Shown here: positions 1-64,000 of the stretch, one piece after another | Numbering within the stretch: position 1 is the first letter of the stretch | Layout: every line of letters begins with the position of its first letter | Assembly (NCBI RefSeq): GCF_012911975.1 | Contig: NZ_SMDQ01000010.1 | Span: 62,001 to 126,000, forward strand | DNA length: 64,000 nt | Direction of reading: 5' to 3' | Origin: Nodosilinea sp. P-1105 | GTDB lineage: Bacteria > Cyanobacteriota > Cyanobacteriia > Phormidesmidales > Phormidesmidaceae | Translations under genes and position numbers: made by a program | The notes under the pieces: generated by a model | Told to the model about the DNA's origin: nothing | What the model saw: the letters and a program-made list of their open reading frames with translations, nothing else | Database searches by the model: none

Positions 1-175
1 TTGAGAATTAAAGAAAAAACAGGGGGATTAGCGAGTGTTTTTTACGATGATAGCTGCTGGTAGCCTTATCTTTATTTCCTGCCTATAAGACTTAATATTG
101 CTGAACTTATTACTGTCTGCGCTTATTTTTCATCTTTTTATAGGCCATTATTCTTTATAGCTAAAATCGTTTTAT

Positions 176-958
176 ATGACCACTGCAATGAGCCTTCCTA
201 AAATTTCTCTGATTACACCTTCATATAATCAAGGTCAGTATCTAGAAAATACTCTCAAAAGTGTTCTTGATCAGAACTACCCAAACCTAGAATATATTGT
301 TATTGATGGAGGATCTCAAGATCATAGCGTAGACATTATAGAAAAATACTCAAGTCAGTTGACTTACTGGATTAGTGAGCCTGATCAAGGACAGACAGAT
401 GCACTGCAGAAAGGCTTCTCTAAAGCTACAGGAGATATTCTAGGTTGGCTATGTTCAGATGATATCTTACAGCCAAACACTCTCTCCGAAGTAGCTCAGT
501 TCTTTGGGAAGAATCCGGATGCTCAGATTGTTTATGGTGATAGCCTCTGGATAGATCCCAAAGGCAACCTTATTAGACCTAGGAAAGAACATAGCTTTAG
601 TCGCTATATCCTATTGTACAGTCATAATTTTATCTCTCAACCCTCAACCTTTTGGACACGTCAAGTCTATGAACAAGTAGGAGGGCTAGATTCTAAGTTT
701 GATGTGGCTATGGACGCAGACCTATGGCTACGCTTCTCAGAGGTAGCTGAATTGCATCATGTTCAGAAGCTGTGGTCGTGCATGCGTATTTATCCAGAAC
801 AAAAAACATATCGCTTGTTTGAGCAACGAGAAGCGGAAAAAAAGCAACTTCGCGAGAGATATTACGGCTCTGAGCCTAATTGGCTTGTGGCTTCCAAACG
901 GGCTGTTGCTAAATTTAAACGTACTACCCTGAAATTGAGTTCTGGTTGTTACTGGTAG
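176..958 (+). CDS. Family 2 glycosyltransferase
   Basis: A 260-residue cytoplasmic glycosyltransferase with a GT-A fold. The N-terminus reads ISLITPSYNQGQYLENTL, then the nucleotide-binding stretch YIVIDGGSQD, and an Asp-rich metal/nucleotide-binding site in LGWLCSDDIL near residue 100. These are typical of GT2 enzymes that add a sugar from a nucleotide-sugar to a lipid-linked glycan. No membrane segment is seen. It starts a run of glycan genes on the same strand, only 25 nt before the next gene, so co-transcription is likely. Donor and acceptor cannot be read from the sequence. Codon use and base composition are AT-rich, like the next three genes and unlike the rest of the window. An in-frame ATG five codons in (188) is a possible alternative start. 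Confidence 0.9.
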   Translation: MTTAMSLPKISLITPSYNQGQYLENTLKSVLDQNYPNLEYIVIDGGSQDHSVDIIEKYSSQLTYWISEPDQGQTDALQKGFSKATGDILGWLCSDDILQPNTLSEVAQFFGKNPDAQIVYGDSLWIDPKGNLIRPRKEHSFSRYILLYSHNFISQPSTFWTRQVYEQVGGLDSKFDVAMDADLWLRFSEVAELHHVQKLWSCMRIYPEQKTYRLFEQREAEKKQLRERYYGSEPNWLVASKRAVAKFKRTTLKLSSGCYW

Positions 959-983
959 TCTCAGCAGTTTTCCCCCCGTCCTT

Positions 984-2183
984 ATGAAAATTTTGCAAGT
1001 TCATAACGAATACCAAACGCCCGGAGGTGAGGAGGCAGTTCTTGAAGCAGAAAGGACAATCTTAGAGCAGGATGGACATCAAGTTAAACAATGGATTGCG
1101 AGGAGCGCAGATATTAAAACTGCTTCTTCCGCTGAAAAACTAAGATTTTCGTTGAACTCTGTTTGGTCTAAGCAATCTTATCGTCAAGCTAAAACGATTT
1201 TACAAGATTTTTCACCAGATATTGTGCATGTTCATAATACTGTTCCTTTGATTACACCGTCTGTATATGCGGCTTGTCAGTCAGAAAAGATTCCGGTTGT
1301 CCAGACTCTTCATAATTTTAAATTTGTTTGCCCTGGTTCAAACCTTTATAGAGATGGTCAGGTATGCGAACAGTGTATTGGTAAGTCATTTACTTACCCA
1401 GCACTCTTAAATGGTTGTTACCGCAGGGATTACCTTAGTACAGCTTTCCTTGTTTCTGGCCTTACCTTTAATCGTATAAGGAAGACTTACTCTAAAGAAA
1501 TTAATACTTATGTTGCTCTGACTGAGTTTGCACGCCAGAAATTTATTGAGGCGGGAGTAGAGGCTGAGAAAATATTTGTTAAGCCAAACTTTGTGACATC
1601 TGACATAACCCCAGGTAACCATGATGGTAACTATGCTCTTTTTGTAGGGAGACTCATTACTCAAAAAGGCATAGAAACGATGGTTAAAGCTTGGTCATTG
1701 CTAGAGGTAAAGATTCCTCTAAAAATTGCTGGCTCTGGATATCTTAGTGATTATATTACGGCAAACTTGCCAGAGAATGTTTCGTACTTAGGGCAATTAC
1801 CTCGCCAAGAGATTATCAATCTAATGAGAAATGCTACGCTTTTGGTGTTTCCATCAGAATGGTATGAGGGGTTTCCGATGACAATTGTGGAGGCTTTTGC
1901 AACTAAATTACCCGTAGTTGCGAGCAGACTAGGTGGAATGGCAGAAATTGTTCAACCTGGCTATTCTGGTTGGCATTTTAATCCTGCTGATGCCTACAGC
2001 TTAGCTAGTGTGGTTCAGGATGCTTGGCAAAATTCAGCAGAGCTAAAACGTCGTGGAGAGTTAGCACGACAGCAATTTGAGTCAATGTATTCACCTCGCA
2101 GTAATCTTGAAAAACTATTGGATATTTATCAAGAAACAATCCATAGAGCTAGAAATTTAGAAACATCTGAATCTGTAGCTTGA
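984..2183 (+). CDS. Family 4 glycosyltransferase
   Basis: A 399-residue GT-B retaining glycosyltransferase. The N-terminal half starts MKILQVHNEYQTPGGEEAVL, the usual GT4 opening with a GGxE loop. The C-terminal nucleotide-sugar domain carries NYALFVGRLITQKGIETMVKAW and the E-x7-E type motif in PSEWYEGFPMTIVEAFA (about residues 290-306). It probably acts on the cytoplasmic face in assembly of an exopolysaccharide or O-antigen-like glycan. It lies 25 nt after the GT2 gene and 37 nt before the next GT4 gene. The cysteine pair in the N-terminal half (CPGSNLYRDGQVCEQCIG) also occurs in some GT4 subfamilies. Substrate unknown. Confidence 0.9.
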   Translation: MKILQVHNEYQTPGGEEAVLEAERTILEQDGHQVKQWIARSADIKTASSAEKLRFSLNSVWSKQSYRQAKTILQDFSPDIVHVHNTVPLITPSVYAACQSEKIPVVQTLHNFKFVCPGSNLYRDGQVCEQCIGKSFTYPALLNGCYRRDYLSTAFLVSGLTFNRIRKTYSKEINTYVALTEFARQKFIEAGVEAEKIFVKPNFVTSDITPGNHDGNYALFVGRLITQKGIETMVKAWSLLEVKIPLKIAGSGYLSDYITANLPENVSYLGQLPRQEIINLMRNATLLVFPSEWYEGFPMTIVEAFATKLPVVASRLGGMAEIVQPGYSGWHFNPADAYSLASVVQDAWQNSAELKRRGELARQQFESMYSPRSNLEKLLDIYQETIHRARNLETSESVA

Positions 2184-2229
2184 GGACTAGATTTGTAAGC
2201 TCTATATTTTTCTTCGTGCCGTGAATTTT

Positions 2230-3426
2230 ATGAAAAGTAAAAAAATCCTCATTCTTGTCGAAAATCTTTCTGTGCCTTTTGATCGCAGAGTTTGGATGGA
2301 GGCAACAACGCTTCAAAACGCTGGCTATGAGGTCTCTGTCATTTGTCCCCAGGGCAATGGTTTTGATAAAGATTTCGAGATTATTGATGATATCTATATT
2401 TATAGACACCCGCTGCCGCCTGAGGAAAGTTCTGTTATTGGCTATCTGAGGGAATATAGTTGGGCTGTGAGTTGGCAGTTTAAGCTAGCTAAGAAAGTTT
2501 GGAGAGAAAGACAGTTTGATACGATTCATCTTTGTAATCCTCCTGACTTATTATTTTTGATCGCAATTTGGTTTAAGTTGTGGAAAGGCGTGCGAGTAGT
2601 GTTTGATCACCATGATCTTGCCCCTGAGATGTATATAGCCAAATATAATCGTCAGGATATTTTCTATCATGGCTTGCGTGTGGTAGAACGCCTGACCTAC
2701 GCGACAGCAGATTATGCGATCGCCACTAACCAGTCCCATCGTAACGTTGCTTTAACTAGAGGTGGCAAGAAAGACCATCAAGTCTTTGTTGTCCGTAGTG
2801 CCCCTGACCTATCTAAGTTCTATCCATTTCCACTCAACGAAAAGTATCGCAACGGACGCAACTTTTTAGTGGGTTATATGGGGGTTATGGGAGAGCCTGA
2901 GGGAATTGATTATCTCTTACGGGCAGTGCAGTACATTGTCAGGGAAAAGCAACGCCACGATATTCACTTTATGCTGATTGGCAATGGCCCAGCTTTTGAT
3001 CGCCTTAGGTCTTATGCTAAAGAGCTAGAAATCGAGAGCTATGTCGAGTTTACAGGCTTCAAGAAAGGGGATGAGCTTCTAGAGCGACTTTCTAGTTGCG
3101 ATGTCTGTGTGGAACCGTCCCCTACATCGGCCTATAACGAAAACTGTACTATGAACAAGATTCTGGAGTACATGGCCCTTGGTAAGCCTATTGTGCAGTT
3201 TGATCTACGGGAAGGACGGCATTCAGCGGGTTCCGCTTCTCTCTATGCCAGGCCTAATGATGAGACCGAGTTTGCTGATAAAATCCTGGAGCTTCTAGGA
3301 GATCCAGCCCAACGGGAAAAAATGGGTCAGGAAGGGCAGCGTAAGATGCGGGAAGAACTAGAATGGAAACATCAAGCACCTAAGCTATTAAAAGCCTATG
3401 AAATTGTGTTCTCACACAAGAAATAG
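2230..3426 (+). CDS. Family 4 glycosyltransferase
   Basis: About 398 residues, a second GT-B glycosyltransferase. The opening KKILILVENLSVPFDRRVWM is typical of GT4 subfamilies working on cell-surface glycans. The FDHHDLAPEMY segment and the C-terminal NKILEYMALGKPIVQFDLREG support the family. I chose ATG 2230; a GTG three codons earlier (2221) is in frame. Its 3' end overlaps the start of the next gene by 29 nt, a sign of translational coupling. It probably works in the same glycan pathway as its two upstream neighbours. Donor specificity is not evident. Confidence 0.88.
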   Translation: MKSKKILILVENLSVPFDRRVWMEATTLQNAGYEVSVICPQGNGFDKDFEIIDDIYIYRHPLPPEESSVIGYLREYSWAVSWQFKLAKKVWRERQFDTIHLCNPPDLLFLIAIWFKLWKGVRVVFDHHDLAPEMYIAKYNRQDIFYHGLRVVERLTYATADYAIATNQSHRNVALTRGGKKDHQVFVVRSAPDLSKFYPFPLNEKYRNGRNFLVGYMGVMGEPEGIDYLLRAVQYIVREKQRHDIHFMLIGNGPAFDRLRSYAKELEIESYVEFTGFKKGDELLERLSSCDVCVEPSPTSAYNENCTMNKILEYMALGKPIVQFDLREGRHSAGSASLYARPNDETEFADKILELLGDPAQREKMGQEGQRKMREELEWKHQAPKLLKAYEIVFSHKK

Positions 3427-4966
3427 GGGCTATCTGCCTGTATGTTTGATTTTAATTGGCTTTTTTCTGAGGTTCTTTCTCCTGACCAATCAAAGCCTGT
3501 GGTGGGATGAAGGATTTAGTATTGAAAATTCTCAGGCTGATTCATTAGAAGCAATTTTTTCTCAAGTTAGGCAAATTAGTAATGCTGACAAGTTTCAACC
3601 CCTTTACTACTGGCTGTTGTTTTTAGTAAGACATTTCTGGGGCGACTCTGAAAGGATTCTTAGGGGATTCTCTGCTTTCTTAAGTTCTATAAGTCTTCCT
3701 ATTATCTATTTAACTGCTTTTCGTTTCTATGGAAGACGTCATGCCCTCTGGTCTTTAGTATTGGCAGTATTTAGTGCTTTTCTTGTTTACTATAGCCAAG
3801 AAGTCAGAAATTATTCATTATTATTTTTGGTGTCTGTCGCCCAAATCTATTTTATCAGCACGGCGATTATTGGTTTTTCTCAGGGGTGGCCAAGGCACTG
3901 GAGAAATCAGGATCGCTGGATATTTGCCAGCTTGACGGGTATTGGACTCCTGTGTAGTGTCCAAATGATTGTCGTTACCGCTAGTCTGTGTTTGTCTCAT
4001 CTTCTGCTGAATACCAAAAAAATTAGGTTGTGGTTTGCTTGGTGGTGGCCTGCTGCTATTTCAGTACTGCCTGCGGCTTTTTATTATGTGACGTTGCCAG
4101 GGGAGAAAAATCCTGCTATAGTTTCTATTTCTCGGGCAACCCACTCCCTTTTACTTAATATTCTTTATGTACCCTATGGCACTTTAACGGGCTTGACCTA
4201 CGGCCCTTCACAGAATGCTTTACGGGGGGGAGACTATGGTCAGTTACTTATAGACTATTTACCCCATATCTTAGTTTGGCTAGTCATTTTTAGCTTGCTG
4301 GTTTGGTTATCAGTAAATACCTGCTTACAACCAGAAAAAACCAGAAAATCAAGGGATATAAAAAAATTTCTCCTCTGTTTTTTAGTTTTTTCAAATGTTC
4401 TGGGTTTTTGCTTGGTTTTAGTGACTGGCATGAGCTGGCTGCCTAGACATGCATTTTATGTTTGGGTGATACTACCCTTCTGGTTGCCGACTCTCCTTTG
4501 CTCTTCCCACACTTCTGTTCGACAGAGTCAATCGCTGTCGAGTGGAAACCTTAGCAGGTTGGCGATCATGGGACTGCTAGCTCTGAATATTTATTCGCTC
4601 CAAAACTATTATTTAAACACTGAGCACTGGCGGGATGATTATCGAGGCTTGACAAGACATTTAGCTGTAGCCCAGGTCGATGGCTACAAAACAGTGCTGC
4701 TAAGTGGTGGCTCCACTGTGCTTAGGTATTATGGTGACCTAGATACAGCGTACCTGAGGGGTGGCTGGAACCGCCAAAACCAACCAACCTGGCTAACAAG
4801 GCTGCGGGAGGCTGTCAATGCAGCCCCACAGGTTGTTTTAGCGGTGTATCGACCACACCAAGCTATGCAGGCTAGTCTAAATCATGAACTTTCAAAAGAA
4901 TATGAGGTTTTGAGTGAGGTTGATTCCTTTCATGGTTTCCATATTTATCATTTAAGACGTCGATGA
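3398..4966 (+). CDS. Polytopic membrane glycosyltransferase (GT39/GT83-like)
   Basis: A 522-residue protein with about ten hydrophobic segments. The first periplasmic loop carries SLWWDEGFSIEN; the acidic DE pair at this place is the catalytic/metal site of ArnT/PMT-type (GT-C) transferases, which use polyprenyl-phosphate sugars on the outer face of the membrane. YYSQEVRNYSLL after the next helices is also characteristic. The start overlaps the preceding GT4 gene by 29 nt. It probably adds a sugar to an exported glycan or protein, perhaps using a polyprenyl-phosphate donor related to the UbiA-type enzyme downstream. The acceptor is unknown. Confidence 0.82.
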   Translation: MKLCSHTRNRGYLPVCLILIGFFLRFFLLTNQSLWWDEGFSIENSQADSLEAIFSQVRQISNADKFQPLYYWLLFLVRHFWGDSERILRGFSAFLSSISLPIIYLTAFRFYGRRHALWSLVLAVFSAFLVYYSQEVRNYSLLFLVSVAQIYFISTAIIGFSQGWPRHWRNQDRWIFASLTGIGLLCSVQMIVVTASLCLSHLLLNTKKIRLWFAWWWPAAISVLPAAFYYVTLPGEKNPAIVSISRATHSLLLNILYVPYGTLTGLTYGPSQNALRGGDYGQLLIDYLPHILVWLVIFSLLVWLSVNTCLQPEKTRKSRDIKKFLLCFLVFSNVLGFCLVLVTGMSWLPRHAFYVWVILPFWLPTLLCSSHTSVRQSQSLSSGNLSRLAIMGLLALNIYSLQNYYLNTEHWRDDYRGLTRHLAVAQVDGYKTVLLSGGSTVLRYYGDLDTAYLRGGWNRQNQPTWLTRLREAVNAAPQVVLAVYRPHQAMQASLNHELSKEYEVLSEVDSFHGFHIYHLRRR

Positions 4967-5013
4967 GTTGTGATGTTTAATCTCGAGTTGTCGATTTAAG
5001 ATGGTGTAATTTT

Positions 5014-5958
5014 ATGCTTAGCGCCATGGCTGATAAAGGCCTAACTCCTTATTTAATGGCCTTAAGACCTCATCAGTGGTCTAAAAGCCTGGTTGTGTTT
5101 GCAGCTCCACTTTTTTCATTCCAGTTTAGTCATGTCATTTTTCTGAATTCCTTTTTAGCATTTACTCTATTCTGTGCGACCTCTAGTGGTTTTTATTTGA
5201 TTAATGATAGTTTTGATGTTAAGTCTGATCGCCGTCATCCTGTCAAATGTAAACGTCCTATTGCTGCCGGGCTAGTTAGTATTCCTGAAGCGCTTCTTCT
5301 TGCTGCTCTACTTTTAATAATTGCCGTTGTTTTCGGTTGGCGACATGCTCACTTATTAGGCGCTACATTAGTCGCCTACGCTCTGTTACAAGTCGCCTAT
5401 AACTTGAAGCTTAAGCAAACCGTAATTCTAGACATTGTGGCGATCGCGACTGGGTTTGTCCTACGGGCCTGCGCTGGGGCAGCAGCTACAGGCATTACTC
5501 TATCGACTTGGTTTTTAGTTTGCACAGCCATGCTGGCCCTGTTTTTGGGAGTTGAAAAGCGGAAAGCAGAGTTGCGTCTTGGGCAGATACAGGGTACCAA
5601 CACGCGTAAAGTATTAAACCGTTACTCTTTACCACTGCTTAACCGCATTGAAAGTACAGTGACCACCGGTGCCGTGATGAGTTATGCCCTGTGGAGTGCA
5701 GGTCCAGTTCTCCAGGGGGCGCCCACCCCTTGGATGATGATTACACTGCCCTTTGTGCTTTACGGCATCTTTCGCTATCAGCTACTCAGTGATCCATCGG
5801 AAGTGGCTCGTCAGAGTCATGGGCCGTCCTATGGGGGGCGGGGTGAGCGGCCTGAGGAAATTTTGTTGACCGATCGCCCCATGGCTTTGGTTGTAGTGGT
5901 ATGGGCGATCGCCGTAGTTGTGATCCTATTTCTTCATAAACAAGGGCTACTACCCTAG
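5014..5958 (+). CDS. UbiA-family decaprenyl-phosphate phosphoribosyltransferase-like protein
   Basis: A 314-residue integral membrane prenyl-transferring enzyme of the UbiA superfamily. The start has LRPHQWSKSLVVFAAPLFS, and the first Asp-rich motif is NDSFDVKSDRRHPVK (about residues 66-80), matching the NDxxDxxxDRxHPxK pattern of the decaprenylphosphoryl-5-phosphoribose synthase group, which joins PRPP to a polyprenyl phosphate. Eight to nine hydrophobic helices follow. In actinobacteria this makes an arabinose donor; in cyanobacteria the product is less clear, and a ribofuranose-type polyprenyl donor for the adjacent GT-C enzyme is my inference. ATG 5026 is an alternative start. Confidence 0.82.
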   Translation: MLSAMADKGLTPYLMALRPHQWSKSLVVFAAPLFSFQFSHVIFLNSFLAFTLFCATSSGFYLINDSFDVKSDRRHPVKCKRPIAAGLVSIPEALLLAALLLIIAVVFGWRHAHLLGATLVAYALLQVAYNLKLKQTVILDIVAIATGFVLRACAGAAATGITLSTWFLVCTAMLALFLGVEKRKAELRLGQIQGTNTRKVLNRYSLPLLNRIESTVTTGAVMSYALWSAGPVLQGAPTPWMMITLPFVLYGIFRYQLLSDPSEVARQSHGPSYGGRGERPEEILLTDRPMALVVVVWAIAVVVILFLHKQGLLP

Positions 5959-5993
5959 GCCACGGGCATCGTTGTCCAGTAATCAACCAATCG

Positions 5994-6329
5994 ATGGGCA
6001 CACTCATGCTAGTCATACTGCTGATCGTCGCTACGGTGACCTTAAACACCCTAGCCCAAGTTTTACTAAAATCTGGCTCTGATAAATTTTGGCTCAACGG
6101 TTATTTGCTGGGTGGGGTGGTAGCCTATGGGCTCAGTACATTGCTATACGTCAGCTTACTGAGCAAGTGGCATTTGTCCTTGGCCTATCCACTGATGATT
6201 GGCCTGACAGTAATTGCGACCACCCTGGCGGGTGCCTATTTTTTCCACGAAAAAGTGGACTCTGTTGCCTGGCTGGGGATTGGCTTGATGCTGAGTGGTA
6301 TTGGAGCGATTGCCCTGGGGCGACATTAG
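5994..6329 (+). CDS. Small EamA/SMR-like membrane protein
   Basis: A 111-residue protein with four predicted transmembrane helices and little else. The sequence TLNTLAQVLLKSGSDKFW in the first helix and a terminal IGLMLSGIGAIALGRH are like half-size EamA or small-multidrug-resistance proteins. Members next to glycan genes often resemble ArnE/ArnF or polyprenyl-phosphate-sugar flippases, so a role in moving a lipid-linked sugar across the membrane fits the context. That role is an inference. It lies 35 nt after the UbiA-type gene and ends the glycan run before a 122-nt gap. Confidence 0.72.
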   Translation: MGTLMLVILLIVATVTLNTLAQVLLKSGSDKFWLNGYLLGGVVAYGLSTLLYVSLLSKWHLSLAYPLMIGLTVIATTLAGAYFFHEKVDSVAWLGIGLMLSGIGAIALGRH

Positions 6330-6451
6330 GTCAAGATCTAAACTATGAAGTTCAGCCAAAGCTAATTGAGATTTTACGGACTTGGTAAAGGGGGGACGAA
6401 TATTGGATGTAAAGCGGCGGTCTTAACCCCTTGTAGTAGCTCCATGCCCCT

Positions 6452-7381
6452 ATGGTTAATCTCGTTAAACCCTTAAAGTCTCTGTCCCAGAGCGGCATTA
6501 GCCAGCTTAAAGTCGCCCTGGCGACCTGGCATGGGCGGTTTATTTTAGCTGGACTAACCCTGGGATTAGTCTATTTGCCTACTTGGTTTTCTCAGTTGTT
6601 TCGGCGATCGTTGATTCATGGGTCTACGGCACTGTCACTAATCCTGGTCATGGTGGCGCTAGGGGGATACCAGCTGTGGTCAAAGCGCTCTGAGCTAGCT
6701 CAGCTATCGGTTCTTGAGGCCGATCGCACCATTGGTTATGTGCTAATTTTGTGCAGCCTGGTGCTATTTCCCTGGTGTCGCTTTGCGGTGTGGCCTCAAT
6801 CTATTCTGTGGCTAACCGCTTTGATCGGTATGGCCATCAGTACCTGGGGGGGGACATTTTTTCTGTGTTATCCCTTACCACCGCTGATGTTTGCAGCAAC
6901 GGTTTATCCCCAGCCTGGGGCTTTGGCGCGTACCCTTTGGCAAACCCTAACCCCGGACCAATTTTTAGAACGGCTGATGGCCTACCTGGGGTCTGAGGCA
7001 TTGCAGTGGATTGGTCAGCCTGCTATCTCAGAAGGTCCCTATATTGCGATTCCTCCCAGTGGAGCAGTCCATGTGGACTGGGGCTGCAATGGCTTTACCA
7101 TGGCCGTTCAAATGGCGATCGCGGGCTTTTTTATGGGCGTGTTCCTAAAGCAAAACTGGTTCAAGACCGGGTTAATGATGGTGGTCGGGGCAATTTTGGC
7201 GCTGATTTTCAATATTCCCCGCATTATGCTGCTTACCCTGGCTTCGGTGTACTGGGGTGAAGGCTGGTTTGAATTTTGGCATGGCACCTGGGGTGGGCAG
7301 CTGTTTACAGGCGTTTTATTTACGCTCTATTACTACGCCATCATGGCCATGGTTAGCCGGCGGCCTAAAAAAGCAATCTGA
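6452..7381 (+). CDS. Cyanoexosortase (exosortase/archaeosortase family)
   Basis: A 309-residue multi-pass membrane transpeptidase-like protein. The three residues expected for exosortases are visible in order: Cys212 in DWGCNGFT, Arg257 in FNIPRIMLLT, and His277 in EFWHGTWGG. Enzymes of this family cleave C-terminal sorting signals (PEP-CTERM and relatives) at the membrane and are thought to attach the protein to a surface glycan, which fits the glycosyltransferase genes upstream. No obvious PEP-CTERM-type target protein is present in the window. The subtype (cyanoexosortase A, B or C) cannot be fixed by eye. The stop codon lies within the 9-bp target duplication of a small inserted element. 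Confidence 0.85.
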   Translation: MVNLVKPLKSLSQSGISQLKVALATWHGRFILAGLTLGLVYLPTWFSQLFRRSLIHGSTALSLILVMVALGGYQLWSKRSELAQLSVLEADRTIGYVLILCSLVLFPWCRFAVWPQSILWLTALIGMAISTWGGTFFLCYPLPPLMFAATVYPQPGALARTLWQTLTPDQFLERLMAYLGSEALQWIGQPAISEGPYIAIPPSGAVHVDWGCNGFTMAVQMAIAGFFMGVFLKQNWFKTGLMMVVGAILALIFNIPRIMLLTLASVYWGEGWFEFWHGTWGGQLFTGVLFTLYYYAIMAMVSRRPKKAI

Positions 7382-7384
7382 TCC

Positions 7385-7540
7385 CTGGTTGACTGACAAA
7401 TCTTGTTCCCCTCATCCCCCAACCTCTTCTCCCACAAGGGGCGAAGGGGAACCGGAAAAGTAGCTTGATTTTCAAAGTCCCTCTCCCGCTCTGGGAGAGG
7501 GATTTAGGGTGAGGGCTATAAACTTTTGTCAGTCAATCAG
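7385..7540. mobile_element. MITE-like element with 16-bp terminal inverted repeats and 9-bp target duplication
   Basis: The 156-bp element starts CTGGTTGACTGACAAA and ends TTTGTCAGTCAATCAG; the ends are inverted copies matching at 15 of 16 positions. It is flanked by perfect 9-bp direct repeats, ATCTGATCC, at 7376-7384 and 7541-7549. The interior holds G/C-rich arms common in cyanobacterial repeats (CTCTCCCGCTCTGGGAGAGG) and no ORF. This is the structure of a non-autonomous element moved by a transposase in trans. No matching full IS is in the window. Confidence 0.85.
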
Positions 7541-7597
7541 ATCTGATCCTTTCGAGTAGCTGATCACAAGTAACATCTCCTAGACTTATTTCCTTCA

Positions 7598-7645
7598 GCC
7601 CCAGGCCTCTTGGCTTGGGGCAATGTTGTGGTGCCTATTTTTTTT
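7598..7645 (+). terminator. Stem-loop followed by offset T tract (copy 1)
   Basis: GCCCCAGGCC (7598-7607), loop TCTT, GGCTTGGGGC (7612-7621) forms a strong hairpin with one G-U pair. It is followed 16 nt later by GTGCCTA and eight Ts (7638-7645). The T tract is too far from the stem for a textbook intrinsic terminator. An almost identical arrangement occurs at 19681-19728. Confidence 0.55.
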
Positions 7646-7688
7646 GATAGTCTCTTCTACACAATTCGCTGCCTTTGCATAAGGCTTT

Positions 7689-7733
7689 TATAAAGCTCCC
7701 GTGATCATCCGGATTATCTAAACTCCCTACGGA
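7689..7733 (+). promoter_or_regulatory. Upstream motif TATAAAGCT...CCTACGGA
   Basis: TATAAAGCTCCC at 7689-7700 and CTACGGA at 7727-7733 lie just before the lasso B2 gene. Related pairs precede both HpsJ-like genes (18301-18337 and 21851-21887). The spacing here is 8 nt longer. Function unknown; a shared operator or RNA leader element is possible. Confidence 0.4.
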
Positions 7734-7739
7734 GAGGGG

Positions 7740-8333
7740 ATGAGATATACCGACCTCACTCCCATGAAAAATGTTCCCAATGGCACCTTTTTCATAGGAG
7801 AGGAGTCATTGAATACTGTTTATAGAATGTTGTGGGGGTTGTCTATGGTTTTAGTGGGTGGCAGGCGTAAGTTAAAAATTCTTTGGCAACTGTCGTGGAA
7901 TGAGCGCTGGATTACGGCGCAGTCGTTTATCTTACTCCCGGCGATCGCGCTATCCCTTTCTCTATTTGGCTTGCCAATTACCCAGCGCTACCTAGCCCAG
8001 TTATCGCCGGTTGATATAGCTAAAACCGATTTAGCCTTTGCTGATGTTAAGCGCATGGCCTTTGCCGTCAACCGAGCCGCTAACCATAGTCCCCTGTGGG
8101 GCAACTGCTTGAAGCGATCGCTCACCCTATGGTTTGTACTGCGGCGGCGACAGATTCTCAGTGATTTACGGATTGGGGTTCGTAGGCATGAAGGCGAGTT
8201 TCAAGCCCATGCCTGGATTGAGTATGAAGGTGCTGTGCTGAACGATCGCCCTACGGTCTACCAGCTCTATTCTGCTTTTAAAGAAACCTTTGACGATGGG
8301 ATTTATGTCCAGCGTCCCCAGGGAAGAGCTTAG
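7740..8333 (+). CDS. Lasso peptide biosynthesis B2-type leader protease (transglutaminase-like)
   Basis: Up to 197 residues, a transglutaminase-core-3 type cysteine protease that removes RiPP leader peptides. With this start the likely catalytic triad is Cys123 (GNCLKRSL), His157 (QAHAWIEY) and Asp169 (LNDRP). The N-terminal third (RRKLKILWQLSWNERWITAQSFILL) matches the usual B2 start. The start is uncertain. ATG 7740 follows GGAGAGG closely, ATG 7764 is in frame, and a very strong AGGAGAGGAG (7796-7805) precedes an in-frame TTG at 7809, which would give a 174-residue protein nearer family length. It is the first gene of the RiPP cluster and acts with the B1 protein at 8734. Confidence 0.85.
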   Translation: MRYTDLTPMKNVPNGTFFIGEESLNTVYRMLWGLSMVLVGGRRKLKILWQLSWNERWITAQSFILLPAIALSLSLFGLPITQRYLAQLSPVDIAKTDLAFADVKRMAFAVNRAANHSPLWGNCLKRSLTLWFVLRRRQILSDLRIGVRRHEGEFQAHAWIEYEGAVLNDRPTVYQLYSAFKETFDDGIYVQRPQGRA

Positions 8334-8733
8334 CTAGGATAGCGCGATCGCCCTATTTCTCAACAGAACACTGGGGTTTTTATCTATGGCGTAGTTTTGT
8401 GTAGAGTGTACCTAGCACAAATAAAATTGTTGCGTTTATTGTCTAATGTCATGGCAAATAAACCGGAATTTCGGAGGATTTTTTTGTCCATCATCTCTTT
8501 AAGAAGAATACCTATTTTCCTTATCAATGCTTTAATCTATTCCATTTCAATTTCGTCTAATTACAGTTAAGCTGTATTCAAGTTAAGAAAACGGCTGTCT
8601 GTTATCTGAGCCTAGTACTCAAAATCACAAGATGGCCACAGTTAAAACATTTTTCTGTTAGCAAGAAATTAATCAGCCCAAAGCTGTTAATTAATGCTCT
8701 GACAAGTAGTCGCTATAATTTTAGAGGTTTTAT
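8334..8733. other. AT-rich intergenic region before the B1 gene
   Basis: These 400 bases hold no convincing ORF. They are clearly more AT-rich than the flanking genes, as expected for a promoter region. TATAAT occurs at 8714-8719, but it lies so close to the ATG (8734) that a transcript from it would lack the TTAGAGG ribosome-binding site, so I do not call it a promoter. Confidence 0.5.
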
Positions 8734-9033
8734 ATGCCTTCTCAGTTGGATATAACAAGCACAACCACCCTAAAAGCTACGTCAAATCAGGTGTCATCTG
8801 AGGTGGGCGAAGAAGTTGTAATTCTTCAGCTCCAGTCGGGGCAATACTTTGGTCTAGACGGGGTTGGGGCTGTGGTCTGGGAGAAATTGCAAACCCCAGT
8901 CACCCCCACCGAACTTGAAGCGGGTTTGATCAATGAGTTTGATGTTGAACCCGAGGTTTTACGCCACGACCTACAGGTGCTGATTCAAGATTTAGCAGCG
9001 GCTGGCCTGGTTGACGTTAAGGGTGAATCCTAA
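8734..9033 (+). CDS. PqqD-family RiPP recognition protein (lasso B1-like)
   Basis: A 99-residue winged-helix RiPP recognition element. The pattern EEVVILQLQSGQYFGLDGVG, AVVWEKLQ, then an acidic helix ending DLQVLIQDLAAAGLVDV is the PqqD fold. In split lasso systems this protein binds the precursor leader (YxxPxL motif) and hands it to the B2 protease. It lies 400 nt after B2 and 157 nt before the cyclase gene, on the same strand. The TTAGAGG before the start is repeated before the cyclase gene, so the two may be translated at similar rates. It is a free-standing domain, while two later genes in the cluster carry PqqD-like domains fused to enzymes. Confidence 0.85.
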   Translation: MPSQLDITSTTTLKATSNQVSSEVGEEVVILQLQSGQYFGLDGVGAVVWEKLQTPVTPTELEAGLINEFDVEPEVLRHDLQVLIQDLAAAGLVDVKGES

Positions 9034-9190
9034 CCACAAACCCGGAGTCGATTTTAGATTCTTGGCTGCTTTCTAAGCATAGGTAGAGGTTAACCCTAAC
9101 CGTTGCATCCAGGGGCCTCTTGTTACCTAAAAACTTTGCTGCCATTTATTGCATCTGAATCTAGCAAAATTTTAGAGGTCAGCACTGGTT

Positions 9191-11104
9191 ATGAGCGGCA
9201 TTTGCGGCATTATCCAGTTTAATCAACAGCCTGTAGACCCAACGGTGCTACAGGCCATGGCTGAAACCGTGGCCCACCGTGGCCCAGATGGCATTAACTA
9301 TATTTGCCAAGAGGCCGTTGGTTTAGCCCATTTGGCTCTGCACATTACCCCAGAGTCAGTCCAAGAACAGCAGCCCCTGCGGAGCCCCGATGACAGCCTT
9401 TGGTTAACCGCCGATGCTCGCATCGATAATCGCTCAGAACTGATTGCTGTTTTGTCAGCTAAAGGGCATTTAGCTACCCCCAACGCCACCGATGCCGATT
9501 TAATCCTGGCGGCCTATCGCTGCTGGGGGCACGACTGTGCCGCCCACTTAATCGGTGACTTTGCCTTTGCCCTTTGGGATGCCAACCGTCAGCAACTCTT
9601 TGCCGCCCGTGACCCCATGGCGACTCGGGCCTTGTATTACCGATACACCCCCCACCAGCTCCTATTTGGTACGGAGGTCAAGCAACTGCTAGCGGTGCCT
9701 GGGGTGCCAACCCGAATCTTCGAGCCGATGCTAGGGGCCTGGCTGGCCTTTCATCCCGGCAATGCAGACTGGACCTTCTACGAAGGAATAAAGCAACTAC
9801 CGGCCCGCCATGCCCTGGTCGCTGATGCCCAAGGCTGCCGAGTGTGGCCCTATTGGGATATTGACCCCAACCACCGCATCCGCCATCGCCATGCCGCTGA
9901 CTATGCCGAAGAATTTCGGGAGATCTTTCAAGAAGCTGTGGCCTGTCGCCTGCGTAGCATCAAGCCCGTGGGCTTGTTTATGAGTGGTGGGGTTGACTCT
10001 GGCAGCGTGGGGGCTATGGCCGGCAAGCTGGTGCAGGAAAACCCAGGGCAGTATCCCGCTTTTCGAGCCTACTCCTATGCCTTCGAAACCCTAACCCAGT
10101 GCGACGAGCGCCACATCAGTGACCCGATCGCCAAGCACTATGGCTTCCCGGTTACCGATATTCCAGCGGAAACCGCCTGGCCCCTAAAGGACTTTCCGGA
10201 CCACGGCCCCGATCGCGATGATCCCTGGATGGGCTGTTATCAAGCCCTGCACGACCTAACCCTGGCGACCGCCAAAGCCGAAGGCATGGGGGTAATGATG
10301 ACCGGCTCCCACGGCGACTTATTGGTGGGGGGGGACATTGTCGATGGTCTCGGCATGCTGGCCGCTGGAGACCTGTCCGGGCTATGGGCTGAACTTAAAG
10401 CCTACGGTCAGTGGCATGGTTTACCCCTGGCCCAAGTCGTTAGACAGCAGCTGGTACGCCCTGGTCTACGAGCGTTGTGGCCCGCCCATCGAGCCGTCTG
10501 GCTGAGAAATCAGCTACAGCCTAGCCGTTCTCCATCGCGGACTGTGGCCTTTGCTGACTGGGTAAATCCAACCTTCATTGACCGCATTGACTTAGCTAAC
10601 CGTTGTGTTTCGTCCCAGGTGCCTTCGGCGTTCACGGGAGCAAGACGACGACGCTATCAGGTTTTGTTTGATCCCGTATACGCCCGCTTAGGGACGTGGC
10701 ACGAACGAAATTTTGCCCGCTTTAACCTTTGCTGTACCGATCCCTGGAGCGATCGCCGCTTAGCCAGCTTTATCATGGCAATTCCCCAGCATCGGGTGAC
10801 CCGCCTGTTGGCCTCCAAGTGTCTAGCCCGTCAGGCCATGGCGGGGGTGGTGCCAGAGCCCAGCCGCCAGCAGATGGGCAAGATCTATCCCTCTGATCTT
10901 TGGCAGCAGGCTCTTAGCCATTCGGTCCAAGACACCATCACAGACCTAATCACAACCCCCCGTCTAGCAGACCAGGGATATATCAACCCAAGCCAACTGC
11001 AAGAACATTTTGACTCAACCGTCGCTCAGGGGGGAGACGAACACCCGAGCTTTTGGCCCACCCTGATGACCGAAGCCTGGCTCCGTCAATACAGTCTTAC
11101 CTAG
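9191..11104 (+). CDS. Asparagine synthetase-like lasso cyclase
   Basis: A 637-residue protein with an N-terminal class II glutamine amidotransferase domain (about 1-220; HRGPDG, GDFAFALWD) and a C-terminal ATP-pyrophosphatase synthetase domain with the PP-loop LFMSGGVDSGSVGAMA (about residues 260-275) and a GSHGDLLVGG motif. Lasso C proteins of this type adenylate an Asp/Glu side chain and close it on the new N-terminal amine. The N-terminus reads MSGICGII: the would-be glutaminase Cys is residue 5, not residue 2, so it cannot be the free N-terminal nucleophile unless the protein is processed. Loss of glutaminase use fits a macrolactam synthetase better than true AsnB. Neighbouring B1, B2 and precursor genes support this. 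Confidence 0.85.
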   Translation: MSGICGIIQFNQQPVDPTVLQAMAETVAHRGPDGINYICQEAVGLAHLALHITPESVQEQQPLRSPDDSLWLTADARIDNRSELIAVLSAKGHLATPNATDADLILAAYRCWGHDCAAHLIGDFAFALWDANRQQLFAARDPMATRALYYRYTPHQLLFGTEVKQLLAVPGVPTRIFEPMLGAWLAFHPGNADWTFYEGIKQLPARHALVADAQGCRVWPYWDIDPNHRIRHRHAADYAEEFREIFQEAVACRLRSIKPVGLFMSGGVDSGSVGAMAGKLVQENPGQYPAFRAYSYAFETLTQCDERHISDPIAKHYGFPVTDIPAETAWPLKDFPDHGPDRDDPWMGCYQALHDLTLATAKAEGMGVMMTGSHGDLLVGGDIVDGLGMLAAGDLSGLWAELKAYGQWHGLPLAQVVRQQLVRPGLRALWPAHRAVWLRNQLQPSRSPSRTVAFADWVNPTFIDRIDLANRCVSSQVPSAFTGARRRRYQVLFDPVYARLGTWHERNFARFNLCCTDPWSDRRLASFIMAIPQHRVTRLLASKCLARQAMAGVVPEPSRQQMGKIYPSDLWQQALSHSVQDTITDLITTPRLADQGYINPSQLQEHFDSTVAQGGDEHPSFWPTLMTEAWLRQYSLT

Positions 11105-11313
11105 GGTGAAGTTCTACCAGATTGACTGACTCGTTAACCTACCTTGTTTGTCACTATGCAGCCCCCTACCTTGCTGGTTCAGCGGGCTTCGAGAAGTCCC
11201 CCTGCGGGACAGCTTGAAGCACCGCTAGGGCAACGCCCATCGGCCTTGCCCTGAGGTTAACCCAGGTTCACCCCTGGTGTTTAACCCTTGTCTAACGTAA
11301 ACCCTTTTCTTTT

Positions 11314-11320
11314 AAGGAGA
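11314..11320 (+). promoter_or_regulatory. Strong ribosome-binding site of the precursor gene
   Basis: AAGGAGA sits 6 nt before ATG 11327. It decides the start in favour of 11327 over the upstream in-frame TTG at 11288, whose extra 13 residues do not resemble a leader. Confidence 0.8.
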
Positions 11321-11326
11321 AAAACC

Positions 11327-11509
11327 ATGAAAAAGTCCTACGAAACCCCTAAGCTCAGCACCTTTGGCAACGTGGCTGACCTGACAACTCAAGTGGGTAT
11401 GACTTTCACGACGGATAGCTTTGGCACCGGTAGCATGGCCTTCCCTGGCCAAGGCCAAGGTAGTGGAAACAACCAAGCTGGTGGTGGTGGTAACCCTAAT
11501 CGTCGGTAG
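11327..11509 (+). CDS. Lasso-type RiPP precursor peptide
   Basis: A 60-residue precursor. The leader shows Y5-x2-P8-x-L10-x3-G14, the lasso leader signature, followed by D18-L19-T20-T21. The rest (QVGMTFTTDSFGTG...) ends in a Gly/Asn/Gln-rich tail, NNQAGGGGNPNRR. Asp30 is the only acidic residue after the leader, so it is the only possible ring acceptor. Depending on the cleavage site the ring would have 9 residues (Gln22; Thr20 at -2), 8 (Val23; Thr21 at -2) or 7 (Gly24; no Thr at -2). None gives the usual Gly1 together with Thr(-2). It follows the cyclase gene by 222 nt and is followed by a hairpin at 11564. A non-lasso product of the same machinery is possible. Confidence 0.8.
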   Translation: MKKSYETPKLSTFGNVADLTTQVGMTFTTDSFGTGSMAFPGQGQGSGNNQAGGGGNPNRR

Positions 11510-11563
11510 GGTGTTTCACTATCAGCTAGTTCCAACTGCTAATGGTTAATTAGGCCTTGCCAT

Positions 11564-11589
11564 TGGGGCATCTGGTACCGGGTGCCCCA
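11564..11589 (+). terminator. Stem-loop after the precursor gene
   Basis: TGGGGCA (11564-11570) and TGCCCCA (11583-11589) form a perfect 7-bp stem with a 12-nt loop containing GGTACC. There is no T run. It may be a partial terminator or mRNA-stabilising hairpin that raises precursor transcript over the downstream enzyme genes, as is common in RiPP operons. Confidence 0.5.
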
Positions 11590-11682
11590 CTTCAATCAAG
11601 CACTTGGAGATGCTTTGCTTCCTATTTCTAGTTCTACTTATTAAATATTCCTCTTTAACTAAAACATTTATTTCTTCTCCCC

Positions 11683-12867
11683 ATGGGCGAACCTGCCACG
11701 CCATCAGTGATCAAATTAGCCTCTGGGCAACTCTGGAGCCAGCTGCCGAGCGCTAGCCTCTATGGGGCCATGCCCCCAGACCAGGGGCTCCTTACCCTGG
11801 CTCAGGCCCTAGCGGTTAGCCCCTTTTGGCAACAGACGTTGGGGGCTACCCTGGTGGTACGTTCTGGGCCAAATCCGGCCTTGACTGTCATTGGCAAGTT
11901 TGACGCTGCGACCCAGGCCCGGCTGGACTTTCTGGCGAGTTGGTTACCCCAGGCGCTGGCCGCTGTGCAATATGTTAGCTACGACCAGGTGGTTAGGGAT
12001 GGCGATCAACTGGCCGCAAACCTGACGGCTCGCCTGGGGGCCGACCTGCTGCAGCGGTGCCACTTTACCGCCATTCCCCGGGGGGGGCTGATTGTGCTAG
12101 GCCAATTGGCCTATGCCCTGCATCTGTCCCATCACCAGCTAGAAGGGGTGCCCGACCCCCAGGCCCCTGTGGTGGTGGTAGATGACTGTGCCCTGACCGG
12201 GGCGCGGTTTGCCGATTTTCTGGCCCAGCATCCCCATGACCAAGTGGTGTTTGCTTGCTTGTACGCCCACCCCGATCTGCGGCGGGCCATTGAACAGGCT
12301 GAGGACCGGGTACTGGCCTGTGTCAGCGCCCATGATTTGGCTGACTATGCGCCCCAGCGGTTTGGGGCCGAATACGAAGCCTGGCGTCAACGGGCCTGGC
12401 AACGCAGTGGCCGCCAACGCTACTGGGTGGGTCATCCGCCGCAGCTGTGTTTTCCCTGGAACGAGCCTGACCACAATTTCTGGAACCCGGTGACCGAGGA
12501 ATTGGAGAGTGGCTGGACCTTGGTGCCGCCCCAGTTGTGCGTCAAAAATCGACCCCAGGCTGGCCAGGTGACCGCATCGGTGCAGGTGCACCCCCCCCCG
12601 GCAGGGGCACTGCGCCCAGGGCCAGAGGTGGTCTTTGGCTATTGGCAAGGGCAACTGGTGGTGGGCAATGGGGCCACGGGCCAGAGTGTGGTGTTGTCTG
12701 AGGTGGCGGCTGATTTTTGGCAAGCGCTGATTACCCAGACCACCGTAGATCAGGCCTTGGAGCAGCTCGCCACCACCTATGAGGTGGAACCCGCTACCCT
12801 GCACGGCGATCTCACTGACTTCATTACGTCCCTGCTCGATCAGGGGTTTCTGATTAATGCTGCTTGA
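11683..12867 (+). CDS. Phosphoribosyltransferase-like protein fused to a C-terminal PqqD domain
   Basis: A 394-residue protein with an unusual architecture. The central part has a type I phosphoribosyltransferase signature: FTAIPRGGLIVLGQLAYAL, then VVVVDDCALTGARFADFL (about residues 163-180), where the DD-x3-TG element is the PRPP-binding loop. The last ~80 residues (GYWQGQLVVGNGATG ... LSEVAADFWQALI ... DLTDFITSLLDQGFLI) read as a PqqD-type winged helix, a RiPP recognition element. The first ~60 residues match nothing I recognise. Position between the precursor and the kinase gene suggests an enzyme that is brought to the precursor leader. Transfer of a phosphoribosyl group to the peptide is only a hypothesis; a non-catalytic nucleotide-binding role is an alternative. 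Confidence 0.7.
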   Translation: MGEPATPSVIKLASGQLWSQLPSASLYGAMPPDQGLLTLAQALAVSPFWQQTLGATLVVRSGPNPALTVIGKFDAATQARLDFLASWLPQALAAVQYVSYDQVVRDGDQLAANLTARLGADLLQRCHFTAIPRGGLIVLGQLAYALHLSHHQLEGVPDPQAPVVVVDDCALTGARFADFLAQHPHDQVVFACLYAHPDLRRAIEQAEDRVLACVSAHDLADYAPQRFGAEYEAWRQRAWQRSGRQRYWVGHPPQLCFPWNEPDHNFWNPVTEELESGWTLVPPQLCVKNRPQAGQVTASVQVHPPPAGALRPGPEVVFGYWQGQLVVGNGATGQSVVLSEVAADFWQALITQTTVDQALEQLATTYEVEPATLHGDLTDFITSLLDQGFLINAA

Positions 12868-12883
12868 ATGGTTGGTATGAACA

Positions 12884-13894
12884 ATGAGTCAACAAATTCT
12901 GCATAGCCCTGGGGCGGCGGCGATCGCCAGTCAGCAAACCTATAGCTTGTATGGGGTCACCCTGGGCAGCGATTTTGCCTTTGCCAATCGGTTAATGCCG
13001 GGGAGCGGTCAGCCCCAGTTGACGTTTCACTGCACCGAAACCAAGGCACCCACCCTAGATTGGCAAGCCACCGCCCCGGTTTATGCCAGCTCTACTCTAG
13101 ATGCCGATGGCAACAGTGAGCTACAGCTGTTTCAGACCCCTGACTACAGCGTGCTGCATTATCCCAACTGTACAGACTACTACCTGTGGCGCGATCGCAT
13201 CATTTGCCATTTAACCAACGACTTCCATCGCTACTGGGTGGAGGTGGGGTTGCTGGGGGGCGTCTTGTCCTTTTGGCTAGAGCAGCAGGGGATAATTGCC
13301 CTCCATGCGGCGGCGGTGGTGGTGAATGGTCATGCCATTGCCTTTGCCGCCACCAATAAAGGAGGTAAAACCTCCTTAGCCGCCTCGTTGATGCAGTTGG
13401 GTTACCCCCTGCTGACCGACGACATTCTGCCCGTGGCCGCCGATGGCCCCCAGATTTTAGGTCGACCGGGCTACCCACAAATGCGCATGTGGCCAGATCA
13501 GGCCGAGCATTTTTGGGGAGCCTACCAAGGGCTAGAGGCGGTGGTACCCCACCTATCGAAGCGGCGGATTCCGGTGGATGAGGGGGGCTTTGGTCAGTTT
13601 TGGGCAGAGCCAGTACCCCTGCGTTGCCTTTACCTGCCCGATCGCCGACCAGTGGACGATGGGGGTACAGCGGTGGAGATTACCCGCCTCTCTCCTCGGG
13701 AAGCCTTGCTGGAGTTAGTTAAACATGCCTTTGCGGCCCAACTCGTGGAAGCTGTGCCCCAGATGCAGCTCCATCGGTTTAGGCGCTTGGCACAGATTGC
13801 AGCCCAGGTTTCCGTGCGCCGCCTCAGCTACCCCAGTGGTGTAGCGTACCTGCCCCAGGTACGGGAGGCGATTTTGCAAGATGCCCAGACTTAA
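12884..13894 (+). CDS. HPr kinase-like RiPP tailoring kinase
   Basis: A 336-residue protein related to the C-terminal domain of HPr kinase/phosphorylase. The P-loop is in FAATNKGGKTSLAASLM (about residues 154-170), with the first Gly of the Walker A replaced, and LLTDDILPVA about 20 residues later gives the acidic pair. An upstream IALHAAAVVVNGHA strand is typical of HprK-related kinases seen in lasso and exosortase-linked clusters. Known lasso kinases of this type phosphorylate a C-terminal Ser. The precursor here ends NPNRR, so the target must be another residue or molecule. The gene starts 16 nt after the phosphoribosyltransferase fusion and 52 nt before the methyltransferase gene. Confidence 0.78.
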   Translation: MSQQILHSPGAAAIASQQTYSLYGVTLGSDFAFANRLMPGSGQPQLTFHCTETKAPTLDWQATAPVYASSTLDADGNSELQLFQTPDYSVLHYPNCTDYYLWRDRIICHLTNDFHRYWVEVGLLGGVLSFWLEQQGIIALHAAAVVVNGHAIAFAATNKGGKTSLAASLMQLGYPLLTDDILPVAADGPQILGRPGYPQMRMWPDQAEHFWGAYQGLEAVVPHLSKRRIPVDEGGFGQFWAEPVPLRCLYLPDRRPVDDGGTAVEITRLSPREALLELVKHAFAAQLVEAVPQMQLHRFRRLAQIAAQVSVRRLSYPSGVAYLPQVREAILQDAQT

Positions 13895-13946
13895 TGTGTT
13901 TCCCTATTATCCCTATTAACTTTCCTTTACACAGAACTTTAAACCT

Positions 13947-15092
13947 ATGATGTATAGCATTTCCTCCTATGGCCGCATGATTCTCGATCAGCCGCGCATG
14001 GATGCTTATTTGCAAGCGTTCAGGCATTCCATTCAGCCAGGAGCGGTGGTGATTGACATTGGTACTGGCACCGGCATCCATGCGCTGATGGCCTGTCAAC
14101 TGGGGGCGAGCAAGGTCTATGCCATTGAACCAGCGACCGCGATTCATCTGGCCAAGCAAATTGCCGCTGCCAATGGCTATAGCGATCGCATCGAATTTAT
14201 CCAGGGCATTTCCACCAAACTCACCCTGCCGGAACAGGCGGATGTGATTATCTCGGACCTGCACGGGGTCATGCCCTGGTTTGCCCAGCATATTCCGTCC
14301 TTAGTCGATGCCCGTCAGCGGTTGCTTAAGCCAGGGGGCATTTTGCTGCCCCAAAAAGATACCCTGTGGGGCGGGGTAGTCACGGCCCCCGAGTTATACC
14401 AGTCCTATGCTAGCCCGTGGAACGATGCCCCCTATGGTTTCGACTTGAGTGCTGGGCTCAAGGTTGAGCTCAATACCTGGGGTCGGGGTCGGGCTCATTT
14501 AGAACAGTTTTTGACTAACCCAGTGCAGTGGGCTGAGGTCGACTACCGCACCGTTGAAGAGCCTAACCTCAAGGCCCAAGTTAGCTGGACCGTTGATCGC
14601 CCCGGCCTGGCCCATGGCTACATGCTCTGGTTCGATACCCTGGTCACCGACGGCGTACCCTTGACCAGTGCCCCCTATGCCCCGGAAATTGCCTATGGCA
14701 GCGCCTTTTTTCCGTTCTTAGAACCCGTTGATCTCCAGGTTGGCGATCGCATTGAGCTGGATATTCGCGCTGATTTAATTAGCCAGGATTATATGTGGAC
14801 CTGGCATACCCAGGTGACCCGTTCTGGGCTAGCCCAGCCACTGGCTGAGTTTAAGCAGTCTAACTTCTTTAGTCAAACCCTCGATCCCCAAAAGCTACGG
14901 AAACGGGTACCCAGTTACGTGCCATCCCTGAGCGAAGATGGTCAAGTTGATTGCTCAATTCTTCAGGCGATGACCCAGCAGCTCACGGTCGAGCAAATTG
15001 CCCAAAAAGTAGCCGCCCAGTTTCCGGCCCAGTTCCCTCAGGGGCAAGATGCCCTTGACCGGGTGCGAGACCTGGCGCAGATCTATGGTTGA
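13947..15092 (+). CDS. PRMT-like SAM-dependent methyltransferase with PqqD-like C-terminal tail
   Basis: A 381-residue class I methyltransferase. Motif I is VIDIGTGTGIHALMACQLGA (about residues 34-53), then an acidic Glu in VYAIEP, IISDLHGVMP, and LKPGGILLPQ. The beta-rich second half resembles protein arginine methyltransferases. The last ~50 residues (DCSILQAMTQQLTVEQIAQK ... ALDRVRDLAQIYG) look like a PqqD-type helical segment. It probably methylates the peptide product, but the site is unknown: the core has two C-terminal Arg residues, side-chain amides and a C-terminal carboxylate. Its stop TGA and the ATG of the exporter share one base (TGATG), so the two are translationally coupled. 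ATG 13950 is an alternative start. Confidence 0.78.
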   Translation: MMYSISSYGRMILDQPRMDAYLQAFRHSIQPGAVVIDIGTGTGIHALMACQLGASKVYAIEPATAIHLAKQIAAANGYSDRIEFIQGISTKLTLPEQADVIISDLHGVMPWFAQHIPSLVDARQRLLKPGGILLPQKDTLWGGVVTAPELYQSYASPWNDAPYGFDLSAGLKVELNTWGRGRAHLEQFLTNPVQWAEVDYRTVEEPNLKAQVSWTVDRPGLAHGYMLWFDTLVTDGVPLTSAPYAPEIAYGSAFFPFLEPVDLQVGDRIELDIRADLISQDYMWTWHTQVTRSGLAQPLAEFKQSNFFSQTLDPQKLRKRVPSYVPSLSEDGQVDCSILQAMTQQLTVEQIAQKVAAQFPAQFPQGQDALDRVRDLAQIYG

Positions 15093-16984
15093 TGGTGGAA
15101 AAGCATGCAGTTGTGAACTACAAACCCATGGCATTTCTCTTACAAAAGCTGACAACCTTTAGGCAGCAGTTGATTTATATCCCCCAAGTTTTGGGGTTAA
15201 TTTGGCAGGCGGCCCGGGGGTGGATGCTGCTGTGGGGAATGGTGTTAGTGATTCAAGGGTTGCTGCCAGCCATCACCATTTTTCTGTCGCGCTCATTGGT
15301 GGATGGCCTAGTTAATGCCACAGGCCAAGGGCTGAGTGCGGAGGCGCTGTATCCGGTGTTGATTCCTGGGGCGGCCATGGTCGCTGTGTTACTCGCCAGT
15401 GAGCTATTGAATGGCGTGTCCACCTGGGTCCGGACCTCCCAGTCGGAACTAGTGCAGGACTTTATCAGTGGGCTGGTGCATCAGCAATCCATTGCGATTG
15501 ACTTTGCTTGCTATGAGTCCCCTGAATACAGCGATCGCCTAGAACGGGCGAGGGAAGGGGCCAGCCAACAATCGTTGTCTTTGCTAGAAAACCTCGGTAG
15601 TCTGCTGCAAAATGCCATTACCCTAGGGGCGATCGCCACGTTACTGTTAACTTATGGGCCATGGTTACCCTTAATTTTAGTCATTAGTGCTTTTCCGGCC
15701 CTGGTGATTGGGTTACGCCTCAACCTAGAGCAGTACCAGTGGTCACAACGTACCACCTCAGAACGTCGCCGACTGGCCTACTACGAATATTTACTCACCA
15801 GCAACTGGAGTGCGGCTGAACTCCGCTTATTTAATTGGGGCCATTACTTTGCCAAAGCCTATCAGCGGCTGCGAAAGCGATTACGAAAAGAACATATGCA
15901 GCTGATTCGTAAGCAGGCCCTGAGCCGTTTGCTGGCCAGCATGGTGGCCCTAGTGTTGTCTGGCTTGGCCTTGATTTGGATGAGCCAGCAACTATTGCTG
16001 GGGTTACTCACTATGGGTGATCTGGCTTTGTTTTATCAGGCCTTTAACCGAGGTCAGAGTATTATTAAAACCTTTCTAGGTAGCCTCGAAGAAATCTATA
16101 GAAACACCCTATTTATTAGTAACCTGTTTGAATTTCTAGACCTAGAGCCAGACGTCATTGATCCCCCTGATCCTCAGGTAATACCCCCCTCCTTAGCGCA
16201 GGGGATAGCATTTTCAAATATTAGCTTTATCTATCCAGGCTGCGATCGCGCCACCCTCACCAACTTTGACCTGGAAATCCCAGCCGGTAAAATTACAGCC
16301 ATTGTTGGAGACAATGGAGCTGGCAAAAGCACCCTGATTAAGCTGCTCTGCCGATTTTATGATCCAACCCAGGGCAAAATTACCCTAGATGGCATTGACC
16401 TGCGGCAGTTTGCAGTAGCCGACTTGCGCCGCGCCATTACCGTTCTGTTTCAAAACCCCATACCGTACTACGTGACGGCCGAGCAGAACATTGCTCTGGG
16501 TGACTGTCATGCTGACTTTAGTCGGCAGCAGGTGATAGCGGCGGCCCAGGGGGCAGGGATTCACTCTAAAATTATGGACCTCCCCCAAGCCTATGAGTCG
16601 CAGCTAGGCAAGTGGTTTGCGGGGGGCACAGATCTCAGCGGTGGCGAGTGGCAAAAACTCTCTCTGGCCCGAGCTTGCATCCGCGCAGCCCAGCTGATCA
16701 TTCTTGATGAACCAACCAGTGCCATGGATCCCTGGGCAGAGCATGAATGGCTGGCCCGCTTTCGCCACATGGCCCAGGGACGGACCACCCTCGTCATTAC
16801 CCACCGCTTTACCCTCGCCCGTCAGGCTGACCTGATCTACGTGATGAAGGCCGGAAAAATCATAGAGTCCGGCAGCCACGAGACCCTCCTCCGCCAGCAA
16901 GGCCTTTATGCTCAATCGTGGTTCACCCAGACCGGCCATCTCGAAAAAGCGCCCGCCGTCGCCCACCAAGAGACCCATTCCTGA
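15092..16984 (+). CDS. ABC transporter, fused permease/ATPase (peptide exporter, lasso D-like)
   Basis: A 630-residue half-transporter. Six hydrophobic helices occupy about residues 20-330. The ATPase has Walker A GDNGAGKST (about 405), signature LSGGEWQKLSLARA (about 515), Walker B LIILDEPTSAMD (about 533) and the H-loop LVITHRF. There is no N-terminal C39 peptidase, consistent with a system where B2 removes the leader. In lasso clusters this protein exports the mature peptide and gives immunity. ATG 15092 overlaps the preceding stop by one base; ATG 15128 is an alternative. The nucleotidyltransferase gene starts 20 nt later. Confidence 0.88.
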   Translation: MVEKHAVVNYKPMAFLLQKLTTFRQQLIYIPQVLGLIWQAARGWMLLWGMVLVIQGLLPAITIFLSRSLVDGLVNATGQGLSAEALYPVLIPGAAMVAVLLASELLNGVSTWVRTSQSELVQDFISGLVHQQSIAIDFACYESPEYSDRLERAREGASQQSLSLLENLGSLLQNAITLGAIATLLLTYGPWLPLILVISAFPALVIGLRLNLEQYQWSQRTTSERRRLAYYEYLLTSNWSAAELRLFNWGHYFAKAYQRLRKRLRKEHMQLIRKQALSRLLASMVALVLSGLALIWMSQQLLLGLLTMGDLALFYQAFNRGQSIIKTFLGSLEEIYRNTLFISNLFEFLDLEPDVIDPPDPQVIPPSLAQGIAFSNISFIYPGCDRATLTNFDLEIPAGKITAIVGDNGAGKSTLIKLLCRFYDPTQGKITLDGIDLRQFAVADLRRAITVLFQNPIPYYVTAEQNIALGDCHADFSRQQVIAAAQGAGIHSKIMDLPQAYESQLGKWFAGGTDLSGGEWQKLSLARACIRAAQLIILDEPTSAMDPWAEHEWLARFRHMAQGRTTLVITHRFTLARQADLIYVMKAGKIIESGSHETLLRQQGLYAQSWFTQTGHLEKAPAVAHQETHS

Positions 16985-17004
16985 CCCCTCTAACCACTGT
17001 TTCC

Positions 17005-18294
17005 ATGACGTCAACCCCAATGGCCATCACAGCACCCGCTATCCCTAACTCCCTGGAAATGCAACTGCTGTTTTGCTGTGCTCGAACCCATCTCAATACT
17101 AAGACCAAGCAAGTGATTCGAGAGTTGCTACAGCAAGAGCTTGATTGGGATTATCTCCTACCCCTCGCGGCCCACCATGGGGCTATGCCGCTTTTGAGCT
17201 GGCATCTAAAGCGGATTGGTCCAGATTTGCTCTCGCCGCAGATCTTGTCCCAGCTAAAGGATTGTCTGCACAGGAGTGCTAGACGTAACCTTTTCTTAAC
17301 TGGTGAGCTGCTTAATCTACTTGCTTTATTGAAGGAACATGGGATTCCAGTGATTCCCTTTAAGGGGCCGGTGTTGACCACATCCATCTATGGCAATATG
17401 GCACTACGCCAGTTTTCTGATCTTGATCTTTTAGTTGATCAACAAAACTTTCTAAAAGCGAAGGATCTCTTGCTTGATCATGGATACCATGCCACTACGC
17501 CTTGGTTTCTCAACGAAGCCCAGCGGATGTCCGTCATGCAGGGCTGGGGTGAGTATTCCTTGGCCAACCAAAATGAAACCGTGTATGTCGACCTCCATAA
17601 ACGCTTAGTCGCCGGCTACTTGTTTTCATTAACAGCCGATTTAGATTACTTTTGGAATTTTCTTGAACCCGTAACTTTGCTTGGCCAAACCGTCCATAGT
17701 TTTCGGGCCGAGGAAAACCTCCTCTATCTCTGTATCCATGGCGCTAAAAGCTTCTGGGAGCGGTTGATCTGGATTGTGGACGTGGCTGAATTAATTCAGG
17801 CCCATGATCAACTAGACTGGCGGCGATTACTAGAACAGGCTAAAACCCTTGGCTGCCAGCGAATGTTTTTGCTAGGCTGCTTTCTAGCCTACGACGTACT
17901 GGACATACAGTTGCCTGGGGAAATTCTCTCTAAGGTTGAAACTGATCCCCAGATCAAAGCCTTGGCCGGTCGAGTGTATCAGCGCCTCAGTGGCGAGGCT
18001 CGCTATCCTTGCCAAGAGGACTACACCATGGCTAGTTTTAAGTTCCATGTTCAGGCTATGGAGCGCCCTAAAGATAAAATTCGCTATGGCTGGAAATGCT
18101 TAATTAGTCACACCATTTTTCCTCTATATAAGATATTTAGACCCACTGCTTTTGATCGAGATTTTTATGAGTTGCCACCGTCATTCTATGGGCTTTACTA
18201 TTTCATCCGGCCCTTTCGGCTCATAAGAAATCTGGTTTTTATGAGCTGGGCCTCGCTGAGGGCGAGTACCCCGAAAGAGTCAGTCAATCGATAG
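17005..18294 (+). CDS. NTP_transf_5 family nucleotidyltransferase
   Basis: About 429 residues. The motif GIPVIPFKGPVL then YGNMALRQFSDLDLLV (about residues 113-145) is the nucleotidyltransferase-fold active site, with the DxD Asp pair in SDLDLLV. ENLLYLCIHGAKSFWERLIW and DVAELIQ in the second half are typical of the NTP_transf_5 family. Members occur in lasso clusters with an HPr-like kinase (for example with polyphosphorylated or glycosylated products) and in exosortase-linked HprK systems. I chose ATG 17005 because the ORF upstream of it overlaps the ABC gene; ATG 17020 is possible. It ends the RiPP run. A hairpin-free gap with the motif at 18301 follows. Confidence 0.8.
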   Translation: MTSTPMAITAPAIPNSLEMQLLFCCARTHLNTKTKQVIRELLQQELDWDYLLPLAAHHGAMPLLSWHLKRIGPDLLSPQILSQLKDCLHRSARRNLFLTGELLNLLALLKEHGIPVIPFKGPVLTTSIYGNMALRQFSDLDLLVDQQNFLKAKDLLLDHGYHATTPWFLNEAQRMSVMQGWGEYSLANQNETVYVDLHKRLVAGYLFSLTADLDYFWNFLEPVTLLGQTVHSFRAEENLLYLCIHGAKSFWERLIWIVDVAELIQAHDQLDWRRLLEQAKTLGCQRMFLLGCFLAYDVLDIQLPGEILSKVETDPQIKALAGRVYQRLSGEARYPCQEDYTMASFKFHVQAMERPKDKIRYGWKCLISHTIFPLYKIFRPTAFDRDFYELPPSFYGLYYFIRPFRLIRNLVFMSWASLRASTPKESVNR

Positions 18295-18300
18295 GAATAA

Positions 18301-18337
18301 TGTAAAGCTATCTTAAAGTCCATTGGAATTCTACGGA
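18301..18337 (+). promoter_or_regulatory. TGTAAAGCT-TAAAG-CTACGGA motif (copy 2)
   Basis: TGTAAAGCT (18301), TAAAG (18314) and CTACGGA (18331) precede the truncated HpsJ-like gene by 30 nt. The copy at 21851 has exactly the same internal spacing. Inheritance with the duplicated gene is one explanation; a working regulatory site is another. Confidence 0.4.
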
Positions 18338-18366
18338 GCTTAGCGGTGTTCCGTAAAGGTAGTGCT

Positions 18367-18624
18367 ATGGCCAGCTTATCTAATTCTTCTTCCATCGGCT
18401 TCGGCGGTCAATCGATCGCCCGGATTGTCGACTTTACCTGTCTGTTCGGCTTCCTGGCCGACATGCTCGCCCTGGCCCTGCCCTTTGGCGCTGGCGCCGC
18501 CTGGCGGGCGACCCTACTGCAACAAATGGGCGATCGCAGTATCGTTCTGTTAATGGGTTTAGCCCTCCTGGTCTACGGCTTTTGGTACCTTGACAGCCAA
18601 TGGCCTTCCCCTGGCTTAAACTAA
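18367..18624 (+). pseudogene. Truncated HpsJ-like membrane protein
   Basis: An 85-residue ORF that is nearly identical over its first ~70 residues to the N-terminus of the 212-residue protein at 21992 (shared core ARIV-FTCLFGFLADM, then GAGAAWRATLLQQMGDRSIV). Right after LVYGFW it diverges into a short unrelated tail (YLDSQWPSPGLN). Two membrane helices remain; the third, the coiled region and the last helix are gone. It is probably the broken copy of a duplicated gene. It could still make a short two-helix protein. Homology to HpsJ-like proteins of cyanobacterial exosortase or hormogonium polysaccharide systems is a family-level recollection. Confidence 0.7.
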
Positions 18625-18665
18625 AAGCAGATTTTCATAGGAGAAGGTAAGCCACCTTCACCACG

Positions 18666-19634
18666 ATGACACCCCCCGACCTGAAAAAAGCCGTACAAGA
18701 CATCCTCCCCCAGCTGATCGCCGAAGACCCTCAGGTGAGAGACTTTGTGCTGCGCACAGTCTCCAATTACTACGACAGCCGCGCCGAGACCGAAAGCAAG
18801 TTTGATCGCGTTTTAGCCGAACTCGAGCGCGATCGCGAAGAGCAGTCCCGCAAATGGGACGAGCAATATCAACACAATCGGGAGACCTTAGCCAACCTCG
18901 AGCGCGATCGCGCAGAGCAGTCACGCAAATGGGACGAACAGTCGCGCCAGTGGAACGAGCAATATCAACACAATCGGGAGACCTTAGCCAACCTTGAGCG
19001 CGATCGCGAAGAGCAGGCACGCAAATGGGACGAGCAGTCACGCAAATGGGACGAGCAACACCAGCAAAATCAAAATACCTTCGCTACCCTCGAGCGCGAT
19101 CGCGCAGAGCAGTCACGCAAGTGGGACGAACAGTCGCGCCAGTGGAACGAGCAACACCAGCAAACTCAAACCATGCTGGCTGAGATCCAGGATCAAAAGC
19201 GCCGCTACGACAGCTCTATCGGGGCGATTGGCTCTCGCTGGGGGCTTTACTCCGAGGAGAGCTTTCGCAGTGCGCTCAAGGGCATCCTGGAACAATCCTT
19301 TGGGGTGCAGGTGCTCAACATCAACGATTTTGATGAAGCGGGCGAGGTGTTTGGTCGCCCTGACCAGGTCGAGCTCGACATTGTGATTACCAATGGCTCA
19401 GTGATTGCCTGTGAGATCAAATCGTCGCTGAGTAAGTCAGACATGTATAGCTTTGATCGCAAGGTGGCCTTTTACCAAAAGCGCCACGAGCGCCCTGTGA
19501 GCCGCAAGCTGGTGATTTCGCCGATGGTCGACGAGCGAGCGCGGCCCGTGGCCGAAGCACTGGGCATTGAGGTCTACAGCTCTCCTCAGTCGATGCCTGG
19601 GTACCAGTACGGTGCAACAGATAATGTTTTATGA
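18666..19634 (+). CDS. Coiled-coil protein with C-terminal PD-(D/E)XK nuclease-like domain (DUF3782-like)
   Basis: A 322-residue protein. Residues about 45-175 are a highly charged coiled coil made of repeats of ERDREEQSRKWDEQ and NRETLANL-type units. The C-terminal ~130 residues have the restriction-fold pattern: GRPDQVELDIVITNGSVIAC, EIKSSLSKSDMYSFDRKVAFY, where Asp and the E-x-K are the usual metal-binding residues. Such cyanobacterial and archaeal proteins are usually annotated DUF3782; their role is unknown. The DNA for the coil is itself repetitive and rich in HIP1 octamers, so its length can change by recombination. It lies between the truncated HpsJ-like gene and a nest of repeats. 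Confidence 0.75.
   Translation: MTPPDLKKAVQDILPQLIAEDPQVRDFVLRTVSNYYDSRAETESKFDRVLAELERDREEQSRKWDEQYQHNRETLANLERDRAEQSRKWDEQSRQWNEQYQHNRETLANLERDREEQARKWDEQSRKWDEQHQQNQNTFATLERDRAEQSRKWDEQSRQWNEQHQQTQTMLAEIQDQKRRYDSSIGAIGSRWGLYSEESFRSALKGILEQSFGVQVLNINDFDEAGEVFGRPDQVELDIVITNGSVIACEIKSSLSKSDMYSFDRKVAFYQKRHERPVSRKLVISPMVDERARPVAEALGIEVYSSPQSMPGYQYGATDNVL
18822..19165. repeat. Coding DNA repeats in the coiled-coil gene
   Basis: Units beginning CTCGAGCGCGATCGCG or close variants recur at about 18822, 18897, 18993 and 19089, each followed by near-identical GAGCAGTCACGCAAATGGGA stretches. The reading frame is kept in all units. Confidence 0.75.
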
Positions 19635-19680
19635 CCGTCCGGTACCCATAGCAGGCCTGATGAAACACAACCCCCAACTT

Positions 19681-19728
19681 GCCCCAAGCCATCCTGGCCT
19701 GGGGCAAATTTGTCGTGCCTATTTTTTT
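19681..19728 (+). terminator. Stem-loop followed by offset T tract (copy 2)
   Basis: GCCCCAAGCC (19681-19690), loop ATCCT, GGCCTGGGGC (19696-19705), then CAA-rich spacer, GTGCCTA and seven Ts (19722-19728). It matches the element at 7598-7645 in stem, spacer and tail. It lies 47 nt after the coiled-coil gene and could terminate it. Confidence 0.55.
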
Positions 19729-19822
19729 ACCGTCACCCTAGTGCAGCGTCAAGTCTTGAATTTAGGGTTTCCAGATGTAGAGATTTGGTGGCATCAAGGT
19801 CCGAAATCCCCTCCTTTGGAGG

Positions 19823-19988
19823 CTACTAAGTACACACATCTTGGCCCTCTCCCCAAACCCCTCTCCCAGAAGGGCGAGGGGCTTTGAAAGCTCTACTCCC
19901 CTTTCTCCCATTTTGGGAGGAAGGGGCTGGGGGATGGAGGGAAAGCCCTGCCCACAAGGGTCTCACAGGACTTATGTGTATCAAGTAG
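19823..19988. mobile_element. MITE-like insertion inside repeat R, with 10-bp target duplication
   Basis: A 166-bp segment flanked by perfect direct repeats CCTTTGGAGG (19813-19822 and 19989-19998). The uninterrupted copy at 55211 has this 10-mer only once. Left end CTACTAAGTACACA and the inverse of the right end, CTACTTGATACACA, match at 11 of 14 positions. It contains no ORF. Confidence 0.85.
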
Positions 19989-20030
19989 CCTTTGGAGGGG
20001 TAGGGGTGGGTCAAGCAAGCCCGAAGGGAC

Positions 20031-20138
20031 CCACCCCGCCCTCCGGGCACCCCTCCCAGGAGGGGACCACCCCGCCCTCCGGGCACCCCTCCCAGGAGGG
20101 GACCACCCCGCCCTTCGGGCACCCCTCCCAGGAGGGGA
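20031..20138. repeat. Three 36-bp tandem repeats
   Basis: Three adjacent units of CCACCCCGCCCTCCGGGCAC plus CCCTCCCAGGAGGGGA; the third has one C-to-T change. The unit is part of repeat R (single in other copies), so this is a local amplification. No spacers, so not a CRISPR. Confidence 0.9.
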
Positions 20139-20150
20139 CATTGTGCACCA

Positions 20151-20205
20151 CCCTCTGTGGCACAAGTGGCACAAGCGGCCAGACTGGTTTTTAGTTGTTG
20201 AATTT
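20151..20205 (+). pseudogene. Fragment of a Uma2-family gene
   Basis: Translates to PLWHKWHKRPDWFLVVEF, matching HPLWHKRPDWFL of the intact Uma2 genes at 20791 and 24433, with a small internal duplication. Both flanks are unrelated, so only the remnant around the conserved Asp survives. Confidence 0.7.
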
Positions 20206-20287
20206 AGCAGTTGGCCATGGTACCAGCCTTGGGGCTGTAAGTTACCGCCCAGGCATTAGCGACTAAAATGGGAAGTGTTGTGAGGGC

Positions 20288-20671
20288 TTGCCGCTTGCAA
20301 GCTATGGCGGCTGGGCTATCGACCGTTGGGATACGGTTCGCATTCCTGACCTATCGGTACTGACCTTGGAGCAGTGGGACTCGCTGCAATCCCGAGAGGC
20401 GGTGATTCGATTGAATGAACCACCGCCGTTACTGGTGGTTGAAGTGGTTAGCGAATCTACTAAAAGTACTGATTACCGAGCTAAGCGAGCCGAGTACAGT
20501 GTGTTAGATATTCCGGAGTACTGGATTGCAGATCCATTACTGAATCAGCTGACCATTTGCACGCTTTTAGAAGGCTGGTACGAGGCTACGGTCTATAAAG
20601 GTCAAGATGCGATCATGTCACCAGTCTTCCCTGCGATCGCATTGACCGTCGAAAACATTTTGCAAGGCTAG
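20288..20671 (+). pseudogene. Uma2-family protein, N-terminally truncated
   Basis: Reading from a TTG at 20288, 127 residues. TVRIPDLSVL and PPLLVVEVVSESTKSTDYRA with IPEYWIADP are the conserved second half of a Uma2 (DUF820) restriction-fold protein: Asp in IPD, Glu in VEVVSE, Lys in RAKRAEY. Full-length members have ~180-200 residues; the first ~60 are missing and the DNA upstream belongs to repeats. Probably a 5'-deleted gene, although the active-site residues remain. Confidence 0.65.
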
Positions 20672-20790
20672 GCGTCTCGATCGATTGGTGACAGGCGATC
20701 GCTTTTTGTTTGCCGTGAACGACTGGCATGCCAGGCTCTATGGAAGCCTGTAGCATAGGGATGTGTCACTTGATGATGGGTTCTCTCACC

Positions 20791-21717
20791 ATGGCATTCG
20801 CAACGGGTTATTCCATTCCGCAGAGTGATCCGCCCCGGCCGCCTCGGGAAACTCTGCCAACCATGTATGATTTGCCGAGTGAGTTTCCGGAGGAACCGGG
20901 GTTGCCGGATGAATTTCATGATTTGCAGCCGCAACTGCTGAGCCGCACCCTGGCTCTGCGGGATTACACCCGGGAAAACTGGTTTTGCGGGTCAGACTTA
21001 AATGTGTATTACGATGTCCAGCATCCCTTGTGGCACAAGCGGCCAGACTGGTTTTTAGCCGTAGGCGTGCCCCGACTTTATGACGGGGAAGACCTGCGGC
21101 GGAGCTATGTGGTTTGGCAAGAGGGGCGGTCCCCAGAGGTGGTGGTGGAACTCCTGTCGCCCGGCACAGAACCAGGGGATCTGGGTCGCTTTTTTGCCGG
21201 GGCCGAGGCTGCCGAACCCGCTTCAGCTGCAATGGCCCTGGCCACCAATGGTAGTTCCCAGGCAGAGCTGCCCCCGGACAAATTCACCGTGTACGAACGC
21301 TATCTGCGAGTCCCCTACTACGTGGTGTTTAACCGCTACTCTGGGGTGTTGCGGTTCTTTCAGCTGGTGGGAGGTCGCTACCAAGAGCAACCCCTGCTGT
21401 CGGCAGGGAACCTGAAAATTTGGCTGCCGGGGTTAGCCATTGGGTTGGGAGTTTGGCAGGGAGAGTTTGAAGGGGTGACCCGGCTCTGGTTGCGCTGGTG
21501 TGACCCGGATGGCCACTGGTTGCTGTTGGATGCGGAGCAAGAACGTTTGGCTAAAGAGCAGGCGCAGACGCAGGTCGTGATGGCAGCCCAAGCCATGGTG
21601 ACCAGGGGGATGGCACTGGACGACGTGGTGGCGTTGTTAGGGCTGAGCGATGAGCAGGTGAAGCAGGTGATGGCGGAAGTAGATGACGATCGCGGCGAAA
21701 GAGCTGACCCGTCGTAA
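20791..21717 (+). CDS. Uma2-family PD-(D/E)XK protein
   Basis: About 308 residues from ATG 20791, the position matching the start of its near-identical copy at 24433. Key residues of the restriction-type fold are visible: Asp in HKRPDWFLAVG, Glu in VVVELLSPGTE, and Lys in DKFTVYERYL. The C-terminal QERLAKEQAQTQ region is a short coiled coil followed by a helix-turn-helix-like MALDDVVALLGLSDEQVKQV. Uma2 proteins are very numerous in cyanobacteria; their function is unknown and a nuclease activity is inferred from fold only. ATG 20728 gives a longer form. Confidence 0.82.
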   Translation: MAFATGYSIPQSDPPRPPRETLPTMYDLPSEFPEEPGLPDEFHDLQPQLLSRTLALRDYTRENWFCGSDLNVYYDVQHPLWHKRPDWFLAVGVPRLYDGEDLRRSYVVWQEGRSPEVVVELLSPGTEPGDLGRFFAGAEAAEPASAAMALATNGSSQAELPPDKFTVYERYLRVPYYVVFNRYSGVLRFFQLVGGRYQEQPLLSAGNLKIWLPGLAIGLGVWQGEFEGVTRLWLRWCDPDGHWLLLDAEQERLAKEQAQTQVVMAAQAMVTRGMALDDVVALLGLSDEQVKQVMAEVDDDRGERADPS

Positions 21718-21763
21718 ATCGGGCGGCGACTCATGGCCTACCTGGTGTGGTAGTGGGTCACCT

Positions 21764-21804
21764 CAACAGACCTCGGAGGTCACTAAGACCTCCGAGGTCT
21801 GTTG
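21764..21804 (+). terminator. Perfect 18-bp stem-loop after the Uma2 gene
   Basis: CAACAGACCTCGGAGGTC (21764-21781), loop ACTAA, exact inverse at 21787-21804. No T run follows. It may act as a bidirectional terminator or is a short palindromic dispersed repeat. Confidence 0.6.
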
Positions 21805-21850
21805 CTGTCACCGGTTGACCTAGAATACTGTTCTCCCAAAAGCACAATTC

Positions 21851-21887
21851 TGTAAAGCTCCCCTAAAGCCTGCCGAAACCCTACGGA
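21851..21887 (+). promoter_or_regulatory. TGTAAAGCT-TAAAG-CTACGGA motif (copy 3)
   Basis: TGTAAAGCT (21851), TAAAG (21864), CTACGGA (21881). Internal spacing equals that at 18301-18337; the 12-mer T(G/A)TAAAGCTCCC is shared with the copy at 7689. It lies 104 nt before the intact HpsJ-like gene. Confidence 0.4.
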
Positions 21888-21991
21888 ACCGATCGCTGGC
21901 CCCCGAATACATATAGGTAACGTGGCCCTGCCCTCAAGGGGCCATAGCTATGGCTAATCTTCACCTTGTAGTACTGGGATAACAACGGATT

Positions 21992-22630
21992 ATGGCCAAC
22001 ATGCCTACGCAACCCTCTACCGGCTTTGGCGGTCAAGCGATCGCCCGGATTGTCGGCTTCACCTGTCTGTTCGGCTTCCTGGCCGACATGATCGCCCTGG
22101 CCCTGCCCTTTGGCGCTGGCGCGGCCTGGCGAGCTACCCTACTGCAACAAATGGGCGATCGCAGTATCGTCCTGTTAATTGGTTTAGCCCTCCTGGTCTA
22201 CGGCTTTTGGCAAAACGCTAGCCTGCGCAAACCCTTCTCCTACGCCGCCCTGGGGGTAGGGGTGCTGTTCTTACTCTCCTCTATCCTGGTGATTCGCGAC
22301 GGCCTCACCCTGCAAACCCAGACCGTCGAGCAAATTAACCAACAGGCCAGCCAACTACAAACCCAGATTGAAGCGGGGCGCAATAACCCCGAGATTACCG
22401 CCAACGCCACCCCCGACGACTTCGCTCAGGCCCTGCAAGCCCTGGACAGCGAAGCCGCCACCCTGAAGCAAAACGCCAGAACCAGCCTCACCCGGGCCAG
22501 CCTAGCCAGCGTCAGCAACCTGGTGGTAATCGGCATTGGCCTGCTCAGCCTGGGGCGGGTGGGCATTGGCGGGGCCACCGCTGGCCCCAGCGGTCACAAG
22601 TCTCGCAAACAGCGCCGGGTCAACGCCTAA
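21992..22630 (+). CDS. HpsJ-like membrane protein
   Basis: A 212-residue protein with three N-terminal hydrophobic helices (residues ~15-45, ~60-75 and ~82-100), a Gln-rich coiled stretch (QTQTVEQINQQASQLQTQIE), a further helix near residues 170-190 and a basic tail, KSRKQRRVNA. Layout and the QMGDRSIVLLIGLALLVYGFW segment resemble HpsJ-like proteins found with cyanoexosortases and hormogonium polysaccharide genes. This is a family-level resemblance, not a proven match. Its 3' end overlaps the convergent Uma2 gene by 4 nt. A truncated copy lies at 18367. Confidence 0.6.
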   Translation: MANMPTQPSTGFGGQAIARIVGFTCLFGFLADMIALALPFGAGAAWRATLLQQMGDRSIVLLIGLALLVYGFWQNASLRKPFSYAALGVGVLFLLSSILVIRDGLTLQTQTVEQINQQASQLQTQIEAGRNNPEITANATPDDFAQALQALDSEAATLKQNARTSLTRASLASVSNLVVIGIGLLSLGRVGIGGATAGPSGHKSRKQRRVNA

Positions 22631-23403
22631 AGGGCCTTGACTTGCTCTATCGGCAAACCCAGCACCGCCGCCACCTGCCCTGGTGCCATGCCCGTAGCCA
22701 GCAGGTTGGCAGCGGCGCGTAGGAGCTTAGCTTGCTCTTGCCTTACCTGCTCTGCAGCCGTGGGTACCCAATCCCCCTGCCCGTTGTACCACCGGAGCCA
22801 GCTCCCCTCGGTTTGCTGATAGGCCCCAGCCCAAATTCCCAGACCCAATTGCAGCGGCTCAAACCAAAATCGCTGCTCTGGTAGGGGTAGCGGCTGATAG
22901 CGATCGCCTACCAGTTGAAACAGTCGAAACTGGTTTTGATACCGATCAAAAATGCCGTAGTAGGGAATACGTAAAATCTGCTCATAGACCTGCCACTTGG
23001 TGGGGGGCTGATTCACCTCTCGCAAGGTTTGTCCCAGGTCTTCGGCCTCGGTGCCTGGCGATAGCAGCTCGATCACTAAGAACGGGGCAATGGTCTCTTG
23101 CCAAACCACATAGCTCCAGCGCAGCTCTTCCTGGCGTTGAGCCCGCTCAATGCCCAAGACTAGGAACCAGTCAGGGCGCTTATACCAGGCTGGGTGGCGG
23201 CCATCATAGTACAGATTCAAATCTGTACCGATAAAGGTCTGCTCCTGAGGTACCGCTGGTAATTGACAGGTCTCGCGCAGCAGTTGCGGCTGAAAGTAAT
23301 GAAATTCGTCTGGCAACCCCGGCTCCCCCGGATCTTCACTGGGCAGATCATACATAGTAGGCAGGGTTTCTTGAGGAGACCGGGGTGGATTGGTTTGATA
23401 CAT
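22627..23403 (-). CDS. Uma2-family PD-(D/E)XK protein
   Basis: A 258-residue member of the same family as 20791 and 24433 but clearly diverged. It shares PPRSPQETLPTMYDLPSE and PGLPDEFHYFQPQLL at the N-terminus. Likely active-site residues are Asp in YKRPDWFLVLG, Glu in FLVIELLSPGTE and Lys in TKWQVYEQIL. The C-terminus has the same helix pattern, GMAPGQVAAVLGLPIEQVKAL. It is the only gene of this block on the minus strand and meets the HpsJ-like gene tail to tail. Confidence 0.82.
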   Translation of the reverse strand: MYQTNPPRSPQETLPTMYDLPSEDPGEPGLPDEFHYFQPQLLRETCQLPAVPQEQTFIGTDLNLYYDGRHPAWYKRPDWFLVLGIERAQRQEELRWSYVVWQETIAPFLVIELLSPGTEAEDLGQTLREVNQPPTKWQVYEQILRIPYYGIFDRYQNQFRLFQLVGDRYQPLPLPEQRFWFEPLQLGLGIWAGAYQQTEGSWLRWYNGQGDWVPTAAEQVRQEQAKLLRAAANLLATGMAPGQVAAVLGLPIEQVKAL

Positions 23404-23612
23404 GATGTATAAAACGACCTTAGCCCATAGTTATATCTTACTTGCTAGTTCAACGCGATCGCCTACCAAAGACTAGACTAAAATAAACCAGATCCAGGTC
23501 CAGACTTGGAGTTCTGCCTGGGGGAAAACTCCAGATCCTGAGCTGGACTTGGTATAGGTCGTCAGGACAAGTGACACAGGATAAGTGACACAGAGGCTAT
23601 TGCGAAAATCCT

Positions 23613-24335
23613 ATGGCAGCGATCGCACATCACCCTTCCCTGGCCCTGCCTCCCATCACCTGGGAAAAGTTACCTGCCGATTTTCCATTGCCTGATGACC
23701 CAGTGGATAATACCCTGCAACCCCTACTGGCCGCGGCTCTGCGAGAGAGCCTGGAGTTGGCCGGGCTGATTCTAGAGTCAGCCCTAATTGCTTCCAATTT
23801 TGGCCTTTGTGCCACCGTGGGCGACAAAACCATTGTCAAAGCTCCAGATTGGGTCTATGTGCGCTCGGTTGATCCTCTCCCCGAAGGCACCATCCGACGC
23901 AGTTACACCCCTCACGCAGAGGGGGAGATACCCACCCTGGTTATAGAGTTCATGTCCGAAACCGAAGGCGGTGAATATTCCATCAACCCCTACTACCCCT
24001 ATGGAAAGTGGTATTTCTACGAGCAGATTCTGCAAATACCTCTCTACGCGATCTTTCACCCCCAAACCGGCACCTTAGACCTGTACCGACTGATCAACGG
24101 CCAATATCAGCCCCAAGCCACTGATAACAACCGGCGTTATTGGCTGGAGGAACTGGGATTATCTCTAGGGGTGTGGTACGGCAAGAAGGCCGAGACGACC
24201 GCCCACTGGCTACGCTGGTGGGACCAAGGGGGAAAGCTCTTGCTGTGGGGTAGCGAGCAGCTGCAGCAAGAGCGGCAGCGGGCCGAACGGTTGGCCGAGC
24301 AGCTTAGAGCATTAGGCGTTGCTCCAGAAGCTTAA
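23613..24335 (+). CDS. Uma2-family PD-(D/E)XK protein
   Basis: A 240-residue distant Uma2 paralogue. Visible residues: Asp in VKAPDWVYVRS, Glu in PTLVIEFMSETEGG, and Lys in YGKWYFYEQIL. A short coiled coil (SEQLQQERQRAERLAEQLRAL) ends the protein. It lacks the LPTMYDLPSE start of its neighbours, so it is not a recent duplicate. Function unknown. Confidence 0.8.
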   Translation: MAAIAHHPSLALPPITWEKLPADFPLPDDPVDNTLQPLLAAALRESLELAGLILESALIASNFGLCATVGDKTIVKAPDWVYVRSVDPLPEGTIRRSYTPHAEGEIPTLVIEFMSETEGGEYSINPYYPYGKWYFYEQILQIPLYAIFHPQTGTLDLYRLINGQYQPQATDNNRRYWLEELGLSLGVWYGKKAETTAHWLRWWDQGGKLLLWGSEQLQQERQRAERLAEQLRALGVAPEA

Positions 24336-24432
24336 TGTTGGCTATCTGACTGGCCTTGCCAGGACTATCCACTCCCCAGCTAAAGTGGCCTGTAGAATTG
24401 AAGCATGGCCCCTGATGGTTGACGTTTTCACC

Positions 24433-25407
24433 ATGACCCTAGCAACTGGGTATTCCATTCCGCAGAGTGATCCGCCCCGGCCGCCTCGGGAAACCCTGCC
24501 GACCATGTATGATTTGCCGAGTGAGTTTCCGGAGGAACCGGGATTGCCGGACGAATTTCATGATTTGCAACCGCAACTGCTGAGCCGCACCCTGGCTCTG
24601 CGGGATTACACCCGGGAAAACTGGTTTTGCGGGTCAGACTTAAACGTGTATTACGATGTCCAGCATCCCTTGTGGCACAAGCGCCCGGACTGGTTTTTAG
24701 CCGTGGGCGTGCCCCGACTTTATGACGGGGAAGACCTGCGGCGGAGCTACGTGGTTTGGCAAGAGGGGCGGTCCCCGGAGGTGGTGGTGGAACTCCTGTC
24801 GCCCGGCACAGAACCAGGGGATCTGGGTCGCTTTTTTGCCGGGGCCGAAGCGGCCGAACCCGCTTCAGCTTTAAGCGCTCCGGCCACCCATGGTAGTTCC
24901 CAGGCAGGGTCGCCCCCGGACAAATTCACCGTGTACGAGCGCTATCTGCGCGTCCCCTACTACGTGGTGTTTAACCGCTACTCTGGGGTGTTACGGTTCT
25001 TTCAGCTAGTGGGAGGTCGCTACCAAGAGCAACCCCTGCTGTCGGCAGGGAACCTGAAAATTTGGTTGCCGGGGTTAGCCATTGGGTTGGGACTTTGGCA
25101 GGGAGAGTTTGAAGGGGTGCCCCGGCTCTGGTTGCGCTGGTGTGACCCGGATGGCCACTGGTTGCTGTTGGATGCGGAGCAAGAACGTTTGGCTAAAGAG
25201 CAAGAACGTTTGGCTAAAGAGCAAGAACGTCAAGCCAAGGAGCAGGCGCAGACGCAGGTCGTGATGGCAGCCCGAGCCATGGTGGCCAGGGGGATGGCGC
25301 TGGACGACGTGGTGGCGTTGTTAGGGCTGAGCGATGAGCAGGTGAAGCAGGTGATGGCGGAAGTAGATGACGACCGCGATCGCGGCGAAAGATCTGACCC
25401 GTCGTAG
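24433..25407 (+). CDS. Uma2-family PD-(D/E)XK protein, recent duplicate
   Basis: About 324 residues from ATG 24433, nearly identical to the protein at 20791 along its whole length. It differs mainly by an added coiled-coil unit near residue 255 (QERLAKEQERLAKEQERQ), caused by a repeated 21-bp DNA unit at about 25188-25230. Active-site residues are as in the sister gene. An upstream ATG at 24319 overlaps the previous Uma2 gene and is not shared with the sister gene, so I reject it. Confidence 0.82.
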   Translation: MTLATGYSIPQSDPPRPPRETLPTMYDLPSEFPEEPGLPDEFHDLQPQLLSRTLALRDYTRENWFCGSDLNVYYDVQHPLWHKRPDWFLAVGVPRLYDGEDLRRSYVVWQEGRSPEVVVELLSPGTEPGDLGRFFAGAEAAEPASALSAPATHGSSQAGSPPDKFTVYERYLRVPYYVVFNRYSGVLRFFQLVGGRYQEQPLLSAGNLKIWLPGLAIGLGLWQGEFEGVPRLWLRWCDPDGHWLLLDAEQERLAKEQERLAKEQERQAKEQAQTQVVMAARAMVARGMALDDVVALLGLSDEQVKQVMAEVDDDRDRGERSDPS

Positions 25408-25628
25408 ATCAGACGGCGAAGCCATGGCCTACCTGGTACGGTGATTATCTTTCTGCCAGATAGCACCAAGTCACAAGTCATTAAAATCCGTATTAATTGA
25501 TCCAGTTAACATCTGACTTAGCTTTAAACTATAGCTAGGAGCAGTTCAGTGCATAATGTGGTGATTCACCACAGATGAGAACGATTGCTCAGGCTGAGCT
25601 TAAACATAAAATCACCCCTTTTTTAGCC

Positions 25629-26057
25629 ATGGCTTTATTCACTACAAATAATGTCCTAGTACCCATCGACTTTTCTGACGCAGCCAAGCAAGCTCTAGAC
25701 GAAACCCTAGCGTTTGTCGGCGATCCAGCCAAGGTGCATGTGCTTCACGTCATTCATCCCCTAGAACCCACTGCCCCCGGGGTGATTTGGGAAACCGTAG
25801 ACGATCCTACCCGCATCAGCAATGTGGAAGCGGCATTCCACAAAACCTTTTCTGGGGCCGCCTATGAGGGCATAAAGTTCTCGGTGAAAGTGGGTAATCC
25901 TAGCTCTGAAATTATTGACTATGCCGAGGACAATGCCATCAACTTAATTATCATTCCGTCCCATGGGCGCACGGGGATCCCCCGATTTTTCCTGGGTTCT
26001 GTGGCGGAACGGGTGGTTCGATTTGCCAAGTGCCCAGTGTTAGTGGTGCGCCGCTAG
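25629..26057 (+). CDS. Universal stress protein (UspA family)
   Basis: About 142 residues from ATG 25629. NVLVPIDFSDAAKQALDETL opens the Usp fold and SHGRTGIPRFFLGSVAERVV with CPVLVVRR ends it; the G-x2-G ... GS pattern is the ATP-binding loop, so this is probably an ATP-binding Usp. The earlier ATG at 25575 would add 18 residues not typical of the family. Role: general stress response; the partner is unknown. Confidence 0.88.
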   Translation: MALFTTNNVLVPIDFSDAAKQALDETLAFVGDPAKVHVLHVIHPLEPTAPGVIWETVDDPTRISNVEAAFHKTFSGAAYEGIKFSVKVGNPSSEIIDYAEDNAINLIIIPSHGRTGIPRFFLGSVAERVVRFAKCPVLVVRR

Positions 26058-26162
26058 ACTTACGAGTACTTGACCAACCATCGCTCCCGCTGTTCACCTA
26101 TGAAAATTTTGCATAGATAGTATCGACCCTATCTTTTGTTATCGTCCTGTGGGCTTTCTAAA

Positions 26163-26214
26163 ATCAACCTACACACGGACATGACAAGGCTAACCCTAGC
26201 CGAAGGAGGTTGAT
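26163..26214 (+). promoter_or_regulatory. Leader stem that can close the ribosome-binding site of the small ORF
   Basis: ATCAACCT (26163-26170) pairs perfectly with AGGTTGAT (26207-26214), which includes half of the AAGGAGGT ribosome-binding site and touches the ATG at 26215. Inside lies a second hairpin, GGCTA-ACCC-TAGCC (26188-26201). The layout resembles a translational switch. No known riboswitch consensus was recognised. Confidence 0.5.
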
Positions 26215-26391
26215 ATGTTTTGGCTATCGATGGTGCAAACCTCAGCTGCTCTACAGCCGATCGCGGCTCACAGCCGCCCTTGGTCGCACCTGAAGCAATT
26301 TTGGCGGTTCTGCTGCTTCTATGGGGAGTATCAGGCACAGCCGCCGAGCCGACGGCGGCGATTTATGCTGAACCACCCCCTCAATCGATAA
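26215..26391 (+). CDS. Small protein of unknown function (58 residues)
   Basis: ATG 26215 to TAA 26391, preceded by a near-perfect AAGGAGGT. The protein starts MFWLSMVQTSAALQPIAAHS, is aromatic in the middle (HLKQFWRFCCFYGEY, with a Cys pair) and ends in a basic stretch PPSRRRRFMLNHPLNR. No family is recognised and there is no clear membrane segment. It stands alone between the universal stress gene and the convergent AGCS gene. The ribosome-binding site can be sealed by the stem at 26163-26214. A peptide-free structured RNA is an alternative. Confidence 0.45.
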   Translation: MFWLSMVQTSAALQPIAAHSRPWSHLKQFWRFCCFYGEYQAQPPSRRRRFMLNHPLNR

Positions 26392-26508
26392 GGGGGCGAT
26401 AGACGGGAGCGACAGATGGGCAGCCTGGCCATGCACCAGGGAGGTTACTCCCTGGTGACTGTAGCCCTTAGGGATCTGCGGGTTAATAGTGTACCCAGTG
26501 GCCAGGTT

Positions 26509-26553
26509 TCGACTTCGCTCAACCTTCAGGGATCGAGGGCTGAGCGAAGTCGA
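26509..26553. repeat. Palindromic dispersed repeat (TCGACTTCGCTCA type)
   Basis: TCGACTTCGCTCA (26509-26521) and its exact inverse TGAGCGAAGTCGA (26541-26553) form a 13-bp stem. A relative lies at 43060-43146, and a one-armed remnant inside the last gene near 63810. It may end both the small ORF and the AGCS transcript. Confidence 0.65.
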
Positions 26554-26591
26554 GGCCCGATCAGCGGGTAGTTTATTTTCCTGCACGTCCC

Positions 26592-28196
26592 TTAGGGATC
26601 TTTAGAGGCGGCGACAGCCACAGGCTCGTAGGTTTGCATTTCACCTGAGGTCAGCCGCTGCCAGTAGTCTTTCAGGTCGGCAGCCAGTTCATTGGAGAGG
26701 ATGTAGCAGCCCACCAGGTTGGGGAAAGCCATGCCTAACAGCATCAAATCACTGAAATCAATAATCATCCCCAGACTGGTCATCGCCCCCAGGAAGGTGC
26801 AAAGCACATAAATCAGCTTAAAGACAATGGTGCTGCGCTTACCAAACAGATAAGCCCAGGCCTGGATGCCGTAATAACTCCAGGAAATGATGGTGGAGAA
26901 GGCAAAGAGGCAGACGGCGATGCTCAGCACAATCGGAAACCAGCCAATCACTGATTCAAAGGCGCTAGCTGTCATGCCCACGCCGCTCAGTTCGGCACCG
27001 GTATCTTGGTAGACCCCGGTCAAGATGATCGCGATCGCAGTCATATTACAAATCACGATGGTATCGATGAACGGCTCCAACAGGGCCACAATCCCTTCCC
27101 GCACATGTTCATCGGTGCGAGCCGCTGAGTGGGCAATGGCGGCAGACCCCACCCCGGCCTCGTTGGAAAAGGAACTGCGGCGAATCCCCTGCACCATCAC
27201 TCCGACGACACCCCCCACCGCAGCAGTGGGAGCAAACGCTTCGCTGATGATGGTACCGATGGCCGCAGGGACCTGGGTAATGTTGACCCCAATTACAAAC
27301 AAACAGGCGATCGCATAGATGATCGCCATAGCTGGCACCAGCTTTTCGGCCACGGCACCAATGCGGCGAATGCCACCAATAATCACAAACCCAGCCAAGA
27401 GAGCCAAAATCAACCCAAACAGCCAGGCTGGCATTCCTGGAATCAAGTTAGAGACCGCCGCGTAGGCCTGGTTGGACTGGAACATATTGGCTCCCCCCAG
27501 GCTACCCCCCAGGCAGAGGATACAGAACAGCACCGCCAACCCCTGGCCCAGGGGTCGCATGCCCTTGGGGGTTAGGCCTCGGGTGAGGTAATACATCGGC
27601 CCCCCCAGCACAGTGCCATCATCTTCAATGCGGCGATACTTCACCGCCAAAGAGCACTCGGTAAACTTAGTCACCATGCCGAAAAAGCCAGCCAGGGTCA
27701 GCCAGAACATCGCCCCCGGCCCCCCCAGTTGAATGGCCACAGCGACCCCAGCAATGTTACCCAGACCAACGGTGCCCGAGACGGCGGTGGCCAAAGCCTG
27801 AAAGTGAGACACCTCGCCGTCATCATGGGGGTCATCGTACTTACCCTGCACGACATCAATGGCGTGGCGAAAGCCCCGCAAATTGATAAATCCCATGCGA
27901 AAGGTAAAGAAAATGGCGGCTACAAACAGCCATAGCACAATAAACGGGAAGCCATTTTCCCCACCAACATTAAAGAATAGAAGCAGGGCCATCAGGTTCA
28001 CAATCGGCTCAAAGATGGCGTCTACGCCAGTAGCTCCACCCTCCTGGGCCAGCGCAGGGGAAGCGATCGCCCCCAGCAGCAGAATAACCAGCCCGATCAC
28101 GATCCAAGGGGAGCGCTGAGTAGAGGGTGACCTAAATTTGAGCCCCTGGGCTGACAGCCAGGGCTGAGGGGGATGTGTTTTGATTGGTTCTCTCAT
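26592..28196 (-). CDS. Alanine/glycine:cation symporter (AGCS family)
   Basis: A 534-residue membrane protein. After a basic N-terminus and a first hydrophobic segment ending ALAQEGG, about ten further helices follow. The family signature SGTVGLGNIAGVAVAIQLGGPG is at about residues 139-160, and FSNEAGVGSAAIAHSAAR is the second conserved block. It imports alanine or glycine with sodium. It is divergent from gcvH, the glycine cleavage H protein gene, 365 bp away, which may reflect shared glycine metabolism. Confidence 0.92.
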   Translation of the reverse strand: MREPIKTHPPQPWLSAQGLKFRSPSTQRSPWIVIGLVILLLGAIASPALAQEGGATGVDAIFEPIVNLMALLLFFNVGGENGFPFIVLWLFVAAIFFTFRMGFINLRGFRHAIDVVQGKYDDPHDDGEVSHFQALATAVSGTVGLGNIAGVAVAIQLGGPGAMFWLTLAGFFGMVTKFTECSLAVKYRRIEDDGTVLGGPMYYLTRGLTPKGMRPLGQGLAVLFCILCLGGSLGGANMFQSNQAYAAVSNLIPGMPAWLFGLILALLAGFVIIGGIRRIGAVAEKLVPAMAIIYAIACLFVIGVNITQVPAAIGTIISEAFAPTAAVGGVVGVMVQGIRRSSFSNEAGVGSAAIAHSAARTDEHVREGIVALLEPFIDTIVICNMTAIAIILTGVYQDTGAELSGVGMTASAFESVIGWFPIVLSIAVCLFAFSTIISWSYYGIQAWAYLFGKRSTIVFKLIYVLCTFLGAMTSLGMIIDFSDLMLLGMAFPNLVGCYILSNELAADLKDYWQRLTSGEMQTYEPVAVAASKDP

Positions 28197-28561
28197 AGGA
28201 TTAGGGCAGTAACGGCTTTACAGACGGCTGTACGGTTTGCAGATTCGCGGGCCAATCTGGCTATACCAGATCTAGAAGAAGGACTTTTCCACCGACGAAA
28301 CGCCACATCTGGACCTGAATTTGATTGATTACGGGCTAGATGTAGCAAATTCCCCCAACTCGTACTGTCACGTTAGACACCCTCGGGGCAGTCATTCCAG
28401 GAAAATAGGGCGGGAAACAGGGCAACGTGAAAATGTGAAGTCAGCCGGGAAATCTCCGGAAAAAATGCGCTAAATTGTTGGTCTCATGGCACACTGGCAC
28501 TGAATCAAGCTGTGTTCTGGCAGCTTAGCTGCTGTTCCTTGGGGTGATGTGAGGGCCCACT
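28197..28561. other. Divergent promoter region agcS/gcvH
   Basis: These 365 bases hold no ORF worth calling. I looked for a glycine riboswitch on both strands because of the two flanking genes and saw no matching core. Promoters for both genes must lie here but no convincing -35/-10 pair stands out. Confidence 0.5.
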
Positions 28562-28954
28562 ATGGCGTTTGAATTTCCTGACAACCTGAAATATCTCGAT
28601 AGCCACGAATATGCTCGGGTCAACGAAGACGACGATATCGTCACCGTTGGCGTGACAGCGTTTGCCATTGATCAACTCGGGGATATTGTTTTTTTGGAGC
28701 TGCCGGACGTAGGGGACACCGTTGAAAAGGGTGAACGCTTCGGCACAGTGGAGTCAGTGAAGGCGGTCGAGGATCTGAAATCTCCCTTGAATGGGGAAGT
28801 GCTAGAGCGCAACGATGTGCTGGTTGAGTTCCCAGAGCAAATTGGCGATGATCCCTACGGGGATGGCTGGTTGATTAAAGTCAAGGCTGATGACCTGGAC
28901 GACTTAGACGATGCCATGTCAGCTGATGAATATAAGGATCAAGTGGAGGGGTAG
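28562..28954 (+). CDS. gcvH: Glycine cleavage system H protein
   Basis: A 130-residue lipoyl carrier. [20 protein letters not shown] precedes [20 protein letters not shown], in which Lys67 is the lipoylation site. It shuttles the aminomethyl group between the P, T and L proteins, and in phototrophs serves photorespiration. No gcvP or gcvT lies next to it in this window. Length and start are typical. Confidence 0.95.
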
Positions 28955-29100
28955 CCGGGGATCTGGCTCTGGTTCTGAGGCGTCCTGTTTCTGGCGCCTA
29001 TGGTTATACTGTGGCTGACTAGTGAGACTGACTACTGGGGTTGACTTTCGTCGTTATTACCATTGCCTAGATCACTAGGGCCGCATTACTGGGAGTGGGC

Positions 29101-31161
29101 ATGGCTCAACACCGTCAAAAACCACGGCAGAATACCAATCGCCGCCCTGATTCGGGACTCAGTTCCCGAAAGCCGAGCGATCGGTCATGGGAACCGGCCC
29201 ATGGCCCCACGGTACCGGCTGATCATGCCCAGGCTTGGTCCCTTGAGCCTTTAGGCTCCGGCGACGACAGTCGGGCGGCGGCCCCGCCACCCCCCCGTTA
29301 CGATCCCCTGGCCGATTTACGCCGTCCGCCTCAGGCGGCGGCCCCAAAAACTACAGAGCTAGGCAAACCCTCCCTGGGGCAACGACTGGCACGGCATTGG
29401 CCAGTGTGGTCCCTCGGCCTATTAACCCTAGTGATGGGAGTCGGGGTGGTTTCTGCCATCAGCTTGTTTCGAATTCCCAACCTGCCCAACTGCCGGGCCA
29501 TTTTTTGGCTGACGGCTTCGGCCACTACCCGCCTGCAATGTGCCGAGGCCTATGCTGAACAGGGCAGCGTAGAGGGGTACCTGGAGGCGATCGCCCTGTT
29601 AGAATCCCTGCCCCCTGACCATCCCTTGCGGGGCGAGATCAACCAGCGGATTGAGACCTGGTCTGAAAAGATCCTGGATTTGGCAGAAAACACGTTTCAG
29701 CAGGGGGATTTGTCCCAGGCGATCGCCATGGCGCGCCAAATTCCTGACCACACGGCCACAGCCCAGGGGGTAAATGAGCGGATTGATCAGTGGAATACCA
29801 TCTGGCAGGAAGCTGAAACCATCTATGACGATGCCGTCAGCGACCTAAAAAACCTGGAGTTCCAAGATGCCTTTAGTAAGGCGATTCGGCTGTTGGGGGT
29901 GAACAACACTTACTGGAAGACCGTCAAATACGACGAGTTGACCACGAAAATTACCGTGGCTCGGGAAGATTTGAACCAACTGGGCGAGGCGAAGCAACTG
30001 GCCCGGCGGCGTACCCTATCCGCCATGGAAGAAGCCCTGGCATTGGCGATGGCGATCGAGAGCGACAGCCCCGTCTATGCTGAGGCCCAGCGGGTGATTC
30101 GAGAGTTCGGCCATGACCTGCTGGCCATGGCTGAGGCCGCCCTCGATCGCCAGGATGCGACCGCAGCCGCCCAAATGCTAGGGGCAATTCCAGCCCAGTT
30201 GCAACTGGGGGCAGAAATTGCCGATATGCGGGTGTTAATTGATGCTAACCAAATTGCCTGGCAAGGGGGAATTAGCGGTTTAGAAGGGGGCATTACCCGC
30301 CTGCAAAGCATTAGCCGCGATCGCCCCCTATACCAAAAAGCCCAGGCCCAAATTAATCGCTGGCAGACCGAAGTACAGGGGCGATCGCAGTTGGAACTGG
30401 CCCGTCAAGTGGCGGCCCCAGGCACCATTGCCGACCTGCAAGCCGCCATCGCCGAAGCCAACCAAATTTCCCGCAACAACCCCGCCTGGGATGACGCCAG
30501 GACCCAGATTGGTCGCTGGCGCAGCCAAATCGAGACCACCCAGGACCGACCGATTTTGACCCAGGCCCAGCAGCTAGCCCAAATGGGAGACTTATCTGGT
30601 GCCGTGTCCACTGCCCGCCAGATCAGCTCCGGCCGCGCCCTCTACGACGAGGCCCAGGAGCAGATTGGCCGCTGGCGCAGCGAAATTCAGCGGTCAGAAG
30701 ACCGTCCCCTACTCACCCAGGCGGAACAGTTCGCCCGCCGGGGTCAGCTATCCGAGGCGATCGCTGTGGCCTCTCGGATTGGTGCTGGCCGAGCGCTGCA
30801 CAGCGAAGCCCAACGTAATATTGACACCTGGCGGGGGCAAATTCAGGGGCAGCAGCAACTACAGCAGGCCTACAGCACCGCCCAGCGAGGCACCGTCACC
30901 GCCCTGGCTGAGGCGATTCAGGTGGCCCAACAGGTGCCCGACAGCAGCACCCAAAAAGCCGAAGCCAACCAGGCCCTAACTCGCTGGAGCTGGGACATGC
31001 TACGCCTGGCCGAAAGCGAAGCCCAGATCAGCCTCAACCGGGCCATCGACATTGCCCAGCGGGTGCCGGCCCAAACCGACGCCTATGCCCAGGCCCAGTT
31101 ACGGCTGCGGGAATGGCAAGCCCAGCTAGACCAGGTCAGGCCCGATGGCCAGGGCTTGTAA
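29101..31161 (+). CDS. Single-span membrane protein with helical repeats, unknown function
   Basis: About 686 residues. Residues 1-105 are Arg/Pro/Ala-rich and probably disordered; one hydrophobic helix follows (WSLGLLTLVMGVGVVSAISLF, split here as residues ~108-128); the remaining ~550 residues are helical and built of degenerate ~40-residue units with the recurrent pattern A-x-x-W-x-x-x-I, as in LYDEAQEQIGRWRSEIQRSE and ALHSEAQRNIDTWRGQIQGQ. The repeats suggest a periplasmic TPR/Sel1-like scaffold. It is a conserved cyanobacterial type but I do not know its role. GTG 29095 is an alternative start. The ZIP transporter gene begins 6 nt later. Confidence 0.75.
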   Translation: MAQHRQKPRQNTNRRPDSGLSSRKPSDRSWEPAHGPTVPADHAQAWSLEPLGSGDDSRAAAPPPPRYDPLADLRRPPQAAAPKTTELGKPSLGQRLARHWPVWSLGLLTLVMGVGVVSAISLFRIPNLPNCRAIFWLTASATTRLQCAEAYAEQGSVEGYLEAIALLESLPPDHPLRGEINQRIETWSEKILDLAENTFQQGDLSQAIAMARQIPDHTATAQGVNERIDQWNTIWQEAETIYDDAVSDLKNLEFQDAFSKAIRLLGVNNTYWKTVKYDELTTKITVAREDLNQLGEAKQLARRRTLSAMEEALALAMAIESDSPVYAEAQRVIREFGHDLLAMAEAALDRQDATAAAQMLGAIPAQLQLGAEIADMRVLIDANQIAWQGGISGLEGGITRLQSISRDRPLYQKAQAQINRWQTEVQGRSQLELARQVAAPGTIADLQAAIAEANQISRNNPAWDDARTQIGRWRSQIETTQDRPILTQAQQLAQMGDLSGAVSTARQISSGRALYDEAQEQIGRWRSEIQRSEDRPLLTQAEQFARRGQLSEAIAVASRIGAGRALHSEAQRNIDTWRGQIQGQQQLQQAYSTAQRGTVTALAEAIQVAQQVPDSSTQKAEANQALTRWSWDMLRLAESEAQISLNRAIDIAQRVPAQTDAYAQAQLRLREWQAQLDQVRPDGQGL

Positions 31162-31167
31162 GAGCTG

Positions 31168-31941
31168 ATGCACCCGATTGCCCTAGGTTTTTTGGCCAGC
31201 TTACTGGCGGGGTTAGGTACAGGGATAGGCGCCTTACCGGTGCTGCTGCCGGTTCAACCTTCCGAGCGGCTGCAAGGGGTACTGCTGGGGGTTGGCGGCG
31301 GCGTCATGCTGGCGGCCACCTCGTTTTCGTTGATTTTGCCCGGCACCGACGCGGCGATCGCCCTGGGCTATGCACCCCCCAGTGCAGCCCTGATTATGGT
31401 GGCTGGGGTGCTGCTGGGGGGTGGGTTTCTGTGGACCGCCCACAACATTTTTCCCCACGAGCATTTCTTTAAAGGACACGAAGGTCCTGCGGCCCAAAAT
31501 ATCAAGCGCATTTGGTTGTTTGTGATCGCCATCGCCCTGCACAATTTCCCGGAGGGATTGGCGGTGGGGGTCGGGTTTGGCGGCGGCGAACGAACCGGGG
31601 CGATCGCCCTGGCCCTAGGTATCGCCCTCCAAAACCTACCAGAGGGGTTTGTGGTGGCGGTGGCCCTGCGAAATTTAAACTACAACCCCCGCCATGCAGT
31701 AGGCATCTCGACCCTGACGGGTCTGGTGGAACCCATCGGCGGGTTAGTGGGGGCCGCCGTAGTCAGCGTCGCCGAGACCATGCTGCCATGGGCCATGGGC
31801 TTTGCCGCCGGGGCCATGTTGTTTGTGATTGTGGATGAAATTATCCCTGACATTGACCAAAAAGCCTTTGGCCAACGGGGCACCCTGGGGCTGATGGGGG
31901 GCTTTGTCGTGATGATGTTCCTCGATATTGCCCTAAGATAA
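31168..31941 (+). CDS. ZIP-family divalent metal transporter
   Basis: A 257-residue protein with eight hydrophobic helices. The metal-site motifs are HNFPEGLAVGVGFGGG (helix IV) and ALQNLPEGFVVAVAL (helix V), as in bacterial ZupT-like ZIP transporters of zinc or iron. It follows the helical-repeat gene by 6 nt and is probably co-transcribed with it. The exact metal is not evident. Confidence 0.9.
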   Translation: MHPIALGFLASLLAGLGTGIGALPVLLPVQPSERLQGVLLGVGGGVMLAATSFSLILPGTDAAIALGYAPPSAALIMVAGVLLGGGFLWTAHNIFPHEHFFKGHEGPAAQNIKRIWLFVIAIALHNFPEGLAVGVGFGGGERTGAIALALGIALQNLPEGFVVAVALRNLNYNPRHAVGISTLTGLVEPIGGLVGAAVVSVAETMLPWAMGFAAGAMLFVIVDEIIPDIDQKAFGQRGTLGLMGGFVVMMFLDIALR

Positions 31942-32067
31942 GCCCCGTTAAGGGGTGGATTTACCGGGGAGGAATGGGGGAAAACCCTCCCTAGCGACGA
32001 TCTAGAATTTAAATAGCCATGCCATAAAACCGCAGTTCATCCCTAAACTCTAGGGCAGGAGGTCGCG

Positions 32068-32808
32068 ATGACCAATGCCAACACAGTATTTGATCGGTTG
32101 AAATCACTCACAGAAGGACCAGATCAATCCCTCAACCGCAATAGTAAGAGGCGGTGTCGCCCAGAGACCGCTGAACAGGCCTTTACTGACCAGCGACACC
32201 AAATGGTCCAGCGTCAAATCATCGCCCGGGGGGTGACGGATGACCGGGTACTCCAGGCCATGGAAACCGTGCCTCGCCATCGATTTGTTGCCACCGATTT
32301 GATGCACCTGGCCTACCAGGATGCCCCCTTACCCACCAGCCATCGTCAGACGATTTCTCAACCCTATGTGGTCGCGTTTATGACCACTGCGGCTGGGTTA
32401 TCGTCCCAAAGTCGGGTTTTGGAAGTGGGGACGGGGTCAGGGTATCAAACGGCGGTGCTCGCCGAACTGGCCGCTGAAGTCTATTCCGTAGAACTTTTGC
32501 CAGACCTGGCCCAGCAAGCCCAGGCCACCCTGGCCCAGTTGGGCTATGACCATGTCCATGTCAAACAGGGGAACGGCTACGAGGGATGGTCAGACTACGC
32601 CCCCTACGACGCCATCGTGGTGACGGCAGCCCCCACCCGCATTCCCACAGCCCTGGTGGATCAGCTGACCCTGGGGGGACGGTTAGTGGTGCCGGTGGGC
32701 TATTCCTCCCAGACCCTGCTGGTGGTGACGAAGCGGGCTACCGGCCTGGCCACCGAATACACGATTCCAGTTCGATTTGTGCCGATGGTGGGAGAGGGAG
32801 AAGGGTAG
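32068..32808 (+). CDS. pcm: Protein-L-isoaspartate O-methyltransferase
   Basis: A 246-residue repair methyltransferase. QMVQRQIIARGVTDDRVLQA, VPRHRFV and PLPTSHRQTISQPYVVAFMT are family blocks; the SAM site is VLEVGTGSGYQTAVLAELA and GGRLVVPVG is near the end. It methylates isoaspartyl residues in aged proteins. The N-terminal ~40 residues are longer than usual and may be dispensable. A pyrimidine-rich run of TTTTTTC units follows the gene (32827-32871). Confidence 0.93.
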   Translation: MTNANTVFDRLKSLTEGPDQSLNRNSKRRCRPETAEQAFTDQRHQMVQRQIIARGVTDDRVLQAMETVPRHRFVATDLMHLAYQDAPLPTSHRQTISQPYVVAFMTTAAGLSSQSRVLEVGTGSGYQTAVLAELAAEVYSVELLPDLAQQAQATLAQLGYDHVHVKQGNGYEGWSDYAPYDAIVVTAAPTRIPTALVDQLTLGGRLVVPVGYSSQTLLVVTKRATGLATEYTIPVRFVPMVGEGEG

Positions 32809-32904
32809 GGAAGAGGGAAGAAGGTTTCTTTTTTCTTTTTTCGTTCTTCTTTTTTCTTTTTTCGTTCTTTAACTCTCTGGTGGTTGAGGCTCGCTGCTTT
32901 TGGG

Positions 32905-34095
32905 CTAACGGTGGCTCAACCCCACCGCTTCAGAAAGATCAGACAACTGGTGTTCATCCAACTTCGCCAGCAGCCCCTTCAACAGTCGCTTCACCATCCA
33001 GGGACCTTCATAGATCCAACCCGTATAGACCTGCAGCAGGGTGGCCCCGGCGGTAATTTTCTCCCAGGCGTCCTCGGCGGTAAAGATACCCCCTACTCCC
33101 ACAATCGGTAGGGTCCCCTGGGTACGGTGATAGATGTGGTGGATCACCGCCGTCGATCGCTGTCGCAGGGGGGCACCGCTAATGCCCCCCGCCTCTTGGT
33201 CGATGGGGTTACCGGTCTGGGGCAGTACCTGGGTTTTTAGACCCTCCCGGGCGATGGTGGTATTCGTGGCAATGATGCCCGCCAAGCCGTGGGCCTGGGC
33301 CAGGTCTACCACGGCATCAATGTCAGCCCAGGCTAGATCCGGGGCAATTTTCACCAGCAGGGGTTTAGCCGCTGTGTTCTCTTGCTGCAAGGCTGCCAGG
33401 ATTGGCGCGAGTTGGTCTGTGGCTTGCAGCGATCGCAGCCCCGACGTATTTGGGGACGACACATTCACCACAAAGTAGTCCCCATAGGGGTATAGCTGCT
33501 GAAAGCTAAAGCGATAGTCAGCGGCGGCATCGGCCAGCTCCGTCAGCTTCGACTTACCCAGGTTAATACCCACCGGAATGGCCGGACGTTGATCGGGCCA
33601 GTGGGTGGCCAGGCGCTGGGCCAGGGCCGCCGCCCCTTGATTATTAAAGCCCATGCGGTTGAGGGCAGCATTGTCCTCCACCAGGCGAAACAGGCGGGGC
33701 TTGGGGTTGCCCGGCTGGGCTAAGCGGGTGACGGTACCCAGTTCAGCAAAACCAAATCCCATCAAGGGCCAGGCCAAGGCCGCTTCCCCATCTTTATCGA
33801 ACCCGGCGGCCAAGCCCAGGGGGTTGGCAAAGGTCAGCCCCCAACAGGTTTGCCTCAAGCGCGGATGCTCACAGCACAGCTGCTGCCGTAGCCATCGCTG
33901 CCGTTGTTCAGCCCAGGTTTTGCCCAAGCCATTGGCCGGAATAGGCTGACCGAGCCACGCCAATGTAGCGATCACGGTGCCATGCAAGCTCTCGGGGTCA
34001 AGCTTGAGCCCAGAAAAAATCAGTGGACGGACAAATTGGCGGTAGGGATCTGTCACGGCATGGGGGTGGTAAATGCCAACGACGGCCGGGTACAC
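32905..34095 (-). CDS. pyrD: Dihydroorotate dehydrogenase (quinone), class 2
   Basis: A 396-residue FMN enzyme of pyrimidine synthesis that passes electrons to membrane quinones. The N-terminal membrane-associating helix region is [20 protein letters not shown]; the FMN site has [30 protein letters not shown] contains the catalytic Ser of class 2 enzymes; and [15 protein letters not shown] is the phosphate-binding loop. The start is uncertain: GTG 34095 or GTG 34056 (before TDPYRQ). The stop lies within a small GGTGG-CTCAACC-CCACC hairpin. Confidence 0.92.
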
Positions 34096-34517
34096 TAATG
34101 TTAAGGCTGGGCAAGTTGGAACATCTCCTTACCCTGCCCAGGAGCACACATGGCTTGCCTTAATCACAACTCCCCATGGGGGGGTGGGCAGCGGTGCCTC
34201 TTGTGCCTGGCCCTTCTCCATTAAAGCAGTCCTGGGGAGCCTTCGGGTCAGGACTGAAGGGCATCGGGCTCTAACTTTGGGTGCCATCATCTACAGTATT
34301 GCTACCGTCATAGCTTGGGTCTTACCCGATGGGTAGGTAGTTTTCATGGGTTCATCGGTAATTGGGCTGCCAGCACCAGGTTTGGGCCTGTGCCCCTTGG
34401 TTGGCTGGTCTACCCATGGCGCCAACCCATTGATTTGAACCTATGATGCCTACAGGAACAATCCGGCAGATGGCTGGTAGTCCTGGGAGCTAACCCGCAG
34501 CTCCCCAGGGTCAAGCT
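34096..34517 (+). promoter_or_regulatory. Structured divergent region with two hairpins
   Basis: No ORF is credible here. CAGTCCTG (34227-34234) pairs exactly with CAGGACTG (34249-34256) around a CC-TTCG-GG tip. CCTGGGAGCT (34482-34491) pairs with AGCTC-C-CCAGG (34499-34509, one bulged C) and ends 8 nt before the ATG at 34518. A structured 5' leader or small RNA is possible; no known RNA family was recognised. Confidence 0.4.
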
Positions 34518-37442
34518 ATGCTTTTTCCTATCTTGCAACCGAGGAGATCGCTGACGCCGATGGCGCAATCGTACCCCACCGACCCCCCTTATGATCAACA
34601 GATGATGTCGTTGTCCCGCATCCTCAAGGCGTTGCGGGGGGCAACCACTGCGGCAGAAGCGATCACCCTGGCGTTAGACCATGTGCATCAAGAGCTAGAT
34701 TTTGAAGTGGCTTGGGTGGGGCTTTACGATCGGATCAATCATCGACTGCTAACCAAGGGCTGCCACAGCCCTAAGCAAATGCGCTCTATTCGCACCATTG
34801 TCAACCTCACCCCAGGGGATGTGATGGAGCAAGCGGTGGTGCAGCTGCGTCCCTTGATTGTGGCTGATTTACAAAACGAAATTCGGGCTGGGGAGTGGGG
34901 GGCGATCGCCAAGCAGTTGGCGTTGCAAAGTGCGATCATTTTTCCGATCAAGCGTCAAGAGGTGTGTTTCGGGCTGCTGCTGCTGGCGTCCCCCGCCTGG
35001 GGTAAAACCGCATCCTTAGGGGAGCGATCTTATTTGGCGATTATTACCGGTGGCCTAGCAGAAGTCCTGCACCACTTTGAGGCTGAACAGCAACGCCAAC
35101 AGGCCAAGCGGTTAGAACAGCCGCTATTGAATCTGCTGGGCAAGTTTGGCCAACTGCCAGACACCGACAGCCAAATTCGCGATTTAGTGCACGAAACCCA
35201 GCGTTTTATTGCCCCTACCCGCACTCGCGTCTTTTGGTTTGAGCCCAAAGGCAACTATTTCTGGCAACGCTGGCCCAGCCATTCAACCGCCATCACCGAA
35301 GCCGGGGCCAAGACCCTGCAGATTGCTGTTGAGGAGGTTCGTGGCCTTTATCAGGCTCTGGCTAATCAGCAATTAGTGGTGGTGGGTGCAAGTCGAGGCG
35401 CCCACAAGGCGATCGTGCCCGATCGGTTGATGCAGCAGTTTAAGGCCCAGTCGTTGATGGTCGCCCCCATCACTCGCCAGGGGGATCTGGTGGGCTTCTT
35501 GGCGGTGGAAGGAAACGCACCGCGTATCTGGCAGCCGGGGGAAAAGCAGTTTTTATTGGGGGCGGCTCAATTGTTAAGTCTGGCCATGCCCCTGGCAGCT
35601 AACCAAGACCTGGTGCGCCAGGTCAAACTAGACCAACACCTGACCACGGGGATGATCCAAGGCATCTACGGCGATGTGGATTGGCACCAGACCCTAAACC
35701 ACTGTTTCCAGGTGCTGCGGGATCGCCTGGGGGTACAACAGTTTTTGGTCCTGCTGTTTAACCCCGATCGCAATGGCTATGATCTTTGTTTTCAAAGTCA
35801 GGCCAGCCGCCCCCGCAGTGTGCCGATGCTGTGGCCCTGCCTGGATGATGTGGACTGGCAAATGCTAGAACGTAGCCCAGCCGCTATTTCCATTGATAAT
35901 CTGGCCCAAGACCTGAAGCTAATGGCCTGGCGTCCCTATCTGCTGGACCTGGGCACCCAGGCGGTGCTGGCGGGCAATGTGGCCCCTGGCAATGCCCCAG
36001 AAGGCATCGTCATGATTGGCGATCGGATCAGCCGACAATGGACCTCCGAGGAGCGGGGTCTATTTGAGTCCATGGCTCGGCAAATTGGCGTCATTCTGCA
36101 CCAGTGGCAACTGCAACGGCAGTTGGATCAACAACAGCACATTTATGAGTCCCTGCAATGGGGGCTGCAAGCACTGCATCGGGGCTTTCAACCCGAGCAG
36201 TTAGAACAAACGACCCTGCGCCATATCCTGCAACTGCTGCAAGGGGCGATGGTACTGCTAGTGAGCTGGCAACCCGGGGATAGTGTGGCCACCATCAGCC
36301 AAGTGATTAACCAGGACAGCAGCATGGGGGTAGATACCCACCACCCTATCCCCATCGGATCTGATGCCTTGCTCAATTGGGCCATGCAGACCGATGGCGT
36401 CCTACCCCTGAAGGCGGCTGACCTGCCAGAGCCAACCCAAGCCTGGTTTCAGGTCCCCGCCAGCTGTCGGCTGCTGGTTACAGCCCTGAAAACGGCCCCC
36501 TCTCACTGGGTGACGGGGGTAGTGGTGGCAGTATCCCTGCCCCATCGTCAGTGGGGGAGCCACCACAGCACCATTTTTAAGTTGCTGACCGGCCAAATGG
36601 CCTGGTCACGGCGGCACTTAGCCGCTACCAACATGTTGACCCAACAGCGCCAAGACCTGGAGCAACTTAACTGGTACAAACATCACTGTTTAGATGGGAT
36701 CTACGACCAACTCGCCCAGATTAGTCAGACCCTAGAGGACCTACAAGATCGCCAAGCCCCCCGTCCTCCAGATCAACTCGGGCCAGATCAACTGGGTCCA
36801 CTGCATAGCCAGATCCAGGCCCTAATGACCGACGCCAGGCAGGTGCTGGATCAGGAGCGCTGGCAACTACAGCAGGCGTATCAAACCACCCCTCTGATTA
36901 GCCTGCTCAATCGCCTGATGGAACGGGTTAAGCCCGTATTTGAACGGCGTCAGCTCTGGTCTAAGGTGCACCACGACAGTAATGCCATTTTAGGTGGAGA
37001 CCTGGCCAAGATAGAGTTGATGCTCTATGACGTGATGACGGCCGCCTGCGATCGCTCTCCCATCGGTGGCCGGATTGATGTCTGGTGTCGGGGGCTGACC
37101 GCAGATTGGTTAGAGCTATCCATTACTGATGATGGCCACTGTCCACCGGGCTTACTGGAGGAACTCAACCAGGGGCAGCCCATGGATGTGTTAGCCCCAT
37201 CCAGCTTAGACGAGCCCCCTGGGCTACACCTGGCAATTTGTAAGGGGCTGATCGACCAACTGGGGGGAGAGATCAGCTTTTCCACCCTGGACGATGGCCG
37301 CACCCACAGCCGGGTACTGCTGCCCCTGGCCACTTACACCGAGCCCAAGAAGCAGCGCCACCGAATCGGCCCTCAGCTGAATGACGCCGGGAATGACGCG
37401 GCCCCATCCAACCAGTTACTAGCCCAGGAGGACAGCTTCTAA
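34518..37442 (+). CDS. Multi-GAF sensor protein with degenerate histidine kinase end
   Basis: A 974-residue soluble protein. About four GAF-like modules follow each other (roughly residues 45-185, 200-355, 385-545 and 555-720). A helical stretch with YKHHCLDGIYDQLAQISQ stands where the dimerisation/phosphoacceptor domain should be. The end resembles an HATPase: ITDDGHCPPGLLEELN for the G1 region and GLHLAICKGLIDQLGGEISF for the G2 region. The N box lacks the usual Asn and G1 lacks the DxGxG spacing, so catalysis is doubtful. It may be a pseudo-kinase or a very diverged kinase. ATG 34560 (MAQSYPTD) is an alternative start and would place the hairpin in the leader. Confidence 0.75.
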   Translation: MLFPILQPRRSLTPMAQSYPTDPPYDQQMMSLSRILKALRGATTAAEAITLALDHVHQELDFEVAWVGLYDRINHRLLTKGCHSPKQMRSIRTIVNLTPGDVMEQAVVQLRPLIVADLQNEIRAGEWGAIAKQLALQSAIIFPIKRQEVCFGLLLLASPAWGKTASLGERSYLAIITGGLAEVLHHFEAEQQRQQAKRLEQPLLNLLGKFGQLPDTDSQIRDLVHETQRFIAPTRTRVFWFEPKGNYFWQRWPSHSTAITEAGAKTLQIAVEEVRGLYQALANQQLVVVGASRGAHKAIVPDRLMQQFKAQSLMVAPITRQGDLVGFLAVEGNAPRIWQPGEKQFLLGAAQLLSLAMPLAANQDLVRQVKLDQHLTTGMIQGIYGDVDWHQTLNHCFQVLRDRLGVQQFLVLLFNPDRNGYDLCFQSQASRPRSVPMLWPCLDDVDWQMLERSPAAISIDNLAQDLKLMAWRPYLLDLGTQAVLAGNVAPGNAPEGIVMIGDRISRQWTSEERGLFESMARQIGVILHQWQLQRQLDQQQHIYESLQWGLQALHRGFQPEQLEQTTLRHILQLLQGAMVLLVSWQPGDSVATISQVINQDSSMGVDTHHPIPIGSDALLNWAMQTDGVLPLKAADLPEPTQAWFQVPASCRLLVTALKTAPSHWVTGVVVAVSLPHRQWGSHHSTIFKLLTGQMAWSRRHLAATNMLTQQRQDLEQLNWYKHHCLDGIYDQLAQISQTLEDLQDRQAPRPPDQLGPDQLGPLHSQIQALMTDARQVLDQERWQLQQAYQTTPLISLLNRLMERVKPVFERRQLWSKVHHDSNAILGGDLAKIELMLYDVMTAACDRSPIGGRIDVWCRGLTADWLELSITDDGHCPPGLLEELNQGQPMDVLAPSSLDEPPGLHLAICKGLIDQLGGEISFSTLDDGRTHSRVLLPLATYTEPKKQRHRIGPQLNDAGNDAAPSNQLLAQEDSF

Positions 37443-37520
37443 GCTCCCCATTGACCAGGGCCAGGGGTTAGTACTGCCTGGCAGCAATATGACCACCGTT
37501 GCTGAGGGTGCCAGGTATAG

Positions 37521-37744
37521 GCATCCCCTCCTGGGAGGGGTGCCCGGAGGGCGGGGTGGGTCCTTCAGACTTGATTGACCCACCCCTACCCACTTCGACA
37601 CGTTGCCCCTCCGGGGCCGCTACGCGCTAGCGAAGCCATGCCGCAGGCTATACAGCGCAGGCCTCCAGAGGAGGGGATTTCGGACCCTGAAGATGCTAGG
37701 CCTCTCTAACTATCTACCCTAGATCAAAACCCGACGCTGCACTA
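37521..37744 (-). repeat. Dispersed repeat R, copy 4 (inverted)
   Basis: Reads as the inverse of the R family and ends GACGCTGCACTA, the inverse of the shared left end TAGTGCAGCGTC. The last three bases form the TAG stop of ndhB. It carries the same ~70-bp nested block (CTTCGACACGTTGCCCCTCC onward) as the copy at 59145. Part of the family sequence near the left end is diverged. Confidence 0.7.
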
Positions 37745-39298
37745 ATCGAGGGTCGGCGGTAAGGCAGCGGTCGCGACGGTAGGGGCGATCGCGCTACTTT
37801 GCAGCATCGGGGTTTGCACCACCGCCTGGTTGGCCAGGGTAAACAGCGGGTTAGACAAAATCCCCGCCAGGGAGGTGGCCACCACCGCCAAAATTAAACT
37901 CACCTGCATGGGGCGCAGCCCAGGCAAATCCCAGCGGATAGCGGGATAGCCCTTGACCGCATCCGACATTTCTTGGGGCTCTTTCACCACCATCATCTTG
38001 ATCACTCGGATGTAGTAGTAAATCGAAATCACGCTGGTGACAAGACCCACCAGCACCAGACCGTAGGCCCCAGCTTGCCAGCCCGCCCAAAAGATGTAGA
38101 TTTTGCCAAAAAAGCCAGCCATCGGTGGGATTCCCCCCAGTGATAGCAGACAAATGCTCAGTGCCAAGGTGATCAGGGGGTCCTTTTGGTAGAGCCCGGC
38201 ATACTCGCTGATCTGGTCAGTGCCTGTGCGCAGGGAAAACAGAATCACACAGGTAAAGCCCCCCAGGTTCATGAACAGGTACACCAACAGGTAATACAGC
38301 ATGCTGGCATAGCCAGCGTCGGTGCCCACCACCAGGCCAATCATTAAAAAGCCCGCCTGGCCAATGGATGAATAGGCCAGTAGGCGCTTCATGCTGGTTT
38401 GGGCCAGGGCCACCACGTTACCCAGCACCATACTCAAGATCGCCAGGGCGGTAAACACAAAGTGCCATTGTTCTGACACCAGGGGAAAGGCGGTGACCAG
38501 CAGGCGAATGGCCAGGGCAAAGCCAGCGGTCTTAGACCCCACCGACAAAAAGGCCACCACCGGAGTCGGCGACCCCTCGTACACGTCCGGGGTCCACTGG
38601 TGAAAGGGAACGGCGGCAATTTTAAAGGCGATCCCCGCGATCACAAACACCAGGGCCACCACTAAGCCAATCGGGGCATCACTGCCGTCAGACAGAATTT
38701 GAGTCGCGATCGCCCCCAGGCGAGTTTCCCCACCGGACAGCCCATACAACAAAGAGGAGCCATAGAGAAAGATGGCTGAACTGGCGGAACCAATCAACAG
38801 ATACTTCAGGGCGGCTTCATTGGAACGGGGATCGCGCTTCATGTAACCCGTCAGCAAATACGACGAGATACTCAGGGTTTCCAGGGCCACAAAGATGGTG
38901 ACCAGGTCACTCGCCCCGGACAGAAACATGCCCCCCAGGGTGGCAGTTAATAAAATCACCATGAACTCAGCCAAGGACGTGCCCGACTGTTCCACATAGC
39001 GAATGGACATGGGCACCGTCACCGCCGCTGACAGCACAATAATGGCGCGGAAGGCCACACTCAGGGTGTCGGCGTTGAACGATCCCAAAAAGCCGATGGG
39101 GTCCGCTAAGGTCCACTGAAAAGCCAGGGCGACCACTGATCCCAGACAACCTGCGATCGCGACATAGGGCGTCCAACTCGAGGATGAGCGTCCCTGAATC
39201 AAATCCCCCACCAGAATCACCAGGATGGTAGCCAGCACAATTCCTTCCGGCAAAATAGTGCCGACATTGAGCTGAGCCCCAAGGTTAACCAGATCCAT
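37742..39298 (-). CDS. ndhB: NAD(P)H-quinone oxidoreductase subunit 2 (NDH-1 subunit N)
   Basis: A 518-residue antiporter-like membrane subunit of the photosynthetic NDH-1 complex, with about 14 helices. Typical blocks are [40 protein letters not shown] and [17 protein letters not shown]. It takes part in cyclic electron flow, respiration and CO2 uptake. The conserved acidic and Lys residues of the helices are present. Its stop codon is provided by the end of a repeat copy, so the last residues may have been altered by that insertion, although the length is normal. Confidence 0.96.
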
Positions 39299-40123
39299 GC
39301 GCGCTTACCCCTTGACGTAAACTAAACCGTTTAAAAACGCTGAATTCTACAAGACTGTACGAGTGATTATGCACGAGCCATTGTGTACCTGTGTAGGTTA
39401 CCACAAGCGCTTCAACGGCTGATGGCCTTAACCCTTTCAAATTGATTGGCCACAACCCCTTTATCCTAAGGCATTGACCTGGTTATGGTTAAGCTGTCTC
39501 GGCAATCCGCTGCCGTTAAGTTGACCCACCCCTGCCGACTTCAACCCATTACTCCTCCTTCAACCAGCCTAGGACATCGCCTGGGGTCGCTGCGCGAACG
39601 ACGATTAACCTGGACGCTTTTGGGCAAATTGGTTTATCAATAGAGTCAGTGGTCCATGGGATCAATCAGGACTGACAGAGCTGCCTACTGCTGATCAAGT
39701 TGTCCCTATTACCATCCCTCCAGGCATGGCTAGGATTGAGCTTGGCCAATGGTCGGCTATCGGCGGCTTCTTTAGCCACTCATCCATGGCAGCAACCCAT
39801 AACGGCAATAATTAAGTTTCTCTAGAAAATCTGGGCAACTGACCCAAAAGGGTGGAGTAGAGTGTTAAACACTGGGTAACCCCAAATCTAGATTTTGCGG
39901 CCGCTCAGGCTTTCTATCTGGTCCCTAAGTTGCTTGAGGAAGCGGGTTCAAGCCCCTGAATTCAGTCATCTTCAGGGAATAACCGACTCAGTTTCAGTAG
40001 TTCAGTGGGTTTTGGGCCTACTGATATCAGTGTTAAGGTTCAGTGTTATTAGTTTTAGCTACAGATACTGCTTCCAGCTAACCATCATCGATAAATAACT
40101 GTTTAAGACGCTCTGCCAGCCCT
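39299..40123. other. Intergenic region ndhB/topA
   Basis: An 825-bp divergent region without a supportable ORF. It includes a remnant of the repeat type GACCCACCCCTGCCGACTTC with GGGTCGCTGCGCGAAC (39521-39596; the second block recurs at 43273) and a more AT-rich stretch (39990-40100) before topA that probably holds its promoter. Confidence 0.5.
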
Positions 40124-42862
40124 ATGTCAACCCTTGTCATTGTTGAATCGCCGACTAAAGCTAAAACCATCCGCAACTACCTGCCCCGGGGGTATCGGGT
40201 GGAGGCGTCTATGGGGCATGTGCGAGATTTGCCGCGATCGGCCAGTGAAATTCCGGCCAAGGTCAAAGGGGAGAAGTGGGCTCAGCTGGGGGTAAACCCA
40301 GAAGCAGACTTCGAGCCGCTGTACATTGTCCCCAGCGACAAAAAGAAGGTGGTTAAGGCTCTCAAGGATGCCCTGAAGCAGGCAGACGAGCTAGTTCTGG
40401 CCACTGACGAAGACCGAGAAGGGGAAAGTATCAGCTGGCACCTGCTGCAAGTGCTGAACCCCAAGGTGCCTACCAAGCGCATGGTGTTCCATGAAATCAC
40501 CCAAGAGGCGATTCAGGCGGCCCTAGACAACTGTCGCGACATTGATGACCAACTGGTCCATGCCCAAGAGACCCGGCGGATCCTTGATCGGCTGGTGGGG
40601 TATACCCTATCGCCGTTGCTGTGGAAAAAAATTGCCGGGGGACTTTCCGCCGGGCGGGTACAGTCGGTGGCCGTGAAGGTCGTGGTCAACCGTGAGCAGG
40701 AACGCCGTGCCTTCCGCCAGGGGTCCTATTGGGATCTCAAGGCCACCCTGCTGAAACAGGCCAATGCCAAACAGACCAACGCCTTTGAAGCCAAGCTGCA
40801 TACCTTGGGTGGGGTTCGCCTGGCCACTGGCAGCGACTTTGACGAATCCACGGGCCGGATTATCGAGGGGCGTCAGGTGGTCTTGCTGGACGAAGTCCAG
40901 GCCCAGGAATTACAGGGGCGACTGCAGGCCAGCCCCTGGACGGTGAGTGGTTTAGAGGAGCGTCCAGCCACCCGCAAGCCCGCTCCCCCCTTCACCACCT
41001 CCACCCTGCAGCAGGAGGCCAACCGCAAGCTGCGCCTGTCGGCCCGCGACACCATGCGGGTAGCCCAAAACCTCTATGAACAGGGCTATATCACCTACAT
41101 GAGAACCGACTCGGTGCACCTGTCCCAGCAGGCGATCGAGGCAGCTCGGGCCTGTGTCACCAGCAAGTATGGCACCGAGTATCTAAGTCCCAAACCCCGC
41201 CAGTACGCCACTAAGGCCAAGGGTGCCCAAGAAGCCCACGAAGCCATTCGCCCCGCTGGTAGTACCTTTAGGACTCCCCGGGAAACTGGCCTGAGCGGTC
41301 GGGAAGCGGCCCTCTACGACTTAATTTGGAAACGCACGGTGGCCAGCCAAATGGCAGAGGCTCGTCAAACCCACATTACCGTTTCCATAGAGGTAGACAA
41401 CGCGGTTTTTCGCGCCACCGGTAAGCGGATCGACTTTCCGGGGTTCTTTCGGGCCTACGTGGAGGGATCTGATGACCCAGATGCCGCCATCGAAGACCAG
41501 GAGGTGTTATTGCCAACCCTGGCCACCGGAGATGCGGTTGACTGTTCTGATCTGCAGGCGATTGGTCACGAAACCCAACCCCCAGCTCGCTTCACTGAAG
41601 CGACCCTAGTCAAAACCCTGGAAAGCGAGGGCATTGGCCGTCCCAGCACCTATGCCACCGTCATCGGCACTATCATCGATCGCGGCTATGTGCGTCTGGT
41701 CAACAATAGCCTGATCCCCACGTTCACGGCCTTTGCGGTCACCGACCTGCTAGAAAAGAACTTCCCGGACTTGGTGGATGTACACTTCACGGCCCGCATG
41801 GAGCAAACCCTGGACGATATATCCACCGGGGAAGCGGAGTGGCTGCCCTACCTGAAGACCTTCTATGCCGGAGAGCAAGGGCTGGAACACCAGGTGCAGG
41901 AGCGGGAAGCCCAAATCGACCCGGCCGAAGCCCGTACCGTCCGCCTCAACGACCTGGAAGCTAAGGTGCGGATTGGCCGCTATGGACCCTATGTGGAAAT
42001 TGATGGGGAAGAGGGCTCGGTCAAGGCTTCAATTCCGGTGGATGTGCCCCCAGCCGACTTAGACGCCGACCAGATCGAGCGCATCATCAAGCAAAAGGTG
42101 GAAGGTCCCGACAAAGTGGGGCTGCATCCAGACACAGGGGAACCGATTTATTTACGGATTGGTCCCTATGGCCCCTATGTCCAGCTGGGGGATAATAGCG
42201 ACGATAACCCGAACCCGAAGCGGGCTTCTTTGCCTAAAGGGATGCAACCGGAAGAGGTCACCCTGGAGAAAGCGGTGGGGCTGCTGCGGTTGCCCCGAGC
42301 CCTAGGTCATCACCCTGACACCGGAGCCCCGATTAAAGCAGGACAGGGGCGGTTTGGTCCCTACATTGTTCATGATCAGGGCAAGGAAGGTCGCGACTAT
42401 CGCTCGTTGAAAGGGGACGATGACGTTTTGACCGTCACCCTAGAACGAGCCCTGGAGCTCTTGGCCCAGCCCAAGGCCAGTCGAGGGCGACGTAAGGCGG
42501 AACCCTTGAAAACCCTAGGCAACCACCCCGACGACAACGAGCCCATAGGGGTCTTCAATGGCCCCTATGGCCACTATGTGAAGCATGGTAAAGTCAATGC
42601 CTCAGTGCCGGAGGGAACTGAAGTCGACACCATTTCCTTAGAACAGGCCCTGGAGTGGATCAACGCCAAGGCTGCCACGAAAAAGACTAAGGGGAAGGGA
42701 GGCCGTAAATCCAGTTCAACCGGTCGGACCACGAAGACCGCTGCCGCCAGTAAAACCACAGGGACCAAGAAAAAATCGACCAAAGCCAGTGGCACGAAAG
42801 CCAGTGGTACGAAAAAATCAACCCGCAAGTCCACCTCTAGCAAAGCCCAGAAAACGGACTAG
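40124..42862 (+). CDS. topA: DNA topoisomerase I
   Basis: A 912-residue type IA topoisomerase that relaxes negative supercoils. The TOPRIM domain starts [18 protein letters not shown] and has [16 protein letters not shown]. Tyr325 in [13 protein letters not shown] is the catalytic residue. Instead of zinc fingers, the C-terminus has several repeats of a GPYGPYV type ([42 protein letters not shown]), as in cyanobacterial and actinobacterial enzymes. The last ~70 residues are Lys/Thr/Ser-rich ([12 protein letters not shown]), a likely DNA-binding tail. Confidence 0.96.
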
Positions 42863-42947
42863 TACCGCAAGACAGAAGAACGAAGACAGAAGAACGAAAA
42901 GGAATCCAAGACACACAAGGGGTTCCGCCTGAGCAAACAGGCAAGTT

Positions 42948-42985
42948 ACTTCTGCCTCAGAGTACGAGTACTCTGAGGCAGAAGT
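42948..42985 (+). terminator. Perfect 18-bp palindrome after topA
   Basis: ACTTCTGCCTCAGAGTAC, loop GA, and its exact inverse. In RNA the tip would open to six or more bases. It has no T tract but is the best terminator candidate for topA. A small GCCTG-CAGGC hairpin precedes it at about 42928. Confidence 0.6.
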
Positions 42986-43059
42986 CGGCCAGCCACTTTT
43001 GATAAGTGGGTGGACAAAATCAGTAGGTGGACAAAAATAAAGGGCTCAATGTTGCTGGT

Positions 43060-43146
43060 TTCGACTCCGCTCAACCAGCGATGAGGCCTGTTCGCAAAGC
43101 GGCTCCGGAGGAGTAACGGAGTCGATGAGGCCTGAGCGGAGTCGAA
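43060..43146. repeat. Palindromic dispersed repeat (TTCGACTCCGCTCA type)
   Basis: TTCGACTCCGCTCA (43060-43073) and its exact inverse TGAGCGGAGTCGAA (43133-43146) enclose 59 bp that include a third, partial arm AACGGAGTCGATGAGGCC. Same family as the element at 26509. Confidence 0.65.
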
Positions 43147-43382
43147 GGCCGGATCAAGGATCAGTCAGTCATTGTGTCCATGTACTTACCTGACACCTAA
43201 AACCTGACAAACCCGCCCCTGCCTACTTCGACAGGTTACCCCTGCTTCGACAAGCTCAGGACATGATCTGGGGTCGCTGCGCGAACAGCACAGGCCTCCC
43301 AGGAGGGAATTCTGTCACCTAAAACCTGACAGCTTCAACAACGGTGATTAGGGCGATCGCGCCCGCCGCCAAGCACAGACCC

Positions 43383-44219
43383 TTAGTAGACAGTTCCACG
43401 ATACCGACGGACAGCTTTACCTGAGGCTAGACGATCAGCCTCCCTTGGCTTAGGTAGAGTACTGGTTGCTACCGTCGGAGGCGGTGTAAACAGGCTCTTA
43501 GGTGAGGCTTTCCCATTGCTGTTGGCCCGATCTCCCTCTAGGGGGGCGGTCCCTGACGTCACCCAGCTGATGTCATTCAGAACATCATGTTTGGCCCGAT
43601 CTGGGCCGAGGCTAGGGGCTTCAGAGGGCGACGATGCCTTACCATTAGCTGATTCTAGTTGTTTCATGGGCTCGGACACGGCAGGGTTGTGGCCGTTGGC
43701 CCTTGGCACTGCGCCAGAGGGGGCACCTAGAGCCGGCTGGGCCGCACGCAGCTGACGACGAATGTTCAGCAGGACGGTGAGTAAGGCCTTTTCATCCAGG
43801 AAGGGATGTTCTAAGGCGCTCAGAATACACCGCATATTATCGGCGGCGCTGCTCATTAAGTTATCCCGTTGAAACCCCTCTAAAAAGTCCGTTGCTCCTT
43901 GCTGGGTGGCCCAACGCCGTTCGGTACTCGAAATTTCTAAATTGCGGAACCGAGTCAAGAAAATTGGCATCTTGGGGAAAGCGTCGCGACACCAACGACA
44001 GAATTCATAGGGATTGAGTTCTGAGGCTTCTGCATCCAGGATGATCACATCCGGTAGGGTAAGACCCGCCATGGCAATCTGGTTGATGCATTCAGCCAGA
44101 TCAGCACTGCCGGGCTCTAGAATTACGGCCACTCTTTGAGATTTGAGCAAGGCCTGCCAGATTAACCCCTGAAGCCGATTAGACTGGACAATGAAGGCTA
44201 GTTTCTGTGGCGCATCCAC
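43383..44219 (-). CDS. Response-regulator-like protein with degenerate receiver domain
   Basis: A 278-residue protein. Residues ~7-130 have the receiver fold; Asp62 in PDVIILDAEASELN stands at the phosphorylation site and FLTRF gives the switch Thr. The N-terminal acidic pair is absent (LAFIVQSNR) and the conserved Lys near ATQQGATDFLEG is missing, so phosphorylation is doubtful. Residues ~165-278 are Ser/Pro/Ala-rich and probably disordered, ending with a basic VRRYRGTVY. Such proteins occur in cyanobacterial PatA/REC-type groups. The partner is unknown. Confidence 0.72.
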   Translation of the reverse strand: MDAPQKLAFIVQSNRLQGLIWQALLKSQRVAVILEPGSADLAECINQIAMAGLTLPDVIILDAEASELNPYEFCRWCRDAFPKMPIFLTRFRNLEISSTERRWATQQGATDFLEGFQRDNLMSSAADNMRCILSALEHPFLDEKALLTVLLNIRRQLRAAQPALGAPSGAVPRANGHNPAVSEPMKQLESANGKASSPSEAPSLGPDRAKHDVLNDISWVTSGTAPLEGDRANSNGKASPKSLFTPPPTVATSTLPKPREADRLASGKAVRRYRGTVY

Positions 44220-44862
44220 GGTAGTTGTAACCCCTTAGCGTGTGTCTAACGTAAGTCTAGGGAAGCCGCATCATACCCAACTGGCACTGCGATCGCCAAC
44301 TTAAGCATCAGCTCATTAACAAAGCTTATGCCAGAATCACCATCATTCCCAGGCATTGGCAGCTTGCCTATGTCTTGATGTCCCATATCTTATAGGGCGG
44401 TTAACTTAGGAAGATGCCACCTGTGCTACACAACACAAATTTAAGCAATGATGTCGTCAGGCCTAATGTTCCGGATACCCAGTACTGCTAAAAGTATAGG
44501 GAAGGCTAACGGTTTTGGATATGCCTGAGGTTGGGGGCTAAGGCTCGATAGCCATCAGTCCCAACGGTAGCGGCGCAGGTAGGGATGGGGGCCTGATCAG
44601 AACTGTGGGGCAATCATTTATTAATTTATGAAGATTCTATGCCTTGCGATATAAATTTAAGGGGAGGCTTACCCCTGGGTTATCGTTACCCCTGACTAGG
44701 TTGTTAGACTTGATCTCTAGTCGTGTGGATAAGTCGTATGAATAGCCATGTTGCCCCTTAGCCCTCTCGACTGCTTGGTGATTCCGTTTAGCGATTCCGA
44801 ATTCCGAATATAGTCATGTCGAATGGCTGACTTAACCTGCAAACAGCATTTGTGGACCTGTT
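44220..44862. other. Intergenic region before the gghA-like gene
   Basis: A 643-bp divergent region. No ORF of coding character, no strong hairpin and no family repeat was seen. It is more AT-rich around 44620-44680 (TTATTAATTTATGAAG), where a promoter may lie. Confidence 0.5.
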
Positions 44863-47397
44863 GTGGCCGTTAAAGATTCCCCCAAACCCTCCTCTGCACC
44901 CGTTGCCAAACCCCAGTACCAGCCACTGGTTTATCTGGTTGAAGATGAAACCCAGACCGTGGTCAACTGGGCCCATGGGGTGGCCCAATCGGACGACACC
45001 TATTTTCATCGGGGGCAGCGCCTGGCCCGCCGCCTGGGGGTCCACTATCGGCGGGATGGCCTTACCGAGTTTGGCTTTTGGACCCCAGAGCTGATGGCCG
45101 ACGTGATTCAGTCAGAGCGGACGCTGGAACTGGAAATTTTGACGCCCCTACAGCCAATTAATTTCAGTCAACCGCAACAGACGGTGTCTTTTCAGCGCGA
45201 TCGCATTCCGGTCATGCCCCAGGGGGAATTTGTCTGGGCCGTTGTGGCTGGGGTAAAGCCGGGAAGCCGCGATCGCGCCGGTAGCTTTTACTGGTTACGC
45301 TATGTGGATGCCGAAGGTCGGCTGCACTCCATCCGTGACCCCCTGGCCTATTCCTTGCCCTATGGGGTTTTTGCCCCCGCCGAGGTCTATGACATGCGGC
45401 GGTTACAGCAGCAGCGGGCCGACCTCGGTTACTTTCGTCGCACCGCCGCCCCCAAGGGCCGGGTGGAAGTGGAAATTCCCCGGGTGCCCACCCCCACCAA
45501 CATTCTGCAAATTCATCCCAAGACTGCATCCCCCGAAGGCACCCTGGAAGGGTTAACCAAGCTTTTCAAGCAGATCTCAGACAAGTTGGCCGTTGGAGAA
45601 GCGCTAACCGCCGCCGAGGCCGCCTACAGCGGCTACGATGCCGTCCAGTTGCTACCGGTGGAACCCACCATCGAATATCGGCGAGAAGACACCAATATCG
45701 AGCACGAGTTCTTCGCCATCGTTGAAGGGGATGGGGATGACAACACCCCCTTCACCGTTACCCTGCGCAAGCCCAATACCCAAAACTGGGGGTATGATGT
45801 GCCCATTCTGGGGTCGGCGGCCACTAACCCAGCGGTGCTAGGCAGTCTGCGCCCGGATGAGGTGGTGGACTTTATCGCCACCCTGCACAACTTTTCCCAG
45901 GGGCCAATTCACCTGATCTACGACCTGGTATACGGCCACGCCGACAACCAGGGCCTAGAACTGCTAGGGCAGCAGTTTTTCAAAGGCCCTAACATGTACG
46001 GCCAGGACTTGAACCATCAACTGCCCCAGGTGCGGGCGATTTTGCTAGAAATGCAGCGGCGTAAGCTGAACACCGGGGCCGATGGCATTCGGGTAGATGG
46101 TGGTCAAGATTTTCGCTTTTTTAACCCCCTCAGTGGCCGGGTGGAGCAAGACGATGTCTACCTGTTGGCCATGAGCGACGTGGTCCAAGACATCTACGGC
46201 TACCGGCGGTTGATGTTTACCATTTTTGAAGACGGTCGCCCCTGGCCCGAACCAGGCTGGGAAGAAAAATCCACCTATCTGGAATTGGCCGAAGCCAAAC
46301 CGGGTGCCTTTCAGTGGGGCCCGCTGGTATTTGCCCATAACACCCCCACCCTGAAGGGGTTCTGGGACCGCAAGTGGCGGCGGGTCTGTGAAGTCATCTT
46401 TCAGGGAGATCACTGGATTACCGGCTGTGGTAACCACGACACCGTGCGCCGGGGCAACCAAATCGACCTGGATGCTAACATCAACTGGAATTTAGGGGAC
46501 ACCCTGCCCCAGGTTCTCAACCGGGCCTACAACAATCCGGCCACCCTGCTATGGGTGCATGGTTTTAGCCCAGGTCTGCCCATGGACTTTCTAAATGCCA
46601 GCCTGGAAACCCCCTGGGGCTTTTTCCGCAACACCGACGACCGCTATGGCGTGAAGGTGGTATCTGAGGAGGTGGGTTTCTTGGATTGGCAGATCGAGCC
46701 CGATCTCTACCAGCAGCCCCAGGCCTTCCCCCAGCTGAAAGCCCTAGGGTTTGAAACCCTCGATCAGCTAAAGGGCTTTGCCCGAGCCCTGCGGGACGCC
46801 ATGGTAGAAACCGACTACAACCTGGAAGAGGTAGCCCAGATCTGTCAGCACTGTCTGGGGGAAAATGCTGACAAAGGCATTTGTGAAGTGCCCTCTCTAG
46901 AAGAACTAAACCAGCCAAGCCTGCCTCGGTTCTTGGCCACCTTAAATGTGCCCAAGCTGAAGCAGTTTGCCATGGCGTTCATGGAAGATGGCCATGATAT
47001 CTGCAATGTCGGTCACTATTTTGATACCGCTAACCTTGACACCTGCACCTTTGGACTGGCCCTGCGTCAGTTTCGTCGCCAAAACCCCTGGCTGCGGGAC
47101 AATCTGACAGGCCGCGATCGCTTCAACCGCATCAGCGACGACGAGCGCACCATTTTCTATGGCTACCGCAGCCAGCCCCACCCCCCCAGTGATGCCACCC
47201 CCCAAGAGGTGGTGATGTTGGCCCACATGGGCGGCGACCCGATGACTGTCAGCCCCGGCGACTGGCTACAGTTGGATATTGATCGGTGGCAGGTGGCGTT
47301 GGCCAGCCCAGGGCTGAAGCTGACTGGCAAAAAGGCCCTTCACAGTTTTGAGCTGAAGGACAGCCAAGGGTTATTGCTGGTGCCCAAAAGCCGCTAG
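44863..47397 (+). CDS. gghA: Glucosylglycerol hydrolase-like GH13-type protein
   Basis: An 844-residue protein with a GH13-like barrel. Catalytic-type motifs appear in order: LIYDLVYGHADNQG, GADGIRVDGGQDFRFF (nucleophile Asp), FTIFEDGRPWPEPGWEE (acidic residue) and TGCGNHDTVRRG (NHD). The order and the long N-terminal part fit the cyanobacterial hydrolase that breaks down the compatible solute glucosylglycerol into glucose and glycerol after salt stress. The start is a GTG at 44863; no better ATG is nearby. No ggpS or transport genes are adjacent. Confidence 0.78.
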   Translation: MAVKDSPKPSSAPVAKPQYQPLVYLVEDETQTVVNWAHGVAQSDDTYFHRGQRLARRLGVHYRRDGLTEFGFWTPELMADVIQSERTLELEILTPLQPINFSQPQQTVSFQRDRIPVMPQGEFVWAVVAGVKPGSRDRAGSFYWLRYVDAEGRLHSIRDPLAYSLPYGVFAPAEVYDMRRLQQQRADLGYFRRTAAPKGRVEVEIPRVPTPTNILQIHPKTASPEGTLEGLTKLFKQISDKLAVGEALTAAEAAYSGYDAVQLLPVEPTIEYRREDTNIEHEFFAIVEGDGDDNTPFTVTLRKPNTQNWGYDVPILGSAATNPAVLGSLRPDEVVDFIATLHNFSQGPIHLIYDLVYGHADNQGLELLGQQFFKGPNMYGQDLNHQLPQVRAILLEMQRRKLNTGADGIRVDGGQDFRFFNPLSGRVEQDDVYLLAMSDVVQDIYGYRRLMFTIFEDGRPWPEPGWEEKSTYLELAEAKPGAFQWGPLVFAHNTPTLKGFWDRKWRRVCEVIFQGDHWITGCGNHDTVRRGNQIDLDANINWNLGDTLPQVLNRAYNNPATLLWVHGFSPGLPMDFLNASLETPWGFFRNTDDRYGVKVVSEEVGFLDWQIEPDLYQQPQAFPQLKALGFETLDQLKGFARALRDAMVETDYNLEEVAQICQHCLGENADKGICEVPSLEELNQPSLPRFLATLNVPKLKQFAMAFMEDGHDICNVGHYFDTANLDTCTFGLALRQFRRQNPWLRDNLTGRDRFNRISDDERTIFYGYRSQPHPPSDATPQEVVMLAHMGGDPMTVSPGDWLQLDIDRWQVALASPGLKLTGKKALHSFELKDSQGLLLVPKSR

Positions 47398-47500
47398 TAC
47401 ACTAAGGCAGAAATCGACCTACTGTTCAGGATGCTTAAAATCCTGGCGCAGCAACAATTTTGCAGCTTGAACTTTGCATTTTGAATTCCGCGTAGCGGTA

Positions 47501-48919
47501 CTAGTCATCCCCTGCAGGCATCTCCCGGCTATGGGGCGACAATTCTGGGGGTTGTTCAAAAAGCTGGTCTGCCTCTTCTAGGATAGTCTCTGGATCTTGA
47601 TACTCCGCCTGCTGAATGTACTTGTACTTAAATTCTTCTAGGAGATCGTTCAGCAGCTGCCTCACCTCCGCCGAAGTCTCTTTGTCTTGGAGGCCTTGCC
47701 CCAGGGCAGCACGGAAATTCTGACTCAGCTGTTCGATGATCACCCGCCCCTCTTCATCGGCGTAGGATTCGGCCAAGACATCGCAGGTGGCCTGGGCCAA
47801 GTAAGTGGATAGACCGTCTAAGGCACCGTTGGGCATGGCGCTTAGACCCGGGATCTGTTTCAGGCCACCATAGATCTCGTTACGGGTGAGGGCACCCTTT
47901 AAGCTATGATGCAGCAGCTCCTGCAGATCGGGTTTTACCGTGGGCAGTGCCTGGTAAATGGCCAGCTGAATCAGGCGGTCACTCAGGCGATCGAACTTGC
48001 TGTCTGCTGTGGTGCCGACTTGAGAGGACTGCCACAGGCCGCCGAAATCACCGGTCTTGACGTTTTGCTGAGTTTGATTAACAAAGCGAACCAGCACAAA
48101 TTTAGACACCCGGTCTGACAGATAAGCCGCTGGTTCATGGGTGATTTGGGCCAGCAGTTTCTCAATGTTCAGCAGCCCGCTATGGTGAAGTTTGACGGTG
48201 GTGGGTAAGATCCTCAACCAGCGCCATAGGGGCAACACTAGGGGGAGTTCGTACCATTGCCGGGCGATCGCATCTCCCCAACTAACGCCAGACCGGCGAC
48301 GGCTCGTGCCATAGGTGCGCCCCAGCAGTTCGATACCAAAGATCACCATAAAAATCGAGTCGATGCGCCAAAACTCATCGACATACTGCCCCATCTCATT
48401 GATTTCCCGGTAGAAGTTGCGCTCCAGCAGCGGCCGGATCCGGCCTTGAAAAAATCCGATGGCGGGCTCCCAGCCCATCTCGGCTAAGTAATCCGCCTGC
48501 CAAAAGCGGGCAAGGGCTGCCTCCGCCGAAGAGGTCCCCACGTATCCCCGCAGGCGGCGCTTAAGCTTGGCGAAAACCGGCATCTGGTTCGATACCAGAT
48601 AGGGATTTTCGCTAATTAGCAGGTGACTCTGGCCCCGCAAATCGATCAAAAGTGCCTGGGTTGAGGCCGACTCCAAGCCGGTTTGGGCAACGCTGTCGAT
48701 CAGCTGATCGACAGCACGGAGGTAGTTCTGAGTCAGAGGTTGGGGCTCAATACCCAGTACTGGGTCGTAAAAATGTACAAGGGCTGGGGTGTAGCGTAGA
48801 TAGAGCCCCCGCAGGGTGACGTAGCTGAGGTTAAAGCCGACTAGGGCAAGATTCACCAGCATCAAAATAGCCATTAGCTGATGCCAGCGTCTGCCCCAAT
48901 TAATTGTATGTTCTGCCAT
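47501..48919 (-). CDS. Conserved membrane protein of unknown function
   Basis: A 472-residue protein. One N-terminal helix (LMAILMLVNLALVGFNLSYV) is followed by ~150 residues of soluble sequence with Tyr-rich FYDPVLGIEPQ, then hydrophobic stretches near residues 185-200 (DSIFMVIFGIELLGRTYG) and 222-235 (ELPLVLPLWRWLRIL). The rest is helical and ends acidic (EEADQLFEQPPELSPHSREM). I know of similar proteins only in cyanobacteria and cannot assign a role. It converges with the gghA-like gene. Confidence 0.7.
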   Translation of the reverse strand: MAEHTINWGRRWHQLMAILMLVNLALVGFNLSYVTLRGLYLRYTPALVHFYDPVLGIEPQPLTQNYLRAVDQLIDSVAQTGLESASTQALLIDLRGQSHLLISENPYLVSNQMPVFAKLKRRLRGYVGTSSAEAALARFWQADYLAEMGWEPAIGFFQGRIRPLLERNFYREINEMGQYVDEFWRIDSIFMVIFGIELLGRTYGTSRRRSGVSWGDAIARQWYELPLVLPLWRWLRILPTTVKLHHSGLLNIEKLLAQITHEPAAYLSDRVSKFVLVRFVNQTQQNVKTGDFGGLWQSSQVGTTADSKFDRLSDRLIQLAIYQALPTVKPDLQELLHHSLKGALTRNEIYGGLKQIPGLSAMPNGALDGLSTYLAQATCDVLAESYADEEGRVIIEQLSQNFRAALGQGLQDKETSAEVRQLLNDLLEEFKYKYIQQAEYQDPETILEEADQLFEQPPELSPHSREMPAGDD

Positions 48920-49347
48920 GGAGGTCTTAATCTTAAGCGGCCGCTAAAAGAACCATAGCGAGCGCCTGCAACTGGCACATCAGTCAAAGTGCACAGCCAC
49001 AACTCTTCCCATTGACAGAGTCATCTCCGGCCCTATGGACAAGTCTCCCATGCCTGCACCACGCATTGCTGATATGCCAACCCCAACGACTGGAGCGATC
49101 CCCCCTACCAGTGCCCCAGGATCTTCCACTATCCTGGGGCGACCTAAAGGCAGAACCCTGGACTCTGTACCGGCGTTCTAGTCATCCGGATGGATGCATG
49201 CCGGTAGGACGGGCAGCTTGTCCGTGCAGAGGTCTGCCTACCACTCCTGCAGATTTCACGATTCACGCAGGATCGCTATATACTGTGCTGACTATCGCTG
49301 CTTCTTGCAGTAGTCAATCCTTATAGAAATTCCAATTCCACGCCCCC
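48920..49347. other. Intergenic region before ureE
   Basis: A 428-bp divergent region. A short ORF (49012-49326) has no recognisable similarity and unlikely composition. Nothing else stands out; promoters for both flanking genes are expected. Confidence 0.4.
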
Positions 49348-49809
49348 GTGCTAACCCTAACTCGCCTGTTGCCCGCCGATGCCAGTGCTAAGGTGCTAAC
49401 GACTTTATCCTTGACCGCTAGCCAGAGAACGCGATCGCGCCATCGGTTTTTAGCTGACGACGGCACTTCCCTCTATCTGAATTTGCCCCGAGGGACTGTA
49501 CTGCGGGGGCAAAGTTTGCTCGGCGATGACCAGGGGACCTTGGTGCGGCTGTTGGCCAAACCCGAGCCGGTGATTGTGATTACGGGCCACAGCCCATTTG
49601 ACTTGATCCGGGCCGCCTACCACCTAGGCAACCGCCACGTTCCCCTAGAGTTAGCCCCCGACACCCTTAAACTAGAGCCCGACCCCGTCCTGGAAGCGAT
49701 GGTGCAGCAGTTGGGCGGTCTCACCCAAGTCCACGCCCACCTACCGTTTGAACCAGAGGCAGGAGCCTACCACCGTTCACCCCATGCCCATGCCCACAGC
49801 CATGGCTAA
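49348..49809 (+). CDS. ureE: Urease accessory protein UreE
   Basis: A 153-residue nickel metallochaperone starting at GTG 49348. TASQRTRSRHRFLADDGTSL and GHSPFDLIRAAYHLGNRHVP are family blocks; the latter contains the conserved His of the metal site. It ends in a His-rich tail, HRSPHAHAHSHG, for nickel binding. The stop overlaps the UreF start by 8 nt. Confidence 0.92.
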   Translation: MLTLTRLLPADASAKVLTTLSLTASQRTRSRHRFLADDGTSLYLNLPRGTVLRGQSLLGDDQGTLVRLLAKPEPVIVITGHSPFDLIRAAYHLGNRHVPLELAPDTLKLEPDPVLEAMVQQLGGLTQVHAHLPFEPEAGAYHRSPHAHAHSHG

Positions 49810-50479
49810 CCCTCAAACCCTGTTAAAGCTAATGCAGCTGGTTAGTCCGACCCTACCGGTAGGGGCCTACAGCTATTCCGAAGGTCTGGAAACCCTGGTA
49901 CAGCAGGGAATCATTGCTGAGGCTAAGACCCTCACCCCCTGGCTGCAACACGAGCTTAGCTTTGGTCTGGTGCGGGTAGATGCCAGCCTTTTGGTCCAGG
50001 CCCATGGTGCCGCCCTGGGGGAAGACTGGCCTGCCGTCGCCTGGGCTAACCAACAGCTATCGGCCCGGCGAGATAGCGAAGAAGGCCGTCAACAAAGTTG
50101 GGCCATGGGCCGTGCCCTAAGTCGCATGGCGGTACAGCTTCATCCTGACCTACAGCCCTGGTTTGCGGCAGCCGGTAGCCCCTGCAACTTTGCCATTGGC
50201 TTTGCCCTGCTGGCCAGCTACTGGGAGATTGATGCCGCCACCGCTGTACTAGGCTATCTGCATAGCTGGGCTAGCAACTTAATTACCGCTGCCGTTAAGC
50301 TCGTTCCCCTAGGCCAAACAGCAGGCCAGCAAATCTTGCTGGGCTTAACCGCCGATCTAGACGCCGCGGCCCAGGCCTGCCTAAGCCAAAATCCAGACGA
50401 GATTGAGCTGAGTAACTGGGGAACTAGCTTAGCCAGTATGCAGCACGAAACCCTCTACACCCGTCTGTTTCGTAGCTAA
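49802..50479 (+). CDS. ureF: Urease accessory protein UreF
   Basis: About 225 residues from ATG 49802. The start LLKLMQLVSPTLPVGAYSYS, then EGLETLVQQGII and the end GTSLASMQHETLYTRLFRS are typical. UreF joins UreD/H and UreG to load nickel into urease. An ORF from TTG 49748 is longer but would overlap ureE by 62 nt. No ureG follows; the next gene is unrelated. Confidence 0.93.
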   Translation: MANPQTLLKLMQLVSPTLPVGAYSYSEGLETLVQQGIIAEAKTLTPWLQHELSFGLVRVDASLLVQAHGAALGEDWPAVAWANQQLSARRDSEEGRQQSWAMGRALSRMAVQLHPDLQPWFAAAGSPCNFAIGFALLASYWEIDAATAVLGYLHSWASNLITAAVKLVPLGQTAGQQILLGLTADLDAAAQACLSQNPDEIELSNWGTSLASMQHETLYTRLFRS

Positions 50480-50559
50480 GGGTCGAGGCCCGCGCCATCT
50501 CCCCAGACCGCTGCCAGAAATTACCCTGGTAAGATTAAGAAACCGTTACATCTTTGACT

Positions 50560-51453
50560 ATGGTTGCTGAACTGATTCCTCTGGCCCCGCCCAAACAAAC
50601 CTGGTCCTGGCGCGGCCACACAATTACCTATACCGTGGCCGGTGCAGGGGATCCCCTGGTCCTGATCCATGGCTTCGGAGCTTCCCTGGGCCACTGGCGC
50701 AAGAATATTCCCAGCCTGGCCGAGGCCGGTTACCAGGTTTATGCCCTTGATTTGCTAGGGTTTGGTGACTCTGACCAACCGGCGATCGCCTATACCCTAG
50801 ACCTGTGGCAAGCCCTGCTGGTTGATTTCTGGGAGGAGTTTATTCAAACCCCGACGGTGTTTGTGGGCAACTCCATCGGCGGTCTACTCACCCTGATGCT
50901 GCTGGCCAACCACCCAGATAAAGCCAAAGCCGGAGCGGTCTTGAACTGTGCAGGGGGTCTCAACCATCGTCCCGAAGAGCTACGCCCCCCCTTAACCTGG
51001 GTGATGGGGGCCTTTACCTGGCTGGTCAGTTCTCCCCAGGTGGGGCCTATCGTGTTTAATCAGGTGCGTCGCAAAGGCCGCATTCGCAGTTCCCTGCGGC
51101 AGGTCTACCGTAACCGGGCCGCCATCACCGACGACTTGATCGAGATGATCTACACCCCCGCCGCTAAACCAACCGCCCAAAAAGTGTTTGCCGCCATCGT
51201 CACGGCTCCCCCAGGACCTAAACCCACAGAACTCTTGCCCCACATTCAGCAGCCCTTACTGGTGCTGTGGGGAGAAAATGATCCCTGGACGCCGATTAAA
51301 GGGGCCGACATCTATCGCCAGCTAGCGGCAGACACCAATCGCCCCACCCCCGTCACCTTCCACAGTATTCCAGACACTGGCCACTGTCCCCATGACGAGC
51401 GCCCAGAGGTGGTCAACCCGTTGCTGGTTGATTGGCTCGCCGGTTTGGGGTGA
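50560..51453 (+). CDS. Alpha/beta hydrolase
   Basis: About 297 residues from ATG 50560. PLVLIHGFGASLGHWRKNIP is the oxyanion region, FVGNSIGGLLTLML holds the nucleophile Ser, GENDPWTP the Asp and DTGHCPHDERPE the His. The sequence is of the type conserved in cyanobacteria and plastids, some of which act on chlorophyll breakdown products; the substrate here is not known. A TTG at 50554 is an alternative start. It is followed by a repeat-rich gap of 468 bp. Confidence 0.88.
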   Translation: MVAELIPLAPPKQTWSWRGHTITYTVAGAGDPLVLIHGFGASLGHWRKNIPSLAEAGYQVYALDLLGFGDSDQPAIAYTLDLWQALLVDFWEEFIQTPTVFVGNSIGGLLTLMLLANHPDKAKAGAVLNCAGGLNHRPEELRPPLTWVMGAFTWLVSSPQVGPIVFNQVRRKGRIRSSLRQVYRNRAAITDDLIEMIYTPAAKPTAQKVFAAIVTAPPGPKPTELLPHIQQPLLVLWGENDPWTPIKGADIYRQLAADTNRPTPVTFHSIPDTGHCPHDERPEVVNPLLVDWLAGLG

Positions 51454-51657
51454 GCCAGCCAATCGAGTGGACAGATTGGTGCTTTGGACCCATAGGGCTG
51501 CCCCATCCCTCGATCTGCTCATCAACCTACCCCCCATTCCCGTTACCGTTCCCCCCCAGGGCGGACACACGGGTCCGCCCCTACGTCTTTGAAAAACGAA
51601 AAACGAGAAAAACGAAAAGGGAAGAAGCCAAAAGCCAAAATCCAAAATCATCCCCCC

Positions 51658-51809
51658 GACCGGTGCATTGCGGCCCCAGGTTGACCACCAATGCCCAAAC
51701 CCCGACTGCGAATGCACCCTATGATTTCAACTGGACCGGTGCATTGCGGCCCTAGGTTGGCGACCAATGCCCAGACCCCGACCGCGAATGCACCCTACGA
51801 TTTCAAAAT
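51658..51809. repeat. Two 76-bp tandem repeats and AAAATCC microsatellite
   Basis: GACCGGTGCATTGCGGCCC starts at 51658 and again at 51734; the units differ at several positions. Each has inverted arms GGTGCATT / AATGCACC. They run into a series of AAAATCC units to about 51831. The run is open in the frame of the next gene, which creates a false N-terminal extension. Confidence 0.8.
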
Positions 51810-51921
51810 CCAAAATCCAAAATCCAAAATCCTCGTAAACCCACCCCTAGCCCCTCCCAAGAGGGGGACCGGACACCCCATCCCCCCACCTTCCCCATCC
51901 CCTAACCCCCCAACACCGCCT

Positions 51922-54900
51922 ATGTCCTCCGCCTTCCTCCAAGAGCAACTCGATCGCTACTACCACCAGGTCAAGACCGTCATTTTGGCACGGCAGCATC
52001 CGGTCAGTGGTCTGCTGCCAGCCAGCACGGCGGTGAATACTCACGGTAACTACACAGATGCTTGGGTGCGGGATAACGTCTACAGCATTTTGGCCGTGTG
52101 GGGCGTGGCCCTGGCTTACCGCAAGCTGGACGACGACCTAGGCCGCACCGTGGAGCTCGAACAAAGTGTAGTGAAGCTGATGCGGGGGTTGTTGTTGGCG
52201 ATGATGCGCCAGGCCCACAAGGTAGAGCGATTCAAAGAACGCCAGGCCCCCCTGGAAGCTCTCCATGCTAAGTATGACACCGCCAGTGGCGCGCCGGTGG
52301 TAGCAGACGATGAATGGGGCCATTTACAGCTTGACGCCACCTCTGTGTTTCTGCTGATGTTGGCCCAGATGACCGCCTCTGGGCTGCATATCGTGTTTAC
52401 CCAGGACGAAGTCAACTTTGTCCAAAGTCTGGTGTATTACATCGGTCGGGCCTACCGCACCCCAGACTACGGCATTTGGGAGCGAGGCAACAAACTGAAC
52501 CACGGCAAACCCGAACTCAACGCTAGCTCCGTCGGGATGGCCAAAGCGGCTCTAGAGGCCCTGCGTCAGACCAACCTATTTGGTATGCGAGGCGGGCAGT
52601 CCTCCATCTTGCATGTGCTGACCGATGAAATTGCCCGGGCGCGCATTACGTTGGAGTCTCTGCTGCCTCGGGAATCCGGTTCAAAGGAAGTCGATGCAGC
52701 GCTGCTAAGCGTTATTGGCTTTCCGGCCTTCGCCATTGAAGACGCTGATCTGGTGCGCCTGACCCGCCAAAAAATTGTAGACAAGCTACAAGGCCCCTAT
52801 GGCTGCAAGCGGTTTCTGCGGGATGGGCATCAAACGGTGCTGGAAGACACTACCCGGCTACACTATGAGCCAGAAGAACTGAGACAATTTGAGCATATTG
52901 AATGTGAGTGGCCTCTGTTTTTTACCTATCTGTGGCTAGACAGTCTGTTTGCAGGGGATCTGCACCAAAGTCAGTTTTACCAACAGCGTTTAGAAAGCTT
53001 AACCGTCGAGCGGGCTGGCGTTGCTTTGCTGCCTGAACTGTATTATGTGCCTGAAGATAAACTCGATTTAGAGCGGCAAAAACCCGGTAGTCAAACTCGC
53101 CTTGCCAACGATAACTTGCCTTTGGTGTGGGCTCAAAGCCTTTATATTCTGGGACAGCTGTTGCACGATGGCCTGATTAAACCGGGGGATATTGACCCCT
53201 TAGGTCGCCATTTAACCGTAGGCAAAGAGCGCTACCCGATGGTGCAGGTGGCTCTGTTAGCCGAAGATAAAGCCCTGCAAGCGGAGTTGAGTAACTGTGG
53301 CTTACCCACCGAAACCCTAGAGGAAATCGACCCAGTCCAGGTGTTTCCGGCTAGTGAGTTATCGGCTATCTATGCTGAAATTGGTAAAAATGAGCGGCTA
53401 GGGCTCAGTGGTCGACCGGTGCGCCGCTTGCGCAGTCTCACGACCTCGCGCCTCTTTCGCATTCGGGGAGAGTCGGTAGTCTTTTTACCGTCGTTTTTAG
53501 ACCAACAGCGATTTTATCTCACCCTGGACTATCACTTTTTAGTGGCTCAAATTCGTAGCGAACTAGCTTACATCTATGACCACTGGCGCGAACCAGGACG
53601 GCCAACGGTGACCCTACTGCTGACCCATGCGATGTTTCAGTTGGGACGCAAACCCATTTACGAATCCCCGTTACTGAAACTGATGAAAGAGTTGCTGAAT
53701 GGCCGCTGTGACCACGTGCCCGTGAAGTTAGGCCCATTGCATCAGTTGATGATGACCGCCAGTGAAGAGCGGGTAGACAATGTGAATAACTACCAAGTGA
53801 GTAGCCCAACCGCTGGCTATAACACCCTCTGGACGGCCTATTTGGGGTTTGAGCCGGGTCGGGATGCCCCCCTGTCGCTACTAGAAGAGTTTGACCTGGA
53901 GCAAGAAACCGATTTAGAGCGGTTGTTGGCCCAATTGCGCGAGTCTAGTAACAGTTACGAGCAAATTGAATTGCTAAGTACGCTTAAACATCTGGGGGGA
54001 CTGACCTTTGACACGGGCTTGGGGGGACCCACCCAGACGGTGACCGTGGCGGACCTGTTGACTGAAATCTATGCCAAGGCCAGCCAACTCGAACAGTGGG
54101 ATATTTTGCGGCGGGCCGCAGGCCTGTTAGAGAAAGCGGATATCACCCTGTCGGATGCGGTCACCGAGCTATTGGTGCGTCAACAGCAAATTTCTGTGGG
54201 TAAGGCCTATAACGAAGACTCGTTGATCACGGAACCCATGTCCCATGGGGAGATCGTGGAGAAAATTCGCAGGTTCTGTGGCGATGATGTGCGCGATCAT
54301 GTGATTACCCAGGAAATTTTGATTGATCTGAGTATTTTGATCAAAGCGGAGCCGATGCTATTTGATGGGCTACTGACCCTGCGGATTGGGTATTTGCTGC
54401 TGTTGATCACCAGTGAACTGGCCCGCGAACAGAACATACCGCAGGATGAAGCCTATAGCCAACTGCTGAGCCTCAGTCCTTATGCTGTAAAAATGCGCCT
54501 GCGCCAGGTGTTGGCTGGGTTTAGTGGACTGAATCAAACCATCTTTCAGCGGGAATCTTTGCACGTTAAACCCCTGAGCGTGATTAATTGGCAGGTGGTC
54601 CCCGCCGATATTGAAGCTGGCCTGACAGAGCCTGATCAACCGGAGCAAGACTGGTGGCGCAAACGGATGATTGATGGGGAAATTGCTCGCCTACCGGAGG
54701 AGTTTTACAGTCGAGTCTGGGACGTACTGAAGCACTCGAAGGGAATTGTGATTGGTAATAAGTTCGATCGCAAAAATCGGTTAGACAGCGATCGCATGCT
54801 CTCGGAAATGACCCCAGGGGAACAGAACTTTGCCCTGCGCATTACCCACCTGCTCAACAAAATTCAAGCCCCAGAGTACCGCCATGTGAACCTAGAAGCC

Positions 54901-55191
54901 CTGCGGGAAATGGGGGAAATTTTCAAGGTCAACCCCGACCTGTACTTTGAAGACTATATCTACCTGGACGTGCTGATTGGTCACGCGGTACGCCTGGCCT
55001 GGCTGGACCAACAGCCCCAGCGAGCCGGCACCTACGAAACCGATAAAGCAGCGGCCTGGCAGTCCTTTTACCAACTGCCACCGCCCCAGTGCGCCACCTA
55101 TATTTCGATGGCACTGCAATTTTTGACCATACTGGGCGAAGCCGAGGATCAAGAGGTGGAGGTCGTGGCAGAGACCGCCCCTCAGCGGTAA
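51922..55191 (+). CDS. Glycoside hydrolase family 15 / phosphorylase kinase-like protein
   Basis: About 1089 residues from ATG 51922 (MSSAFLQEQLDRYYHQVK). The N-terminal two thirds is an (alpha/alpha)6 barrel with NTHGNYTDAWVRDNVYSILA, YGIWERGNKLNHGKPELNAS and HYEPEELRQFEHIECEWPLF, as in GH15 glucoamylase-like and phosphorylase kinase alpha/beta proteins. The C-terminal third is helical without clear family. It may act in glycogen or other glucan metabolism; a regulatory rather than hydrolytic role is possible. I reject the 77-codon upstream extension because it is made of repeats. Confidence 0.85.
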   Translation: MSSAFLQEQLDRYYHQVKTVILARQHPVSGLLPASTAVNTHGNYTDAWVRDNVYSILAVWGVALAYRKLDDDLGRTVELEQSVVKLMRGLLLAMMRQAHKVERFKERQAPLEALHAKYDTASGAPVVADDEWGHLQLDATSVFLLMLAQMTASGLHIVFTQDEVNFVQSLVYYIGRAYRTPDYGIWERGNKLNHGKPELNASSVGMAKAALEALRQTNLFGMRGGQSSILHVLTDEIARARITLESLLPRESGSKEVDAALLSVIGFPAFAIEDADLVRLTRQKIVDKLQGPYGCKRFLRDGHQTVLEDTTRLHYEPEELRQFEHIECEWPLFFTYLWLDSLFAGDLHQSQFYQQRLESLTVERAGVALLPELYYVPEDKLDLERQKPGSQTRLANDNLPLVWAQSLYILGQLLHDGLIKPGDIDPLGRHLTVGKERYPMVQVALLAEDKALQAELSNCGLPTETLEEIDPVQVFPASELSAIYAEIGKNERLGLSGRPVRRLRSLTTSRLFRIRGESVVFLPSFLDQQRFYLTLDYHFLVAQIRSELAYIYDHWREPGRPTVTLLLTHAMFQLGRKPIYESPLLKLMKELLNGRCDHVPVKLGPLHQLMMTASEERVDNVNNYQVSSPTAGYNTLWTAYLGFEPGRDAPLSLLEEFDLEQETDLERLLAQLRESSNSYEQIELLSTLKHLGGLTFDTGLGGPTQTVTVADLLTEIYAKASQLEQWDILRRAAGLLEKADITLSDAVTELLVRQQQISVGKAYNEDSLITEPMSHGEIVEKIRRFCGDDVRDHVITQEILIDLSILIKAEPMLFDGLLTLRIGYLLLLITSELAREQNIPQDEAYSQLLSLSPYAVKMRLRQVLAGFSGLNQTIFQRESLHVKPLSVINWQVVPADIEAGLTEPDQPEQDWWRKRMIDGEIARLPEEFYSRVWDVLKHSKGIVIGNKFDRKNRLDSDRMLSEMTPGEQNFALRITHLLNKIQAPEYRHVNLEALREMGEIFKVNPDLYFEDYIYLDVLIGHAVRLAWLDQQPQRAGTYETDKAAAWQSFYQLPPPQCATYISMALQFLTILGEAEDQEVEVVAETAPQR

Positions 55192-55210
55192 CGGGTTCAG
55201 CCAGCCCGTT

Positions 55211-55452
55211 AGTGCAGCGTCAAGTCTTGAATTTAGGGTTAGCAGATGTAGAGATCTAGTGGCATCAAGGTCCGTAATCCCCTCCTTTGGAGGGGTAGGG
55301 GTGGGTCAAGCAAGCCCGCAGGGACCCACTCCGCCCTCCGGGCACCCCTCCGCGGGAGGGGATGGTAAGTCCTGATGTGTTGAAGCAACCTACCTAAAGA
55401 TCAAAGGCTTTTGTAGAGCGCTTACCCTAATTGTTAGGCTTGATAGACCACT
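55211..55452 (+). repeat. Dispersed repeat R, copy 1
   Basis: About 242 bp from AGTGCAGCGTCAAGTCTTGA to GGCTTGATAGACCACT. The ends are weak inverted copies (AGTG-n5-TCAAG). Interior blocks: ATCCCCTCCTTTGGAGGGGT and the inverse-capable GGGTGGGTC / GACCCACT. This is the simplest, uninterrupted copy. Confidence 0.75.
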
Positions 55453-55467
55453 AGTCAGAAGCAATGG

Positions 55468-56028
55468 CTAGATCTGACTGCAGCGAGAGAGGCGCAGCAT
55501 CATGGCATCAAGCATGGCCACATCGGCAAACCCTGCCCCCCGGCCAGTGCCAAAGCCCCCCACCCGCCAGGAGTCTTGCCAGGCCAATTGCCAGTACCAC
55601 AGGGCTGGTAGATGACCGGGGGGGGCATCCAGACTAAAGGTCAAAAAATTGTAGAACTTAAAAAAGGCGAGGGGTCTTGGGAAGCCCACCATCAGCCAAC
55701 CTACCGCCTGACAGAACGGATGGGGGTTGAAGGGATTAAACACATCGGTAGTGTCAAACTCGGGGGAGAGGGCCTGGTAAAGCTGCTGCTGTACCGAAAA
55801 GCCAAACTGGCCCCGGCTGGCCTCGACCCATAGATGGTTAATGCTGTGTAGGGTCTGGCAAGGGATTTGGGCGATCGCTTCTGGGCTAAGACTACTATTT
55901 TCTGGTTGACCCACGGCATCAAGTAATAGCGACTGGGTCACCTTATCGGCCGCCTGCCATTCTTCGGCCATCAACAGGTCATTCAAGTCCATCAGGGACC
56001 AGTCGGACTGCAAGGAAGTGGTCACCAT
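55468..56028 (-). CDS. GUN4-domain protein
   Basis: A 186-residue protein. DLNDLLMAEEWQAADKVTQS, AQIPCQTLHSINHLWVEASR and GQFGFSVQQQLYQAL are the GUN4 core that binds porphyrins and stimulates Mg-chelatase in chlorophyll synthesis. The N-terminal helical bundle of true GUN4 is missing, so this is a paralogue, not the main gun4. It lies 3 nt after the 507-residue GUN4-domain gene on the same strand; both probably form one transcript. Confidence 0.85.
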   Translation of the reverse strand: MVTTSLQSDWSLMDLNDLLMAEEWQAADKVTQSLLLDAVGQPENSSLSPEAIAQIPCQTLHSINHLWVEASRGQFGFSVQQQLYQALSPEFDTTDVFNPFNPHPFCQAVGWLMVGFPRPLAFFKFYNFLTFSLDAPPGHLPALWYWQLAWQDSWRVGGFGTGRGAGFADVAMLDAMMLRLSRCSQI

Positions 56029-56031
56029 GCG

Positions 56032-57555
56032 CTAAACTCCCTGCGTTCGGGATAAAGGGCCGAAGGCGGGAAGCGGTTGCCCTAGGGAGAAACATTTGTC
56101 CAGGTGCAAAAACATGGCTTCAACCACTGAATCGCTAACCTCGTAACCACTTTCTAGGCTGGGACAGCACCATCGCCAGGTGGGCAAATGCCCGGCCGGT
56201 GCGCCCAGGTTAAACTGTAGCTGCGTATAGGCCTTTAATCCCCGGTTTAAGCTGACAGTATTACCTCGCCAGGCCAACAGCTGTAAAAAATCCAGGGGAC
56301 GGCGATCTACCTCGTAATAGGCTTGCTGCTGAGCCTTAAAGCCAAATTTACCCTGGCTGTAGCGACTCCAGAGTTGGTCAATGGTAGACAAATCAACACA
56401 GGGCAGTTGCAGGATAGCGTCGCGGTCCAGGGGCTCCATATTCTGTCGCAGGGCTTTTAGCACTATATTTTCAGTTTCTTCATCCGCCTTTTGCCAGGCT
56501 TTTTCCCACAACAGTTGGCGCAGACGGCTGTAGTCCATGCCTATGGCCGAGTCAATGCGGCCATAGAGTTCGCTGCGAATGGTTTCTTCAAATTGGCTGG
56601 CTTCTTCGGCAGAAATGTGCCAGATCTGGCGGGCCTGTTCTAACCGACCCTGGTCAAAGGTCAAAGGATACAGGTTATTTTGTAGCGCCTGGCGCACCAT
56701 CTGTTGGTACTGGTCCAGGTGCTCTTGACGAGACCCTTGTTGTCGCTCTGCCGCCGCCTGCCGCTGCTCTGCTTCGGCTCGCCGCTGGGCCGCCTCGGTC
56801 TCGGCAATTTGTAACTGGCGAATGGCTTCCGCTTCCGCTTGAATTTGCTGCAGCTGGTCCTGGTAGATGCCCCAGGCCTCTGGCTGAGGTAGCCCCAGGT
56901 TGTCGGCTAGTTCCTGGAGCACGGCCCAGGTGTCATCGGCCAGGGGGGACTGGCGGGCCAATTCGACCATCAACACCTCTTGAAACCGCTGACGTTTGGC
57001 TTTTAGGGTTTTGTAAGGCCCCAGGGCCTTAGCTTTCAGCTGTTTAGCCACGGCTTCGTCTAAATTCAGGCGCTGGCGCAGTACCTCCAGTACGGCATCC
57101 TCGGCGGGGGAAATTTCCCCCTGAGTGCGGCTATAGGCTTCGGCTTTGGCCAGATAAATGCTGTCTGGGGGCAACAACGCCTCAGCGGCGGCCAGAATGC
57201 CATAGAGGTCTTCGGACCGATAGGTTTGAATTTGTAGCTTGGTTTGGCTGTACTGAATTAGCACAAGGGTGTTGAGCGGGCGATGGTCGAGGCGATCGCA
57301 GAGTCGCTTTAACAGGGCAGGCAGGCGATCGGGGGGCAGATCAAAACTAACCCCATCTCGCATCACCTGCTCAGCCCGGCTGATGGTTGAAAAACTAAAA
57401 CGGGTCTTTTCTAGCCCATTCAGGTCAAGGATGTCCGCTTGTAGATAGTGGACTTCCTCAGCCATCTCTTTGGGGGTTAACTCGGGCTCAACTAATTTAA
57501 TCCAAATCTTAAGCCTGAGGGGTGATTCAGTATCCCTGACCATTGGACTGTTCAT
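56032..57555 (-). CDS. GUN4-domain protein with long N-terminal region
   Basis: A 507-residue protein. The last ~170 residues are GUN4-like (DYSRLRQLLWEKAWQKADEE, CVDLSTIDQLWSRYSQGKFG). A Gln/Glu-rich coiled coil (about residues 235-290; AEAIRQLQIAETEAAQRRAE) precedes it, and the first ~110 residues (RLKIWIKLVEPELTPKEMAE) resemble N-terminal domains of effector-type proteins that I cannot name. Binding of tetrapyrroles coupled to another output is a plausible role. It forms a pair with the shorter GUN4 gene downstream. Confidence 0.82.
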   Translation of the reverse strand: MNSPMVRDTESPLRLKIWIKLVEPELTPKEMAEEVHYLQADILDLNGLEKTRFSFSTISRAEQVMRDGVSFDLPPDRLPALLKRLCDRLDHRPLNTLVLIQYSQTKLQIQTYRSEDLYGILAAAEALLPPDSIYLAKAEAYSRTQGEISPAEDAVLEVLRQRLNLDEAVAKQLKAKALGPYKTLKAKRQRFQEVLMVELARQSPLADDTWAVLQELADNLGLPQPEAWGIYQDQLQQIQAEAEAIRQLQIAETEAAQRRAEAEQRQAAAERQQGSRQEHLDQYQQMVRQALQNNLYPLTFDQGRLEQARQIWHISAEEASQFEETIRSELYGRIDSAIGMDYSRLRQLLWEKAWQKADEETENIVLKALRQNMEPLDRDAILQLPCVDLSTIDQLWSRYSQGKFGFKAQQQAYYEVDRRPLDFLQLLAWRGNTVSLNRGLKAYTQLQFNLGAPAGHLPTWRWCCPSLESGYEVSDSVVEAMFLHLDKCFSLGQPLPAFGPLSRTQGV

Positions 57556-57638
57556 TCAAACCTAGGGGACTAGCTAACTTATAACAGACTTATACTGATA
57601 CCTTGGTTATGATTCAATATCCGTTTCTGGGGAAGTCC

Positions 57639-59090
57639 ATGTCTGTTATCCGCACACTGCATCAACAGTTGGTCAGTAAAGAGCGATCGGCGGTAGAGAT
57701 CACCCAGGACTATCTTGACCGGGTTACTGCCCTGGAGCCAAAGCTACACAGCTATTTAACCATTACCGCCGAGCAGGCGTTAGCCCAGGCGCAACAGGTG
57801 GATGCCAAAATTGCCGCTGGGGAAGCGATCGCCCCCCTTACTGGCATTCCGATTGCCCTGAAAGACAACCTGTGTACCCAGGGGGTCCGCACCACCTGTG
57901 CCTCCAGGGTACTGGAGAACTTTGTCCCCCCCTACGAGTCTACAGTCACCCAAAAGCTGCGGGATATCGGCGCGATCGCCCTGGGTAAGACCAACCTGGA
58001 CGAGTTCGCCATGGGCAGTTCCACCGAAAATTCTGCCTACCAGGTCACTGGCAACCCCTGGGATGTGGAGCGGGTGCCGGGGGGATCCTCTGGGGGGTCG
58101 GCGGCGGCGGTGGCCGCCGGAGAATGCGCGGTGGCCCTGGGTTCGGATACGGGGGGCTCCATTCGCCAACCCGCCGCCTTCTGTGGCGTGGTGGGTCTAA
58201 AGCCCACCTATGGCCTGGTGTCGCGGTTTGGGCTAATGGCCTATGCCTCCTCTCTAGACCAAATTGGCCCCTTTGGTCGCACGGTAGAAGATGCCGCCCT
58301 GCTGTTACAGAGCATTGCCGGCCACGACCCCCGAGACTCCACCAGCCTCAATGTCAAAATTCCCGACTACAGCCAGAGCTTGAAAACCAACCTCAAGGGC
58401 CGCAAGGTGGGCATCATCACCGAAACCTTTGCCGCCGAGGGCATCGATCCGGCGGTGAGGACCGCCACTGAAAAAGCAATTCAGCAGCTTCAAGACCTAG
58501 GGGCCGAAGTCCAGGACATCTCCTGTCCCCAGTTCCCCTATGGGTTGCCCACGTACTACATCATCGCCCCATCGGAGGCTTCCTCTAACCTGGCCCGCTA
58601 CGATGGCGTTAAATATGGGGCCCGCCAGGTCAATGACAATTTGATGGCCATGTACACCAAAACCCGGGCAGAAGGATTTGGGGCAGAGGTAAAGCGCCGA
58701 ATTATGATCGGCACCTATGCCCTGTCGGCGGGCTACTACGACGCCTACTACCTGAAGGCGCAAAAGGTACGTACCCTGATTAAGCAAAACTTTGAAGCCG
58801 CTTTTGAACGGGTGGATGTGCTGGTGTGCCCCACCGCTCCCACCACGGCCTTTAAGGCCGGTGAAAAAGTCGATGATCCCCTCAGCATGTACTTGTCTGA
58901 CTTGATGACGATTCCAGTCAACCTGGCTGGGCTGCCGGGGATGAGCCTACCCTGCGGTTTTGATCACCAGGGGCTGCCCATTGGCCTGCAATTGATTGGC
59001 AATGTGCTGCGGGAAGACCTGCTGTTTGAGGTGGGCTATGCTTACGAGCAGGCCACCGAGTGGCATAAGCGCACCCCGGTGGTAGGGTAG
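57639..59090 (+). CDS. gatA: Asp-tRNA(Asn)/Glu-tRNA(Gln) amidotransferase subunit A
   Basis: About 483 residues from ATG 57639, where the sequence [20 protein letters not shown] matches the usual GatA start; TTG 57603 and ATG 57609 give longer forms. The amidase Lys is in [11 protein letters not shown] and the Ser-cisSer pair in [15 protein letters not shown]. It releases ammonia from glutamine for transamidation of Glu-tRNA(Gln). gatB and gatC are not nearby, as is usual in cyanobacteria. Confidence 0.95.
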
Positions 59091-59144
59091 GATGACGGCC
59101 TGGTTGGGGGTAGCGGGTGGCGGGTGACTTCTGGAAAACGTTCT

Positions 59145-59466
59145 CCCTGGTGGTCTGTCAAGACTAAAGATTAGGGTAAGTGCTTTGCAAAAGCCTTTTA
59201 ATCTTCAGGGAGGTTGCTTCAACACATCAGGACCTTTCATCCCCTCCCACGGAGGGGTGCCCGGAGGGCGGGGTGGGTTCCTTCGGGCTTGCTTGACCCA
59301 CCCCTACCCACTTCGACACGTTGCCCCTCCGGGGCCGCTACGCGCTAGCGAAGCCATGCCGCAGGCTATACAGCGCAGGCCTCCAAAGGAGGGGATTTCG
59401 GACCTTGATGCCACCAAATCTCTACATCTGGAAACCCTAAATTCAAGACTTGACGCTGCCCTAGGG
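59145..59466 (-). repeat. Dispersed repeat R, copy 2 (inverted, with nested block)
   Basis: About 322 bp. Its ends, CCCTGGTGGTCTGTCAAGAC and the inverse of the other end CCCTAGGGCAGCGTCAAGTC, match at 13 of 20 positions. It contains a ~70-bp block (about 59310-59384) absent from the copy at 55211 but identical to one in copy 4. Confidence 0.78.
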
Positions 59467-59497
59467 CAGTTTTTGTGATCCAGAGATTGCTTCAGGC

Positions 59498-60130
59498 TTA
59501 CCGAATTGCCCCCAGGGTGTTCTTCCAGCTGAGTTCTTTGCCCAATACCATCAGGGCCTTTTGGTCCACCCCACTAAATAGCTCGCTTTCCACCAGTTCG
59601 GCTAACACCTGTTGGGCCAGCTGGGCCGCAAACAAGCCCCCCGATCGCAGTAGATGGCTGTAGTAGCTAAACTGCGATCGCCCCTCCTGGTTGAGATGAA
59701 ACCGATAGACGTCCGCTGGGGATAGCTTGTATACCGATGTGTTGGCTGGTACCACCACCCGAGGAATACCGTGAACCCCATAGGCGGCCTCGCCTTTCCC
59801 TTCCAGGGTGCCGACCAAAACAACCCCCAACAGGGTGCGCGTTTCTTGCACCAGGTCGGGGGTAAACAACGGATCAGGCTCGCTGGATAGACGAGGCCCC
59901 AGATTAGAAAACAGGGGGTTAAACAATTGGGAGTTGTATACCAACCCCACAGCCCAGTGGCGGCTGTCATTGTCAAAACTAACAAACTGACCAAAGCCAC
60001 AATCTTCGGGGCAGGGGGGGGTCACCACATCCTGGGCGTCATCCACCTGTACGACGTAGTCGCAGTGAGAATTAGACTTGACCACCTTGCCAATGCAGCA
60101 GCGGCCCTGGGAGAACAGATCCATCATCAC
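59498..60130 (-). CDS. HAS-barrel-like protein of unknown function
   Basis: A 210-residue protein. The first ~130 residues are beta-rich (GRCCIGKVVKSNSHCDYVVQ, FGQFVSFDN, AVGLVYNSQLFNP, LLGVVLVGTLEGKGE), a pattern like the HAS-barrel domain found at the N-terminus of HerA-type ATPases and of stand-alone cyanobacterial proteins. A helical C-terminus follows (GLFAAQLAQQVLAELVESEL). No ATPase is fused or adjacent. It lies 60 nt downstream of apcD on the same strand. Role unknown. Confidence 0.65.
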   Translation of the reverse strand: MMMDLFSQGRCCIGKVVKSNSHCDYVVQVDDAQDVVTPPCPEDCGFGQFVSFDNDSRHWAVGLVYNSQLFNPLFSNLGPRLSSEPDPLFTPDLVQETRTLLGVVLVGTLEGKGEAAYGVHGIPRVVVPANTSVYKLSPADVYRFHLNQEGRSQFSYYSHLLRSGGLFAAQLAQQVLAELVESELFSGVDQKALMVLGKELSWKNTLGAIR

Positions 60131-60190
60131 AGCCGTGAAAGAACATGGGTACTTATTTTAGAGGGTTCTAGTCACGGTTTGAACCAAGTC

Positions 60191-60676
60191 CTAGGACATG
60201 GCCTGGATGATGTAGTCAAAGTAGGGCTGGGCTTCAACGGCGTCTTCGTCTGACAGCAGACTGAGGGAAGCCTCCTTCAAGCAACGGATAGCCTCGGCCA
60301 TGCCAGGCACTGGCACGTCCAGGGCGTTGTACATTTCCCGCACGCCCACGAGACCAATGCTTTCGATGGGAGTTTTGTCGCCATCAATCACCCCGTAGGT
60401 AATTAGGCGCAGGTACCAGCCGTAATCGCGAATGCAGAGGGCCCGCTGCTTTTGACCAAAGGCATTGCCACCGGGGGCAATAAAGTCGGGGCGACGGCGC
60501 CACAGCTCTCGGCTTGCCTGGTCTACGATTTTCTTTTCGTTCTCGGCCAGGGTTGTGGCGATGCGCATCCGCTGCTCGCCAGTTTTCAAGAAGTCTTCAA
60601 TTGCTTTGAGCTCGCCGCTGGTGGGATAGCGCAGCTCATCGTCGGCATTCAAAATAACTTGGCTAACAACAGACAT
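60191..60676 (-). CDS. apcD: Allophycocyanin alpha-B subunit
   Basis: A 161-residue phycobiliprotein. [20 protein letters not shown] is the ApcD start; Cys81 in [18 protein letters not shown] carries phycocyanobilin. ApcD is a terminal emitter of the phycobilisome core and directs energy mainly to photosystem I and in state transitions. It is monocistronic or paired with the HAS-barrel-like gene. apcABC are elsewhere, as usual. Confidence 0.95.
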
Positions 60677-60918
60677 AGTTAATATGACGGGGATGACTCT
60701 TTATCACTGCTAGTTTAGCGACTTGGGGGCATCAGGAAAAGTTAAATTCTCATTTAAGCGTGATGCCCCCCAACTATGAACCCTTTAAAAAAAACCAGTC
60801 AATGGGTTAAAAGGCTTGATATATAAGGGTTTTAGAAAATTGGAGCAGACACTAAGGCCATGAGCAAGCACCTGATAATTGTAACTTTTTCGACATATAG
60901 CCCTGGCGTAGGCCACCG

Positions 60919-61503
60919 CTAAATGCAGAGTTCTCCAGACCAGGTTTGATGCCCACGACCGGGCTGGCAGATGGTTTGGGTCCCAGCCCGAAGAATTGCC
61001 CAGGTATCGTTTTGGCGACGAATGTCAAATCGGTAACGTATGGCGGTCACCGAATCATCCAGCAGGTCTGTCATGGTGATTGTAGCCATGGCCATATCTG
61101 GCATTTCGATGCCTGGAGCGGGTAACAGCTCTACAGTGATCGGGGTGCCGGGGTCGCGTCCTACTTGGGCTAGGGCCAGATCGAGGGGGTCTGTGCCGGT
61201 GCGATCGCCCACGGCAATTTCGGCCAAAATATCGCGATGGCCATCCAGGGTTTCCCCATCCCGCCAGACATTAGCAAACACCTGATCCCCGGCCAGGAGG
61301 TCGGCATCTAGCTGGGTGATCTGGTGCTGTAGCAAATCTATAGCCCGGTCTTGGTGGGGTTGCCCATCGTAATAGGTGACGACATTTCTCAAGAAAATGC
61401 CCATCGGTTGATCTTGGGCGAGACTGCGTAGGCCCCAAGCCCCAAGTAGTCCCAGGGTCAGGGTTAGTCCTAGAATTTTGCGGTGCGATCGAGATATAAA
61501 CAT
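60919..61503 (-). CDS. Secreted protein of unknown function
   Basis: A 194-residue protein with a signal peptide: basic MFISRSHRKI, hydrophobic LGLTLTLGLLGAWGL, cleavage likely after SLAQ or nearby. The mature part is acidic and has no family I recognise. It contains two Cys residues near the C-terminus (TQTICQPGRGHQ, GELCI) that could form a disulfide. It lies 242 bp upstream of apcD with AT-rich DNA between them. Confidence 0.68.
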   Translation of the reverse strand: MFISRSHRKILGLTLTLGLLGAWGLRSLAQDQPMGIFLRNVVTYYDGQPHQDRAIDLLQHQITQLDADLLAGDQVFANVWRDGETLDGHRDILAEIAVGDRTGTDPLDLALAQVGRDPGTPITVELLPAPGIEMPDMAMATITMTDLLDDSVTAIRYRFDIRRQNDTWAILRAGTQTICQPGRGHQTWSGELCI

Positions 61504-61730
61504 AGTGAATTAGGTTGAAATCAACGGCTTTACAACGTAGTCCTATACCAAGTCAAAGGTTGAGTTGGCTTTAGTTCCATTGAAGATCAAACCGCCATCA
61601 ATATCGCAGCAGCGCTATGGTTCTTAAACCTATGCCCAAGTGGCTATGCCTAAATGGTCACATTAGTCACTGAAGCAGCGCCGACTCTGATCAGTGCGAT
61701 ACCCTAAAGACACCTCTGTTTGCCACAGCC

Positions 61731-63038
61731 ATGCTGAATTTGCAGCAGTTTTACGACGCCTGTGACCCCACTCAGCCCCTGCGGGGCAGACGGTACTACA
61801 TTGATTTTTCCACGGTGCGGGGGGGCGATCTGGTACAAGAACTGGAGCGCAAAATTACCCGGCTCAGTCGCGATCGCGCCACCACCCAGTTGTTTACCGG
61901 CCACATTGGCTGCGGCAAATCCACCGAGTTGTTTCGCCTCAAAGATAGCCTCATGCGTCGCAACCACGAGGTGGTTTACTTCGAGTCCGATCGCGATTTA
62001 GAAATGGCCGATGTGGAAATTGCTGACATTTTGCTCAGCATTGCCCACAACATCAGCGAACACCTGGACAGCCTGGGCATTGCCACCCAGCCCAACTATC
62101 TGAAGACCCTATTTCAAAACCTGGCAGATACCCTGCGTACCCCGATGGAAATTTCCAGCGTTAGCTTTTCGGCGGGTATTGCCAGCCTCACCGCCTCTGC
62201 TAAGCAGAGCCCTGACATGCGCAGCCAGCTGCGGCAGTACCTAGAACCCCGCACTCGCAACATCATCAGTGCTATCAACGACGAGCTGCTGGGACCTGCC
62301 AACCAGGGGTTGCAGCGGCTGGGCAAAAACCGGCTGGTGGTGATCATGGATAACCTGGACCGGATTGACAGCGCACCGCGATCGCCCGGGCGGCTACATT
62401 CAGAATATATCTTTGTCGATCGGGGGGAGCAACTGCGCCAGCTAGACTGCCACCTGGTCTACACCATTCCCCTAGAGCTGATGTTTTCCAATGACCTGGT
62501 GCGCTTGGCCAATCGGTTTGGCACCAACCCCCTGGTGCTGCCCATGGTACCCGTGCAGGATCGCCAGGGACAGCCCGACCCCCAGGGGCTAGCGCTGTTG
62601 CGACAAATGGTGATGATTCGCGCCTTCCCCGAGCTCAACGTGAATCAGCGGATTGAGCAGGTGGCTCATGTGTTTGACGATCTGACCACCCTTGATCGCC
62701 TCTGTCAGATTAGCGGCGGCCACATGCGAAACCTGATTCGTCTGCTCGATGGCTGTCTGCGCAAACAGGACCCCCCTTTCCCCCGGGAGGTGTTAGACGC
62801 GGTAATTCGTAACGAGCGCGATAGCTTGATGGGTCTGGTCAGCGATCGCGAATGGAACCTGCTGCTGCAAGCCGTCGCCCGCCAAGACGTGCAGGGCAAC
62901 GACGACTACAACATCTTGGTCCGCAGCCTATTTCTCTACGAATATCGCGATGCCCAGGGTCGCTGGTTTGGCATCAATCCCTTACTGGCTGAAACCCAGC
63001 GGTATCAACACTGGCGCGCCCAGCAGGTGACCCCATGA
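61731..63038 (+). CDS. P-loop ATPase (AAA/STAND-like) of unknown function
   Basis: A 435-residue protein. The P-loop is GHIGCGKST (residues 57-65), the Walker B region RLVVIMDNLDRI (about 203-214), and a sensor-like LVYTIPLELMF follows. DRLCQISGGHMRNLIRLLDG is a later conserved-looking block. There is no membrane segment. It overlaps the next gene by 4 nt (ATGA), so the two are translationally coupled and likely act together. Such pairs occur in cyanobacterial genomes and may belong to signalling or defence ATPases; I cannot decide. Confidence 0.75.
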   Translation: MLNLQQFYDACDPTQPLRGRRYYIDFSTVRGGDLVQELERKITRLSRDRATTQLFTGHIGCGKSTELFRLKDSLMRRNHEVVYFESDRDLEMADVEIADILLSIAHNISEHLDSLGIATQPNYLKTLFQNLADTLRTPMEISSVSFSAGIASLTASAKQSPDMRSQLRQYLEPRTRNIISAINDELLGPANQGLQRLGKNRLVVIMDNLDRIDSAPRSPGRLHSEYIFVDRGEQLRQLDCHLVYTIPLELMFSNDLVRLANRFGTNPLVLPMVPVQDRQGQPDPQGLALLRQMVMIRAFPELNVNQRIEQVAHVFDDLTTLDRLCQISGGHMRNLIRLLDGCLRKQDPPFPREVLDAVIRNERDSLMGLVSDREWNLLLQAVARQDVQGNDDYNILVRSLFLYEYRDAQGRWFGINPLLAETQRYQHWRAQQVTP

Positions 63039-64000
63039 GTCCTCCCGGCCCCCCCTACAGTAACGAGGCGATTTTGGCCCATAACCAAGCCGCCCTGACA
63101 GAACTAGAGCGGGCCATTACCCTGCGCCCCGATCGCTTTTCCCTGGTCCTTACCCACTGCAACTACCATCGCTTGCGCACCTTAGTGGTGCAGCAGCTGA
63201 AGGCGACCTGCCCCATTATGGAACTGCCCCTGCCGCCCCACACCCCAACCCTCAGCCATGCCCTTGCCCAGGCCATGCCCCTACCGGCCAAAACCGCCTT
63301 GATGGTAACCGGGCTAGATGCGGTAGCACAACTGCCAACGATGCTCCGAGCGGCCAATCTGGGGCGCGACGAATTACCCAAAGGGGTTTCGGTGCCCGTG
63401 GTGCTATGGGTCAGCGATCGCAGCTTACAGCACATCAGTCGCCATGCCCCTGATCTAGCCAGCTTTGCCAATGCCCCCATCCGGTTTACCTATCCACCGG
63501 GGGAACTGCTCTATTCCCTGCATCAACACGCCCATGTCCTGTTTGCCACCATGTTGTCTTTGGGGGATGACAGTCCCTATGCCGCTTCGGCCTATCAGCC
63601 CGGATCTGCCCTGCGCACCGAACTGGAATTTGCCCTAGCCGACATCGCCAACCAGCACGATGCTCTGGATGCCGAACTAGAGGCCAGCCTGAATTTTCTC
63701 AAAGGTCGAGACGCCCTTCGCCGGGGGGATTTAGAGGTGGCGCGGTTTCAGTTTGAGACTAGTTTGGGGTATTGGCAGGGTGGGGGGAGTGGGGGAGGGG
63801 GGGAGATGCTTGCCCTGAGCGGAGTCGAAGGGGGGAGATGGGGAGATGGGGAAGGTGGGGGAGATGGGGATGAGATTAGTAGCGTTAACTCTCCTACTCC
63901 TTCGCTTCTTCAAGTACCGGCACCGACACCTCGGGAAAAGCAGGCTATCCTGCTGTTCTACCTCGGTACGACTTGGCGCAGTTTGGGGGCATTGCACCGA
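63035..64000 (+). CDS. Partner protein of the ATPase, TPR-like, cut by the window end
   Basis: The reading frame is open from ATG 63035 to the window end (322 codons, no stop). It starts MSPPGPPYSNEAILAHNQAA. Residues ~30-190 look like a second, degenerate P-loop-type fold without a Walker A (VLTHCNYHRLRTLVVQQLKA; VVLWVSDRSLQHISRHAPDL). FLKGRDALRRGDLEVARFQF reads like a TPR unit, and REKQAILLFYLGTTWRSLGA begins another. Between them is a Gly/Asp-rich insertion (codons ~250-285) containing the palindromic repeat arm CCTGAGCGGAGTCGAA in frame (about 63808-63830). Confidence 0.7.
   Translation, partial: MSPPGPPYSNEAILAHNQAALTELERAITLRPDRFSLVLTHCNYHRLRTLVVQQLKATCPIMELPLPPHTPTLSHALAQAMPLPAKTALMVTGLDAVAQLPTMLRAANLGRDELPKGVSVPVVLWVSDRSLQHISRHAPDLASFANAPIRFTYPPGELLYSLHQHAHVLFATMLSLGDDSPYAASAYQPGSALRTELEFALADIANQHDALDAELEASLNFLKGRDALRRGDLEVARFQFETSLGYWQGGGSGGGGEMLALSGVEGGRWGDGEGGGDGDEISSVNSPTPSLLQVPAPTPREKQAILLFYLGTTWRSLGALHR

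Follow-up and report, generated by a model that had tools for sequence, protein, structure and literature searches.

A kinase, an NTP-transferase and an MsbA-type exporter form a module that is described in two publications (PMC13381572, PMC9266682), and the original prediction was correct in regarding the pairing of a kinase with a nucleotidyltransferase as known from lasso systems. According to the same sources, the precursor peptide is the target of published kinase relatives, and PsmN is reported to place a hexose on phospho-Ser (PMC9266682, PMC13381572). Glycosylation of Ser in lasso peptides is likewise already known (PMC13352647). This latter report and the one on the lpp-type clusters, only about a third of which are linked to lasso enzymes (PMC13381572), contain no mention of phosphoribos-.

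Here we describe a lasso-type gene cluster located in a 64,000-nucleotide stretch of DNA from Nodosilinea sp. P-1105 (the window). Because the module of kinase, NTP-transferase and exporter is known, the new parts of this cluster are a phosphoribosyltransferase-like protein that is fused to an RRE (PRT-RRE) and, to a lesser degree, a PRMT-like methyltransferase. A literature search judged by titles, and from which most subscription papers were absent, so that absence from print is unproven, yielded no report of a PRT-RRE, and one lasso-peptide paper that also names a phosphoribosyltransferase does so just for the marker gene hisZ. We see about an even chance that this cluster specifies a leader-guided tailoring by two enzymes, in which the PRT-RRE phosphoribosylates the peptide from PRPP and the kinase phosphorylates the same or an adjacent site.

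A nine-gene cluster of lasso type

Nine frames occupy positions 7740-18294 of the window, all of them found on the plus strand where they had been placed before, and both the frames and their family matches confirm a lasso-like cluster (Table 1). The gaps measure 400 nt between B2 and B1, 157 nt between B1 and the cyclase, 222 nt between the cyclase and the precursor, 173 nt between the precursor and the PRT-RRE, and then 16, 52, -1 and 20 nt up to the last gene; the part from the PRT-RRE to the nucleotidyltransferase-family protein is therefore tight, and the lasso core is loose. The predicted coupling of the methyltransferase and exporter genes takes the form of a stop/start overlap (TGATG). 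Between positions 7300 and 18700, the terminator-like sites (18 versus 13.8, sd 3.9, in shuffles) and promoter-like sites (9 versus 8.7, sd 3.1) led us to reject a transcriptional split into two gene groups. No terminator-like site is predicted on the plus strand of the precursor-PRT gap, a sequence-based result that is no proof of a single transcript.

Table 1. Genes of the lasso-type cluster in transcriptional order, with their positions in the window
Feature	Position	Strand	Basis
B2 leader peptidase (Transglut_core3, lasso_biosyn_B2)	7740..8333	+	family match
B1, stand-alone RRE, PqqD family	8734..9033	+	family match
Lasso cyclase, AsnB-like	9191..11104	+	family match, tree
Precursor, 60 aa	11327..11509	+	lasso_cyano match, motif, position
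PRT-RRE	11683..12867	+	predicted model, fold comparison, PDB profile search, PqqD match
HprK-like kinase	12884..13894	+	weak HprK profile matches, alignment, tree
PRMT-like SAM methyltransferase with C-terminal tail	13947..15092	+	PRMT_C match
MsbA-like ABC exporter	15092..16984	+	family match; overlap with methyltransferase
NTP_transf_5 nucleotidyltransferase-family protein	17005..18294	+	open frame from 16918; family match

The assignments of B2, B1 and the cyclase are upheld by matches to lasso_biosyn_B2 (82.2 bits; cut 33), PqqD (57.9 bits; cut 23.4) and Asn_synthase (113 bits; cut 21), respectively; the top NCBIfam match of the cyclase, lass_lactam_cya, scores 429 bits, which is under its strict cut of 525. 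In a tree built from 13 frames minus two contig-end pieces (L010, L011), the window cyclase clusters with Gemmatimonadota cyclases from PRT-bearing clusters.

The leader of the precursor carries the stretch YETPKLSTFG..LT, with LTT at positions 19-21 and its Thr near the predicted cut, where the core would start. Since Asp30 is the sole acidic residue beyond Asp18, the ring would close on this side chain. YxxPxLxxxG was found seven times among the short frames of the window and nine loci, and three of these matches, of which L009 holds two and the window one, are distant from every lasso gene. The motif by itself is consequently not rare, and the precursor call, which had been made from this motif, rests on its place and on a lasso_cyano score (34.1 bits) barely above the cut of 33; both bear it out. 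The four PRT-linked precursors end in Arg, Val, Thr and Ile, hence none has a C-terminal Ser, and two of them (L012, L064) have no NCBIfam match at E 0.01. When compared by eye, the four cores have no residue in common except that all contain Ser/Thr; the window precursor contains Arg59-Arg60, and that of L006 is devoid of Arg. Two motif patterns revealed no precursor in G448, G449 and G893.

The methyltransferase scores 29.8 bits against PRMT_C (cut 27). Its tail had been taken for a PqqD domain, a reading that is not borne out: there is no Pfam PqqD match, profile comparison with RRE/PqqD gave a weak result (probability 18.5%, P 0.0013), and a single-sequence model of the tail (pLDDT 38) is unusable. 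For the exporter (ABC_tran, 104.6 bits; cut 25), ATG 15092 is a likelier start than TTG 15089, and the nucleotidyltransferase-family protein (NTP_transf_5, 208.4 bits; cut 31.2) probably starts at ATG 17005 and not at GTG 16918, which corrects the earlier calls. In an ABC tree of seven rows the window exporter sits on a long branch, and its placement lacks support, so that the tree speaks neither for nor against a cyanobacterial origin of the exporter.

The PRT-RRE fusion protein

The predicted model of the PRT-RRE comprises a purine-PRTase-like domain (residues 93-285) and a C-terminal lasso-type RRE (residues 308-392). The RRE half resembles the structures of TfuB1 (6jx3_B; Z 11.3, 85 residues) and TbiB1 (5v1u_C; Z 10.9), and a PDB profile search with the C-terminus recovered the same proteins (8.2e-12 for TbiB1, 2.9e-6 for TfuB1); the PqqD score is 46.4 bits (cut 23.4). 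A 99/97 branch separates nine fused RREs from ten stand-alone B1 proteins, which fits a single, old and retained fusion event. Fused RREs in some other RiPP enzymes may be vestigial, as stated in one report (PMC7470986). A tailoring enzyme that carries a fused lasso-type RRE likely acts on the peptide, so that a previously vague annotation becomes, through the fusion, a claim of a new peptide modification that can be put to the test.

The PRT half of the model is similar to HGXPRT (5bqp_B; Z 12.8, 2.4 Å, 123 residues). Its scores against Pfam Pribosyltran (13.8 bits; cut 26.3) and PRTase-CE (13.9 bits; cut 27) are both under the cut, and the identity of the window protein as a PRTase consequently rests on its fold. 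PRTase-CE, of which no mention was found in the literature search, is the PRTase family that most PRT members match (six out of seven with E values no higher than 1, the lowest being 2.4e-4). When aligned with E. coli Gpt, all nine PRT proteins retain the RGG of the pyrophosphate loop and the DD of the PRPP loop. The position of Gpt Asp92, which we take to be a purine contact, is occupied by Leu in 9/9 proteins and that of Thr96 by Arg in 9/9, so that the PRT activity is possibly altered or lost. The model is of low confidence (pLDDT < 50) at residues 261-279, directly following the conserved CFPWNE.

It is these two replacements, in combination with PRTase-CE as top family and the sub-cut score of the window protein, that lend weight to the alternative in which the PRT half, as an enzyme or binding domain guided by the leader, has a nucleotide, ppGpp or a phosphopeptide as its ligand and transfers no phosphoribose; it could then keep the phosphorylated core in place for the kinase or make the pathway depend on nucleotide state. 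PyrR-type regulators also use PRTase folds, and the fold comparison of the PRT half returned a ppGpp-bound protein. A pure scaffold, however, would need neither the PRPP-loop Asp-Asp nor the RGG, which are invariant in four phyla, and we judge this alternative to be rather unlikely.

The partner kinase and the distribution of the PRT-kinase pair

The phosphoribosylation-plus-phosphorylation scheme that we favor assigns the second step to the adjacent kinase. This protein has weak matches only to HprK profiles (TIGR04352, 27.3 bits; cut 200), but its residues His141, Lys162, Asp179 and Asp180 are invariant among nine aligned proteins and, by our own mapping, would correspond to the published His-Lys-Asp-Asp of lasso kinases. 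A tree of 14 kinases, from which one 197-aa frame (L041) of 14 related kinase frames was omitted, unites seven PRT-partner kinases in a single clade (97/98); the partner kinases of the Thermosynechococcaceae fall outside this clade.

The PRT-RRE is rare and was found intact in nine genomes from four bacterial phyla (L008 is the L005 contig and was counted once). A kinase gene adjoins it in eight of the nine intact loci and is one frame off in the ninth (L007), and a lasso cyclase adjoins the pair in six of the eight judgeable loci, window included; L063, whose contig stops within the kinase, was excluded from this count. The order cyclase, precursor, PRT-RRE, kinase is identical in the window, in L009 (Chloroflexota) and in L012 (Acidobacteriota), with a YxxPxL precursor between the cyclase and the PRT-RRE in each. 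Some 11 kb of the Gemmatimonadota genome G842 hold NT, A, B2, PRT and K together with two cyclases, ABC and B1. Contig ends cut the cyclase in G448 and G449, where a second contig bears B1, B2, ABC and NT, adjacency being inferred from contigs that are not joined; B2 was not found in G450.

Recurrence of the fusion beside B1, B2 and the cyclase in other cyanobacteria had been named as a sign of one pathway; such neighborhoods were found mostly outside this phylum (Chloroflexota, Acidobacteriota, Gemmatimonadota), and the two other cyanobacterial occurrences lie away from lasso genes. The recurrence beside lasso genes supports the original view of a single lasso pathway with unusual tailoring. 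Nor do the last five genes occur mostly without lasso genes, as the PRT-kinase pair is found with a cyclase in 5/7 judgeable genomes and the methyltransferase adjoins lasso genes in three of five genomes besides the window. Judged from the nine genomes in four phyla, the kinase adjacency, the cyclase count, the kinase clade and the RRE split, the pair appears to be an ancient module linked with lasso biosynthesis, and its spread across four phyla makes it no one-genome oddity.

Several candidates were discarded during this survey. G213 matched through the RRE part of a B1, 11 of the 12 Chloroflexota matches (12/251) lay in the RRE range only, the G349 protein measures 578 aa and has a PRTase motif that is related, and in L013 (Bacteroidetes) a split fragment spans residues 201-292. 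Mobile carriage was likewise rejected, with 0 matches in 72,556 plasmid records and none in viral contigs (pattern and tblastn searches).

One might regard the locus as an ordinary paeninodin/pseudomycoidin-type cluster (kinase, NTP-transferase, MsbA exporter) in which the PRT-RRE and the methyltransferase are passengers, given that kinase, RRE, NTP-transferase and MsbA represent a conserved set in a published report (PMC13381572) and that the HKDD residues of the kinase are complete. This is quite improbable in view of the fusion of the PRT to a lasso-type RRE, the presence of the kinase at the PRT in 9/9 loci (one frame between them in L007) and of the cyclase in 6/8 across four phyla, and the lack in all four PRT-linked precursors of the C-terminal Ser that paeninodin-type kinases use. 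That PRT and kinase are a separate module with further substrates, often merely parked in lasso clusters, is very unlikely: the Thermosynechococcaceae loci L005/L008 and L007 do have the pair without lasso genes nearby, and the L007 genome (G446) has no B2 match and a sole AsnB-like match of 546 aa, but this genome is a draft with an L007 contig of just 6.3 kb, the Thermosynechococcaceae RREs group with the other fused, lasso-type RREs, and G296 possesses, on a different contig from the pair, a lasso cluster that has a kinase of its own, so that the PRT-RRE may act in trans.

A possible pathway and comparison with known systems

Sequence and model show the set of genes, the fused RRE, the conservation of PRPP-loop and kinase motifs, and the occurrence alongside a kinase and lasso genes. 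For the leader-guided two-enzyme tailoring that we favor, we infer from these that PRPP is the donor, and likewise infer the acceptor, the succession of steps and the product, as follows. The leader would be bound by B1 and cut by B2, and the cyclase, going by its family, would close the ring on Asp30. Prior to the leader cut, the PRT-RRE would dock on the leader via its own RRE and transfer 5-phosphoribosyl from PRPP to the core; a Ser/Thr at or beside this site would then be phosphorylated by the partner kinase, giving one composite mark. The NTP_transf_5 protein may extend the phosphate, on the model proposed for pseudomycoidin with PsmN, presumably a member of the same Pfam family. The methyltransferase would cap a residue, and the ABC protein would export the product. 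Lasso peptides bearing ribose-5-phosphate from a leader-guided PRTase and a kinase mark, i.e., nucleotide-like knotted peptides, are a tentative prediction. To our knowledge, the PRT-RRE would be the first PRPP-using enzyme to have a ribosomal peptide product as its substrate. Should PRPP be the donor, a central metabolite would provide peptides with a charged sugar-phosphate handle, and other leader-tagged peptides could be treated with the enzyme. For genome mining, one may search for VDDC.L[ST]G.R with a PW.EP motif and an RRE after it.

In the pseudomycoidin and paeninodin systems, too, lasso genes are accompanied by an HprK-like kinase that has His-Lys-Asp-Asp, and the psm cluster shares an NTP-transferase-type gene as well (PMC9266682); unlike here, neither a PRT-RRE nor a PRMT-like methyltransferase is described there, and their kinase targets the C-terminal Ser that the four PRT-linked precursors lack. 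The lpp-type RiPP clusters of Bacillota share the HprK-like kinase, a discrete RRE, the NTP-transferase and an MsbA-like exporter, but differ in being defined by an archaeal-type signal peptidase (PMC13381572). The same PRMT-like methyltransferase occurs in the cyanobacterial lasso clusters of G213, G314 and G185, with B1, cyclase, precursor and kinase; G213 and G185 also contain genes for ABC and NTP_transf_5-type proteins. Unlike in the window, no PRT was found in these clusters, and their kinases are not part of the clade of seven. With type I purine PRTases (XGPRT/HGXPRT), the PRT shares the fold, the PRPP-loop Asp-Asp and the RGG pyrophosphate loop; it differs by Leu for Asp92, Arg for Thr96, an extra N-terminal part and the C-terminal RRE, and the window protein also by its score under the Pfam cut. 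The fused RRE resembles TbiB1 and TfuB1 in the fold of residues 308-392 and in its profile match, and is set apart from stand-alone lasso RREs by the 99/97 branch and by its union with a PRTase-like domain.

Gene content and precursor of the cluster

All nine plus-strand open reading frames of the original prediction were recovered, and library scans identified the leader peptidase B2, the stand-alone RRE B1, an AsnB-like cyclase (C), the precursor (A), a protein with a PqqD/RRE end, a PRMT_C-bearing methyltransferase (MT), an MsbA-like ABC protein and an NTP_transf_5 protein (the nucleotidyltransferase, NT), while the kinase (K) was matched weakly as HprK-like. The PqqD tail that had been ascribed to the methyltransferase, and that formed part of the case for the cluster, is unproven. 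The precursor (MKKSYETPKLSTFGNVADLTTQVGMTFTTDSFGTGSMAFPGQGQGSGNNQAGGGGNPNRR) narrowly passes the lasso_cyano model (34.1 bits; cut-off 33). Its sole acidic residue beyond Asp18 is Asp30, on which a ring of nine residues would be formed if the core starts at Gln22, or of eight if it starts at Val23; in PMC10368454, lasso leaders are described as having a conserved Thr at the penultimate position.

The PRT-RRE protein and its genomic neighbours

The fusion protein PRT-RRE (hereafter PRT) joins a phosphoribosyltransferase (PRTase)-like domain to a C-terminal leader-binding RRE. Its AlphaFold2 model, built from seven homologues, has a mean pLDDT of 82, with low confidence for residues 261-279; residues 93-285 of the model resemble purine PRTases (HGXPRT 5bqp_B; Z 12.8, 2.4 Å, 123 residues), and the 308-392 stretch is similar to the lasso B1 proteins TfuB1 (Z 11.3 over 85 residues) and TbiB1 (Z 10.9). 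TbiB1 and TfuB1 also ranked top in a PDB profile search, both on the C-terminus; for the PRTase half, this search returned no PRTase at an E-value of 1. When aligned to E. coli Gpt, a type I purine PRTase, all nine PRT proteins share the RGG of the pyrophosphate loop and the two Asp residues of the PRPP loop, whereas Asp92 and Thr96 of Gpt are replaced throughout by Leu and Arg, respectively. We take the two loops to serve the donor site and Asp92/Thr96 the purine acceptor site; read in this way, the PRT proteins would have retained the former and lost the latter. A CFPWNEPD motif is invariant among the first seven members and occurs in variant forms in genomes G842 and G893.

The kinase gene directly adjoins that of PRT in eight of the nine intact loci, a 220-aa frame lying in between in the ninth (L007, genome G446). 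A lasso cyclase adjoins the pair in six of the eight judgeable loci (own, G447, G448, G449, G450, G842; G893 was left out as not judgeable). It is absent beside the pair in the two Thermosynechococcaceae, G296 and G446 (the latter on a contig of merely 6.3 kb), whose pairs lie away from lasso genes and whose kinases fall outside the single clade formed by the seven other PRT-adjacent kinases (97/98; tree of 14 kinases), findings that count against a lasso link. G296 possesses a separate lasso cluster (B1-B2-C-A-K), so its pair possibly acts in trans; B2 was not found in the draft genome G446. By eye, a CHAT-domain-looking gene precedes the kinase and PRT genes in both.

An NTP_transf_5-type gene is found near PRT in five of the nine genomes (own, G448, G449, G450, G842), two of these cases sitting on an inferred neighbouring contig and the one in G450 (L012) being of unsure linkage, since it lies 3 kb downstream on the opposite strand behind two polysaccharide-type genes. 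The 10-kb flanks of L009 contain no match to NT or ABC. The L009 precursor passes the lasso_leader_L3 model (27.1 bits; cut-off 19), and a textbook ring of nine residues would form from its core, GSGSARRTD. No NCBIfam model matched the L012 and L064 precursors at an E-value of 0.01, and these putative assignments rest on motif and position.

Features and gene orders in the window and at related loci
Locus	Position (strand)	Feature or gene order	Precursor or remark
Window	5014-5958 (+)	Decaprenyl-phosphate phosphoribosyltransferase-like UbiA protein, 242.6 bits (cut-off 207)	Also a PRPP user; lies 1.8 kb upstream of B2, same strand; preceded by a glycosyltransferase-looking gene run
Window	6452-7381	Cyanoexosortase C, 370.5 bits (cut-off 225)	Lasso cluster directly after
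Window	11683-12867 (+)	PRT	
L009, Chloroflexota		B1-B2-C-A-PRT-K	..YQKPELVEYGELKDLTLGSGSARRTDLKVGSWTV
L009	14948-16045 (-)	PRMT-like methyltransferase of a second type; PRMT_C 24.0 bits, below cut-off (27)	~3 kb beyond kinase, opposite strand
L012, Acidobacteriota		C-A-PRT-K	..YSAPELIQWGTIFDLTGNILNGTQDGFFSGTEPT
L064 (G842), Gemmatimonadota		NT-A-B2-C-PRT-K-second C-ABC-B1, ~11 kb	..YVRPSVEDFGLVADLTATGTTQDGADAKGGSAASQGI
G448, G449		PRT-K-C ending at contig end	Second contig: remainder of C, B1, B2, ABC, NT
L013, Bacteroidetes draft	6442-6721	PRT gene as split fragment	
L078 (G349)	1333-3069 (-)	578-aa protein, related PRTase motif (LLDDCSLSGSSF)	May be a PRTase-CE relative not tied to lasso clusters

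Distribution and origin

PRT is rare. Its full-length PRTase-like part is present in two of 386 cyanobacterial genomes (own, G296), in one of 63 within the order, and in 1/251 Chloroflexota, 3/220 Gemmatimonadota and 1/217 Acidobacteriota, phylum counts that are not unbiased rates because the samples were centred on genomes with known PRT. A pattern scan of an 84,980-species collection yielded seven loci, six of them intact, a lower bound since the patterns miss motif variants like those of G842 and G893. Intact PRT is thus far found in nine distinct genomes (own, G296, G446, G447, G448, G449, G450, G842, G893).

The nine fused RREs are separated from ten B1 proteins by a 99/97 branch, which would fit one lasting fusion event. 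The window cyclase clusters with Gemmatimonadota cyclases (100/100; tree of 12). The 24 other sampled congeners gave zero cyclase matches at an E-value of 1e-40; the lasso cluster is therefore accessory. G+C content is highest in PRT (62%), K and C (both 58%), followed by MT, ABC and A (53-55%) and by B2, B1 and NT (48-50%). Taken together, the trees, the absence from congeners and the G+C values fit a scenario in which a C-PRT-K block was acquired from a distant source and became linked to a cyanobacterial tail.

This tail has local, cyanobacterial kin. The methyltransferase occurs in six of 386 cyanobacteria (E-value 1e-30), with adjoining lasso genes in four (own, G213, G314, G185) and without them in G053 and G116 (L072), the G116 copy containing an internal stop; the ABC tree gave no placement for the window exporter. 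G213 carries a B1-C-A-K-MT-ABC-NT cluster (L006), with B2 on a further contig, and additionally, on contig C36 (L041), two lasso cyclases separated by ~10 kb, both of them with a kinase match, together with one NTP_transf_5 and one ABC gene.

Proposed function and relation to known lasso systems

RREs fused to enzymes usually hold the leader while the enzyme acts on the core, and some may be vestigial, according to PMC7470986. A role of the PRT module in lasso peptide tailoring is, in our view, highly probable: its RRE would hold the precursor leader while the PRT half works on the core. What the latter does is less certain. The loss of the residues corresponding to Gpt Asp92 and Thr96 could point to a binding rather than a catalytic role; given the retained donor site, the simplest reading is the transfer of phosphoribosyl from PRPP, which we propose tentatively. 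The constant pairing of PRT and kinase suggests that both act on one site, where a phosphate might be placed first and ribosylated, or a ribosyl group be attached first and phosphorylated; the NTP_transf_5 protein could extend the phosphate.

No report of a PRTase in any lasso or RiPP pathway was found in the literature searched, the coverage of which leaves out key older work. A conserved set of HprK-like kinase, NTP-transferase, MsbA-like exporter and RRE, about a third of them linked to lasso enzymes, has been described (PMC13381572). For pseudomycoidin, PMC9266682 reports phosphorylation of the C-terminal Ser by PsmK, credits PsmN with the addition of hexoses to that Ser, and names His-Lys-Asp-Asp as common to lasso kinases. 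The matching residues are invariant in nine aligned kinases, five from the PRT clade and four others. In contrast to pseudomycoidin, none of the four PRT-linked precursors ends in Ser, and the site of kinase action hence differs.
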